From positions 1 through 43,316 of the forward strand of contig MNGN01000002.1 of assembly GCA_001918745.1 (NCBI GenBank): a DNA stretch of 43,316 bases, written 5' to 3'. The stretch's first letter is position 1, and the number at the start of each line of letters is the position of its first letter. Below are positions 1 to 43,316 of this stretch, piece after piece. Below the pieces are notes generated by a model. The model saw nothing but the letters and a program-made list of their open reading frames with translations. It made no database searches and was not told the DNA's origin. The position numbers and the translations under genes are program-made. This DNA comes from Crenarchaeota archaeon 13_1_40CM_3_52_17 (GTDB taxonomy: Archaea > Thermoproteota > Bathyarchaeia > 40CM-2-53-6).

Positions 1-641
1 AAAACGCTGGCATTCTTACACTCATTTGTCTTAACCTTTCAATATGAATTGTGCTTATACTTGTATTAAAGTCTCCTAAGACTAGTCCGACAATAGTGCT
101 CCATAGAGCTAGTGGAAGGTCAATCTGTAGAAAACGATCATTCCACGCGACAGTCAAGCGAACAGCATTTGCACCATGTGCGAGAAGTGAGATTGAACCA
201 GCGTGCCCACAATACCGGATGACAGACCTCAGGAATTGTTCCTTGCTCCAATAGGGAAGATTGGAGGGGTTTGAACTTGCATTCGCTCCCACACCCGAGA
301 ACTTGAAGAACGGGCTAGTTCAGACTCCCGAAAGGAGTCAGAACTAAAGGCAGATTCAATTCGACCCTTGGGAGAGCCAACGAGAGTCAGTCCTGTGAAA
401 GGATAAGTCAGGAAAATTCTCTTCGTAATTGTTCTCACGGTTTGCGATGCGAGACCGCTCGCTAAGGATGAATATCGGGGCACAAATTCAATTTAAAGGA
501 TGGAGTTCGTTTCTTCCTCTGTGGGGAATCCTTCAGGCTCCCCCAAATTTTAGGACGAGTCTACCGCAACTCCATTGGTTCCATAATGTGAGCTAGCGCA
601 AAAGCTTAGCATGGCATTTAGACATACCCATCTGTCAAGAC
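1..641. other. Gene-free left flank
   Basis: I see no convincing gene here. Short open frames exist on both strands but lack domain-like sequence and overlap one another. The only clear structure is repeat copy A (265-345), described separately. The stretch belongs to a gene-decay zone that continues to about 4.9 kb. Confidence 0.5.
265..345 (-). repeat. 81-bp dispersed repeat, copy A, with terminal hairpin
   Basis: This copy matches 4752-4832 at 76 of 81 positions, and its first ~33 bases also match 8987-9019. On the plus strand it starts AGGGGTTTGAACTTGC and ends in a hairpin with arms AGTTCaGACTCC and GGAGTCaGAACT around CGAAA. The A-A mismatch in this stem is an A-T pair in copy B, and the C-G pair near the loop here is C-A there. 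The minus strand is open in one frame, but four of the five differences from copy B would change an amino acid, so it is not under protein selection. It may be a structured RNA, a recombination site or a MITE-like element. Confidence 0.75.
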
Positions 642-1270
642 TTGCCAACTCAGATACTCGCCGTCTCCCTTGCTGCATTCATCTCGATATCTGCCCTTCT
701 GCTTGCGGACAGAGAACGCTACATGCATGGGTTCAGGTCGTTCGACCTCAGTTTCGCGCAAGCAATGGTCCTCTCAACAGTCAAGCAGGCCAAAGAAACA
801 TCACAAACCTATGCAGAAATCGCAAAGATGTGGCTGAGAAGGTCGCAAGATTTCAGACATGCATCTCTCTCCTTGAGCTTCTCCTGCGCTAATATGCTAG
901 TCAGTACGGTTCTCATCGCGTTTTCATTCACAAGTGATTACCTCTTTGGAGGTTGGCTTTACGTTCCCTTCCTCGCTACGGGAGTGCTATTTCTAGCGCT
1001 AATGCTAGTCGGGCAACTGATTAGGTACGAGTATCTTGTTGACTCGAGATCCAACTGTATTCGCAATTTTGCCTCATCGTACATCAAAATATCTTGGCGT
1101 TTGTCCATGTTGTTCCCCCGTTGCTACCTCCGCTCAAGCCAACTCACATTGCCCGCTGGCCTGAAATCCAAGGCCTAATAGACCGAGACGAAAATATTGC
1201 CAAGTACGTGCAAGAGCTTCCCCCAACGCGATACCTTAGCATGGTGCCGAACAAATGGCCCGAGAGGTAG
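642..1270 (+). pseudogene. Frameshifted integral membrane protein gene
   Basis: From a TTG at 642 the frame encodes a hydrophobic N-terminal helix (residues ~4-22), a polar helical stretch (~25-75) and two further membrane helices (~80-98 and ~104-126). After the residues near VDSRSNCIRNFASS the reading becomes low-complexity in this frame. The sequence stays protein-like in another frame from about 1082 to the TAG at 1268-1270, where it reads HIARWPEIQGLIDRDENIAK and ends MVPNKWPER. One indel near 1075-1090, close to an AAAA run at 1086-1089, would rejoin them into a protein of about 209 residues. The family is not recognised. No in-frame ATG exists upstream, so the N-terminus may also be lost. 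A sequencing error in the A run is the alternative. Confidence 0.5.
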
Positions 1271-1943
1271 AAGCTAGCTTGAATTACTTCCTCGCTGGAA
1301 AAGAGGTTACTAGGCGATCGCAATAAGTTCGGCTGAAACCCTCTAACAGGGCCTGAAAGATTGGGAGTCCAAACCGATGTCGGTTCCCTTCTAAGACATC
1401 GCTTCAACCGATCCACGGACGTCTAATGAGAGCTACTTGAGAGGGCGAAGTTCTCGGGGGATCAAGACCAACTGCGCACATAGTCACAACAAGGGACTTA
1501 CTATCCGCGATGGATTACACTTTGATGTTGAAGAGCCGCTATTCGGCGACTTACAATCGCCTTCGACCGGTCTATTGGACCGAGAGGTTGGCAAGGCTGT
1601 TTTTCGAAACTGTTAAGTTCTTCTTCTATCCATCGGACTTTCACGACACTCTCCAGAACGAGCAACGTCGATTATGAGCTTGTCTCGTTGCGCTTTTGCC
1701 GAAATCCCAATGCTACAAGCGACACTCTCCAGGGGGAAGCCGCCAGCTCGGGTTCTGGACAAAAGAAGAAGCCCCTCAGCCACAGCCTACTACGCCCCCT
1801 CCCCCTCTAGGGCTACCAAAGTGAACCCCCAGGTCAAAGAATATCAAGACGACGTAGGAAGTCCGAGCCCAAGAAGGAAGAGACCGAGAGCGAAGGGCTC
1901 GATATGGGGCTGATGCTGATATGGCAACGACCGTTTAGTTGAG
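1271..1943. other. Stretch without an intact gene
   Basis: Two overlapping plus-strand frames between about 1431 and 1675 both read as plausible protein. One contains a 56-codon ATG frame at about 1510-1677, and neither resembles a known domain. The zinc-ribbon relic at 1691-1824 lies in the same stretch. The whole interval looks like decaying coding sequence, not regulatory DNA. Confidence 0.35.
1691..1824 (+). pseudogene. Relic of a zinc-ribbon protein with a proline-rich linker
   Basis: No single frame encodes a complete product. Across frames, pieces resemble the common archaeal double zinc ribbon: one frame reads FCRNPNATSDTLQG, the next ATLSRGK and LDK, and a third EEAPQPQPTTPPPPLGLPK followed by TGA at 1822-1824. 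Intact relatives typically read CxxCGATLSPGAKFCxKCGAP followed by a P/Q/T-rich linker. The cysteines of the second knuckle are absent. I infer a frameshifted, cysteine-stripped remnant. The match rests on visual resemblance alone and could be chance in proline-rich DNA. Confidence 0.25.
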
Positions 1944-2246
1944 GTGAAGCTAGTGGGCCTGAATGAGGGAGTTTGGGCGTTCGTGTTGATAGATGGCGCG
2001 CAGTTTGATGGCACAGAACCTAGGCGCTTGATAAGGTTCGAACGAAACGTCTGCTACGTTGTGGAACCCGGGAAGAACATCTTTGAAGTCAAACCGAGTA
2101 GACTAGAGCGGACTGATGCGGTAACACTGATTGCAGAAACTGGCTTTTGGCATTACGGGAGGGTTTCGATGAGGTTCGACTCTGCTACGGACGCGGACAT
2201 TGTTGAGCAGAAGTTGAGACCACTGCTCCCCGACCCGCTGAAGTGA
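1944..2246 (+). CDS. Small hypothetical protein (100 aa)
   Basis: A GTG start at 1944 has GAGG directly before it, which is close for a ribosome site. The product is about 100 residues with alternating hydrophobic and charged segments typical of a small soluble alpha/beta protein. It has a plausible body (IRFERNVCYVVEPGKNIFEV), a WHYG motif near residue 69 and a charged C-terminus (KLRPLLPDPLK). There are no cysteine pairs, membrane segments or recognised motifs. It precedes the orphan RHS fragment by about 75-180 bases in the same direction. The family is unknown, and it may itself be a fragment of a larger lost protein. Confidence 0.45.
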   Translation: MKLVGLNEGVWAFVLIDGAQFDGTEPRRLIRFERNVCYVVEPGKNIFEVKPSRLERTDAVTLIAETGFWHYGRVSMRFDSATDADIVEQKLRPLLPDPLK

Positions 2247-2420
2247 CCGGTTGGGAAGACTCCAGGAACTGATTCTCAGGTTTTTCGAATTTTTCTACGC
2301 CGCCACCTCCCTTTGGGCCCCTAAGGATTACGGCGAAATTGGCGCGGGCAGGACAACGGAGCCGCATCTGGATCGGAGACCTACAGGTTCACAAGCAAAC
2401 CTGTTAGTGCAACGACAGGT

Positions 2421-3179
2421 TTGTACTATGAGTATCATCGTTGGTACGACCCTTCAACCGGACGATTCATCAGTCAGGATCCGCAGCCTGGCAAGCCATC
2501 CATTCCGCAGAGCGTCAACCTCTATACTTACTCGAGTAACGAACCCACAGTTCTAACAGATCCGACAGGGGAGGCAGATTGCGACATCCGGAATCCTTTC
2601 GCCTATGGAGGATGTACACTCCAGAATGTCTACAGTTTCGGGAGGAACGTAGCTGGGAAGGCATACGACTACGGTAGGAAAACTCTGACTTGGTCGGCTA
2701 ACGAGGGCAAGAGAGTACTCATTGACGAGGGGAAGAAACTTATCAAGTCAGGAATAGATACGATCAAAACAATTGCCGACACCGCCAAGGCATTATGGGA
2801 TCTGGATGTGCGAACCAACGGGGAGTTCTGGGGAGGGGTCCGGGACTATTTCGCTTGGGAGATTCAATTCTACAACTCGAATCTGCACAGCAAGGATAGG
2901 AATATCAGAACCTTGTATGAGTGCACCATGACAGCTTCTATAATCACATTAGCAACCGTCGGGGTCATTTACGCGGCTCCTGCAGCGAGTTTTCTCTATT
3001 ACTGGATTGTTTCGCAGGCCACCTTGACCATACCTACGTGGGCGAGCGGAGCGGCATTGGGAGGGCTGATATTCGGACCTGAATATAGTGAGCAACTCGC
3101 GCACCTCGCCTCAGCGACCATAGATTTTGCATGGAACGTTGGAAGTGGATGTGCCAGTGACGCGGCCAGCTATTTCTAG
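2421..3179 (+). CDS. Orphan RHS-repeat C-terminal fragment with variable hydrophobic tip
   Basis: RHS/YD-repeat proteins end in a conserved core followed by a variable C-terminal domain that is often a toxin. Homology begins before the listed TTG, at about 2382, as YRFTSKPVSATTGLYYEYH. It continues through the core motif RWYDPSTGRFISQDP and the closing NLYTYSSNEPTVLTDPTG (residues ~35-52). A stop at 2322-2324 and the absence of upstream RHS sequence mean the large repeat body is missing. The ~200-residue tip after DPTG has an amphipathic lysine-rich region (~85-120), then two hydrophobic segments (~168-195 and ~200-218), suggesting membrane activity. This resembles an orphan toxin-tip cassette left after recombination. 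Expression is doubtful because no start or leader of the parent protein remains. The RHS assignment is firm; the tip's function is unknown. Confidence 0.7.
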   Translation: MYYEYHRWYDPSTGRFISQDPQPGKPSIPQSVNLYTYSSNEPTVLTDPTGEADCDIRNPFAYGGCTLQNVYSFGRNVAGKAYDYGRKTLTWSANEGKRVLIDEGKKLIKSGIDTIKTIADTAKALWDLDVRTNGEFWGGVRDYFAWEIQFYNSNLHSKDRNIRTLYECTMTASIITLATVGVIYAAPAASFLYYWIVSQATLTIPTWASGAALGGLIFGPEYSEQLAHLASATIDFAWNVGSGCASDAASYF

Positions 3180-3238
3180 GTGGACTGGACAATCGATTCT
3201 AATGTGAAAGTGTTCGGAGAGTGTGGAGAGTAGGCTGA

Positions 3239-3841
3239 ATGCCAGAATATGAGAACCGCATTGCGACAGTCGGAGCAGAAGCCTGCGCGCAGCTAGGCAT
3301 CGCTTTTACTATATCGGGCATCGTATGGATGGATCGTACGTTTGTTCGCCGAGTAGGCTCTGACGATTGCATATTTGCAGGGGGCAGGATTATTCTACCC
3401 AGGCGAATGGCAGGAAAGTTAGAACCAGAGGACTGGAGACCACTAATGATTTCCTCGCTGCTATATCGCAGACGGTTGGTCTGGACAATGCCGATAGACA
3501 TGCTCATTACCTTATTGATTACTCCGATGCTCACAATCCTTACCGCGGCTCTAGTTTTTGCTTTCGTCTCTCGCAACTTCGTTGCGATCTTACTATTTCT
3601 TGCTGTCATTATCGGTCTCTTCCTCTCAACAAGGATAGCCCAAGCCAGGAAAAAGCTCTGGCTTCGCGCAGACACGGAGGCCGCGAAGATGTCCGGGAAC
3701 GAGGCGTTCACTTTAGTGCTCCGCAAGATAGAATCGTTCGATACGAACAAAAATGAAAAGGCCAAAAACAGATGGTTTAGTCGTTACTTGTCCAGCAGGC
3801 CGACTATTCCTGAGAGGATTCTTAATCTTCGAAAGATCTAG
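3239..3841 (+). CDS. M48 peptidase-like membrane protein lacking zinc ligands
   Basis: The 200-residue product follows the order of an HtpX/Ste24-type M48 domain. A strand and turn reads CIFAGGRIILPRRMAGKL (~44-61), matching the segment just before HEXXH in M48 enzymes. Two membrane helices follow (~83-108, ~113-131). Next comes RADTEAAKMSGN (~143-154), equivalent to the region of the third zinc ligand, and finally SRPTIPERILNLRKI, equivalent to the C-terminal HPPTEERI motif. Where HEXXH should be (~70-79) the sequence reads MISSLLYRRR, and the Glu of the usual ExxxD is Trp. All three ligands are therefore gone, so it cannot be a zinc protease. ATG at 3239 follows a GGAGAG run. It may be a pseudoenzyme, possibly a partner of the RHS tip 60 bases upstream, or a decaying gene. 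Confidence 0.5.
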   Translation: MPEYENRIATVGAEACAQLGIAFTISGIVWMDRTFVRRVGSDDCIFAGGRIILPRRMAGKLEPEDWRPLMISSLLYRRRLVWTMPIDMLITLLITPMLTILTAALVFAFVSRNFVAILLFLAVIIGLFLSTRIAQARKKLWLRADTEAAKMSGNEAFTLVLRKIESFDTNKNEKAKNRWFSRYLSSRPTIPERILNLRKI

Positions 3842-4225
3842 CAAGACGGGCGCTACCCGCCGATTTGAGTCCTCTTCACTCGAGTTGAGATTTCTGCAAT
3901 GTCTGGCCCTTGTGCCAGCGAAATGTCCTTCGATCATCATCTTCCGTTCGTGATCAATGAAGGCTTCGTCTAGATCGTTCTCGAAATACTTCCTCAATCC
4001 GTGACAGGTAGGTATCTTCGGATCCAATTCAGCCTTTCTTTTGGCCCTGTGGATTGCAGCCCAGACGCCGTAGTAGCTTCTTGGAATAAGCCTGGCGTCG
4101 GGTCTATCTTGGACGAGGCCATCTCCGATACATCCCTGAGCAGTCGGACGGATCCCAGTTCCTAGGAATGTGTAGCCTGCCGCCTTCTTCCCTACGTAGC
4201 ATTCTTCCTCGGCTGCTTCAGTATG
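3713..4225 (-). pseudogene. Relic of an archaeal tyrosine recombinase (integrase) C-terminus
   Basis: The minus frame is open from the stop at 4226-4228 and has no good start. It reads SYYGVWAAIHRAKRKAELDP, then CHGLRKYFENDLDEAFIDHE and MMIEGHFAGTRARH, the C-terminal catalytic core of archaeal SSV-like tyrosine recombinases. The HxLR box (H and R) and the second His of GHF are present. The position nine residues after that His, where the nucleophilic Tyr belongs, is Cys (ARHC; one base change from Tyr). The N-terminal domains are missing and the residues after about 3870 are unrelated. The 3' end also overlaps the M48-like gene on the other strand. It is therefore a dead remnant of an integrated element. 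Confidence 0.65.
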
Positions 4226-4264
4226 TTATGTGGCACGGGACGTTGGAACTAACAGGCAAGGCCA

Positions 4265-4545
4265 ATGGACATAGTATTTCTGATCACCGCCCTCGGTTCA
4301 ATATTGTTTGGAATGGCATTGATGGGCCTTTGCAGGCCAGGAAAACCCTGGAACAGACCGTATCTAGGAATGCGTGCCTCGCCGACACTAGAGGGAGTCG
4401 CCATTTGCACACTGATTTGATCCCCTCAATTGTTGGATGGACTCTACTCGTCTTCGCGGGCGTGTTCTTCTGGATATCATTCTATGGCATGTTTTTCAGA
4501 AAAAAGGAATACCCTCTTAAATTGCCTCGAAAGCGTCGAATCTAG
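4265..4545 (+). pseudogene. Frameshifted small two-helix membrane protein
   Basis: ATG at 4265 opens a frame reading MDIVFLITALGSILFGMALM (first membrane helix), then RPGKPWNRPYLGMRASPTLE, and stops at a TGA near 4415. A second frame continues directly with PSIVGWTLLVFAGVFFWISF (second helix) and a basic tail FRKKEYPLKLPRKRRI, ending at 4545. Joined by a one-base shift near 4400-4420 they form a protein of about 92 residues with both helices and a positively charged cytoplasmic end. The second frame also extends upstream to 4168, but that part is not protein-like. Function is unknown. It is either a pseudogene or the site of an assembly error. Confidence 0.45.
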
Positions 4546-4731
4546 GAAGGACAAGAGCAACATTAGGTGTCCTCCAATTGTTAGATTGTTGACCTTAGGA
4601 GGATAATTTTCTTCCCGTGTACGCAATCCCTTAGGCCGTTCCATGTTGCTTGGAACATAGCAGGACGTTCAAGAGACATGCGATCTGAGTCAAGAACTTG
4701 AACGCTCTCCAGCTGAAAGTCCCGCAGGAGA

Positions 4732-4747
4732 CATGCTCCTGGGGCGT
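4732..4747. repeat. Short inverted repeat beside repeat copy B
   Basis: Arms CAGGAG and CTCCTG surround ACAT/G in a perfect 6-bp stem, ending five bases before repeat copy B. A second imperfect hairpin with arms GTTCC and GGAAC lies about 75-90 bases further left. There is no T-rich tail that would make either a clear terminator. Confidence 0.35.
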
Positions 4748-4751
4748 GCAA

Positions 4752-4832
4752 AGGGGTTTGAACTTGCGTTTGCTCCCACGCCCGAGAACTTGAAGAACGG
4801 GCTAGTTCAGACTCCCGAAAGAAGTCTGAACT
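4752..4832 (-). repeat. 81-bp dispersed repeat, copy B, with perfect 10-bp hairpin
   Basis: This is the direct-repeat partner of 265-345 (five differences in 81 bases, four of them transitions). Its right end forms a perfect stem with arms AGTTCAGACT and AGTCTGAACT around a nine-base loop CCCGAAAGA. Both copies have the same orientation and lie either side of the recombinase relic and the other broken genes. A 53-codon gene (4940-5101) and the glyoxylate genes lie to the right. Confidence 0.75.
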
Positions 4833-4939
4833 GAGATAGACTATCGCTAAGAGTTTGAACCGAGAAAGGGAATCATATCTTAGACTTACAGGCGCCCACC
4901 AAATCTTCGTCAAAAACGGTAACCTTAGTCGTTCCGGAG

Positions 4940-5101
4940 TTAGGCTGTCAACAATTCTCGCTTCCCCGCACTCAAGGCAGCTTGAAGACGACGTATCCTC
5001 CGCTGGCGTGTAACAATTTCGGCTCGAATCTCTCTGCTCAACTGCGTCACCTCATTCAGCCTTTCTCGCAACAGATAACCCTCGCTCACCCAAGGCCACA
5101 C
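4940..5101 (-). CDS. Small basic helical protein (53 aa)
   Basis: A GTG start at 5101 sits nine bases after a strong GGAGG-type ribosome site on the minus strand. The 53-residue product has a W/P-rich start (VWPWVSEGYLLRERL) and then an Arg/Glu-rich helix with heptad-like spacing (LSREIRAEIVTRQRRIRRLQ) ending KRELLTA. This composition suits a short coiled-coil or nucleic-acid-binding protein. The overlapping plus-strand frame (4982-5233) is much less protein-like. It may equally be the surviving C-terminus of a longer gene, since the frame stays open upstream to about 5175. Family unknown. Confidence 0.4.
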   Translation of the reverse strand: MWPWVSEGYLLRERLNEVTQLSREIRAEIVTRQRRIRRLQAALSAGKRELLTA

Positions 5102-5302
5102 CTTTCGCCTCCCTCCGTTAACGAGCTCGGTAAGAACAAGCTCACAAAGAACAAAGAGAGTAGACCCTTCGATTACGCATTAAGCGAAAAGGCCATTCCT
5201 AATGACTTGTCCAATTCTTCTCCACAAGACTGACAATTTCCTAATGCATGTTTTGAGGATCTGAGATTGGTAACTCTGATACGTTTGGGACGCCAGAACC
5301 AG

Positions 5303-5330
5303 CTATCCATGCAAATATATCTAAGGATAG
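5303..5330 (+). promoter_or_regulatory. Probable aceA promoter with flanking inverted repeat
   Basis: An AT-rich TATA-like box AAATATAT (5313-5320) lies between the inverted arms CTATCC and GGATAG. In archaea transcription begins about 25 bases after the box, which would fall close to the ATG at 5339 and give a nearly leaderless mRNA. A second AT-rich element, TTTATTAT, at about 5357-5364 could serve a TTG at 5396. The symmetric arms may be a regulator site. Confidence 0.35.
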
Positions 5331-5338
5331 AAATCGGA

Positions 5339-6748
5339 ATGATTGTCTACCAACAATTTATTATTCACGAGGTTAGATATCAACGACAACACGCTTTGAC
5401 GAATGTAATTGCGCATCTCACAGGAGAGGCTGAACGGTTGTCGCAGGCCTGGAGATCAGGACGCTGGAACGGAATCCGTCGACCCTACTCGGCAAAGGAC
5501 GTCTGCAAACTCCGCGGGACAGTCCATCCAGAATACACTCTCGCACGACAGGGCGCGGAAAAGTTTGAGCGCCTCCTGAGAGACGAACCTTACATTCATA
5601 CTCTCGGTGCGCTGACCGGGGCACAAGCGCTGCAGATGGTTCAGGCTGGCCTCAAGGCGATCTATATGAGCGGCTGGCAGGTAGCCGCGGACGCCAACGT
5701 TTCTGGGCAGACTTATCCGGACCAGAGTCTGTACCCTGCCAATAGCGTCCCGAATCTGGTAAAGAGGATCAATCAAGCGTTCCAGAGAGCTGACCAGATC
5801 CAATTCATGAACGGCGAAGGGACAATCGACTGGTTCGCACCGATAATCGCCGATGCGGAAGCAGGGTTTGGCGGACCGCTCAACGCGTTCGAATTAATGA
5901 AGGCGATGATAGAGGCTGGAGCGGCAGGAGTACACTTTGAAGACCAGCTTGCTTCAGAGAAGAAATGCGGCCACCTGGGCGGCAAGGTCCTAGTTCCCAC
6001 TCAGCAGTTCATCAAGACTCTGATTGCGGCCAGGCTTGCGGCGGACGTAATGGGGGTCCCAACGTATCTCGTCGCGCGGACTGATGCTATGGGAGCGAAA
6101 CTCTTGTCAAGCGATGCGGACCCGCGGGACCTGCCCTACACCACCGGTGAGCGAACAGCAGAAGGTTTCTACAGGATCAAACCCGGCATAGAAGCGGGCA
6201 TAGCGCGAGGCATCAGCTATGCCCCTTACGCCGACATCCTATGGTGCGAAACTCCCACACCTAACCTTGATGAAGCAAGAAGGTTTGCAGAAGCCGTTCA
6301 CAGAGTCTACCCTGGGAAACTACTAGCATACAATTGCTCCCCCTCGTTCAACTGGGAGAAACACCTGGATCAAGAGAGCGTTCGGCGTTTCCAGAAAGAA
6401 CTGGGCATGATGGGTTACAAGTTCCAGTTCGTCACATTGGCCGGTTTCCATAGTCTCTCAGTATCCATGTTCGAGCTGGCAAGACAATACGCTATTGAAG
6501 GAATGGCGGCCTATGTTCGTGTCCAGAGGAAAGAGTTCGAGGCGGAACCTGCAGGCTACACGGCCGTGAAACACCAGGCGTTTGTGGGAACAGAATACTT
6601 TGACGAGGTTTCAACTGTAATATCCAGCGGAACGTCATCGACCACAGCGATGGGCGAATCCACCGAAACAGCCCAGTTCAAAGAACAAACAGCCCTCGCC
6701 ACTCCTCCAGTCTCAAGTACCAAGTCTGACCGGGATCGGAACTACTAG
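5339..6748 (+). CDS. aceA: Isocitrate lyase
   Basis: It cleaves isocitrate to succinate and glyoxylate, the first step of the glyoxylate shunt, in the cytosol. The sequence follows the family throughout: [20 protein letters not shown] near the N-terminus, the glyoxylate/Mg region [18 protein letters not shown], the catalytic loop with KKCGH (~208-212), and [11 protein letters not shown] further on. From ATG 5339 the length is 469 aa; E. coli AceA has 434. The start is uncertain. The frame is open to a TTG at 5267, but a TATA-like box at 5313-5320 argues for 5339, and homology proper begins near a TTG at 5396. The C-terminal ~35 residues are S/T/E-rich and probably disordered. The aceB gene follows within 44 bases or fewer, so the two form an operon. 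Function is secure. Confidence 0.95.
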
Positions 6749-6792
6749 GCTTGCACTTATCCGACGAAGTCGAGAGTCGATCCGAGCTAGTA

Positions 6793-8364
6793 ATGGAACC
6801 GCGAACTCTTAGGGTCACAGACTCCAACATCCCTGGTTTAGAAGAGATACTGACACCTGATGCGCTGGCGTTTGTCGGAGATCTTGTCCTAGAATTCTTC
6901 CCACGTCTCGACTCGCTACTCCGGGAAAGAGTCCTTGTTCATGAGAATCTTCGAAACGGAACACTTCCCAATTTTCCGGAAGAGACACGTGGTATTCGGA
7001 ATTCCAACTGGAAGGTCAGACCTCCCCCGCCTGATCTTCGACAAAGACGGGTGGAAATCACAGGCCCCGTTGATCGGAAGATGATGATAAACGCGCTTAA
7101 CTCGGGTGCGGATGTTTACATGGCGGATTTTGAAGACTCCCACTCGCCCACCTGGAAAGGAACAGTTCAGGGCCAGGTCAACCTTCGAGACGCTGTTAAC
7201 CGGAATATCAGATATACTGGTGCTGATGGCCGAGAATACAATCTAGGGAGCAAACTCGCGGTTCTTATGGTGCGGCCCCGAGGCCTGCATCTCGTCGAGA
7301 AACATGTTCTAATCGGGTCCAAGCCGGTTCCCGCTTTCGTCTTCGACTATGGCCTCTTCCTCTACCACAACGCCAAGAAACTGATCAGCCAAGAAACAGG
7401 TCCCTACTTCTACATCCCCAAACTCGAGAGCTATCTAGAAGCCCGTCTCTGGAACGACATCTTCGACTATTCGGAGAAGGTGCTCAAACTTCCCCACGCT
7501 AGCATAAAGTGCAGCGTTCTCATCGAGACCATTCTAGCCGGGTTTCAGATGGACGAAATTCTCTATGAATTGCGTGATAGGATCACCGCGCTCAACTTCG
7601 GCCGCTGGGACTACATCTTCAGCCTGATCAAGTTCCTGGGCCACGACCCGAGGTTCCTAGTTCCTGAAAGACCGCTCCTCCCCATGACAACACCCTTCCT
7701 CAAGTCCTGCTCCGTTCTACTAGCTCAAACTTGCCATAAACGAGGCGCGCATCCGATCGGAGGAATGGCCGCCCAGGTTCCCATAAAAGGCGACCCTCAC
7801 TCCCAGGAAGCCATCGACATGGTTGTCGCCGATAAGAAGCGAGAGGCCGCTGAGGCATATGAGGGCGCTTGGGTTGCCCACCCAGGTCTGGTACCGGTTG
7901 TCAAGAATGTCTTCGACGACCATTCCATAGAATTCAAGAACGCTGACGCGATTGCGGAAGTAAGCCACGATGATCTCCTCAGAGTACCAGAGCCGAAGAT
8001 TAGCGAGCAGGCTCTGAGAGCAAATGTTGCCGTTAGCCTACGATATCTAGAATCTTGGCTGGGAGGTCTCGGTTGCGTGAGCATCAACAATCTGATGGAG
8101 GACACGGCTACTGTGGAGATCTGTAGGGCTCAGATCTGGCAGTGGATTCACCACTCCGCCAAGCTTCTTGACGGGCCCTCGATTACACGTGAGCTATTCC
8201 AAACCATCTTGAAGGAAGAAATGGCAAGAATAAGAGCAGGAGTCGGACTACAAGCCAACGAAGAGCCAAACTACAAGACTGCAGGAGACCTATTAGACTC
8301 ACTTGTGACCTGTGAAAGTTTTCCCGAATTCATGACGCTACTAGCTTACAACTATCTAGAATGA
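6793..8364 (+). CDS. aceB: Malate synthase A
   Basis: It condenses glyoxylate with acetyl-CoA to malate, completing the shunt begun by the preceding isocitrate lyase. It follows the A-type enzyme closely: VEITGPVDRKMMINALNSGA, MADFEDSHSPTW, the catalytic-Arg segment MVRPRGLHLVEKH, LNFGRWDYIFSLIK, HKRGAHPIGGMAAQVP, and the catalytic-Asp segment MEDTATVEICRAQIWQWIHH near the C-terminus. From ATG 6793 it is 523 aa (E. coli AceB has 533). A TTG at 6751, two bases after the aceA stop, would add 14 residues. Neither start has a good ribosome site. A-type malate synthase is more usual in bacteria than archaea, so ancestral transfer of the pair is possible. Confidence 0.95.
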   Translation: MEPRTLRVTDSNIPGLEEILTPDALAFVGDLVLEFFPRLDSLLRERVLVHENLRNGTLPNFPEETRGIRNSNWKVRPPPPDLRQRRVEITGPVDRKMMINALNSGADVYMADFEDSHSPTWKGTVQGQVNLRDAVNRNIRYTGADGREYNLGSKLAVLMVRPRGLHLVEKHVLIGSKPVPAFVFDYGLFLYHNAKKLISQETGPYFYIPKLESYLEARLWNDIFDYSEKVLKLPHASIKCSVLIETILAGFQMDEILYELRDRITALNFGRWDYIFSLIKFLGHDPRFLVPERPLLPMTTPFLKSCSVLLAQTCHKRGAHPIGGMAAQVPIKGDPHSQEAIDMVVADKKREAAEAYEGAWVAHPGLVPVVKNVFDDHSIEFKNADAIAEVSHDDLLRVPEPKISEQALRANVAVSLRYLESWLGGLGCVSINNLMEDTATVEICRAQIWQWIHHSAKLLDGPSITRELFQTILKEEMARIRAGVGLQANEEPNYKTAGDLLDSLVTCESFPEFMTLLAYNYLE

Positions 8365-8402
8365 CAAACCATCCATCCGAAGTGAGACGTTCAAAAGGGT
8401 AA

Positions 8403-8427
8403 GACCTCGCATCGCTCCCACGCAAGG
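8403..8427 (-). repeat. Weak fourth copy of the 81-bp repeat core
   Basis: On the minus strand GTGGGAGCGATGCGAGGTC aligns with the repeat core GTGGGAGCGAATGCAAGTTC with one deletion and two or three changes. It lies just downstream of the aceB stop, so aceA-aceB is bracketed by this copy and copy B. The match is short, and common ancestry is only suggested. Confidence 0.3.
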
Positions 8428-8986
8428 GGTTCAATCTCGAACTCAGGCTCCGCGGCCTCCAGCATAGAGAACTAGCCAAAAACTCCTTCCAACAAGTTTG
8501 CACGGCCACTGCCCACAATATTTTGGACTGAGTCGGAAGACTTCAACCTGGCCGTAGGGGCTAGTGACTTTAGGCGACTGCATGTTGTGACCGTGTGCAG
8601 GCTTGGCGTCATCCGCGAGATTTACCTTCCCCACTGAATCAAATCAAACGTCCGAGATTCGTCTAAAGCGATGCCTTAGAAAGCGAATCTTCTCGACGAA
8701 CGTTGATTCCATTCCAAGGCACTTGCGCATTGGGTTTCGCCTGGACAATCGAGGGAATCTTAGATGTAGCAGACGAAGTCTGCCGGTCTGTGCTCGGCAT
8801 GTTGGTTCCCAGCTCACCACGAAGCGAATCATTTCAAACTGGAAGACTTCTAGGGTTTTTGGTCCCGACCGCCATCATATCTAGAGGTCATGAGAAGGGC
8901 TCCGTATCTGAGTCGTCCCCCACGCCTTCCGGGGCTCCTTGACACGGGAACGAGCTCCTAGTTGCGATTGAACCTTGGCCAAAGAA

Positions 8987-9070
8987 AGGGTTTGAACTTG
9001 CATTGATCCCACGCCCGAGGCTCCAAAACCCAGCAACCGTCAGAAGTTCGGGTTTCTTGCTTTTTGGAAG
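8987..9070 (-). repeat. Partial copy C of the 81-bp repeat with a different hairpin
   Basis: 8987-9019 matches copies A and B (AGGGTTTGAACTTGCATT, then TCCCACGCCCGAG). The remaining half is unrelated but also forms a hairpin, with outer arms CTCCAAAA (9021) and TTTTGGAAG (9062-9070) and inner arms AACCC/GGGTT. A conserved tail joined to variable hairpins recalls a structured RNA or a modular integration site. It ends seven bases before the ~210-bp repeat. Confidence 0.5.
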
Positions 9071-9076
9071 AACCGA

Positions 9077-9292
9077 TCTTGCGTCGCGAGATCCTCTATG
9101 CAATACCCCCCTTTTTCTAGGGAAAAATTTTCTGTCTGGCATGCATAATCGACGAGTCTGCGATTCAGGGTACAATCCTGGCTTTGATCGCAGAGTGAAA
9201 CAACGTGTAATTTAGGCCGGTTCCCGAACGATTCTAGGGGTTGTTGTGTGGCTCGTCCCAGATTCGAGATCAGGGCTGAAAATGGGCGATTT
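9077..9292 (+). repeat. ~210-bp dispersed repeat, copy 1
   Basis: This aligns with 32355-32560 in the same orientation. Best-conserved blocks are TCTTGCGTCGCGAG at the left, ACCCCCCT, TTTTCTG...TCTGGCA, GAGTCT..CG..TTCAGGG, and CCAGATTCGAGATCAG and GCTGAAAAT at the right, with small indels and divergent middles between. Both copies end 120-235 bases upstream of a plus-strand gene. Block-like conservation separated by variable spacers suggests an RNA gene or a non-autonomous element, not coding sequence. Peptides shared by the two on the minus strand (KRGVLHR..RDAR, SALISNL.R) occur in different frames. Confidence 0.6.
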
Positions 9293-9411
9293 CCCATCAA
9301 CCAGCAGAGCATGTTGTAGGAGCGATCTCCCTTCCTTGCAGGAAATTAGATTCAACATTGCTTCCCAGCAAGCATTTACGGACAAAAGGAACGTTTCACG
9401 GGGAGAAAAAA

Positions 9412-10098
9412 TTGGAAGGCGACCAAGGATTCCAAGCGATAACTTTTGACTGTTACGGGACCCTCATTGACTGGGAAACTGGAATCGAAGCCGCGTTCAA
9501 GCAATCTCTCAAGGGTCTCGGGCTGACCCAGCACGAGGAATCCAGATTATTCGATCGATATCTAGAAGAGGAAGAGAGAATCGAAGCCCAAAAGCCCTAC
9601 AAGCCTTACCGCAAGGTTCTAGCCGAAGCCTTCAACTCCGCAGCCAAGAGCTTCGGAAAGACAATACCTAAAGAAGCGTCAAATCTGCTGGCAGAACAGC
9701 TACCCACCTGGCTCCCTTTTCCTGACACAAACCCCGCCCTCGAAAGGCTGTTTGGAAACTACAAACTGGGAATATTGTCCAACGTTGATGACGACCTTCT
9801 ACAAGGCACGCTGAAACAGCTCAGGGTCCCATTCGACCTCGTCATCACGGCGGAACGCGTAAGATCCTACAAGCCCGGGACGAAGCATTTTGACGAAGCG
9901 CGAAAAATTCTCGGACCCGATACCAGCTGGCTCCACGTCGCCGCAAGTCTTTACCATGACATCGAGCCCGCGACACGGCTCCAAATCAAGACCATTTGGG
10001 TTAACAGGAAGAACTCACCAATGGACAAGAAATATTCAAAGACCCTGATCGGAGAACTCAAGGACTTGACTCAACTGGCAGACTGGCTTGAAAAATAA
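9412..10098 (+). CDS. HAD-superfamily hydrolase, haloacid dehalogenase type II-like
   Basis: A cytosolic hydrolase of the HAD fold, closest in pattern to 2-haloacid dehalogenases. The nucleophile motif FDCYGTLIDW lies near the N-terminus, a helical cap follows (~35-105), then motif II in GILSNVDDD, the motif III Lys in RSYKPGTKHFDEA, and a motif IV region WLHVAASLYHDIEPA. In this family the second Asp of DxD is replaced by Tyr (DxY), as here. TTG at 9412 has a GGGGAG site six bases upstream and puts motif I in the usual place (228 aa); the frame extends to 9358 without better support. The substrate is unknown; phosphatase activity is possible. It is the first gene after the repeat-rich gap. 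Confidence 0.8.
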   Translation: MEGDQGFQAITFDCYGTLIDWETGIEAAFKQSLKGLGLTQHEESRLFDRYLEEEERIEAQKPYKPYRKVLAEAFNSAAKSFGKTIPKEASNLLAEQLPTWLPFPDTNPALERLFGNYKLGILSNVDDDLLQGTLKQLRVPFDLVITAERVRSYKPGTKHFDEARKILGPDTSWLHVAASLYHDIEPATRLQIKTIWVNRKNSPMDKKYSKTLIGELKDLTQLADWLEK

Positions 10099-10312
10099 CC
10101 TGGCCATGGCCAATGAAGGCCTTCTGGGCGGGCGGAGGCTACTGGGTCTACTGAACTCTCCACGGGGGAAAGAGGTCAAGCAAATGGCTGTGATGCACCT
10201 GAGAGTGCTGGCACACACGCCCAATCTTTCTTGGATGAGCAACTATCGTTTCTGAGCAAACGAGGAGAGTTTAATGGATTGTGTTAGGACAAATCGCCAC
10301 TAGGACTCTCTC

Positions 10313-10975
10313 TTGAAGTGGGAAACTCACTGCCACACATTGTATAGCAATAGGCGTCATCGAAAGTATGATGCGCTGAATAGTCCAAGAGAAATGATTG
10401 AAGCAGCAATTAGAAAGGGACTAGATGGGATGATCATAACGGACCACGATAGTGTCAAAGGAGGACTCGTCGGGGAAGAGGTGGCCAAGGGCTACAGGGA
10501 CTTCAAGGTAATCCCCGGAGCGGAAGTAACGAGTCGCGCTGGACATGTTCTCGCGATAGGCGTCGATCAGAACGTTCAGAAGGGTCTAAGTGTTGAGGAG
10601 ACTGTTGAACTTATTCACGATCTCGGCGGAATTGCGGTCGCCTCTCATCCATTTTCAAGCCGTGTAAGACCCTCGGTCGGCAGTGAGTGCCTGAAGGCAG
10701 ACGCCGTGGAAGTGTTCAACGCAACAAACAGAGGCCTAGCCAATTCTAGGGCCATGTCCCTTGCCAAGATTCATGGTCTTCCCCGGACAGCTGGAAGTGA
10801 TGCTCACTGGGCAAGGACGGTGGGAACGGCAGGAATAATCTGCGGCGACCCTGTTGAGAGTATTCCGAGGGGAAAGGTTGAGCTTTTCGGAGGGTATGTT
10901 GGCACGTGGGATATGAGAGCGTTCATGTTTCGACAATTAACATCCACCCTACTGAACAGGCCTCTCTGGAAATAA
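10313..10975 (+). CDS. PHP-domain metal-dependent phosphoesterase (TrpH/YciV-like)
   Basis: The product is a compact 220-residue PHP domain. Metal-binding motifs appear in order: WETHCHTLYS (HxH, residues 5-10), IITDHDS (~42-48), PGAEV (~67-71), VASHPFSS (~109-116) and AGSDAHW (~160-166). Such proteins hydrolyse phosphate esters of small nucleotides or sugar phosphates, but the substrate cannot be told from sequence. Its start is TTG at 10313, directly before the HxH motif, as usual for the family. It stands alone between the HAD gene and a convergent HIT-like gene 15 bases downstream. Confidence 0.85.
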   Translation: MKWETHCHTLYSNRRHRKYDALNSPREMIEAAIRKGLDGMIITDHDSVKGGLVGEEVAKGYRDFKVIPGAEVTSRAGHVLAIGVDQNVQKGLSVEETVELIHDLGGIAVASHPFSSRVRPSVGSECLKADAVEVFNATNRGLANSRAMSLAKIHGLPRTAGSDAHWARTVGTAGIICGDPVESIPRGKVELFGGYVGTWDMRAFMFRQLTSTLLNRPLWK

Positions 10976-10990
10976 TTTTAGGAGTCCATC

Positions 10991-11473
10991 CTAGCTAGGA
11001 TCTTCAACGGGGTCTACTGAATCGTGATCGGGGTAAGCCCTTGACAGAGTTCCCTGATGATTGTCAATGATCATTCTGGGCGTTTTGAGGATTTGAGCAT
11101 CGTCGTCTGCGTTCCTGTCCAAGTCTGACGCAACCCTATGCCAGTGGTCTGGAACCGTCGCATATACGGGCTCGAATATCGCCCATTTGTCAGTGTAAGA
11201 GAAGAATTTCGAACCGATTTTCATCAGTAGCAAGTATGCCTCTCCAATAGATCCTTCGTCGAGGGTTTTGATGTGATCCTTATGGAATAACATCAATCGC
11301 TCTCTGTGGCCTTTCATCGTTTTAGTCCGTGCCAATTTCCACCGCTGGAACTCTGCCAAAACTTCCTCCTGAGAAATCCTGCAGAGGGGACATGGCTCTG
11401 CAGCATGGGTACCGCCGTCAATATTGGTACGAAGAACCGCGTGTTTCTCCAGATGCAATTCTAGGATCTCCAA
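10991..11473 (-). CDS. HIT-like protein with CxxC motif
   Basis: The 160-residue product has a CPLC pair (~28-31), then KGHRERLMLFHKDHIKTLDE (~54-73), which resembles the conserved G-H...KxH segment of histidine-triad proteins. Near the C-terminus VPDHWHRVASDL (~108-119) sits where the HxHxH triad lies in active HIT enzymes, but only two spaced histidines remain. The family binds nucleotides and hydrolyses nucleotide conjugates; this divergent member may do something else. It is convergent with the PHP gene and divergent from the large membrane protein gene. The HIT assignment is by pattern only. Confidence 0.5.
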   Translation of the reverse strand: MEILELHLEKHAVLRTNIDGGTHAAEPCPLCRISQEEVLAEFQRWKLARTKTMKGHRERLMLFHKDHIKTLDEGSIGEAYLLLMKIGSKFFSYTDKWAIFEPVYATVPDHWHRVASDLDRNADDDAQILKTPRMIIDNHQGTLSRAYPDHDSVDPVEDPS

Positions 11474-11667
11474 CGAACTGACTCGAAAGCGTATCCCAGA
11501 TTAGAATATTGTTCTCACCATCATCAATTCTGCATCTTTAGATTACTACCGATACAAACAGGGCAGCTTTTCCGCGACTCCTTATAGGAGCCTAAGTCTG
11601 AAAAACAACTGATACTGGACTCGGACGTGCAGAAGCACGCGATTCGAGATATCTAGTGAGATGACAA

Positions 11668-13782
11668 ATGTCACACAAACTGCGGACTGAGATACTTCTC
11701 GTTTCACAGACTGTCATCATATCCCTACTACTGTATTGGATGTTCCTTGAGACCCAATCCAACTCTTTCTTGAAATCTTGGTTATCTCAGAACTTCCCCC
11801 TTGGCCTCGTCCTACTCAACGCGTGGGTTGTAGCCGCAGCAATCGCGGAGCTTGCTCTAGTAACCGGATTTTGGATCATTCGACTAGAGAGCGAAGGGCG
11901 CGCTCCGAAAGTAAGAGCCCGACAACGTGCTGGTTTGGAAGCAAAACCGCGATACAGTGCTCGCTTGGCTAGCGAAGAAGACCTCGCGCTCCCAAGCTCG
12001 ACACCCTTCTACGAAACGATCGAAGTGCCGATCTTGATTCTAACCCTCGCTCTTGCGACACAGGCCGTCTCTCTCTGGTTTGTCACAGCCTCAACCTTCC
12101 GGATTACTAGCTTCACACCGGACTCTTTCTTCTACGCTTCCAACCTGCCTCTCACATATTGGTGGGGCCTCGGAGCCACATTAGCCCTGTTTTTCACTCG
12201 TTCTATCTTCCGCGGACGCCAGCAAATTGTCCTTGATGTCTCTGTCTTGTTCCTGCTTTCATTCTATCTCATCGGGCTCCCTTCTTTTGCTTACCAAGAC
12301 CCTAGGTTCCTGGACGCGTACTATCACACAGGAAACTCGCTTAACCTTCTCAACTATCAAGCCTGGCTGAACTCTCCCAGCTGGTATGGTCACCAGTTTC
12401 CGGGTGTATTCTTGTTCGTCGGGCAGTTGATCTCGATTGCGGGAATAGACCCGTTCCAGCTCATGAGATACTACCCTCTTGGCCTTTCGCTCGTTATCGT
12501 GTTTATGGTATACGTCATCACCAAGATGTTCAGCTCAAGCTTCGCATCGATCGCCTCAGCCACGTTTCTAGGAGGAATGTGGTTCCAGTTTCACATCTCA
12601 CCCCAGAGCTTGGAGTTGATCCTCTATCTCGGTCTCATATTCTTAGTTCTAAAGATTATCGAGGACGCGCCGCGGAGGAAGCTCTGGACCATGACAGGAC
12701 TGGCGTCGATTCCTATTTTTGTCGGGAGCCATCCCGAAACGCCTCTTGCTTTCACTCTCGGCCTCGCCGGTTTTTTGATATTGTCATTATTGAGATCAAA
12801 GAAAACTTTCCTACAACAAAGCTTGAGATCGATCCTGCCGTTCAGCGCTCTCGTTTGTTGGGTTTTGGTTTGGTGGTTTGTGATCGCGGTTGATGCTCTA
12901 AGCCTAGTCCAGACGACAATTCTAGCGAAGGCCCTGTTAACCCTCTCCCAGCTACCAATCGGTATCAAGACGCAAGCTTCACTTCCATTGACGCCTTCGT
13001 TCAGCTACGGGGTCACGGTCCTTGCAGAACAAGTAGTCTCCGTCGTGGTCTGGGCAACGGGACTATCATACTTCCTATTTCTGCGAAGACTCCAGCCTAG
13101 AGAGCTATTCCTTGGAGGTCTCTTTCTGGCCGCTGTGTCGACCATACCCATCGCGGTTTTTGGTCGAACCGATGTTCTCCAAAGAAGCTACCTGTTCGCC
13201 CTCGTCCCATTCGTGATTCTAACGGCCTGGCTCCTTGAGAGAAGGTCGGTGCTCACCTTTCGAGGAAGGGACCTCTTCCGGCTGTTCAGAACCGGGTTCA
13301 TTATAATGATGGTTCTCTTCGCTGTTCTCATACCAATAACGAGGTACGGAATCGACCCATTCCACTACATACCCGGCTCCTCGCTCTATACCGCAAATGT
13401 AGCGGCGGGACTGCAACAACACTCTATACTGTTCCTTGAGCCAGATGAGGACGGTTGGCGGTTCTATGCGGGGCTTGATGGAGCTATCAGCCAGCCGAGA
13501 CTGGAACAGAGTAATATCGCGGGCCAACTTGGCGGTTTTGTGAAGCCAAACAGTGACGCTACGCTTCCGGGCTTCAACTTGACCTATTCAAAGCCGGACA
13601 GCACTGCAGGATACATTGTGCTTCCTAGCTACTGGCAGAACCTGTACAGCCTCAGATTCGGACATAACTCGACCTTTTACTACGCCGTTAGAAACGAATT
13701 CACTGGTAACGTCACGCAGAACTTCAACCTAGTCTACTCGACGGGTACCGACGAGATCTATGCTAATCCGGGTCTGGGCTGA
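11668..13782 (+). CDS. Polytopic membrane protein, probable GT-C-type glycosyltransferase
   Basis: A 704-residue protein with two N-terminal membrane helices, a charged cytoplasmic loop (~75-110), then roughly ten more helices to about residue 560, and a ~140-residue extracytoplasmic C-terminal domain. An acidic loop QDPRFLDAYYHTGNSL (~210-225) after the fourth or fifth helix resembles the Asp-bearing first external loop of GT-C enzymes, which use polyprenyl-phosphate sugars. The C-terminal domain carries NxS/T sequons (NLT, NST, NVT), consistent with an outside location. It opens the surface-glycan region and is transcribed against the DUF1616-like gene. The glycosyltransferase role is inferred from topology and context. 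Confidence 0.6.
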   Translation: MSHKLRTEILLVSQTVIISLLLYWMFLETQSNSFLKSWLSQNFPLGLVLLNAWVVAAAIAELALVTGFWIIRLESEGRAPKVRARQRAGLEAKPRYSARLASEEDLALPSSTPFYETIEVPILILTLALATQAVSLWFVTASTFRITSFTPDSFFYASNLPLTYWWGLGATLALFFTRSIFRGRQQIVLDVSVLFLLSFYLIGLPSFAYQDPRFLDAYYHTGNSLNLLNYQAWLNSPSWYGHQFPGVFLFVGQLISIAGIDPFQLMRYYPLGLSLVIVFMVYVITKMFSSSFASIASATFLGGMWFQFHISPQSLELILYLGLIFLVLKIIEDAPRRKLWTMTGLASIPIFVGSHPETPLAFTLGLAGFLILSLLRSKKTFLQQSLRSILPFSALVCWVLVWWFVIAVDALSLVQTTILAKALLTLSQLPIGIKTQASLPLTPSFSYGVTVLAEQVVSVVVWATGLSYFLFLRRLQPRELFLGGLFLAAVSTIPIAVFGRTDVLQRSYLFALVPFVILTAWLLERRSVLTFRGRDLFRLFRTGFIIMMVLFAVLIPITRYGIDPFHYIPGSSLYTANVAAGLQQHSILFLEPDEDGWRFYAGLDGAISQPRLEQSNIAGQLGGFVKPNSDATLPGFNLTYSKPDSTAGYIVLPSYWQNLYSLRFGHNSTFYYAVRNEFTGNVTQNFNLVYSTGTDEIYANPGLG

Positions 13783-13794
13783 AGAACGGAAGGG

Positions 13795-14391
13795 TTAGGC
13801 AGCGTTAAACCAGATTTGAAGCCAATTGCCAATCCTCGAACCCGGTCCTTCATAACCGTAGAGGAAGGAATTAGCGGCGAGGTCGTAAGTCCATAACTCG
13901 AAGAAGAATCTGAATTTCAATCCCTTTACAGAACCAATGGGCGAGAACACTTGCTGGCCATTGATGGTCATGTTGAGGACTACCAATCCTCCAGCCTGAT
14001 TTTCAGAATTGATGCTCCAGGTGAAGTTGATAGCGGCCGTTTGCCCGTTCGGAATAAACCTAGAAGTGTTTCCTATCTGCGGAGTAGCACTTGCAGGAGC
14101 TGTTGCATTGGGGTTGTTGCTAGTACTGTTTCCCAATCGATATACGACACCCACGTACTGGATCGAACCCATCTGGTTCGTTACCTCAAAATGCCAAGTC
14201 AGAATCTTATGGGTAGTGACGTTCATTCCCACTCCTGAAAAGTAGTTGGATAAGGTTTCACTAGGTGAGAAGACTCCCCATGCGATAAACGGTTGGGAGG
14301 GCGCCTTACTAAGGGCGTAGTAAGTGATAGAACTGTAGATCAGACTGAAGCTCGCCAATAACACGACAAATGTAAGGATTCTTCGCTGCAC
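13795..14391 (-). CDS. Secreted/anchored DUF1616 C-terminal-type protein
   Basis: One N-terminal membrane helix (~5-27) is followed by an extracytoplasmic beta-rich domain with the DUF1616-like segments YALSKAPSQPFIAWGVFSPS, NYFSGVGMNVT, EVTNQMGSIQYVGVVYRLGN and GQTAAINFTWSI. Several NxS/T sequons are present, as expected for an exported archaeal protein. In typical DUF1616 proteins this domain follows the N-terminal membrane part in one chain. Here that membrane part is a separate gene at 14927-15505 on the other strand. It is co-directional with 14402-14884, 10 bases apart, and probably co-transcribed. A surface or glycan-linked role is inferred from neighbours. Confidence 0.6.
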   Translation of the reverse strand: MQRRILTFVVLLASFSLIYSSITYYALSKAPSQPFIAWGVFSPSETLSNYFSGVGMNVTTHKILTWHFEVTNQMGSIQYVGVVYRLGNSTSNNPNATAPASATPQIGNTSRFIPNGQTAAINFTWSINSENQAGGLVVLNMTINGQQVFSPIGSVKGLKFRFFFELWTYDLAANSFLYGYEGPGSRIGNWLQIWFNAA

Positions 14392-14401
14392 TCTCGTTGC
14401 C

Positions 14402-14884
14402 TCAGTCTAAGCGCAGTCTGCGCAATCTCACTCTCCTGACGAAGTTCTTGACTCGATGAAATTCAATCACTAGCAAAGTTGAACCCAGACCACTTGCTAC
14501 GGCGAGCGAGTAGTCACCTAGCTGGCTTAGAAGCGTCTGGGTCCGGGCAGCGCTGGCTACGTTCAGAGCTTGAACGGCTGTCGTAGTGGACATGTTGAGA
14601 GATAAGCTAGCGTAGACCCCTGACCCGGTCTTATTTGTCGGGAGCAGTTGAATTGCGCTCTGCTCGTATGATAAAGCGAGGTTCAGGTTGCTTGCAAGCT
14701 GGGAAATAGCAGCTGGAGAAGCACCGTCCAGATCAGCCTGATTCACAATCTGAAACGCCTGAACGATCTTGTTTTGTGCGATATCGATAGGGGTTGACTG
14801 ACCCGATACGTTGTCGGTTGTTGCTGAAATTGAAAAGGTGAGAAGGAGGAGAGTTCCCAGAAAGGCCGACTGACGGAAGCGCAT
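14402..14884 (-). CDS. Exported helical protein with C-terminal membrane anchor
   Basis: A signal peptide (MRFRQSAFLGTLLLLTFSIS) leads a mostly helical, Ala/Gln/Leu-rich domain (~30-125). A hydrophobic segment (SLAVASGLGSTLLVIEF, ~127-143) and an Arg-rich cytoplasmic tail (VKNFVRRVRLRRLRLD) follow. This is the topology of a type I anchored surface protein. No family is recognised. It sits between the two halves of the DUF1616-like locus, 42 bases from the divergent membrane half, suggesting the three form one complex. Confidence 0.6.
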   Translation of the reverse strand: MRFRQSAFLGTLLLLTFSISATTDNVSGQSTPIDIAQNKIVQAFQIVNQADLDGASPAAISQLASNLNLALSYEQSAIQLLPTNKTGSGVYASLSLNMSTTTAVQALNVASAARTQTLLSQLGDYSLAVASGLGSTLLVIEFHRVKNFVRRVRLRRLRLD

Positions 14885-14926
14885 ATCTGGGTCTCGAGTT
14901 TGACGTGGGTGGTTAGGCTTTAGGAT

Positions 14927-15505
14927 TTGCCCGCGCTATCGAAGGAGGCCATATTGGCTGTTGTGGAAGAGCGTCATCCTTCGACACTTGCAGATCTCAA
15001 GAAATGTCTCGAAGACAAGATGATTGAGGTCAACGATGCCGAGCTTCTGCCCTTGATCAAGCAAATGCGATCGAAAGGAGAGATCAGGTTGTACCTTCCT
15101 GCAAGAGCCAGCTCGTTCGAGGAATATATCACCTCCTACTGGGATACTTGGTGGGTATACTTGGCAGTAGTCGTCGCAGTTTCAGAATCGTTTCTCGTCT
15201 TCTTGGAATCCCAGAGTGGGCCGCTATTGTTTCTAAGAATTGTTTTCGGTGTCGGCCTATTGGGCTTCGTTCCAGGGTATTTGACTGTTCGGATTATCTT
15301 TCCGAGGGGGAAAATCAGCGTTCTCGAACAGCTTCTGCTCAGCGTCTTCCTTAGCGTCCTAATCTCTATCGCGGTTGGGGTGCTCCTCGGGTTAGGCCCA
15401 TTCTTTCTCCCCTCGTACAACACCCTTCTGATGAGCCTCTATGTCTTGGTGGCTTCACCTGTGGCGGCTTACCGTTCCTATCGTGTTTTTGCGGCAGCTC
15501 ACTAG
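14927..15505 (+). CDS. Winged-helix plus membrane protein, DUF1616 N-terminal type
   Basis: Residues 1-65 form a winged-helix-like domain (LSKEAILAVVEERHPSTLAD ... LIKQMRSKGEIRLYLP). Four membrane helices follow (~73-92, ~97-118, ~130-152, ~158-178). The stretch FLRIVFGVGLLGFVPGYLTV and IIFPRGKISVLEQLLLSVFL is typical of the membrane half of DUF1616 proteins. The usual exported C-terminal domain is absent and is found instead on the opposite strand (13795-14391). TTG start at 14927. The DNA-binding-like domain fused to membrane helices could sense envelope state, but no function is established. Confidence 0.6.
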   Translation: MPALSKEAILAVVEERHPSTLADLKKCLEDKMIEVNDAELLPLIKQMRSKGEIRLYLPARASSFEEYITSYWDTWWVYLAVVVAVSESFLVFLESQSGPLLFLRIVFGVGLLGFVPGYLTVRIIFPRGKISVLEQLLLSVFLSVLISIAVGVLLGLGPFFLPSYNTLLMSLYVLVASPVAAYRSYRVFAAAH

Positions 15506-15582
15506 TCCGATCTAGTGGTGTGGGAGAAACTGTGCCTAGCTCTCTGGCGTTAGCCTAGAGCCAAGCTCTCTTCGTCGACGAG

Positions 15583-16824
15583 TTATACTGTTGCCTCTAC
15601 CGAGACAGGAATTCTCGTTCCTGAGATTTGTTGCCAGTTCACCTGCGGACCTCCAAATGCCAGCTTGAACAAGCTGGCCATCAACAGCAGCTGGAAAGCT
15701 GAGAAGGCTATAGCGCCAAGGACCCAGGACCCTATTCCTTGGGAACCCTGAATGTCGATGCCCCGGTATCGACTGACCAAGAAATGGGTGATCACAAGCA
15801 GCGGGAAGGAAAGGACTATTGTCGTTAGGAGAGCAATCGCCGCAGAGATAGGTGTAGTGACTGCAAAGCTGAGGAAGGAGAAGAGTGCAATTGTCAAGAG
15901 TATCGGTGAAATTACATGAACGAAGAATTCGAAAGGAAAGACAACTTTGCCATATTTCCCCAGATTCCCGCTAAACAGCACACTTGAGTTTTGAAGCAAC
16001 GCGTGTTGGTTATTCATACCTCTTCTGAACTTGTGCTTCAACTTGGGTCCCAGCTTATCCGCTTCTGTCTCGAAGAACGGAACGTTTGACGCATATACAG
16101 CCCTGAACCCCTTTCTTCGCACTGTAAGAGTGAGTTCTACATCATCGCACACCGTCCCGGGACGAAGCGGTTCCAAGAGTTCCGTTTTGTATGCTGAAAG
16201 CTCGCTCTCGCACATGAACGGTGTGTCGATGCTTGCTTCTGCCAGCCTGATGGCAGTGTAGACTCGCCTGTAGCCAGATTCAAGATTTGACAGAAAAGAC
16301 CTCGATCCAACGGGAATCTCAACTCCTGAAACTGCACCGACCTCCGACCCGTCAATATTCTCTACAAGTCTTGACACCGAATCGGGGGAGAAGGTGACAT
16401 CAGCATCTGTTAGAATAAGTATTTCTGATCTAACCTTTCGCATTGCCTCGTTTATTGCCTCGCTCTTGCCTCGTCTGACAGGTTGTTCAATCAATACTAG
16501 GTTGACTTTGTGGCCATGTTCTTCCGCGAATCTATTGACAATGCTTCGCGTTTGGTCAGTTGAAGCACTATCAACCACGATTACCTCAAACTTTTCCCTT
16601 GGATAGTCGATCTGCAGGACGTTGTCTAGCTTCCGTCGTATGATCGAAGCCTCGTTATAGGTGGGAATAACTAAGGAAACCGAAGGGTTTGCTCGGCGCA
16701 GGCTTCTAGGTAACGGCGTCGTCTTGGCTCCGAGAAGTATCGCCAACCCCAGAGTGTAGACGACGATCACCGCAGCTGCTGTCAAGTAATAGATGATACC
16801 GAAGACGTAGGCGAGAAAACTCAT
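15583..16824 (-). CDS. Membrane-bound family 2 glycosyltransferase (processive type)
   Basis: One N-terminal membrane helix (~5-30), a cytoplasmic GT-A domain (~45-270) and three or more C-terminal helices (~290-395), the plan of hyaluronan/PNAG-synthase-like enzymes. Motifs: SLVIPTYNEASIIRRKLDNV, VVDSASTDQT, TDADV (DxD for the nucleotide sugar), CDDVELTLTVRRKGFR (ED-type base) and FRRGMNNQ in the place of QxxRW. It probably polymerises or transfers a nucleotide sugar at the membrane. It is the last gene of the minus-strand sugar operon, 14 bases after the polysaccharide deacetylase gene, a pairing also found in PNAG-type loci. Confidence 0.85.
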   Translation of the reverse strand: MSFLAYVFGIIYYLTAAAVIVVYTLGLAILLGAKTTPLPRSLRRANPSVSLVIPTYNEASIIRRKLDNVLQIDYPREKFEVIVVDSASTDQTRSIVNRFAEEHGHKVNLVLIEQPVRRGKSEAINEAMRKVRSEILILTDADVTFSPDSVSRLVENIDGSEVGAVSGVEIPVGSRSFLSNLESGYRRVYTAIRLAEASIDTPFMCESELSAYKTELLEPLRPGTVCDDVELTLTVRRKGFRAVYASNVPFFETEADKLGPKLKHKFRRGMNNQHALLQNSSVLFSGNLGKYGKVVFPFEFFVHVISPILLTIALFSFLSFAVTTPISAAIALLTTIVLSFPLLVITHFLVSRYRGIDIQGSQGIGSWVLGAIAFSAFQLLLMASLFKLAFGGPQVNWQQISGTRIPVSVEATV

Positions 16825-16838
16825 CGGTTCGCCACGCG

Positions 16839-18482
16839 CTATTTCTCCGAGCCTCTCGACAGTTCAATCACGTTCGAATCCACCAATTTCTCTACCTTGA
16901 AACCTTCACTCCCATATGCCGTCACAAACTCAAGCTCAAGCCCGCCTTCTCCCTTCTTATGGTCGGTTGATTGCAAGCTCGCTCTTCCGTCTGTCAAACT
17001 AATCTGGGACCGTTCTCGGTTTGCCCACCATTCGGCCAGTTCACCAAGAGTCACGATATCGCACGTGGGGTCAGAACGGAACGATAGGAGAAGGCGATGG
17101 TACTCCTCCTGCCCGCCTTCTAGCCCGAATTCGTAGTCTGGATGAACGAGGAGTACGCAGGCCCCTCCTACTCCCTTGACCCATCTTGAAAGGTCAATCA
17201 GTCGATCAACCGCCTCGGAGATGCCCAACCCAGCTACTCTAATGAGTTGATGGTCCTGAGGAAGCGAAACTGGAACCTCAACAATCCCCGAAATGGTAAA
17301 CGGAAAGATTGTTCCGACTCCGTGAGGTGTGAGAGAGGTGGGAGATAGCGCCTCCCAACTAGGGAGGGACGAGTCGAATTTGTAACCGGCCTCTCCAACT
17401 GCATCCAAGATCTCTCGGCTGTGTTGTAGAAGTGGGGATCTGAACCCTCGGATCTCACTCCTGGCGAGAACCCCAAGCAGTTCCTTGCATTCAATCAGCC
17501 TCTCCACCTTGTCCTTGTATCCCGCGAAGAGTAGCCGGCCATCATGCTTCGTATCATGTGCTCCAACCTCCCCCGCCTTCGCGAGATATGTCAAGAGTTG
17601 GGAAGATAGTGGGTAACGCGCACTTGGAATATTCCAAGTTGAGCGGATATTGAGTGCCCTCTCCACTTCAACAAGCCTGCTTGCACAATCTTCCAAACCG
17701 ACCTGGGTCTCAACATCGTGGCTGACCGCGAGGGCGTAAGCGCTGCCTCTCTTCCAGAAACCTATCCGTGGAATCGTCTTCCCTGAAGCGGCCAAAAGGC
17801 TGGCGAGGAAGATGGTTCTAAGACACTCGACAGGTCCAAGCATCTCCTCTCTGTACTGGGCAGAGCTCCTTTTCGACCGGAAGACTCGATTCCTAATGGA
17901 AGATGGGATCGAATCGTACGAGAAAGGCATCAATGCCAATACGCGGAATTTCCAGCTTGGATTCTCGTCCAATCGTGCGAAGACCAATCGGTAATACTCT
18001 GACACGAGGTCCGTTGAAAGAAGGTGGACATTCGATCCAAGAATCTGGTAGAGAATCGTGGTAGTATTGTCTTTCAAAACAGACCTAAGAGTTGATCCTG
18101 AGAACCGGTTTAGAGTGGTCCTCATAGAGACAAAAGTGCCTGGTGAAACAGGCAGATGAAGTAATGCTTCTTCTCGGAAGACCTCAAGGCCGAATCGTCG
18201 CGCGATATTCTTGGCCTCCTCGGGTCCGACTGGCGAAATGATCACGGGGCGTCCTGCCGGGAACGCCTCGCTGTCGGCGAGTCCATCTGTAAGAAGTAAC
18301 TGATCTGGATCTTGAAGATGCTCAAGAGTGTATGGGACTTTCCAGAAATCGGCTAGCTCCTTGAGAATTGCCAAGTTGCGAGGCTCACTTGACCCAAGCG
18401 CAATTGGAGAAGTGAGTGTTTTCGCCAAGCCTATTTCTTGACTCCGAGTCTCAACAGAAGCAATGGGCCTACGATTTGCCAC
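16839..18482 (-). CDS. Polysaccharide deacetylase-like (CE4) protein with N-terminal domain
   Basis: The 547-residue product has an unrecognised N-terminal ~230 residues and a NodB/CE4-like domain (~240-480): AVSHDVETQVGLED (equivalent of the Asp-Asp catalytic pair), GAHDTKHDG (metal histidines), RGFRSPLL, YKFDSSLPSW, and LLVHPDYEFGL (final catalytic His). The family removes N-acetyl groups from surface sugars, fitting an operon that makes acetamido sugars. The frame starts at 18482, overlapping the upstream gene by 52 bases. A TTG at 18428, just after the GT2 stop, is an equally likely start. The C-terminal ~60 residues are unrelated to the domain. Confidence 0.8.
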   Translation of the reverse strand: MANRRPIASVETRSQEIGLAKTLTSPIALGSSEPRNLAILKELADFWKVPYTLEHLQDPDQLLLTDGLADSEAFPAGRPVIISPVGPEEAKNIARRFGLEVFREEALLHLPVSPGTFVSMRTTLNRFSGSTLRSVLKDNTTTILYQILGSNVHLLSTDLVSEYYRLVFARLDENPSWKFRVLALMPFSYDSIPSSIRNRVFRSKRSSAQYREEMLGPVECLRTIFLASLLAASGKTIPRIGFWKRGSAYALAVSHDVETQVGLEDCASRLVEVERALNIRSTWNIPSARYPLSSQLLTYLAKAGEVGAHDTKHDGRLLFAGYKDKVERLIECKELLGVLARSEIRGFRSPLLQHSREILDAVGEAGYKFDSSLPSWEALSPTSLTPHGVGTIFPFTISGIVEVPVSLPQDHQLIRVAGLGISEAVDRLIDLSRWVKGVGGACVLLVHPDYEFGLEGGQEEYHRLLLSFRSDPTCDIVTLGELAEWWANRERSQISLTDGRASLQSTDHKKGEGGLELEFVTAYGSEGFKVEKLVDSNVIELSRGSEK

Positions 18483-19159
18483 CAGTCCTTGGACGGGGAG
18501 ATGTGCGAATATTTCTTGTTCTTCATTGCAGAGTAGTCTTTGGAAACTGGCCGCTCAGTAAATCTGTAACCCAATGTCAGTACTTTGTAGTGAAGATAGT
18601 ATTCTAGCTCGTACCCGTCCAGCCAGCTCTGCCATAGGTCGATGCGTGAATCTTCCACGATCGTGGCCTTGTAGGCTCGGAAACCGTTGGTGACCTCAGT
18701 GCACCGGACGCCGGTCATAAACGACCAGACGTATGGGAAGAGCCTAGTGAAGATACTTCTCAAGAAGGGATTCTTTTCTCGACGGCCGCCTGGGAGAAAC
18801 CGCGAGCCCTGAACGTAGTCGTATCCCTCGTCTATGATCGGCGCGGTTAGCCTGGGGATTTCGCGCGGATCATCTTTACCATTTCCGGCCATAATGACGA
18901 TGAGCTCGAAGTTGTTTTCGAGTGCGTATCTGTAACCTTGACGTATCGCATGACCAATACCCTTTCTGACCGGGTTCTGGATGGTCTTGATAGGAACTCG
19001 TATCCTTCGTCCGGCCTCTTCGATTGCTCCCAGCGTGACGAGTCCAGGTTTGTCTGCAACGACGCATACCTCATCGACGTAGCCAGGCTCAAACCTTTCG
19101 AGAACGGTTCCAATTGTTTCTGAATCTCCGTAGACCGGAATGATCGCTATGGTCTTCAT
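18431..19159 (-). CDS. Family 2 glycosyltransferase, dolichyl-phosphate sugar synthase-like
   Basis: A 242-residue GT-A domain without C-terminal membrane helices. The N-terminus KTIAIIPVYGDSETIGTVLE and the DxD region VIMAGNGKDDPREIPRL are typical of DPM-like enzymes that load a polyprenyl phosphate with a sugar. SRFLPGG, TNGFRAYK and WLDGYELEYYLHYK follow the same family. The first Asp of the usual DxD is replaced (AGNGKDD). Its product could feed the GT-C-like enzyme at 11668. ATG overlaps the preceding acetyltransferase stop by four bases (ATGA), so translation is coupled. Confidence 0.85.
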   Translation of the reverse strand: MKTIAIIPVYGDSETIGTVLERFEPGYVDEVCVVADKPGLVTLGAIEEAGRRIRVPIKTIQNPVRKGIGHAIRQGYRYALENNFELIVIMAGNGKDDPREIPRLTAPIIDEGYDYVQGSRFLPGGRREKNPFLRSIFTRLFPYVWSFMTGVRCTEVTNGFRAYKATIVEDSRIDLWQSWLDGYELEYYLHYKVLTLGYRFTERPVSKDYSAMKNKKYSHISPSKDWWQIVGPLLLLRLGVKK

Positions 19160-19665
19160 AGACGCGACGACCCTTTCGTGCCCCGTGTCTTCGCTGATGG
19201 GACCAGAGCGGGGAGGACCTTGCTTATGACTCGTGCGGGGTTGCCAAACGCGATGGCGTTGTCTGGTATGTCCCTAGTCACGACAGAGCCGGAACCGATT
19301 AGGGCGTTTTCTCCTATGGTCACTCCGGGGTTGATCACGCTTCCCGCGCCGATCGATGCGAACTTTTTCACCCTGGTCTCAAGAAGTTTCCATTCGCCGT
19401 GGGCCTTGGGGTACTTGTCGTTGGTGAATGTGACACTGGGTCCGATGAACACGTTGTCTTCTATGATTACTCCGGTTGGGATGAAGACGAATGGTCGGAT
19501 CTTGCAGTTGTCGCCGATCGTTACCCCCTCTTCGACATAGACGAACGCGTCTATCTTTGTGTTTTGTCCGATTGTGCAGCCGTAGAGGTTTACCTGGTCA
19601 TATACTCGAGACGACTGTCCGACTTTCGTCTTCTTGATGATAGAGTATTTCGGGCGTCTCCTCAC
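19156..19665 (-). CDS. Left-handed beta-helix acetyltransferase, WbpD/WlbB-like
   Basis: A 169-residue hexapeptide-repeat protein with turns such as IGQNTKIDAFVYVEEGVTIG, DNCKIRPFVFIPTGVIIEDN, IGPSVTFTNDKYPKAHGEW, IGAGSVINPGVTIGENALIG and the closing GSGSVVTRDIPDNAIAFGNP. The length and loop fit enzymes that acetylate the 3-amino group of UDP-2-acetamido-3-amino-2,3-dideoxy-glucuronate, using acetyl-CoA. Its neighbours are a Gfo/Idh dehydrogenase and a DegT aminotransferase, the two preceding steps of that pathway. It overlaps both neighbouring genes by four bases. Confidence 0.85.
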   Translation of the reverse strand: MRRRPKYSIIKKTKVGQSSRVYDQVNLYGCTIGQNTKIDAFVYVEEGVTIGDNCKIRPFVFIPTGVIIEDNVFIGPSVTFTNDKYPKAHGEWKLLETRVKKFASIGAGSVINPGVTIGENALIGSGSVVTRDIPDNAIAFGNPARVISKVLPALVPSAKTRGTKGSSRL

Positions 19666-20672
19666 TTTGCAGGTATCTCCTCGGCCAGGGGCATCTCAAC
19701 TCGCACGGTTCGCTCCTGACGAAGCGACTCCCGTGCGGCCTCTAAGACGCTGACGACCCGGGCTCCGAGAACTCCGTCTGAGAGGTTGGCAAAGGGTTTG
19801 GAGTCCAGGCTGCTTGAAATGCAGTCGACGAAGTGCGTAACTTCCTCTCTTAGCGTGTTGCTGGGAGTGATGGAGATCTGGGCACTGCTTGAAGCGTGAA
19901 GGACGCCTTTCTGCTCCGAGCAATCCAGGTACGCCATGCCCTTGCTTCCCACAACGGTAACATCTCTGCGCTTTTCCCTGTCGAGCCAGCTTACTTCTAC
20001 TTGAGCGGCCAGGCCACTTGGGTGTTCCGCAGTTATGAAGGCAACTTCTTCGTTCTCCTTAGTTCTGTATCCTTTTCCTCTGCATGTAATCTTGCTCGGC
20101 CACATGTCGAGAAGATAGTTGCATATGTCGAAGGGGTGAGGAGCTAGATCTGTGATGACCTCCCGGTATCCCTGTGGAGGTAGAAAACCAGTCCATCCGA
20201 ACCGGACATAGTAGAGCTCTCCTAATACTCCGGTGTTGATGGCTTGTCGGAGTTCTCTTACGCCGTTGTTGAATCTGTGAATGTGTCCCACGCAAAGAAC
20301 TTTCTTGTTCTCGTGCGCGATTTCGACGAGCTGGTATGCTTCCTTTGAACTGAGTGTGAGAGGTTTCTCCACCAGCACGTTCTTTCCATGCCTGAGAAAG
20401 TTTGAGGCAACTTCGAAATGGGTGGCGTTCGGTGTGCATATGTGTACTCCTGACAGCTGCGGGTCAGATAGAAGACCTTGGTAGTCTACGCGATAATCCA
20501 TGGCTCCAAATTCCTGTCGGCATTGAGCCAGCATTGTTGGCGAGTTGTCGACGACGGCGTGAAGCTGAACTCGTCCAGTAGTACGGCCTACGTCAAGGAT
20601 CTCTCGGATGACCTTCTTTCCCCAATAGCCTCCGCCTATGACGGCGATTCGGACAGGATTCGTAATGCTCAC
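19662..20672 (-). CDS. Gfo/Idh/MocA dehydrogenase, WbpB/WlbA-like
   Basis: A 336-residue NAD-dependent sugar dehydrogenase. The Rossmann motif IAVIGGGYWGKKVIREI is at the N-terminus, then VHICTPNATHFEVA, the family signature VLVEKPLT (~100-107), HIHRFNNGVRELR, and the catalytic-His region ITDLAPHPFDICNYLL. In the diacetamido-uronate pathway it oxidises C3 of UDP-GlcNAcA before transamination. The genes for UDP-GlcNAc 6-dehydrogenase and the C2 epimerase of the full pathway are not in this window. It follows the aminotransferase gene by 13 bases. Confidence 0.85.
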   Translation of the reverse strand: MSITNPVRIAVIGGGYWGKKVIREILDVGRTTGRVQLHAVVDNSPTMLAQCRQEFGAMDYRVDYQGLLSDPQLSGVHICTPNATHFEVASNFLRHGKNVLVEKPLTLSSKEAYQLVEIAHENKKVLCVGHIHRFNNGVRELRQAINTGVLGELYYVRFGWTGFLPPQGYREVITDLAPHPFDICNYLLDMWPSKITCRGKGYRTKENEEVAFITAEHPSGLAAQVEVSWLDREKRRDVTVVGSKGMAYLDCSEQKGVLHASSSAQISITPSNTLREEVTHFVDCISSSLDSKPFANLSDGVLGARVVSVLEAARESLRQERTVRVEMPLAEEIPAK

Positions 20673-20685
20673 CCTACTTCCTTCT

Positions 20686-21801
20686 CTATTCAGGGACGGG
20701 GGATCTCACTAGCCGGGAGACGGTCCTGACTTCTTCCTCTGTGATCGCTGGGTGAATTGGTAGACTTAGCACGTGTTCCGCCAGCCTCTCAGCTAGAGGA
20801 AATGCTCCTTCTGAGTATCGGTATCTTGCTCGGTAAGGCGCCTGAAGATGAATCGGTATCGGATAGTGAATAGCAGCCTCTACTCCGTTCTTCTCAAGGT
20901 GCAAGGCAAGCTGATCCCGGTGGTCGCTTCGAACAACGAACAGGTGATACACAGGAGTTTCGCCCGACATCTCCGCGGGCGGTAATTCCACACCGGGTGC
21001 ATCCGTCAGCTCTCTCCTGTACAAGTTCGCTATTCCTCTTCGAGCTTCGTTCCACTTGTCCAAACGTCTCAACTGGACCCTCCCTATAGCCGCGTTTACG
21101 GTGTTGAGCCTCGACGTGTAACCGATCCGTGCCATCGTATATTTCGATGCTCGACCACAGTCTCTGAAGCTGCGGGCCGTATCCGCGACTTGTTCGTCGT
21201 TGGTTACAATCATGCCGCCGTCCCCGCATACCGTCATGTTCTTGCTGGTGTAGAAAGAGAAACAGCCCACGTGTCCAAAGGAGCCTACTCGTCTTCCATT
21301 TTGCTCAGCTCCGTGAGCTTGACAGGCGTCTTCAATCATACTGATTCCCTTGTCGTCCGCAAGGTCTCGAAACTCGTTCATTCTTGCAGGATGTCCATAC
21401 AAGTGAACTGGAATTATCGCACGAGTCTTCTGGGTTAGGCTTGCTTCTACCTTTTGTGGATCAAGGTTGAAACCATGGTTTTCTACGTCTGCAAATCTAG
21501 GCTGGGCGCCGGCATGAATTATTGCGTTGGAGGTAGCGAAAAAGGAGAACGGGGTTGTAATGACCTCATCGATCTGATCTATACCCATCGACTGGAGGGC
21601 GATTTGGAGTGCAGCTGTTCCAGATCCTGTTGAGACAGCATATCGTGTGCCACAGTAACGGGCAAATTCCTCCTCGAATTTGTAGACACTCTCTCCCATG
21701 ACAAGCTTCTCATTTTGCAAGGAGACGGCGGCGGCTTGAAGCATCTCTTGATCTACGATGGGCCTCATGAGTGGAATCTTGAATCCATGTGTGACAGGCA
21801 T
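20686..21801 (-). CDS. DegT/DnrJ/EryC1 sugar aminotransferase, WbpE/WlbC-like
   Basis: A 371-residue PLP enzyme. PIPLMRPIVDQEM-like start, VSTGSGTAALQIALQSMGI (PLP phosphate region), VHLYGHPARM, IEDACQAHGAEQNGRRVGSF and the Schiff-base Lys in FYTSKNMTVCGDGGM. C-terminal AIHYPIPIHLQAPYRARYRY and LSLPIHPAITEEEV are diagnostic of the nucleotide-sugar branch. It should transfer an amino group from glutamate to C3 of the keto sugar made by the next gene's product. It is the promoter-proximal gene of the six-gene minus-strand operon, whose upstream region is shared with the divergent operon at 21935. Confidence 0.9.
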   Translation of the reverse strand: MPVTHGFKIPLMRPIVDQEMLQAAAVSLQNEKLVMGESVYKFEEEFARYCGTRYAVSTGSGTAALQIALQSMGIDQIDEVITTPFSFFATSNAIIHAGAQPRFADVENHGFNLDPQKVEASLTQKTRAIIPVHLYGHPARMNEFRDLADDKGISMIEDACQAHGAEQNGRRVGSFGHVGCFSFYTSKNMTVCGDGGMIVTNDEQVADTARSFRDCGRASKYTMARIGYTSRLNTVNAAIGRVQLRRLDKWNEARRGIANLYRRELTDAPGVELPPAEMSGETPVYHLFVVRSDHRDQLALHLEKNGVEAAIHYPIPIHLQAPYRARYRYSEGAFPLAERLAEHVLSLPIHPAITEEEVRTVSRLVRSPVPE

Positions 21802-21868
21802 TACAGTTTCAGCCCCACCGGCGGGATCAGTTGTGAGGACCGTTTCCTTGCTCGTACTTCAGCACCTT

Positions 21869-21931
21869 AGCGATTGAACTTCGTTTCTGAGTTTTAACTC
21901 TTCCTAGACGAAATCGTTACTTTCAATCGCT
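21869..21931. promoter_or_regulatory. Divergent promoter region with nested inverted repeats
   Basis: The 133-base gap separates two operons. A perfect 10-bp inverted repeat, AGCGATTGAA (21869-21878) and TTCAATCGCT (21922-21931), encloses a smaller one, GAGTT-TT-AACTC (21889-21900), whose centre (TTTTAA) could be a TATA element in either direction. The right arm ends three bases before the ATG at 21935. This is the arrangement of an operator controlling both operons, though no regulator gene is nearby. Confidence 0.45.
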
Positions 21932-21934
21932 TTA

Positions 21935-22204
21935 ATGACAAAGAAATCCGAAGATATCGGATTGCTGTACAAACTAGACGAGACCGGAATTGGATTAAAT
22001 ACCGCGCGACCAGAATTCCTACTTCAGACTGTTACCAGGAAACGGAGGCAAGCAAAATCGAAGTTGAATCCAGTTGTTATCCTTGAAGGCTTGCCCGTTA
22101 TTCGCATTCCATCCAACCCCGAGAATCTTGACCACGAAATTAAGTCCATTGTCAAGAAAACATTCAATTCTTTTCAGGTGGCTCTAGAGGCCGTTATCTT
22201 ATGA
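21935..22204 (+). CDS. Small protein of unknown function heading a coupled operon
   Basis: An 89-residue, mostly polar protein with basic stretch RKRRQAKSKL (~36-45), a hydrophobic strand-like middle (NPVVILEGLPVIRIP, ~46-60) and an amphipathic C-terminal helix (HEIKSIVKKTFNSFQVALEA). No membrane segment, cysteines or known motif. It is not a PqqD by its conserved positions, although PqqD-like proteins often accompany the nucleotidyltransferase family downstream. ATG 21935 lies three bases after the right arm of the divergent operator, so its mRNA may be almost leaderless. Its stop overlaps the next start (ATGA). Confidence 0.6.
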   Translation: MTKKSEDIGLLYKLDETGIGLNTARPEFLLQTVTRKRRQAKSKLNPVVILEGLPVIRIPSNPENLDHEIKSIVKKTFNSFQVALEAVIL

Positions 22205-23259
22205 AGATGAATTTTCTTGAAGAAATAGGTGGCGTGAAAACGGCTCGAAGGGAAGCGGAGTCCATTCTCCTTGCCACCGCACTGTTGAGAAACAACAAAC
22301 TCCTGGTAAAGGATGAAGAAAGGATGCTGAAACTTGCCATGAAGAATAAGGTTCTCTTACGAGCCGCTGGCCTGATCACACTCCCATCCGAGGCATTCGA
22401 CGAGGCAACGAAGGATGCCCGTGAAGCCTTTGACCTGTATGATCAGATGAGCGAATTCTTCACCAAGCGCGGAGTCTCTTTCGTTGCGATAAAATCCTTT
22501 GACTCTCTCCCCGACATCGGTCACGATATTGACCTCCTCGTTCCCTCGCACGTAGAGCTCTTGTTAGCAGAGAAACTTTTGGTGAATGAATATCGAGTCC
22601 GCACTCAAGGGCTCACTCACTGCGACAGGTTGCTAGGAAAATTCAGCTGCTTTCTGCCAGGATACAAACACGACTTTGAACTCTACCCAACAATTAGCCA
22701 GCTTGGCGAGACCCACTTGAACCCAAATCAAGTCCTTCATCATCGTCGGAAGGCGACGCTCCAAGGACATGTTGTATGGATGACTTCAGATTCTGATAGA
22801 GTGCTAATACGCGTCATTCATGCGATGTTCCGACACAATTTCCTCAAGCTCTCAGACATATTGGATTTCCTGAAGCTAATTGAGACTGCAAGCACTCAGG
22901 AGGTGTTTGAGAAGATCGACAACGCTCGAATCGGCGACGCCTTCATCTTCTATCTGGCATCAATAGAGCGCTTCCTGAGAGCCTGCCGAGTCGAGAACGA
23001 AACCTTTCAAGAAGTAAAGAAGCTGGCCCAGGAAAGATTCGGCAAAGACAGATTGCGATTACTCAGACGTGATAAGCTCGTCCTTCCCTACAGGATTCCT
23101 ACCATGGCAATCATCATGCTCTTCTTGGTCAAGGCCGCAAGAGAGGCTGCAAGTGCTAGATGGAGAAGCGCCATTTCCTGCGCAGTGGCTCCTCCACTCA
23201 TTATTCTCGATTTCATCAGCGCCGCGCTCAGAGCAGGTGGAAGGGGAGGAGTCTGGTAA
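22201..23259 (+). CDS. Nucleotidyltransferase-fold protein, NTP_transf_5-like
   Basis: A 352-residue protein. The stretch GVSFVAIKSFDSLPDIGHDIDLLVPSHVE, residues ~91-118, fits the catalytic core of the uncharacterised nucleotidyltransferase family: a Lys-containing strand, then an Asp-x-Asp pair (DID, 109-111) that would bind metal. The helical N-terminal ~80 residues and the middle histidine-rich part (NQVLHHRRK, VIHAMFRHNF) are also typical. A hydrophobic C-terminus (~295-335) may touch the membrane. Family members occur in polysaccharide and peptide-modification loci; their substrates are largely unknown. Translation is coupled to both neighbours (ATGA upstream, TAATG downstream). Confidence 0.65.
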   Translation: MKMNFLEEIGGVKTARREAESILLATALLRNNKLLVKDEERMLKLAMKNKVLLRAAGLITLPSEAFDEATKDAREAFDLYDQMSEFFTKRGVSFVAIKSFDSLPDIGHDIDLLVPSHVELLLAEKLLVNEYRVRTQGLTHCDRLLGKFSCFLPGYKHDFELYPTISQLGETHLNPNQVLHHRRKATLQGHVVWMTSDSDRVLIRVIHAMFRHNFLKLSDILDFLKLIETASTQEVFEKIDNARIGDAFIFYLASIERFLRACRVENETFQEVKKLAQERFGKDRLRLLRRDKLVLPYRIPTMAIIMLFLVKAAREAASARWRSAISCAVAPPLIILDFISAALRAGGRGGVW

Positions 23260-23906
23260 TGAGAAAAATCCTCGTAACGCTGAGCGGGACCCATGGTTCT
23301 GGAAAATCCACCAACGCTGGGAAGTGCTACTATCTCCTCAACAAGGCGGGCTACAGATTTTCCTATTTGAGAAACCAGGATCTACTTGATCCCTTCGGTT
23401 TTATCGTCAGGCGAGTTGCCAGGGTACTCCACACCGACCCAACCGAGGTGGAGAAGCGACGGCCGACCAGAATTCTTTGGTCCCTCTACCTGCTCTTCAT
23501 ATATTGCCCTGTTCTCATTGGAGGAATACGTCTCCGGAGACTACTTGGCTACAGCACTGTATGTGACAGATACGTTTACGACATCATTGTAGCTTTTGGT
23601 GATTATGATAGGCAGGCTCCTCTAGAGTCCTTACTCTTGAGGCTGATCCCTCGCCCCGATGTGTCATTTGTGATGGACGCACCCGAGCAGCGGATTCTAG
23701 TGGATCGCCCCGAGCACACAGCTGAGTTCATTCGTAAAGAAAAGTGGCTCTACCTGAAACTCGTGGACGCCTTCAACCTAACCAAGATCAATACTAGCGA
23801 CCCTCCGCCCGTCGTTTGGAGCAAGATAATAACACGTGTCAAGAGCGCCCTCGACGAAGGACCCTCGACGAAAGAAATCACCGTCCAAGCTGTTACCCAA
23901 GAATGA
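23259..23906 (+). CDS. P-loop kinase, thymidylate-kinase-like
   Basis: A 215-residue kinase. The Walker A loop SGTHGSGKST is at residues 9-18, and CDRYVYDIIVAFGDYD (~102-117) carries the DRY motif that positions phosphate in dTMP kinases. VSFVMDAPEQRILVDRPEH (~135-153) holds the strand and LID region. Unlike true dTMP kinase it has a hydrophobic insertion (SLYLLFIYCPVLIGGIRLRR, ~75-94) and lacks clear thymidine-binding residues, so the acceptor is probably different. ATG 23259 overlaps the previous stop as TAATG. An open frame from 23160 reaches further upstream but lies inside the previous gene. Such dTMP-kinase-like proteins occur in surface-polymer clusters. Confidence 0.75.
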   Translation: MRKILVTLSGTHGSGKSTNAGKCYYLLNKAGYRFSYLRNQDLLDPFGFIVRRVARVLHTDPTEVEKRRPTRILWSLYLLFIYCPVLIGGIRLRRLLGYSTVCDRYVYDIIVAFGDYDRQAPLESLLLRLIPRPDVSFVMDAPEQRILVDRPEHTAEFIRKEKWLYLKLVDAFNLTKINTSDPPPVVWSKIITRVKSALDEGPSTKEITVQAVTQE

Positions 23907-25405
23907 AAACCCTAGTGATAGGCATAGACTCAGCGTCTCCTAATCTGATCCAAAATTGGATAGACCAGCTTCCAAACCTTCGATCAATCTTCGAAACTGG
24001 TGCGCACGGTGTCTTGAAATCAATCGTCCCTCCCGAAAGCGTCCCCGCGTGGCAGTGCTTTGCCACTGGGATGAATCCCGCCAAGATCGGAGTCTACGGA
24101 TTCACATACATAGGAAGAAATCGGCAACTAAAGTTCGGCAAGACTACCCCAGAACTTGGATGCATCTGGGACATTTGCTCGAAGAGAGGAATCAAGGTCG
24201 GAGTCTTTAACGTTCCAGGAACGTACCCGCCTTACCCGGTAAAAGGCTTCATGGTGTCGGGTTTTCCCGTTCCATCGCACAAGACTTGGTCCTACCCGGA
24301 TGACCTGATGAAGAGACTCGACTCCGCTGTCGGCGGATACGAAATCGACGTTCCGCTTACGAAACCCACAAACATGAAAGGGGGAGAAAAGGCATACCTC
24401 CCTCAAGTTCAACGATTGCACGACAAGACCCTCCAGGCCGCGAAGCTGCTGATGGAATGGTACGACCCTGACCTCTTCGTAATGACCTTCCAAGCGATAG
24501 ACCTAGTCCATCACGACTTTTGGAAATACATGGACACCCCAGACTCGCCCTTTTCCAACGTATTGCACGATTGGTACATCACTATGGACATTGCCATCGG
24601 AGAACTCCGCAAACTAGTGGGCGCAGAAACTCATGTGCTGGTCCTCTCCGACCACGGATCGGCACCTGTGTCGTCCGCCTTGTACATCAACCAGTACCTG
24701 GAATCGAACGGCCTTCTTACGCTCAAAGGTCCTGTTAAGAATAAGGGCGAAACCTACACGAAACTCAGGAAGTGGGTCTTGAAGACCCTCCCGCCAGGCG
24801 CCATCGCAAGCGTCTACAAAATGACCCCGGGCTTCATCGGCCACAGGCTCACTGAATCGGCCGCGATAGAACGAACACTCCGGGGCCTGATTGAGAATAT
24901 CGATTGGGATAGAACTCTGGCTTTCTCCACAGGAGGACACCAGGCCCACATATACGTCACCTATGACCTGATCAACAAGCTCCAAGATAGTAGGGGCTCT
25001 CAATCCACGACAGACGTCGTGGACAAGCTCTGCAACCTGATGAGCCAGCTCACCGATCCAAAGACAGGGGAAAAACTTTCCCCGATATTCCATCTCAAAG
25101 AAGACGCGTTTAAGGGACCCTTCCAATACGATGCACCTGACCTCTGCGTCGAGTTCTACACAAAGAATGAGAAGGTCCAAGTTAACCCGAGGCTGGGAAC
25201 CCAGCAGCTCTGGAGCTCTTCGCCACATTTCTCATCAATACACACCCGGGAAGGGTTCTACGGGATAACAGGACCAAAGATTAGACACGGGGTCAAGCTG
25301 GATGCGAACCTTCTAGACTTAGCTCCAACGCTACTGAGATTGCTGAATGTCGAAGCTACGTCCGACTTTGACGGTCGAGTCCTCGATCAGGTCATCGCGA
25401 ATTGA
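23903..25405 (+). CDS. Alkaline-phosphatase-superfamily phosphodiesterase
   Basis: A 500-residue type I phosphodiesterase/nucleotide pyrophosphatase-like enzyme. Metal motif VIGIDSASPNL (D9), nucleophile region PPESVPAWQCFATGMNP (S46 in the position of the usual Thr/Ser), GVYGF, then DLVHHDFWKYM (D200, H204) and VLSDHGSAPV (249-255). A further metal His is expected around residues 340-450 (GHQAHIYV or PHFSSIH). Archaeal relatives cluster with surface glycan genes and may cleave or transfer phosphodiester-linked groups. There is no signal peptide, so it likely works in the cytosol. ATG overlaps the kinase stop (ATGA); it is the last gene of the coupled operon. Confidence 0.85.
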   Translation: MKTLVIGIDSASPNLIQNWIDQLPNLRSIFETGAHGVLKSIVPPESVPAWQCFATGMNPAKIGVYGFTYIGRNRQLKFGKTTPELGCIWDICSKRGIKVGVFNVPGTYPPYPVKGFMVSGFPVPSHKTWSYPDDLMKRLDSAVGGYEIDVPLTKPTNMKGGEKAYLPQVQRLHDKTLQAAKLLMEWYDPDLFVMTFQAIDLVHHDFWKYMDTPDSPFSNVLHDWYITMDIAIGELRKLVGAETHVLVLSDHGSAPVSSALYINQYLESNGLLTLKGPVKNKGETYTKLRKWVLKTLPPGAIASVYKMTPGFIGHRLTESAAIERTLRGLIENIDWDRTLAFSTGGHQAHIYVTYDLINKLQDSRGSQSTTDVVDKLCNLMSQLTDPKTGEKLSPIFHLKEDAFKGPFQYDAPDLCVEFYTKNEKVQVNPRLGTQQLWSSSPHFSSIHTREGFYGITGPKIRHGVKLDANLLDLAPTLLRLLNVEATSDFDGRVLDQVIAN

Positions 25406-25475
25406 GTTTGCCTGAGAAGGATCATTCTCCGACAAAGCAGCTTCCAACTCATCGTTCAGGAGGAGAACTAGTTCT

Positions 25476-25493
25476 GGAGGTCCGAACGAACTG
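25476..25493 (+). promoter_or_regulatory. Strong ribosome site before an apparent CTG start
   Basis: GGAGGT at 25476-25481 matches the 16S anti-Shine-Dalgarno perfectly. Nine bases further lies CTG at 25491-25493, in frame with the GAPDH Rossmann motif. No ATG, GTG or TTG exists in that frame between the upstream stop near 25411 and the motif. The next TTG (25548) would remove the NAD-binding loop. Confidence 0.6.
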
Positions 25494-26522
25494 CGAATAG
25501 CCATCAACGGATTCGGCCGCATCGGAAGATGCTTTCACCGTGCGATCTTGGAGAACAAATACCCGGACATCGAGGTGGCCGCGATAAACTCGACTTCCGC
25601 CCCTCGCACACTCGCACATCTCCTGAAGTATGACTCGTCCTACGGAACTCTTCTATCGGACATTAGCTGGGACTCGGAAGCCATCACGGTTGCAGAAAGG
25701 AGGATCCCTTGCCTCAGCCAAACGAACGCGTCAGAAATAGACTGGAATAGTTTCGAAGTCGACGCGGTACTCGAGAGCACTGGGCAACGTCTCCAACGAG
25801 AGGATCTCAACACATACATCAGTAACGGGGCTGGAAGGATACTGATCAGCGCTCCTTTCGAAGACGCCGACATCATCCTCATCCCTGGCTGTAATCTGGA
25901 AACATACGATCCGAATCTCCACAGAATCATCTCCATGGGGTCGTGCACAACTAACTGTCTCGCTCCATGTCTTGAGGTCTTGGACGGTGCTTTCGGAGTT
26001 GCACACGGCTTTGCCACAACCATACATTCGTACACCAGTGACCAGAGGTTGCTCGATGGGTCTCACGAGGATCTTCGAAGGGCCAGAGCGGCCGGCCAGT
26101 CGCTCATACCGACCCGGACTGGTGCCACTCAGACTATCGGAAAAATCCTGCCTCGTCTTAAAGGGAAAATTACCTGCTCGGCGATAAGAGCGCCGACAGC
26201 GACGGTCTCGCTTCTCGATCTAGTCGTCCAGTGCAAGAAAGAAGTGAACAGGAATGAAGTAAACAGTGTCTTCCAGGATGCATCCACCGGGAAACTGAAA
26301 GGAATCCTTGCAGTATCTGACGAGCCATTGGTATCGGTTGATTACAAGAAAAATCCGCATTCAGCGGTCATAGACGGCCTCTCTACAGGAGCGAATGGTT
26401 CAATGGTCCGCATATTGGCCTGGTATGACAACGAATGGGCATACTCAATGCGATTAGTCGAAACATTACAGCAAATCAATCGTTCTGAAATCATGGTACC
26501 CAACCCGACTGGAAAGTCCTGA
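25491..26522 (+). CDS. gap: Bacterial-type (class I) glyceraldehyde-3-phosphate dehydrogenase
   Basis: It oxidises and phosphorylates glyceraldehyde-3-phosphate with NAD(P), or the reverse in gluconeogenesis. The product of 343 residues has IAINGFGRIGR (NAD loop, residues 3-13), the active-site Cys in GSCTTNCLAP (C152), catalytic His in HSYTSDQRLLDG, DLRRARAAGQSLIPTRTGA (phosphate sites) and YDNEWAYSMRL near the end. This is the bacterial/eukaryal family, whereas most archaea use the unrelated-looking archaeal GAPDH, so lateral transfer is likely. The residue after the first cofactor strand (INSTSAP) lacks the usual Asp, suggesting relaxed or NADP preference. Initiation appears to be at CTG. 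Erythrose-4-phosphate dehydrogenase is an alternative function. Confidence 0.85.
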   Translation: MRIAINGFGRIGRCFHRAILENKYPDIEVAAINSTSAPRTLAHLLKYDSSYGTLLSDISWDSEAITVAERRIPCLSQTNASEIDWNSFEVDAVLESTGQRLQREDLNTYISNGAGRILISAPFEDADIILIPGCNLETYDPNLHRIISMGSCTTNCLAPCLEVLDGAFGVAHGFATTIHSYTSDQRLLDGSHEDLRRARAAGQSLIPTRTGATQTIGKILPRLKGKITCSAIRAPTATVSLLDLVVQCKKEVNRNEVNSVFQDASTGKLKGILAVSDEPLVSVDYKKNPHSAVIDGLSTGANGSMVRILAWYDNEWAYSMRLVETLQQINRSEIMVPNPTGKS

Positions 26523-26764
26523 GAAACCAACCTAGCACTCTGCCTCGATACTTTACTCCCGAAAAACCCGATGGCCGACTAATTACTACAGGATTGACTT
26601 CTGAAGTGAGCGTCGTCCTTTCCTCTGTTTCGCAAAAAAAGTACGTGACGCTTAAATCGACAGTGATCATTGCCTCAACGAAGGTCGAGTGTCACTCACC
26701 GGCAGGTTGCTACGATGGGCCAGGTAGCTCAGGGTCGTCGTTATAGGTTGATGAGGACACGTCG
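26523..26764. other. Intergenic region
   Basis: A TATA-like GCTTAAATC near 26651 may drive the zinc-finger gene. GGGCCAGGTAGCTCAGGG (26714-26731) resembles a tRNA 5' end but no tRNA follows. Nothing else is visible. Confidence 0.3.
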
Positions 26765-27064
26765 TTGAGTCGATGGGAATGCTCGTTCGGGCACGTCCTC
26801 GAGGGAAACTTTTTCGCTCTTCCGACCGGATCCAACGGAACCAGTGCGAGCACGGTCACCTCACTTTCCTGTCCTGCCTGCGGCAAGGCCATGACCTTGA
26901 CGAGAGGCGAAGGAGCTATGGAGCTGCTTAAGCATATTCGAGAGTTCATAGGAGAAGTTTCTAGGGACCCCCAATATGGAACAGACGGCTCCTCAATGCT
27001 CACCGAGGTAGAGAGGCTCGAGTTCACAATTAGAAAACTAGCCGAAGAAGCAGCCAGGCCGTAG
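26765..27064 (+). CDS. Small zinc-finger protein
   Basis: A 99-residue protein. WECSFGHVLEGNFFALP (residues 3-19) and SCPACGKAMTLTRGEG (~38-53) supply a C-x4-H and a CxxC pair able to hold one zinc. The C-terminal half (MELLKHIREFIGEVSRDPQY ... EVERLEFTIRKLAEEAARP) is helical. The start is a TTG at 26765. The minus strand is also open across this gene (26710-27201), but its translation is serine-rich without motifs. Function is unknown; it lies before the CoA-synthesis kinase in the same direction. Confidence 0.55.
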   Translation: MSRWECSFGHVLEGNFFALPTGSNGTSASTVTSLSCPACGKAMTLTRGEGAMELLKHIREFIGEVSRDPQYGTDGSSMLTEVERLEFTIRKLAEEAARP

Positions 27065-27177
27065 CTGACTTCCGTTGACTTCGCTGTTAGGGGAAAACTT
27101 TCGGCCAGAAGTTTCTCAACCTCCGTAATCTGTCGTAGACGCAAGTTTAGAAAGATAGGGACTGATGGTTCGGGACC

Positions 27178-27693
27178 TTGACCAGCTTCAGACCATCTCA
27201 ATCGGACCTTGTTCGAATGAAGACTCCACTTGGAAAACTAATCACGGGTGCTCCGATTGAGACTATGCCGAAGCTGAAGGTGCACGTTCAGAAAACCAAG
27301 CCAGCCAAGGTCACGACGGTTGGCGACGTGGTTTCCAGAGAGACTCTCACAGCAGGAATACCAGTCAACCTGAGAATAGTAGACCAACTGACCCTAAGAA
27401 AACAGATCAGCCAACTCGAAATCAAAGCGGAGCGGATCTATAGAGTAAGCAATCCAGCAGGTGTTATCACAAAGGAAGCGTGGGACACGATCAAGCGGGC
27501 TGTGCAGGATAATGAGGCGGTAATCTATGTGGAAGGTGAGGAGGACTTGCTTGCGATTCCAGCCATCTTGGAATCTCCAGACAGCGCAATCGTTGTCTAC
27601 GGACAACCATCGCAGGGCATTGTTGTCGTAACTGCGTCGCCTGATATGAAAACGGAAGTGAGAAAAATGGTGAACCGAATGACTGAGGAATAG
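27178..27693 (+). CDS. GTP-dependent dephospho-CoA kinase (DUF359)
   Basis: It phosphorylates dephospho-CoA with GTP in the last step of archaeal CoA synthesis, replacing bacterial CoaE. At 171 residues it has the full family length: LVRMKTPLGKLITG near the N-terminus, TTVGDVVSRETLTAGIPVNL with the conserved Asp/Asp-Thr positions (~47-66), IVDQLTLRKQ, NPAGVITKEAWDTIKRA and VIYVEGEEDLLAIPAIL (~115-131). The TTG at 27178 keeps the conserved N-terminal Arg-Pro region and is preferred to ATG at 27217. This gene is one of the clearest archaeal markers in the window. Confidence 0.9.
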   Translation: MTSFRPSQSDLVRMKTPLGKLITGAPIETMPKLKVHVQKTKPAKVTTVGDVVSRETLTAGIPVNLRIVDQLTLRKQISQLEIKAERIYRVSNPAGVITKEAWDTIKRAVQDNEAVIYVEGEEDLLAIPAILESPDSAIVVYGQPSQGIVVVTASPDMKTEVRKMVNRMTEE

Positions 27694-27718
27694 GCGTCAT
27701 CTCGATGAGATCGAGGCT

Positions 27719-28549
27719 TCAGGCTCGAGTGAAGCTCGCGCAGATCATTCCATAGTACGTGGGGACCTCGTATGACAACAGGTTTCCCCTCATCTTGACG
27801 ACTCGGGTTAGCCCAGCCAGTATCGCCATCTGCCAGAGACTGTCAGGTTTCGCGTCTTCAACAAATTTCTTGCTCAACCCGGAAATTGATTCAAGCCGAT
27901 TCTTCCGTATTGCCTGCGAGACGAACTCGTCATACTTGGCAGCGCTCTGATGAAACCCATAGGGCCCCGATTTCTTGTGAGCATGAGCCTGGTCAGCGCT
28001 TGCAATGAACACGACGCGTTCCTTTCTCTTCTCCGCAACCTCCGCAATTGTTGTCCCAAGCTCGATGTTCTGTCTTAGAGGAATCTCTCTTGACGGTGCA
28101 ACGATAACCGTCCTTGCCTTGACGTGTTCCTCCTTAGCAACAAACCACATTGGAACAAGGGTTCCCCAATCCATCGGCATATCTGACGCGGGCCCTTCCG
28201 CAGTCCCATAATTGGCGCCAACAACCGGTAGATGCTTTCTGGTTGATTCTTCGAGGAGGTCTTGGGCGAATTCTCGGTCGCACTTCAGACCCAAGCTGAC
28301 TTTCTTTCCTCTCGGACCTTTCAATTGGCCGCTGGAGTTCTCAGCGGTCACGATCGCAATGTTGTCTTGAAGTCTCAAGTTATGCGGAGATGCTAGAATA
28401 ATCGTTTGCGGCCGAGCGTTTCGTATGTCTCTAGCAATTCTGCGTACGGATTCTCTTGTCTTCTCGAATAAGTGCTCGGTTTTACGCACTGCAAGCTGTG
28501 GTATTATGTCACCTCCATGTGGCATAATGCACGAATATTCTAGAGGCAT
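27719..28549 (-). CDS. LigB/MEMO-fold extradiol dioxygenase-like protein
   Basis: The product of about 276 residues has the class III extradiol dioxygenase fold. MPHGGDIIPQLAV near the N-terminus (His ligand region), TIILASPHNLRLQDNIAIV (second His), DMPMDWGTLVPMWF, IVAPSREIP, and VVFIASADQAHAHKKSGPYG (~195-214, catalytic His pair region). Relatives include ring-opening dioxygenases and the MEMO/AmmeMemoRadiSam proteins. In an organism with a homogentisate pathway an aromatic substrate is possible but unproven. I start it at ATG 28549; the frame runs to 28564. It is convergent with the dephospho-CoA kinase gene, 25 bases apart. Confidence 0.75.
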   Translation of the reverse strand: MPLEYSCIMPHGGDIIPQLAVRKTEHLFEKTRESVRRIARDIRNARPQTIILASPHNLRLQDNIAIVTAENSSGQLKGPRGKKVSLGLKCDREFAQDLLEESTRKHLPVVGANYGTAEGPASDMPMDWGTLVPMWFVAKEEHVKARTVIVAPSREIPLRQNIELGTTIAEVAEKRKERVVFIASADQAHAHKKSGPYGFHQSAAKYDEFVSQAIRKNRLESISGLSKKFVEDAKPDSLWQMAILAGLTRVVKMRGNLLSYEVPTYYGMICASFTRA

Positions 28550-28603
28550 TTTTAGGCCAGGCAACGCGTTGAGCTAAGCTGCTAGAAGATTCTTTCGGTG
28601 GCT

Positions 28604-29761
28604 CTACTGACGTCGACGAAGGAGCGTTGATGTCGCTAGTATTGAAGGGAACAGTATTCCTGCTCCCGCGTAGAAGATCCATTGTATTCCTAAGAACGTG
28701 GTTACGAACCCGCCTATGATATTGCCTATGGCAAGACCGATGCTCAGAACTATGCTGTAGAGGGCATTTGCAGACCCTCTCTTGGCCTTACCTGAGATAT
28801 CCGCAACGTAGGCGAGTATTGTCGGGGCGACTGCTGATGCAAGAAAGAACATCGGCCACAGCAAGAACTCATACCTCACAAAATCGTTTCTAGGAAGGGA
28901 CCATCCAAAGAGGAGTAAGAACCCCAACTCGCCAAAGGCGCCTAGTACCATTACTCTTGTCCGCCCAATCCTATCTGATATGTGGCCGAACACGATCGCC
29001 CCGAGCGCGAAGAGGCCGCCAAGAACTCCGAGGAAGATCAGAGTATCTCTGGTGAGAGCGATGTTCGCGGTTCTGAACGCCTTGGGGAGAAGAAAATACA
29101 TTCCGAGAATAATGGTCTGAGCAACCCAGACGGGGATCACAGGACGTATCTTGCTTCCTATTCTTCTCTGTCGAATTTTCGGCTGTTTTAGCTCCCAGAC
29201 CCTTACCGGTTCGACGAGGAACTTCGCTGCCATTAATCCCGCGAAAAGAAAGACCCCTGCAGTTACCCAGAACGCATATGACAAATCGTCCGCGAAAACG
29301 CTGACTAGGAGTCCACCGACTCCGAACCCGAGTCCGTAGCCTCCGAGATTTGCAAGATCAAAGCCTCCCATGCTCTTTCCACGATTAGTGAGTTTGGTAG
29401 CGTCGCCTAGGAGAGTAAGGGAAGTTACGGCCGCAGCCGCCGCGGAGACCCCCATAATGGCGTGAAGAACCGACACATAGAGGACGTTTGTGGTGAAGCC
29501 GATTGCCGCGGTGAGGATCGTAATCATTATCATTCCAATGATGTGGAGTCTTTTGCGGCTGAATCGATCAGCCAACCGGCCTATCGGCAACGCCGAACCT
29601 GCCTCGGACATAGGATACAACGCTAGTATGACTCCGATTATGTAGGGCGGTGCCTGAAGATAGAGTGGAAAGAGGATCGTAATCGACCCGAATCCAATTC
29701 TTGTTAGAAAGACGGCCACGTAGAGGTAAAGCACCATTCGCAGCCCGACCTTACGCGGCAA
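28604..29761 (-). CDS. Major facilitator superfamily transporter
   Basis: A 385-residue protein with 12 predicted membrane helices in two halves. The loop 2-3 motif PIGRLADRFSRKRLHIIG (~57-74) matches the MFS signature, and its second-half copy is GHISDRIGRTRVMVLG (~258-273). The substrate cannot be told; the sequence resembles multidrug or metabolite exporters. It is downstream of and co-directional with a PPC-domain gene and larA, with gaps of 121 and 68 bases, so it may take part in the same physiology. Confidence 0.85.
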   Translation of the reverse strand: MPRKVGLRMVLYLYVAVFLTRIGFGSITILFPLYLQAPPYIIGVILALYPMSEAGSALPIGRLADRFSRKRLHIIGMIMITILTAAIGFTTNVLYVSVLHAIMGVSAAAAAVTSLTLLGDATKLTNRGKSMGGFDLANLGGYGLGFGVGGLLVSVFADDLSYAFWVTAGVFLFAGLMAAKFLVEPVRVWELKQPKIRQRRIGSKIRPVIPVWVAQTIILGMYFLLPKAFRTANIALTRDTLIFLGVLGGLFALGAIVFGHISDRIGRTRVMVLGAFGELGFLLLFGWSLPRNDFVRYEFLLWPMFFLASAVAPTILAYVADISGKAKRGSANALYSIVLSIGLAIGNIIGGFVTTFLGIQWIFYAGAGILFPSILATSTLLRRRQ

Positions 29762-29882
29762 AGAGACACCTATCTTTGGTTCGGGCCTCTGTTGAGCTTG
29801 TAATAGGCTAAGTGGTCCTCTCGGTGTGATTATGAAGAAACTAGGATGGAAACCTTGCGAGTGACGCGGGAGATTAACTGGG

Positions 29883-30317
29883 CTATATTCTTCGTCCTAA
29901 TTGTAGCACGTTCAACCCGATCTCCGCATCCTTAGCTTTGACCAACTTTCCCGGGAGCCTCCGTAGACCAATTTCTACCATGTTGGCGGATGATCCCACG
30001 TCCAGGTGGCCTCCGATTACTGAAAAGTCTCTGCGGCCTAGGGTTACGTGAACGTGGGGAAGGGGCTCGCGGTTCATGCTGGCGATGTTGCCGGAGAGGT
30101 TTAGGATTTCCAGATCATCTTCGAATGTTTCGTAGCTGTACTGTTTCGTCTTGAAGTCGTAGTGGCCGAGCTTGACCTTGCTGAGGGAACCGATGCCTTC
30201 GAGTAGGCTTGCGCCGAGCCTCTTGGTCTTGGCGAATTGTTGTAGGGATTGAAGAATGTCATCTCCGGATTCGAGCCTTAGTACGTACTTGTCGGTTCCC
30301 AATTGGGTGTAGATCAT
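29883..30317 (-). CDS. PPC/DUF296 domain protein
   Basis: A 144-residue single-domain protein. The family core is visible: YVLRLESGDDILQSLQQFA, ASLLEGIGSLSKVKLGHYD, DLEILNLSGNIA, then PHVHVTLGRRDFSVIGGHL (~92-110) with the HVH pair and a Gly-Gly-His that bind a metal in solved members. C-terminal VEIGLRRLPG follows. In plants the domain belongs to AT-hook DNA-binding proteins; prokaryotic members are trimeric and functionally obscure. It sits between larA and an MFS transporter gene. Confidence 0.85.
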   Translation of the reverse strand: MIYTQLGTDKYVLRLESGDDILQSLQQFAKTKRLGASLLEGIGSLSKVKLGHYDFKTKQYSYETFEDDLEILNLSGNIASMNREPLPHVHVTLGRRDFSVIGGHLDVGSSANMVEIGLRRLPGKLVKAKDAEIGLNVLQLGRRI

Positions 30318-30385
30318 GAAAGAGTCCGACCGAGCGGCTCTGGTTAAACCTAGTTGAGTCGCCTTCTAGACTGTTCCGACCCAAT

Positions 30386-31690
30386 TTATGCGACTACGGG
30401 AACAGTGGACGAGCCGTAGGGAATCACTGCGATATCCTCTTCGTATAGACTATGGTCAACGGTTCTCAGCGCGTCATCTATTGTTCTGAAGAACTTGATT
30501 CTCGTCTTGTTCAGTAGTTCTTCAACGAGCGCCGGTGCCTTAGGCGAGACCACGACGAAGTCCGTCTTCTTAGCATCCAGGGAGAACCGGTTAGGCTTCT
30601 GCGAGGCCTCTGTAACCTTTCCAAGCTTCACTCGCTTCTTCAAGTCCTCCACAACCATCTCAGGCTCCATCTTGCCATAGGTCTCCATCTCGGCCTTGAA
30701 TGCGTCTCCTCCTATCCCTGTTTCAAGCGACGCGAGCAGCATTACCGTGGATTTGGGCTGGTGTGATGGAATCACGAGGCCTGCGGCGAAGGTTGCGGCT
30801 TTGAGCGCTTGATACAGATTCGTGCCGGTAGGTCCGTCTGCAACCGTGACCACTAGGGCAGATGGGCGGGATGTCACGGAGTGGGCCCGGCGGGAATAGT
30901 TCTCGGCGAGCTGCTGGTGCGCAAGGTTGGGATCTCCATAGGCGGCTTTGACCAGGCCGCCGTCTTGGTTGAGGACGAAATCTAGGATTCGATGCTCTAT
31001 CTTCATGAACTCCCGAAGGACGCTAGGAACCTCGTTCATATCTTCCCTCGTCGGGTTGCCTTTGATCGCGAGCTCTCTGCAGTTCGGATTTCCGATTACG
31101 TATCCATGGTTTGTGGTTATGGTCTTGAGGCCTGAGCAGCCTGGTAGGAGAGCCTTGGCGCCTCCCTCGTAACCGGCAAAATAGTGCGGCTGAACGTTGA
31201 GGGTTGAGATGAGTAGATCCCTGTCGAAAAGTTCCTTGTTCAACTCGACGGGCGTGCCTCTGCTCGTGACCCCGATCCATTCGTATTTGCTCGTGGGATT
31301 CTTGACCGAGCTGACTTTGATGTTCTTCTGGTAGCGTTTGTAGATGTCTTCTCCGACCACTTTCTTGATGAAGTCTGGCTCGGATGGAACGTGTGTTCCT
31401 CCGGCGCAGATGATCTTGATATCATCTGTCTTCGGTTCGATCAGATTGATGAGATGTGAGATGAAGGGTGAGTGTTTTCGTGTGAAATCGGAGAAGATGA
31501 TGGCGGGGCTCCAGCACTTTTCTCTCTCGAAGGGTTTCGCGCCTATCGGTGTCGCGAGGGCTTCGCGGAACGCGATCTCGACCGGCTTTGCGGGCAACGG
31601 TGTTGGTCTTATCCAGCGAATCTTCTCAGGGGATAGGAGTTTGCTGCCGCCGAATTGGTCTAGAACGGAGAGGCTGACCGTGCTGGTCAA
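30386..31690 (-). CDS. larA: LarA-family nickel-pincer racemase/epimerase
   Basis: A 434-residue member of the lactate racemase (DUF2088) family. FSDFTRKHSPFISHLINLI and IICAGGTHVPSEPDF (~68-105) match the substrate and Ni-pincer region, and LISTLNVQPHYFAGYEGGAKALLPGCSGL (~160-190) the second signature with its conserved His. The C-terminal half has the family alpha/beta domain (VTVADGPTGTNLYQALKAA). The family racemises various 2-hydroxyacids, so lactate is only one candidate substrate. The cofactor genes larB, larC and larE are not in this window; the protein is a real homolog but its activity depends on them elsewhere. TTG start at 31690. Confidence 0.85.
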   Translation of the reverse strand: MTSTVSLSVLDQFGGSKLLSPEKIRWIRPTPLPAKPVEIAFREALATPIGAKPFEREKCWSPAIIFSDFTRKHSPFISHLINLIEPKTDDIKIICAGGTHVPSEPDFIKKVVGEDIYKRYQKNIKVSSVKNPTSKYEWIGVTSRGTPVELNKELFDRDLLISTLNVQPHYFAGYEGGAKALLPGCSGLKTITTNHGYVIGNPNCRELAIKGNPTREDMNEVPSVLREFMKIEHRILDFVLNQDGGLVKAAYGDPNLAHQQLAENYSRRAHSVTSRPSALVVTVADGPTGTNLYQALKAATFAAGLVIPSHQPKSTVMLLASLETGIGGDAFKAEMETYGKMEPEMVVEDLKKRVKLGKVTEASQKPNRFSLDAKKTDFVVVSPKAPALVEELLNKTRIKFFRTIDDALRTVDHSLYEEDIAVIPYGSSTVPVVA

Positions 31691-31762
31691 GGCTATGGTT
31701 GGTATCGACCGGTAGCTGATTTAAGGATTATAGAATCGTATCTATGCCGGCTGTATTTTTGT

Positions 31763-31800
31763 AGACAAAGAAAGGAGGTCCGCCCTTTGCCTAGGGCGGA
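31763..31800 (-). terminator. Hairpin terminator after the 31807-32160 gene
   Basis: A perfect 8-bp stem, TCCGCCCT and AGGGCGGA, encloses a six-base loop (31779-31800). On the minus strand it begins seven bases after the gene's stop and is followed by the pyrimidine-rich CCTCCTTTCTTT. It would separate this gene from larA downstream. Confidence 0.6.
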
Positions 31801-31806
31801 TTGAAT

Positions 31807-32160
31807 CTAGCGGCCAGATGTATTGGAGGTGGCCACGGACGCACCCTTGTAGGTGTATCCGAGGAATCCTCCGATGAGGCCTAGGATCAATCCGACAAAG
31901 TTCAGTGAGATTACCGAAAAGACGAGCACAAGTATTGACCCTATTTTCCTCTGAGCCGCATTATTGTACAGCAGCCAAGATCCGACGAGCGTTAGTACGC
32001 CTGCGATGCTACCCCATACCAGGATCATTGTTGAGCTGAGGCCTGGTATCAGTAGCGAGCTAACGGTGCCAGCTATGAAAGCACTGATCAGGGTGATTAG
32101 CCCTGCGAGCGCTGACAGCGCGAAGGCTGCTGTTGGCTTTGGCGATGTGTTTACTGCCAA
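31807..32160 (-). CDS. Small polytopic membrane protein (117 aa)
   Basis: Four hydrophobic segments (~12-34, ~39-58, ~70-86, ~85-103) in 117 residues, with a polar N-terminus and a short Ser/Thr-rich tail. Small Gly/Ala-rich helices of this kind occur in the DUF4064-like and related archaeal membrane families, but I cannot assign one. It is followed by its own strong hairpin terminator, so it is a single-gene transcript. Confidence 0.65.
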   Translation of the reverse strand: MAVNTSPKPTAAFALSALAGLITLISAFIAGTVSSLLIPGLSSTMILVWGSIAGVLTLVGSWLLYNNAAQRKIGSILVLVFSVISLNFVGLILGLIGGFLGYTYKGASVATSNTSGR

Positions 32161-32354
32161 AGTTCATCCTGACAGATAACCCTCCTATGTAGACTATCAA
32201 CAGACTGTAACCCTGACCCTGTGCACGGCGCACCTAGATGCACAATCACGGCAAAGATTCCACAAAGCGTGTTTCTCTGGCTTCTGCCGGGCTAGCACAG
32301 GGATAGAAAGGCTGCTTCATGAAAGAGCGTGTGCAAGAGTTCTCCATCAACCAC

Positions 32355-32560
32355 TCTTGCGTCGCGAGGTGTTCTGTGCAAGACCCCCCTCTTAGAGATG
32401 TTTTCTGGCTGTCTGGCACTGATTCCCTGCGAGTCTCCGGCTTCAGGGCGTGGTCTGGGCTTGGATGCTAGGGCAAATCTAGCGGTCCTCAGGAAGAGTT
32501 TGCTAGGCAACTAAGGGACATCGCGCCAGATTCGAGATCAGAGCTGAAAATAAGCGATTT
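32355..32560 (+). repeat. ~210-bp dispersed repeat, copy 2
   Basis: Partner of 9077-9292, same orientation. Shared blocks: TCTTGCGTCGCGAG, TCT.TGCAA.ACCCCCCT, TTTTCTG, TCTGGCA, GAGTCT.CG..TTCAGGG, CTAGG, and CCAGATTCGAGATCAG.GCTGAAAAT..GCGATTT at the right end. It lies in a ~630-base gap without genes, between the small membrane protein and the aldo/keto reductase; nothing else is visible in that gap. Confidence 0.6.
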
Positions 32561-32794
32561 ACGACGGAAAAGCGATGCCTCATGGAGAGCGAGGAACGTG
32601 AAAACCGACCCTTACCGGGGTGACACCTGAGCAGAAGAGAGCAGCCCCGGGGGGAAATTGATGTTCGTCGCGGAAGAAATGTCTGGCAATAGCCTGTCTC
32701 GAAGCCGAGACACGTGCAACCGTCCACGATTCTCTTGTCCCGCTTCAAGGTTAATCTAGTGATTACTCACGAACTCATTTCTTTGAAGCCTCGG

Positions 32795-33739
32795 ATGAAG
32801 TACAGAGTCCTTGGAAAGACGGGTTTGAAAGTGAGCGAAGTTGGTTTCGGGGCCTGGGCGATAGGCGGCAACGCCTACGGGAACAGCTACGGACCCACCG
32901 ACGACAAACAGTCGCTCGCAGCCATCGGAAGAGCGCTGGAACTGGGATGCAACTTCTTCGATACTGCCGATGTATACGGTCACGGGCACAGCGAGGATCT
33001 ACTTGGCCAAGCACTCGAAGGTCACCGATCGGATGTTATCATCGCCACGAAAGTTGGCGGCGACTTTTACCATGGAACTCCTCGAATGAATTTCAACTCT
33101 GACTATCTCCAGTTTGCCCTGGCGAAAAGCTGTGAACGACTAAGGTCCGAATATATCGATCTCTATCAGCTGCACAACCCTCCAATCCAACTGGTCAAAG
33201 ATGGGAGGGTCTTCAAGACCCTTGAGAAGTTCAAGGCCGCGGGAAAAATCAGGCACTACGGTGTCTCTATTCACGATCCGCAAGAAGGGCTTCTCGCGAT
33301 GAGAGACCATGAACTGGGAGCTATCCAGGTCGCATTCAATATCCTGCGGCAGGAGGCTAAGAACCAGCTCTTTCGTGAATCAAACAAGAACAATGTAGGG
33401 ATCATCGCCCGAGAACCGCTTGCGAACGGGTTCCTCGCTGGCAAATTGAAGGCCGACTCCGGCTTCCTCGAAGGAGACATCCGGCACAATTTTCCCCCTG
33501 ACTACATCTCCCAACTCACACTGGCAACTAACAAGCTGAGATTCCTGGAATCTAATAGTCGAACGCTCGCGCAAGCAACCATAAGGTTCGTGCTAGACCA
33601 CAAAGACGTATCGACGGCAATCCCTGGAGTGAAGACGCCTGAACAGGTCGAAGAAGATCTCGTTTCCTCCGAATCCCCCTCATTGACAGGCGAGGAACTT
33701 CTTCGAATCAAGTTCCTTCGCGATCAAGGGTTCACTTAG
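32795..33739 (+). CDS. Aldo/keto reductase
   Basis: A 314-residue NADPH-dependent reductase. The catalytic tetrad is complete: Asp and Tyr in FFDTADVYGHGHSEDLLGQA, Lys in VIIATKVGG, His in LYQLHNPP. IGGNAYGNSYGPTDDKQSL, GIIAREPLANGFLAGK and AIPGVKTPEQVEED are typical of the YajO/tas-like branch acting on sugars or carbonyls. The start is ATG 32795, which begins MKYRVLGKTGLKVSEVGFG; the frame extends to 32714 without homology. The DUF309 gene follows 28 bases after, so they may be co-transcribed. Confidence 0.9.
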   Translation: MKYRVLGKTGLKVSEVGFGAWAIGGNAYGNSYGPTDDKQSLAAIGRALELGCNFFDTADVYGHGHSEDLLGQALEGHRSDVIIATKVGGDFYHGTPRMNFNSDYLQFALAKSCERLRSEYIDLYQLHNPPIQLVKDGRVFKTLEKFKAAGKIRHYGVSIHDPQEGLLAMRDHELGAIQVAFNILRQEAKNQLFRESNKNNVGIIAREPLANGFLAGKLKADSGFLEGDIRHNFPPDYISQLTLATNKLRFLESNSRTLAQATIRFVLDHKDVSTAIPGVKTPEQVEEDLVSSESPSLTGEELLRIKFLRDQGFT

Positions 33740-33767
33740 TACGGAACGACCCCAAACGCGGGCGAGA

Positions 33768-34370
33768 ATGACGAGATACCTCGTAAGGCTTGAAAACAAC
33801 CAATCCCACGCACCGAACGACACGAAGATTATGCAAACGAAGATCCGAGAATTACTGGGGTCCACGGATAAGATCGGGAACCTTAGGGTAAGCACAACTG
33901 CCATTGAGTTCGACCTCTTCGCGGCGCCATCCGATCTCGGCAGAACCAAGAATCTCCTCGAAGCCAAGATCTCCAAGGTCATAACGCTCAGATCCCTTGA
34001 ATCGCGAATTTCTACGAAAACGAAGAGAGAAGCGCTGCGAGAAGGAATCGATCTGTTCAACCAGGAGAGGTTCTGGGAAGCTCACGAGGTCCTGGAGGAG
34101 ATCTGGCATCCCGCAACAGGTGTCGACAGAGATGCGATTCAAGGCCTGATCCTGACCGCTGCAGCGCTCGTTCATTACCAGAAAAACGAGAAATCCATTT
34201 GCATCTCAATCCTTGGCAGGGCAAGGGAAAAATTGGGCACGCTCAACGAATTCAATGGCGTTGACGTAAAACGCCTCAGAGCAAAAATTGATCGTATCTT
34301 GAAAGACAACACGCCGACATTGATCCGGATAAATTGGATAAAGACGAAAAACGCCCCGCCTGCTCGCTGA
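33768..34370 (+). CDS. DUF309 protein with N-terminal extension
   Basis: Residues ~85-165 are a DUF309 domain with its signature LFNQERFWEAHEVLEEIWHP (~100-119) and IQGLILTAAALVHYQK (~125-140). This family is a small helical bundle of unknown function with conserved Glu/His residues. The N-terminal ~80 residues (TRYLVRLENNQSHAPNDT, IRELLGSTDKI, LFAAPSDLGRTKNLLEAK) form a separate ferredoxin-like or alpha/beta module not usually present. ATG 33768. The end is close to a small convergent membrane gene at 34427. Confidence 0.75.
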   Translation: MTRYLVRLENNQSHAPNDTKIMQTKIRELLGSTDKIGNLRVSTTAIEFDLFAAPSDLGRTKNLLEAKISKVITLRSLESRISTKTKREALREGIDLFNQERFWEAHEVLEEIWHPATGVDRDAIQGLILTAAALVHYQKNEKSICISILGRAREKLGTLNEFNGVDVKRLRAKIDRILKDNTPTLIRINWIKTKNAPPAR

Positions 34371-34426
34371 GGGTCTCTTCCCTTTTTGGGGGAGTGGTGA
34401 GAAGGATCAAGAGAATCTCTGGAGCG

Positions 34427-34582
34427 TCAACGAGACCAGACGAACTCGGCAACAACAGCGACGACGAGAGCCAGTCCTCCACCGAGCAGAATCGATGGAG
34501 TACGGAGAAGCGTGAAACCTCCCACAACAACGACGAGGAGTACGAACAGTACGAGTAGATCAGCGATGAAGTTCTTGTCCAC
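34427..34582 (-). CDS. Small two-helix membrane protein (51 aa)
   Basis: GTG at 34582, preceded by GGATC seven bases upstream, opens a 51-codon frame. It encodes a polar start (VDKNFIAD), a first helix LLVLFVLLVVVVGGFTLL, the short loop RTPSILLGGG, a second helix LALVVAVVAEFVW and a final SR. The hydrophobic pattern is far more coherent than the competing frames over the same bases (34334-34558 plus, 34276-34596 minus). Function is unknown. It falls between the convergent DUF309 gene and the PRODH end. Confidence 0.55.
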   Translation of the reverse strand: MDKNFIADLLVLFVLLVVVVGGFTLLRTPSILLGGGLALVVAVVAEFVWSR

Positions 34583-34686
34583 TTGATCCGTATCAATCGC
34601 CTAGGTTTCTCAGCCTTATCGCGTCGAATGTTCAGCCGACGGTCGGAAACTGTACATAAGCTCTACTTCGCGTTCTTTCGCATCGT

Positions 34687-35538
34687 CTATCCGGTTATGG
34701 ATCGTAGGAGGAGTAGAACGTTCCGCTTCCGCTCGCGCATCCTTCTCTTACTATAATTGTACCATTCAGGTCCGTATGGAATGTATTCGCTTACGCGGTA
34801 CCCTTCCTCCACCAAGCTTGGCTTCAAGTCGTCTCTGATGCCCTTCAATAGTTGGAATTCGAAGGCTCCTTTGAAGTCCCTCGCCATTGCTCTAGCCTTG
34901 TCGAGGAGTTTTCCATCATGGGTGCCAATCCCGAAGTGGTCTCCTTCCGCGAATAGCGTTTTCATGAGTTTGAGGTAGTTGGCGTCGACATCGCTTCTCT
35001 TGCTGTAAGCCACCTCTGCGTTCTCGGGGTAGGCGCCCTTTACCAGCCGGACCCTTCCCCCGCGAGGTAGAAGATTCTTTAGATCGGACTCGGAGCGCTT
35101 CATGTTTGCTTGCAGACAAATGCCCAAGCGCGGATAGCTTGGAAGAATTTCGAGATATGTCTGTACAGTCGCCTCGGTGTATGGTGAATTCTCCATATCT
35201 ATCCAGACGAACTCGTCATCTGTCGCGGCCTCTTCCAAGATTCGTAGGAGATTCGATTTGTACAAGCTAGGATTCGCAGCAAGCCCAATCTGGGACGGTT
35301 TAACAGAAATTGTCCCCTCAATCTTCTCCGCTCGTATCCGATCCAAGAGTTTGAGATACTCTTCGGTGTAACTTTGAATCAGCTTCTGGTCCGGAGTGTG
35401 TTCGCCGAGTCGGTTGAGGATTGCCCTCAGTTTTCTATTGTTCGCGTCGTGGGCAACTTTGACAGCGTCTTCAAGCGAGTATCCTGCAATCCATCTCTTC
35501 GCCACACGGTAGAGAAGTCTTTCAGTTATGCCTGGCAT
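34687..35538 (-). CDS. putA-like: Proline dehydrogenase
   Basis: An FAD enzyme of 283 residues that oxidises proline to pyrroline-5-carboxylate. The beta/alpha barrel signatures are present: GTISVKPSQIGLAANP, FVWIDMENSPYTEATVQTYL, GICLQANMKRSESDL, GRVRLVKGAYPENAEVAY, GIGTHDGKLLDKA, FEFQLLKGIRDDL, and the C-terminal substrate-Arg motif YGPEWYNYSKRRMRERK. It is the single-domain (PRODH only) form; the pyrroline-5-carboxylate dehydrogenase is not adjacent. It closes the aromatic catabolism operon, 82 bases after the Fe-ADH gene, linking proline and tyrosine use. Confidence 0.9.
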   Translation of the reverse strand: MPGITERLLYRVAKRWIAGYSLEDAVKVAHDANNRKLRAILNRLGEHTPDQKLIQSYTEEYLKLLDRIRAEKIEGTISVKPSQIGLAANPSLYKSNLLRILEEAATDDEFVWIDMENSPYTEATVQTYLEILPSYPRLGICLQANMKRSESDLKNLLPRGGRVRLVKGAYPENAEVAYSKRSDVDANYLKLMKTLFAEGDHFGIGTHDGKLLDKARAMARDFKGAFEFQLLKGIRDDLKPSLVEEGYRVSEYIPYGPEWYNYSKRRMRERKRNVLLLLRSITG

Positions 35539-35620
35539 GAAGACATGACCTAGTACTCTGCAAGCTCAGAGCTGAGTTGCCGATGATTCTCGGGGTTAAG
35601 GGTTTTCATCTTTCCAGCCA

Positions 35621-36727
35621 TTAGAGTATGGCTTCTAGAACGTCTAACGCCATTGAGTATTCGGATGTCCCGGAGGCGTCTCTCGCAATAGATGGCAGAT
35701 CTTCTTTCCTGATCCCGTAGTCGCTTAGGTTCTTGGAGAGCCCGAGGTCTTTGACGAGGTCCTGGACTCGGTCGGCAGCATACTGTGCCTGTTTGTCTGT
35801 GCTCAGCCCTTTCAGGTCGTTTCTTTCGGCCACAGCGACTAATGCTAGCCGTTCCGGATATTTCCGAGCCTGGTGTCTCATTACTTCGGCGAGCGTTAGA
35901 CAAGAAGTGATGCCGTGGGGGATGTTCCAGGTGGCGCCGATTACGCGGCCTATTGCGTGGCTCAGTCCTGTTCCGACGCTTTGAACTCCTGCGAAGGACA
36001 TCCATGCCGCGATCTGACAGGCGAGACGGGAGGATGTTTCTGCAGGATTTTTGGCCGAGAGCTTGAGATTCTGGAAGAGAAGCGTGATCGACTCAAGCGC
36101 AAGAGCGTCTACGTATGGTTGGTGTTTGGGCGAGTAAACGGATTCGATAGCATGGTCAAGGCTCCGGATTCCGGTAGCCGCCCAGAGCCATGATGGTGTA
36201 TTGATCGTGATTTTCGGGTCAAGGAAGATGAAGCGTGGAACGAGCCGTGGATCGCGAACCCCAGTCTTTCTTTTCGTCGTGTCATCTGTCATTCCTGCAG
36301 AATATGAGAATTCGGCGGCCGAGAGTGTCGTGGGGATAGCAAAGTGAGCGAGGGTAGGTTTAGCGAAGTTTTCTGAGAGCTCTTTCACAACGACTTTAGT
36401 GGTGTCGATAGGGCTGCCGCCTCCAAGGCTCACTAGAGAATCTGCCCTAGCGTTGTGTGCGTCACTGATTGCTTGCTTTATGCCACTGATCGGAGCGTGC
36501 TGTTTGACCCCTGAGAAGACGCCGGCGAGCTTTCGTCCTGACGCTTTCTCAACTACGTCTACTAGTCCAGTCTTGTCCGCTATGGTCTGTCCTGTTATGA
36601 CGAACGGACGCTGTGAACCAATTCTGTCAAGCTCTTCGGCTAACCGCGAAATTGACCCGGGTCCGAAATGAACTCTCTCAATGGGCAGGTAGGAGTACTC
36701 GCCACTGACGACTTGAATCTCGGGCAA
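35621..36727 (-). CDS. Iron-containing alcohol dehydrogenase family protein
   Basis: A 368-residue group III ADH. The NAD loop GGGSPIDTTKVVV (~93-105) and metal residues in SLDHAIESVYSPKHQPYVDA (D and H, ~190-209) and GLSHAIGRVIGATWNIPHG (H...H, ~255-273) are all present. In sequence it resembles maleylacetate reductases and other Fe-ADHs that reduce oxo-acids. Its place in the homogentisate operon, 29 bases after the dioxygenase gene, suggests action on a ring-cleavage product or a related aldehyde, but the substrate is not determined. Confidence 0.85.
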   Translation of the reverse strand: MPEIQVVSGEYSYLPIERVHFGPGSISRLAEELDRIGSQRPFVITGQTIADKTGLVDVVEKASGRKLAGVFSGVKQHAPISGIKQAISDAHNARADSLVSLGGGSPIDTTKVVVKELSENFAKPTLAHFAIPTTLSAAEFSYSAGMTDDTTKRKTGVRDPRLVPRFIFLDPKITINTPSWLWAATGIRSLDHAIESVYSPKHQPYVDALALESITLLFQNLKLSAKNPAETSSRLACQIAAWMSFAGVQSVGTGLSHAIGRVIGATWNIPHGITSCLTLAEVMRHQARKYPERLALVAVAERNDLKGLSTDKQAQYAADRVQDLVKDLGLSKNLSDYGIRKEDLPSIARDASGTSEYSMALDVLEAIL

Positions 36728-36756
36728 GAGCGTCAGCTTTGGACTTGGAACAGTGT

Positions 36757-37923
36757 CTATTTCTTGACTGGCGTCTGCCAGCTGAAGGGATAGTTTGGAT
36801 CGTCAAACTTCTCAGCGACCGAGGTTACTTTCAACGGCTTCTTCGTCTCGATCATGATCGCAAGCTCGTTTGTCGAGTCCTTTCCGAGGCTCGCCTCGAC
36901 AGCTCCTGGCTGTGGTCCGTGGTGTACTCCTCTCCGGTGGAGAGTGAACGATCCTACTTCTATTCCTCGACGGCTGCTGAAATCTCCGCTTACGTAGTAG
37001 AGGACTTCGTCGCTGTCAATGTTGCTGTGGTTGTACGGGACAGGTATGGCTTGGGGATGGTAGTCGAGTTTTCGCGGAACGAATGATAGTACGTCGAATC
37101 CCGGTGCTTCGAAGGTCTGGTGAATGGGTGGAGGTTGATGGACCCGTCCGGTTAGGGGCTCGAAATCGTTGACGTTGAAGATCCATGGATAGAGATAGCC
37201 GTCCCAGCCGACAACATCGATGGGGTGGTAATCGAAAACATAAGACATCAACGAGTTGTCGATCTTGACCCGAACCTCAAACTCCCCGGAGTCGCCATGC
37301 GGCACAAGTTTCTCAGGTCGCCGAAAATCTCTATCGGCGTAAGGCGCCAGCTCTACCAGCTGGCCGTAGTCGTTTCTGTATCGTTTGGGAATCTCGATAG
37401 GCCCCGCGGATTCGATTACCATGAACCGGTTGTCCTTTCCATCAAGATGGATCCGGTACGTCGTTCCTCGCGGGACGACGACGTAGTCTCCCTCGTGGAA
37501 GGGGAGGATTCCGAATACAGATTCTAGGCTTCCTTTTCCTTCGTGGATGAAGTATAGCTCGTCTCCTTGGGCGTTTCTGAAGAACCAGTCCATGCCCTTG
37601 GAGGGTCGGACTGTTGAGACGAACACGTCATCATTGTAGAAGAGGGGCTGGCGTCCTTCAACCGGGTCCTTTGCCAGTTCGGTGTTCTTGGTGCGGACGT
37701 GGTGGTGTCGATGGAGGTCTGGTTGCCATCGAGTGATCGCGAGTTCCTTGAGCTTCTTGATGTGGGACACTTTGGTCGGGGGATTGATGTGGTAGAGGGT
37801 TGAGTAGACTCCGGAGAACGCTTCGGTCCCGAAAACCTCTTCCTGATACAATGACCCATCTGGCTTTCGGAACTGTGTATGCCTCTTGGCGGGAAGTTTG
37901 CCGAGGCTGTAATAACTAGGCAA
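36757..37923 (-). CDS. hmgA: Homogentisate 1,2-dioxygenase
   Basis: It opens the ring of homogentisate with O2, giving maleylacetoacetate. The 388-residue cupin begins KRHTQFRKPDGSLYQEEVFG, then INPPTKV, FVSTVRPSKGMDWFFRNAQG and YVVVPRGTTYRIH. The Fe-binding part shows IPVPYNHSNIDSDEVLYYV (His and Glu) and LHRRGVHHGPQPGAVEASLG (~325-345, His). This is the shorter bacterial/archaeal form (human enzyme 445). It lies six bases after the FAH gene, a compact operon. Confident. Confidence 0.9.
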   Translation of the reverse strand: MPSYYSLGKLPAKRHTQFRKPDGSLYQEEVFGTEAFSGVYSTLYHINPPTKVSHIKKLKELAITRWQPDLHRHHHVRTKNTELAKDPVEGRQPLFYNDDVFVSTVRPSKGMDWFFRNAQGDELYFIHEGKGSLESVFGILPFHEGDYVVVPRGTTYRIHLDGKDNRFMVIESAGPIEIPKRYRNDYGQLVELAPYADRDFRRPEKLVPHGDSGEFEVRVKIDNSLMSYVFDYHPIDVVGWDGYLYPWIFNVNDFEPLTGRVHQPPPIHQTFEAPGFDVLSFVPRKLDYHPQAIPVPYNHSNIDSDEVLYYVSGDFSSRRGIEVGSFTLHRRGVHHGPQPGAVEASLGKDSTNELAIMIETKKPLKVTSVAEKFDDPNYPFSWQTPVKK

Positions 37924-37929
37924 TCGTGG

Positions 37930-38940
37930 TCACTCTGAGGGTTTCTCGGGGCGTATAACTTTGTTTCTCAACTGTCCCAGTCTTTCTATCTCAAGCTCTA
38001 CGGTGTCTCCGGGTTTGAGCCAGGGATGCACCTCTTGTCCAAGTTCCAAGAGTGATCCTGTTCCGACGGTCCCGGAACCGAACACTTCTCCGGGTTGGAG
38101 CTGAACGGATTGCGAGGCCCGGGCTATCATCTGCGGGAAGGTCCAGTGCATCTTGTCCATGTTCCCGATCGAGAGTTGCTTGTTGTTGATTTTGGCGGTC
38201 ATCTTGAGGTTGAACTTGCCAGGCGCTGTCTTCCGGTCTTGTAGCTCGTCTGGGGTGACGAGCCACGGTCCGAGTGAGGTGGCGAAGTCCTTGGCTTTGG
38301 CTGGGCCTAGTCCGATTTTCATCTCGCCCACCTGAACATCCCGTGCACTCCAATCGTTCATTATAGTGTAGCCTGCGATGTGGGCTTCTGCTTCCGATTC
38401 TGGTATGTCCATTCCACCTCGCCCGACTACGCACGCAATCTCAAGCTCGTAGTCGAGAGCCTTAGCGTAGGATGGATAGGGGACGTTTTCTTCTGGACCG
38501 TAGATTACGTGCGGGTTTGAGTAGTAGAAGGCGGGAAACTCGTACCATTCTTGGGGCATTGGAAGGCCTCGTCGGGCTCGGGCCGTCTTGACATGTTCTT
38601 CGAATGCATAGAAATCTCGCAGGGTCGGAGGGTCTGGAACTGGAGCTTTGAGCCCGGCATCTTCGTTCCGGATCATGAATCGGTTGACATGCTCTGGTGG
38701 GATTCGGTTAAAGATCCTCCACGACACGGATTGGAGATCGTCCAGGAGTTTAGGGTTCCGGGATAAGATCCCTCTGATAGTGATCGCAGCTGGTAGGTTT
38801 TGAATTGATCGAGGAGCTGGAATCTTCAGCTTCTCAGCTGTGCCGGCAACTCGTTCGATGTCTAGTATCCATTCTCCCCACAGCAGCCCGGTACGGGTCT
38901 TGGTCGCTGTCTTCTTTGTGCTGTAGGCGACCAGTTTCAT
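37930..38940 (-). CDS. Fumarylacetoacetate hydrolase family protein
   Basis: A 336-residue FAH-fold hydrolase, the size of the bacterial short fumarylacetoacetases. Motifs: YPSYAKALDYELEIACVVGR (metal Glu pair), IAGYTIMNDWSARDVQVGEM (metal Asp), GLGPAKAKDFATSLGPWLVT (Lys/Asp) and GEVFGSGTVGTGSLLELG near the C-terminus. It would release fumarate and acetoacetate. No maleylacetoacetate isomerase lies in the operon, and archaea lack glutathione, so it may hydrolyse maleylacetoacetate directly. Gaps of six bases on both sides show tight co-transcription with hmgA and hppD. Confidence 0.88.
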   Translation of the reverse strand: MKLVAYSTKKTATKTRTGLLWGEWILDIERVAGTAEKLKIPAPRSIQNLPAAITIRGILSRNPKLLDDLQSVSWRIFNRIPPEHVNRFMIRNEDAGLKAPVPDPPTLRDFYAFEEHVKTARARRGLPMPQEWYEFPAFYYSNPHVIYGPEENVPYPSYAKALDYELEIACVVGRGGMDIPESEAEAHIAGYTIMNDWSARDVQVGEMKIGLGPAKAKDFATSLGPWLVTPDELQDRKTAPGKFNLKMTAKINNKQLSIGNMDKMHWTFPQMIARASQSVQLQPGEVFGSGTVGTGSLLELGQEVHPWLKPGDTVELEIERLGQLRNKVIRPEKPSE

Positions 38941-38946
38941 CTGAGG

Positions 38947-40035
38947 CTAGAGGTTTCCCCGTTTCGCCTGTTCCGCTTCTATGGACTGGAAGAGGGCTTT
39001 GAAGTTGCCTTTTCCGAACGATTCGCTTCCCTTTCTCTGGATGAGCTCGAAGAACAGGGTGGGCCGGTCTTGGAGGGGTTTGGTGAATATCTGGAGCATG
39101 TAGCCCTTCTCATCCTTGTCCACCAGTATGCCAAGACGTTTTAGATCATCTATCCTCTCCGAGATTCCTCCGACGCGCTTAGGAAGTTCTGCATAGTAGC
39201 TGTCGGGTGTGCGCAAGAATTCTATTCCGCGCTCGGCCAATCTTGCGACGGTGGCGACGAGGTCTTCGGTGGATATGGCGAGGTGCTGGACTCCAGCGCC
39301 CTTGAAGTAGTCTAGATATTCTTGTATCTGCGACTTTCTCTTTCCGGCGGCCGGCTCGTTGATCGGGAACTTGACAGTCCCACTGGGATTGCGCATGACC
39401 TTGGAGCGGAGGGCGGAGTATTCGGTGCTGATGTCCTTGTCGTCGAAGCTGATGAGCTGTGTGAACCCGAAAACGTTGCCGTAGAATTCTACCCAATAGT
39501 CCATCTTTCCCTCTTCCACGTTAGCGACTACGTGATCGACGTGTTTCAGGCCGACAGACTCCTCTTTCCCTGGGAATGGTGTGTATCCGGGGGCGAATAT
39601 TCCGCGATAGTCGTGACGTTCGATGAACGTATGAACGGTATCGCCGTAGGCTGCGATAGCGGCGCCGCGGATGGATCCATGATCGTCTTTGAGTACTTTT
39701 GGTGCTTGTATTCCCTTGGCGCCACGCCGAAGGGCTTCTTTGTATGTCCAGTCAACATCCTTGACGCGCATGGCGACGTCGGCTACACCGTCTCCGTGGG
39801 TGATTACGTACCTGGAGATCGGATGGTCTGGAATTAGGGAGGAGGTTAGTAGGAGTCTGATATCGCCTTGCTGCATGAGATAGGAGGTCTTGTCTTTGAC
39901 TCCTGTCTCAGGTCCGCTGTAGGCGACGGGTGTGAAGCCGAAGCCGTTTTTGTAAAAGTAACTGGCTTGTTTCGCGTTTCCAACGTAGAGCTCAACGTAG
40001 TCTATTCCCTCGATAGGCAACGCGTCGTTCTTCAA
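38947..40035 (-). CDS. hpd: 4-Hydroxyphenylpyruvate dioxygenase
   Basis: A non-heme Fe(II) enzyme that converts 4-hydroxyphenylpyruvate to homogentisate with O2. At 362 residues it has two vicinal-oxygen-chelate halves. The N-terminal IEGIDYVELYVGNAKQASYF starts the first. Fe ligands in the second half are His in GLKHVDHVVANVEEG (~165-179), His in GAGVQHLAISTEDL (~242-255) and Glu in PTLFFELIQRKGSESFG (~327-343). The C-terminal GKGNFKALFQSIEAEQAKRG is diagnostic. It is the first gene of the five-gene operon. A promoter with symmetric elements lies 25-45 bases upstream. Confidence 0.95.
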   Translation of the reverse strand: MKNDALPIEGIDYVELYVGNAKQASYFYKNGFGFTPVAYSGPETGVKDKTSYLMQQGDIRLLLTSSLIPDHPISRYVITHGDGVADVAMRVKDVDWTYKEALRRGAKGIQAPKVLKDDHGSIRGAAIAAYGDTVHTFIERHDYRGIFAPGYTPFPGKEESVGLKHVDHVVANVEEGKMDYWVEFYGNVFGFTQLISFDDKDISTEYSALRSKVMRNPSGTVKFPINEPAAGKRKSQIQEYLDYFKGAGVQHLAISTEDLVATVARLAERGIEFLRTPDSYYAELPKRVGGISERIDDLKRLGILVDKDEKGYMLQIFTKPLQDRPTLFFELIQRKGSESFGKGNFKALFQSIEAEQAKRGNL

Positions 40036-40057
40036 TCTTGGATCGAGGGGATCGTTC

Positions 40058-40080
40058 TAGGTTGAACCTTTTAACCTATT
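40058..40080 (-). promoter_or_regulatory. hpd operon promoter with palindrome
   Basis: The plus strand holds AGGTT-G-AACCT followed by TTT and another AACCT (40060-40078). The minus-strand reading AGGTTAAAAGGTT includes a TATA-like TTAAAA about 30-38 bases before the hpd ATG, so the mRNA would be nearly leaderless and the palindrome would overlap the TATA box, as in archaeal repressor sites. Confidence 0.4.
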
Positions 40081-40120
40081 TCTCGCCTCCCGAGATGGAG
40101 GTTACGAGATCGACAGTAGG

Positions 40121-40954
40121 TTACAGGAGATTGTCGGAGAAGAAGCCTAGAACAAGCTTCTCCACCTCGTCAGGCGCGTCCTCCGGGACGAAGTGCCCTG
40201 CTTTGACCTGGGTCAACTTTGCATTTGGAATCATATTGGTCACTCTCTCAGCGTAGGTCGGAGCCGTTTTTCCCGTTCCCCAGATCACGAGTGTTGGAAT
40301 TTTCAGTCGTGGAAGACCTTGCTCGATTTCTTTCATCGGTTTGAAGCTCGGGTGCGTGGGCGAGTCCGGAAACATTCTGGGAAATGCTTGGTAGGCTTTC
40401 TTCGCTTCGTCGTCCGGGAAAGGTGCCCAGTACGCTTCCATAACACTCTCCGGGATATTCTCAGGATGGACTGATGATTCCTTGATAATCGCCGGAGTGA
40501 TCTTTGCGGCCACTTGAGGTGGAAGACGATAGTCTGATGTGAGAAAGGTGTTCATGATAACTAGACCCGAAACGTTTTGGGGGTGTCGTATCACGTACTG
40601 CATTGCCAGGGGTCCTCCCCAATCGTGCAGAATCAGAATTAGGTTCCTAAGCCCTAGGGATTCGATATAGCTGGAAACTATCCTGGCGTGGTGTGGAAAG
40701 TCATGGAGGTTCGGGTCTGGTTTGTCCGATTTTCCGAAACCCATTAGGTCGAACGCTAGAGCGCGGTGACCGGAGCCGGTGATGGCTGGGACGAGACGCC
40801 TCCACATGTAAGACCAAGCTGGGTTGCCGTGAACCATCACAACTGGACGGGTGCCGGAGCCCTCGTCTACATAATGGATTGCCAGCCCGTCTAGGTGAAC
40901 CCATCTCTCCGCGAACGGCCATCCGTCGAAGTATGGCCAGCCTTGTCGGATCAT
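40121..40954 (-). CDS. Alpha/beta hydrolase, haloalkane dehalogenase-like
   Basis: A 277-residue hydrolase. HGNPAWSYMWRRLVPAI (~42-58) forms the oxyanion loop with the HGNP-W pair used by dehalogenases. The nucleophile elbow LILHDWGGPLAMQYV (~108-122) has Asp, as in haloalkane dehalogenases and epoxide hydrolases. LVIWGTGKTAP and VKAGHFVPEDAPDEV (catalytic His) follow. The initial WPYFDGWPFAERWVHLDGLAIHYVDEG is typical of the DhmA-like group. Real substrate unknown. It follows a divergent 240-base gap from the LsrF-like gene and precedes the hpd operon by 85 bases. Confidence 0.85.
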   Translation of the reverse strand: MIRQGWPYFDGWPFAERWVHLDGLAIHYVDEGSGTRPVVMVHGNPAWSYMWRRLVPAITGSGHRALAFDLMGFGKSDKPDPNLHDFPHHARIVSSYIESLGLRNLILILHDWGGPLAMQYVIRHPQNVSGLVIMNTFLTSDYRLPPQVAAKITPAIIKESSVHPENIPESVMEAYWAPFPDDEAKKAYQAFPRMFPDSPTHPSFKPMKEIEQGLPRLKIPTLVIWGTGKTAPTYAERVTNMIPNAKLTQVKAGHFVPEDAPDEVEKLVLGFFSDNLL

Positions 40955-41178
40955 CTACAAGCCTCTCGAAAACAGCCTGTTCGGTGACGAGATGCGCCAC
41001 CCTGTTGTGATATAGGGGTTTAGTAGCCTCAGGCTCTTCATTCAGGTATCTGGTACTTGACTCAGGCAATACCGATTCAGTGACCTTTTCGCGATTCGAT
41101 GCAATTCCTGCTTTTGTGTGGATTGGTTGTTCTGTCCGGGCGGGAGAAACCGTATATTCCGTTGCCACCATAACACCG

Positions 41179-41195
41179 TTTGAGCTGAGCTCAAA
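41179..41195. promoter_or_regulatory. Perfect palindrome overlapping the LsrF-like start codon
   Basis: TTTGAGC-TGA-GCTCAAA is a perfect 7-bp inverted repeat whose last A is the A of the ATG at 41195. A protein bound here would block initiation on a leaderless mRNA. A second ATG (41207) preceded by GGGGG would lie beyond it. Confidence 0.4.
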
Positions 41196-42022
41196 TGGAC
41201 TGGGGGATGAAAAACCGGCTTTCAAGAATAATCAAGCCTGAGACCGGTCGAACAGTAATGCTTGCAGTAGACCATGGCTACTTCATGGGTCCCACGCACA
41301 AGCTGGAGGAGCCGCGGAAAACGATCGAGCCCCTTCTATCCTATTCTGACGCCATAATGTGCACTCGTGGCGTGCTGAGGACTTCTGTTAATCCAGGGTC
41401 CAATGTGCCGATTGTTCTCCGAGTTTCAGGTGGAGCCAGCATCATTGGAGAGTCGCTGACTAACGAGGCGATTACAACATCGATCCATGACGCCGTCAGG
41501 TTGAATGTGGCGGCGATGGCTCTTTCGATCTTTGTCGGGTCTGCGCACGAGCATCAGACCCTGACCAATCTCGGCAAGCTCGTGAACGAGGGGGAGGAAC
41601 ACGGTATTCCAGTTCTCGCCGTGACAGCGGTTGGGAAGGAGTTGGAGAGGCGTGATGCGCGCTATCTTGGTTTGGCTTGCAGGGTCGCGGCGGAGATTGG
41701 AGCCCATTTTGTCAAGACATACTACTGCGAGGATTTCGGAAAAGTCGTGAGAGGCTGTCCAGTGCCGTTGGTTGTAGCGGGAGGGCCCAAACTTGAGACA
41801 GAACTGGACGCGTTTCAGCTCGCGCATAACGCGATCGAGGAGGGAGCTGTAGGCGTGGACATGGGCCGGAACATCTGGCAATCAGAGCACCCAGTACCGA
41901 TGATAAAGGCAGTTCGAGAGATAGTTCACGGAGGCGTGACTGTGAGGGAAGCCCAGGAAGTCTACAACCGGTCAAAGAATACTAAGGAACAAGTACTCCT
42001 TAGACCGTCAGCGGCACGCTAA
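41195..42022 (+). CDS. LsrF-like class I aldolase/thiolase (DeoC/LacD/FbaB family)
   Basis: A 275-residue TIM-barrel enzyme. Its N-terminus DWGMKNRLSRIIKPETGRTV and VDHGYFMGPTHKLEE closely follow E. coli LsrF, which transfers acetyl from phosphorylated AI-2 breakdown product to CoA. MCTRGVLRTSVNP, VLRVSGGASI, AMALSIFVGSAHEHQTL, VKTYYCEDFGKVVRGCPVP (Schiff-base Lys), VDMGRNIWQSEHPVPMIKAV all match. None of the other lsr genes (kinase, transporter, regulator) is nearby, and related archaeal proteins serve as fructose-bisphosphate or aminoshikimate-pathway aldolases. The likely job is an aldol/thiolase step in central or aromatic metabolism. AlaX follows by 21 bases. Confidence 0.85.
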   Translation: MDWGMKNRLSRIIKPETGRTVMLAVDHGYFMGPTHKLEEPRKTIEPLLSYSDAIMCTRGVLRTSVNPGSNVPIVLRVSGGASIIGESLTNEAITTSIHDAVRLNVAAMALSIFVGSAHEHQTLTNLGKLVNEGEEHGIPVLAVTAVGKELERRDARYLGLACRVAAEIGAHFVKTYYCEDFGKVVRGCPVPLVVAGGPKLETELDAFQLAHNAIEEGAVGVDMGRNIWQSEHPVPMIKAVREIVHGGVTVREAQEVYNRSKNTKEQVLLRPSAAR

Positions 42023-42043
42023 TCGTGTTGGAAGAGATTTTCG

Positions 42044-42772
42044 ATGACGAGGAAGCTGTACTGGGAAGAACCCTACTCCAAGGAATTTGCTGCTAAGGTA
42101 GTTTCTGTCGAACGGCAAGTGGTTGTTCTGGACAAGACTCTGTTCTATCCTCGCGGTGGCGGTGTCGCTTGTGATACCGGAACTCTAAACACGTCAAGAG
42201 TCCAAGAGACGACAAAAACTGACGACAAGATACTTCATGCATTAGAATCTCCTGCATCTTTGAAGGCTGGAGAGAAAGTGACCGGAAAAGTCGATTGGGA
42301 GAGGAGACATAGACTCATGAAGATGCACACTGCAGGCCACCTTCTCAGCTCGCTATTCTATTCGAGGGCCAACTGTCGAATAACGGGGAACCAGATCGAT
42401 GTCGACCGGTCCAGGATGGACTTCAATCTAGAATCGTTCGATCGAACTCAGATCGAAGGGTACGTGGCAGAAGCGAACGAGCTGATAAGAAAAGACGCGC
42501 CGGTCAAGACCTACTTTCTAGGCCGGGAGGAAGCCCTCAGGCTCCCGGATATGGTGAAGCTTGCCCAAGCCTCACCGCCAGCAGAGGCCCAGCTTAGGAT
42601 TGTAGAGATCGAAGGCGTTGACCGTCAGGCCGATGGAGGACTACACGTGTCCCATCTCAAAGAAATTGGACAAATCCAGCTACTCAAGTTAGAGAACAAG
42701 GGTAAGACGAACAGACGGTTATACTATGACCTAGTTGGAATCGGCATTACCCGTTCTCCCGATTTGACTTAG
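42044..42772 (+). CDS. alaX: Alanyl-tRNA editing protein AlaX (trans-editing)
   Basis: It hydrolyses Ser or Gly mis-charged on tRNA-Ala. The 242-residue protein has an N-terminal beta-barrel part (LYWEEPYSKEFAAKVVSVE ... DKTLFYPRGGGVACDTGTL) and the editing core with MHTAGHLLSSLFY (HxxxH zinc pair, ~87-99). It has the AlaX-M length. In the second zinc motif the usual CxGTHV reads DGGLHVSHLKEIG (~195-207): Cys is replaced by Asp, the His is kept. A variant of this type could still bind zinc weakly. ATG 42044, 21 bases after the aldolase gene. Confidence 0.88.
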   Translation: MTRKLYWEEPYSKEFAAKVVSVERQVVVLDKTLFYPRGGGVACDTGTLNTSRVQETTKTDDKILHALESPASLKAGEKVTGKVDWERRHRLMKMHTAGHLLSSLFYSRANCRITGNQIDVDRSRMDFNLESFDRTQIEGYVAEANELIRKDAPVKTYFLGREEALRLPDMVKLAQASPPAEAQLRIVEIEGVDRQADGGLHVSHLKEIGQIQLLKLENKGKTNRRLYYDLVGIGITRSPDLT

Positions 42773-42889
42773 GTTAACCTCTCAATCGTCCCCGTTGCCA
42801 GACACACGTCGAATTGGACGATGAATTAGCCGGTTAACAGAGAGTCCTGTCACTGAGAATAGAAAGAAAACGGGGAGGTTTCTCGTGGT

Positions 42890-43316
42890 CTAGGGCGTCG
42901 TCACCGGGACGAGGGCAGGGGATAGGGTCGACTTTCGTCGGTTCCGAGAAATAGCCCACAACGCCCCACTGGCGAGAACGGCGATTCCCGCGCCGGAGAG
43001 GAAGTAGATCATTGTCATGTTGAAGGGGAGGTTACCCGCGGGCAATGCTGAATTCGAACCGTTTCCTCCAGAGTTTGTGGATCCTGTTGAGGTGGAGCTC
43101 TGTGTGGGTTGAAGGGGCATCCGTTTTGATAGGTCGAGATTGGTGTTGGAGAGGCGTAGCGTGAACGTCAGCTTCGATGACACGGTGCGGACTATTGAGA
43201 CGGGAGTTGTGACAATGATGCCGTTGTTGTAATATCCGTTGTTCGAGCCGTAGACTGTTGATCCCGTTGGATAATCGGTGGTGGTTTGCGTTAGCGAAGA
43301 AATTGTCGATGAGAAA
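42890..43316 (-). CDS. C-terminal end of a membrane-anchored surface protein (partial)
   Basis: The minus frame is open to the window edge, so the gene starts outside. The visible 142 residues begin with a Thr/Ser/Tyr/Gly-rich extracellular segment (TDYPTGSTVYGSNNGYYNNG) and a beta-type stretch (KLTFTLRLSNTNLDLSKRM). A Ser/Thr/Gly/Asn linker, a single membrane helix (MIYFLSGAGIAVLASGALWA) and a short basic tail (RNRRKS) follow. This is the usual end of archaeal exported proteins anchored in the membrane. The function of the missing N-terminal part is unknown. Confidence 0.75.
   Translation of the reverse strand, partial: FSSTISSLTQTTTDYPTGSTVYGSNNGYYNNGIIVTTPVSIVRTVSSKLTFTLRLSNTNLDLSKRMPLQPTQSSTSTGSTNSGGNGSNSALPAGNLPFNMTMIYFLSGAGIAVLASGALWAISRNRRKSTLSPALVPVTTP

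Follow-up and report, generated by a model that had tools for sequence, protein, structure and literature searches.

Gene content of the locus

The DNA analysed here (the window) comprises 43,316 nucleotides from the soil archaeon Crenarchaeota archaeon 13_1_40CM_3_52_17 (GTDB lineage Archaea; Thermoproteota; Bathyarchaeia; 40CM-2-53-6), corresponding to positions 1 to 43,316 of the forward strand of contig MNGN01000002.1 (assembly GCA_001918745.1). The stretch followed up spans positions 21,935 to 25,405 and lies beside a divergent operon. The features are as follows.

15583 to 16824, minus strand: second GT2 glycosyltransferase (PF00535, 1.2e-28)
16839 to 18482, minus strand: weakly polysaccharide-deacetylase-like protein (TIGR03006, E 0.021 only)
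18431 to 19159, minus strand: GT2 glycosyltransferase, AglJ-like (PF00535, 5.7e-7; TIGR04182 AglJ, 2.1e-11, below cut-off)
19156 to 19665, minus strand: hexapeptide-repeat acetyltransferase (PF00132, 7.7e-27)
19662 to 20672, minus strand: Gfo/Idh/MocA oxidoreductase, UDP-GlcNAc 3-dehydrogenase-like (NF040723, 9e-48, below cut-off)
20686 to 21801, minus strand: DegT/PseC-like sugar aminotransferase (PF01041, 405 bits; TIGR03588, 270 bits, below cut-off)
21802 to 22200, no strand: intergenic, separating the two divergent operons; probable promoter
21935 to 22204, plus strand: o1, an 89-aa chance ORF in the intergenic region, not a gene
22201 to 23259, plus strand: o2, divergent NTP_transf_5-like (PF14907) nucleotidyltransferase, 352 aa (profile matches of orthologues, fold)
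23259 to 23906, plus strand: o3, thymidylate-kinase-fold P-loop kinase of non-housekeeping type, 215 aa (profile, tree, motifs)
23903 to 25405, plus strand: o4, cytoplasmic alkaline-phosphatase-superfamily phosphodiesterase (PF01663), 500 aa (profile, invariant residues)

The ORFs o2, o3 and o4 are real genes. They are joined by a 1-nt overlap (TAATG, o2/o3) and a 4-nt overlap (ATGA, o3/o4), and most relatives retain such tight junctions (-4 to +3 nt). Ka/Ks values against the relative L032 were 0.075, 0.111 and 0.083 for o2, o3 and o4, respectively, indicating strong purifying selection. The gene order was retained at 13 of the 14 related loci over which synteny was judged, so that the cluster genes do co-occur in relatives, a point on which an earlier note on this DNA depended. 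Many related loci carry two kinases of the o3 type (o3 and o3b), and in L039, L040 and L042-L045 the gene immediately upstream of o2 encodes a GT4 glycosyltransferase.

The 89-aa ORF o1 had been described as an unrecognised protein belonging to the operon. We rejected it as a gene, its frame being broken by stops or indels in all six close relatives: L032-L035 have a stop 14-20 codons after the homologous ATG, and L036-L037 are out of frame. What opens the frame in the window is a 1-nt insertion private to it (GGATTAAATA, versus GGATAAATA in 6/6 relatives). No Pfam or NCBIfam match was found for o1, and no Rfam match for its region, for which a structured-leader reading was dropped. Because o1 is not a gene, the three overlapping junctions and four products claimed earlier reduce to two coupled junctions and three products; the conserved unit consists of three genes, not four. 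Two blocks of the intergenic region, TTTTAACyCTTCCTAG (21892-21907) and GGAATTGGAT(T)AAATAC (21986-22002), are conserved in L032-L037 and recognisable in L038, without a conserved frame, and the region probably acts as a promoter.

The cassette thus adjoins genes for a 3-amino sugar and for glycosyltransferases, which supports its assignment to a glycan locus, probably one for the assembly of surface glycans. The deacetylase-like gene (16839 to 18482) is syntenic in those relatives whose contigs cover the region.

o3 is a thymidylate-kinase-fold protein distinct from housekeeping dTMP kinases

The o3 family profile matched thymidylate kinases of the PDB (E 2.3e-23 to 5xbh), and o3 shares with this family (PF02223/TIGR00041) the fold, the P-loop (GTHGSGKS), the position of the DRY motif and the lid region. 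It differs in its clade, its TIGR00041 score (16.6 bits, below the equivalog cut-off of 83.25 bits), a hydrophobic helix and the motif DRYVYDIIVAF (DRYxxD), found where true dTMP kinases have DRYxxSxAYQ. Of the 12 housekeeping rows, 11 carried the pattern DR[YS]xx[SA]SxAYQ; it was not found in the row of the source genome's own dTMP kinase, a separate housekeeping gene (G000:C42:7899-8435). Phylogenetic analysis placed the o3-type kinases in a clade of their own (support 100/100), apart from the housekeeping clade (100/99); a tree with the cassette and housekeeping kinases as sisters was not rejected (p-AU 0.245). The description of o3 as an odd dTMP-kinase-like kinase was therefore correct, and the tight clustering with housekeeping enzymes that would have spoken against it was not seen.

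The hydrophobic insertion mentioned in the earlier note is indeed hydrophobic (maximum 19-residue Kyte-Doolittle mean of 2.09, versus 0.67-1.34 in housekeeping kinases), its form being that of a helix at residues about 72-96, before DRYxxD. Such a helix was found in 11/12 cassette kinases, 17/31 pair kinases (see below) and 0/12 housekeeping kinases. Because the structure model of o3 was poor (pLDDT 60, too poor for a fold search), it is hydrophobicity alone that suggests an association with the membrane.

o2 is a predicted nucleotidyltransferase and o4 a phosphodiesterase

A profile search with o2 itself gave no match to PF14907, but 7 of its 14 orthologues matched this family (best 5.2e-10), as did 10 of 12 proteins in a broader set (best 1.4e-18); the earlier NTP_transf_5-like call is probably right, though only through these relatives. 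Residues K98, D109, D111 and D219 are invariant over distant relatives (12 diverse relatives for D109 and D111). With the AlphaFold model of o2 (pLDDT 78), the best Foldseek matches were the nucleotidyltransferase-fold structures 5uvd and MenT1 (E 3e-4 to 8e-4). Thus, o2 is predicted to have a nucleotidyltransferase fold with a DxD motif. It shares this predicted fold and the conserved K...DxD motif with the uncharacterised family PF14907, from which it differs by its divergence, by a hydrophobic C-terminus (two helices, about residues 301-345) and by having a thymidylate-kinase-fold kinase as partner. Our literature search found no paper naming PF14907 or NTP_transf_5.

The assignment of o4 to the alkaline-phosphatase-superfamily phosphodiesterases, also made earlier, was confirmed by its score against PF01663 (125.8 bits, gathering score 23; 4e-36); no equivalog model matched it. 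Residues D9, S46, D200, H204, D250, H251, H442 and H447 are invariant in 13 orthologues. o4 shares catalytic residues and fold family with the type I phosphodiesterases/nucleotide pyrophosphatases and with the phosphonoacetate hydrolase PhnA (3szy): D200 and H204 align with the D/H pair of this enzyme, and S46, the predicted nucleophile, aligns with a position occupied by Thr in one of its structures (3szy) and by Ala in another (3t02). We take the other invariant residues to be metal ligands. No hydrophobic segment was found in o4.

A kinase-nucleotidyltransferase core recurs across Thermoproteota

The survey of pairs covered samples from one phylum, 398 Thermoproteota genomes, and identified 29 kinase/PF14907 pairs no more than 5 kb apart, about 0.4 being expected, with many of the PF14907 matches lying below the family's curated cut-off. 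The pairs occurred in 26 of the 398 genomes, and 27 of the 29 were on the same strand. Three single ORFs contained both domains, in both orders: L077 (PF02223 46 bits, PF14907 67 bits), L151 (32 and 59 bits) and, with the reversed order, L162 (26.4 bits, just below the 27-bit cut-off, and 51 bits). Searched against plasmids, the L077 fusion gave no match. Glycosyltransferases were present at 16/28 pair loci, versus 0/20 control loci (0/12 around housekeeping kinases, 0/8 random). Of the pair loci without a glycosyltransferase match, several have genes for a flippase (PF01943), for dTDP-sugars or for other glycosyltransferases.

The conserved core is thus an o3-type kinase with an o2-type nucleotidyltransferase, sometimes fused, across Thermoproteota; it lies in a glycan context, is split from the housekeeping dTMP kinase and has intact catalytic motifs. 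This core had escaped the earlier note. A literature search on archaeal glycosylation together with thymidylate kinase and nucleotidyltransferase yielded no papers, and nothing of relevance came from other combinations.

None of the 28 pair loci sampled outside the Bathyarchaeia family of o4 contained this gene, which is thus not an obligate part of the system but an addition of this family to the core. Those distant relatives of o4 that we checked have neighbours of unrelated kinds (Na+/H+ exchanger, HD domain, tRNA ligase), so that o4 alone says little on the pathway.

Possible function of the cassette

The travelling of the pair across the phylum and its fusion in both orders are a strong sign that the two enzymes catalyse consecutive steps on one substrate. 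Our preferred reading, which we put forward tentatively, is that o3 phosphorylates a glycan or lipid-linked precursor, that o2 adds a group to that phosphate and that o4 cleaves diesters. In this scheme the hydrophobic helix would anchor o3 to the membrane, and the kinase would phosphorylate a hydroxyl or a phosphate on a glycan precursor, probably a lipid-linked one. The nucleotidyltransferase o2, whose C-terminus is likewise hydrophobic, would act next: drawing on an NTP or a sugar nucleotide, it would attach a nucleotidyl or glycosyl group to the new phosphate and so form a phosphodiester. Cleavage of such diesters, for editing, release or turnover, may be the task of soluble o4, in this Bathyarchaeia family only.

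One precedent comes from the lasso peptide pseudomycoidin (PMC9266682), in which the kinase PsmK phosphorylates a Ser and the nucleotidyltransferase homologue PsmN is needed for the appearance of hexoses on that phosphate. A kinase, a nucleotidyltransferase and a glycosylated phosphate are thus common to both systems, the last by analogy only for o3/o2; as described there, PsmK and PsmN differ in having a peptide substrate and in belonging to a bacterial biosynthetic cluster.

A close and comparably good rival is the activation of NDP-sugars, which we consider possible if doubtful: o3 would make a sugar phosphate, o4 would be a phosphomutase or pyrophosphatase, and o2 would make an NDP-sugar for the neighbouring glycosyltransferases. 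Sugar salvage typically relies on a kinase plus a nucleotidyltransferase, as in bifunctional fucokinase/GDP-fucose pyrophosphorylase, which, like the fused kinase/PF14907 ORFs, unites the two activities in one protein, although both its domain folds are, to our knowledge, unrelated to those of o2 and o3. The occasional fusion of the pair, the glycosyltransferases next door, the solubility of o4 and the fact that phosphomutases belong to the alkaline phosphatase superfamily all fit. However, the predicted fold of o2 is of the polymerase-beta type rather than GT-A-like as in sugar nucleotidylyltransferases, o4 matches only PF01663 phosphodiesterases, and soluble substrates would leave the hydrophobic helices of o2 and o3 unexplained.

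These helices, together with the glycan locus, would be accounted for if o3 phosphorylated polyprenol or polyprenyl phosphate and o2 and o4 loaded or unloaded this carrier; the thymidylate-kinase fold normally transfers a phosphoryl group to a phosphate. We consider this unlikely: the archaeal dolichol kinases known to us are unrelated membrane proteins, the nucleotidyltransferase would have no clear role, and the two kinases present at many loci suggest substrate diversity. Still less probable is a toxin-antitoxin or conflict system, in which the nucleotidyltransferase would modify nucleic acid and the kinase counteract it or be coupled to it. The toxin MenT1 is among the best structural neighbours of o2, but the fixed synteny in a glycan locus, the strong purifying selection, the glycosyltransferase neighbours at many pair loci of the phylum and the lack of any cognate antitoxin-like gene in view argue against this. 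That o3 is merely a second thymidylate or nucleotide kinase in a chance assembly, as its fold and weak TIGR00041 match might suggest, is highly improbable given the separate housekeeping enzyme, the distinct clades, the DRYxxD motif and the conserved synteny.

As for the phosphate-linked surface modification suggested earlier, the kinase/NTP_transf_5 pair may, more tentatively still, represent a widespread, undescribed two-enzyme pathway of Thermoproteota by which surface glycans, or the lipid-linked precursors of these, acquire groups bound through a phosphodiester; o4 would then be an example of an addition specific to one lineage. The chemistry of many archaeal surface-glycan genes is unassigned. 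For the uncharacterised family PF14907, the pairing supplies a recurring partner and a reaction that can be tested, and it cautions against annotating thymidylate-kinase-like genes as dTMP kinases when they occur in glycan loci.

A three-gene cassette with overlapping junctions

The window corresponds to contig C14 in a Bathyarchaeia metagenome-assembled genome of 1.78 Mb and carries the following cassette:

22201-23259, + strand: o2, divergent NTP_transf_5-like (PF14907) nucleotidyltransferase, 352 aa
23259-23906, + strand: o3, kinase of thymidylate-kinase fold, 215 aa
23903-25405, + strand: o4, PF01663 phosphodiesterase, 500 aa

The o2/o3 junction is a TAATG overlap and the o3/o4 junction an ATGA overlap. 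Ka/Ks ratios against the closest relative were low (0.075, 0.111 and 0.083 for o2, o3 and o4, respectively). An earlier note had described a coupled set of four genes; this description holds for o2, o3 and o4, and had to be abandoned for the fourth product, an 89-aa ORF (o1, 21935-22204). We rejected o1 as a gene because its frame is broken in all six close relatives, by a stop within 14-20 codons in four of them and by a shift to a different frame in the other two. The frame is open in the window because of a 1-nt insertion, absent from all relatives compared, and its start ATG sits inside a conserved DNA block. Two short blocks of this intergenic region are kept at the DNA level among relatives, as would be expected of a promoter lying between the divergent operons. 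A GT4 glycosyltransferase gene, oriented like o2, occupies the position of o1 in six related loci (L039, L040 and L042-L045).

Immediately 3' of the cassette, at 25500-26522, lies a GAPDH gene, with synteny kept in several close relatives. Its product matches type I models (349.5 bits vs a cut-off of 367 for TIGR01534) and gives 16.5 bits with the archaeal type II model.

Conservation of the cassette and its companion operon

A search with o2 yielded 14 related loci, all with an archaeal label except one, labelled just 'bacterium'. The cassette genes do co-occur in these relatives: the order o2-o3-o4 is kept in 13 of the 14 loci, two of which end inside o4 at a contig end, the exception being L041, where the kinase is inverted and downstream. 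Three more genomes of the same genus contain the cassette (L075, L194 and L200). In the samples searched, close orthologues of o2 and o4 were restricted to this family of Bathyarchaeia; more distant full-length relatives of o4 were also found elsewhere in the class.

Two GT2 proteins, one of them AglJ-like, are encoded in the companion operon, which is divergent from the cassette (15583-21801, - strand), along with a DegT aminotransferase, a UDP-GlcNAc-3-dehydrogenase-like oxidoreductase and an acetyltransferase. This gene content is consistent with the production of a 3-acetamido sugar for a surface glycan.

The cassette kinase and housekeeping dTMP kinases

Judged by its sequence, o3 is a kinase other than the usual dTMP kinase type. 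It scored 16.6 bits with the dTMP kinase equivalog model, below the cut-off of 83, and a separate housekeeping dTMP kinase (109 bits) is present on contig C42 of the same genome. The cassette kinases formed one clade in the tree (support 100/100) and the housekeeping kinases another (100/99), so that the distinction drawn in the earlier note was borne out; a topology in which the two groups are sisters was compatible with the data (p-AU 0.245). Housekeeping enzymes have the motif DRYxxSxAYQ, cassette kinases [DE]RYxxD. The hydrophobic insertion previously noted in o3 is a real hydrophobic segment, better described as a helix, which was found in 11 of 12 cassette kinases vs none of 12 housekeeping kinases.

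A second thymidylate-kinase-fold kinase of non-housekeeping type (o3b) was also observed (L033 605-1525; L043 11154-11897; G000:C30:1392-2048, in the genome of the window). It shares the glycan locus with the cassette in several relatives and adjoins a further glycosyltransferase in some.

Pairing of kinase and nucleotidyltransferase genes across the phylum

We surveyed 398 Thermoproteota genomes for PF14907 matches and for matches, of at least 70 bits, of a broader kinase profile (A6). Twenty-nine pairs lay within 5 kb, in 26 genomes, while about 0.4 would be expected from genome size; 27 of the 29 were on the same strand. Profile A6 includes four kinases first found beside a nucleotidyltransferase (L063, L064, L071 and L077); it is built without any nucleotidyltransferase sequence and is therefore unable by itself to produce the proximity. 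Most other pair kinases having a recognisable motif also show [DE]RYxxD.

Recognisable glycosyltransferases were present at 16 of 28 pair loci but at none of the 12 housekeeping-kinase loci or 8 random loci compared, and Pfam analysis of selected neighbours at other pair loci revealed flippases, dTDP-sugar enzymes and more glycosyltransferases. None of the 28 pair loci sampled outside the family had the phosphodiesterase o4, which is a lineage-specific third component. All three protein families are already known; for the cassette combination and the phylum-wide pairing, no description was found in the literature searched, which included few subscription journals.

Another type of P-loop kinase, distinct from o3 and with the motif GTVGSGKS, occurs in nucleotidyltransferase/glycan loci (L140 4433-5107; L065 7957-8739).

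Other genes of the window

Isocitrate lyase and malate synthase A genes adjoin at 5267-8364, both exceeding their equivalog cut-offs, and would constitute a glyoxylate shunt in a Bathyarchaeon. The region 36757-40035, with a 4-hydroxyphenylpyruvate dioxygenase (above cut-off) and homogentisate-dioxygenase-like and fumarylacetoacetase-like genes, appears to be an archaeal gene cluster for the aerobic degradation of tyrosine. The gene at 2421-3176 encodes a protein with an RHS repeat-associated core domain, which scores above the cut-off of TIGR03696.

Possible mechanism

The nucleotidyltransferase fold proposed previously for o2 and the phosphodiesterase assignment of o4 were upheld: the nearest matches of the predicted structure of o2 (pLDDT 78) were nucleotidyltransferase-fold proteins, and the phosphodiesterase residues of o4 are intact. 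We found one characterised precedent for a kinase and a nucleotidyltransferase homologue acting at one phosphate, PsmK and PsmN. In pseudomycoidin, according to a review (PMC9266682), the kinase PsmK makes the phosphate and PsmN is needed for the hexoses on that phosphate, nucleotidylation first being still possible.

Three pairs are fused as single proteins, kinase-nucleotidyltransferase in L077 and L151 and nucleotidyltransferase-kinase in L162, whose kinase half scores slightly below its cut-off. These fusions are accounted for about as well by activation of a sugar to an NDP-sugar by the kinase and the nucleotidyltransferase as by elaboration of a phosphate. By analogy with PsmK/PsmN, elaboration would mean that o3 phosphorylates a substrate and that o2 then elaborates the phosphate made by o3. 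Given the hydrophobic helices, this substrate would probably be a lipid-linked precursor.
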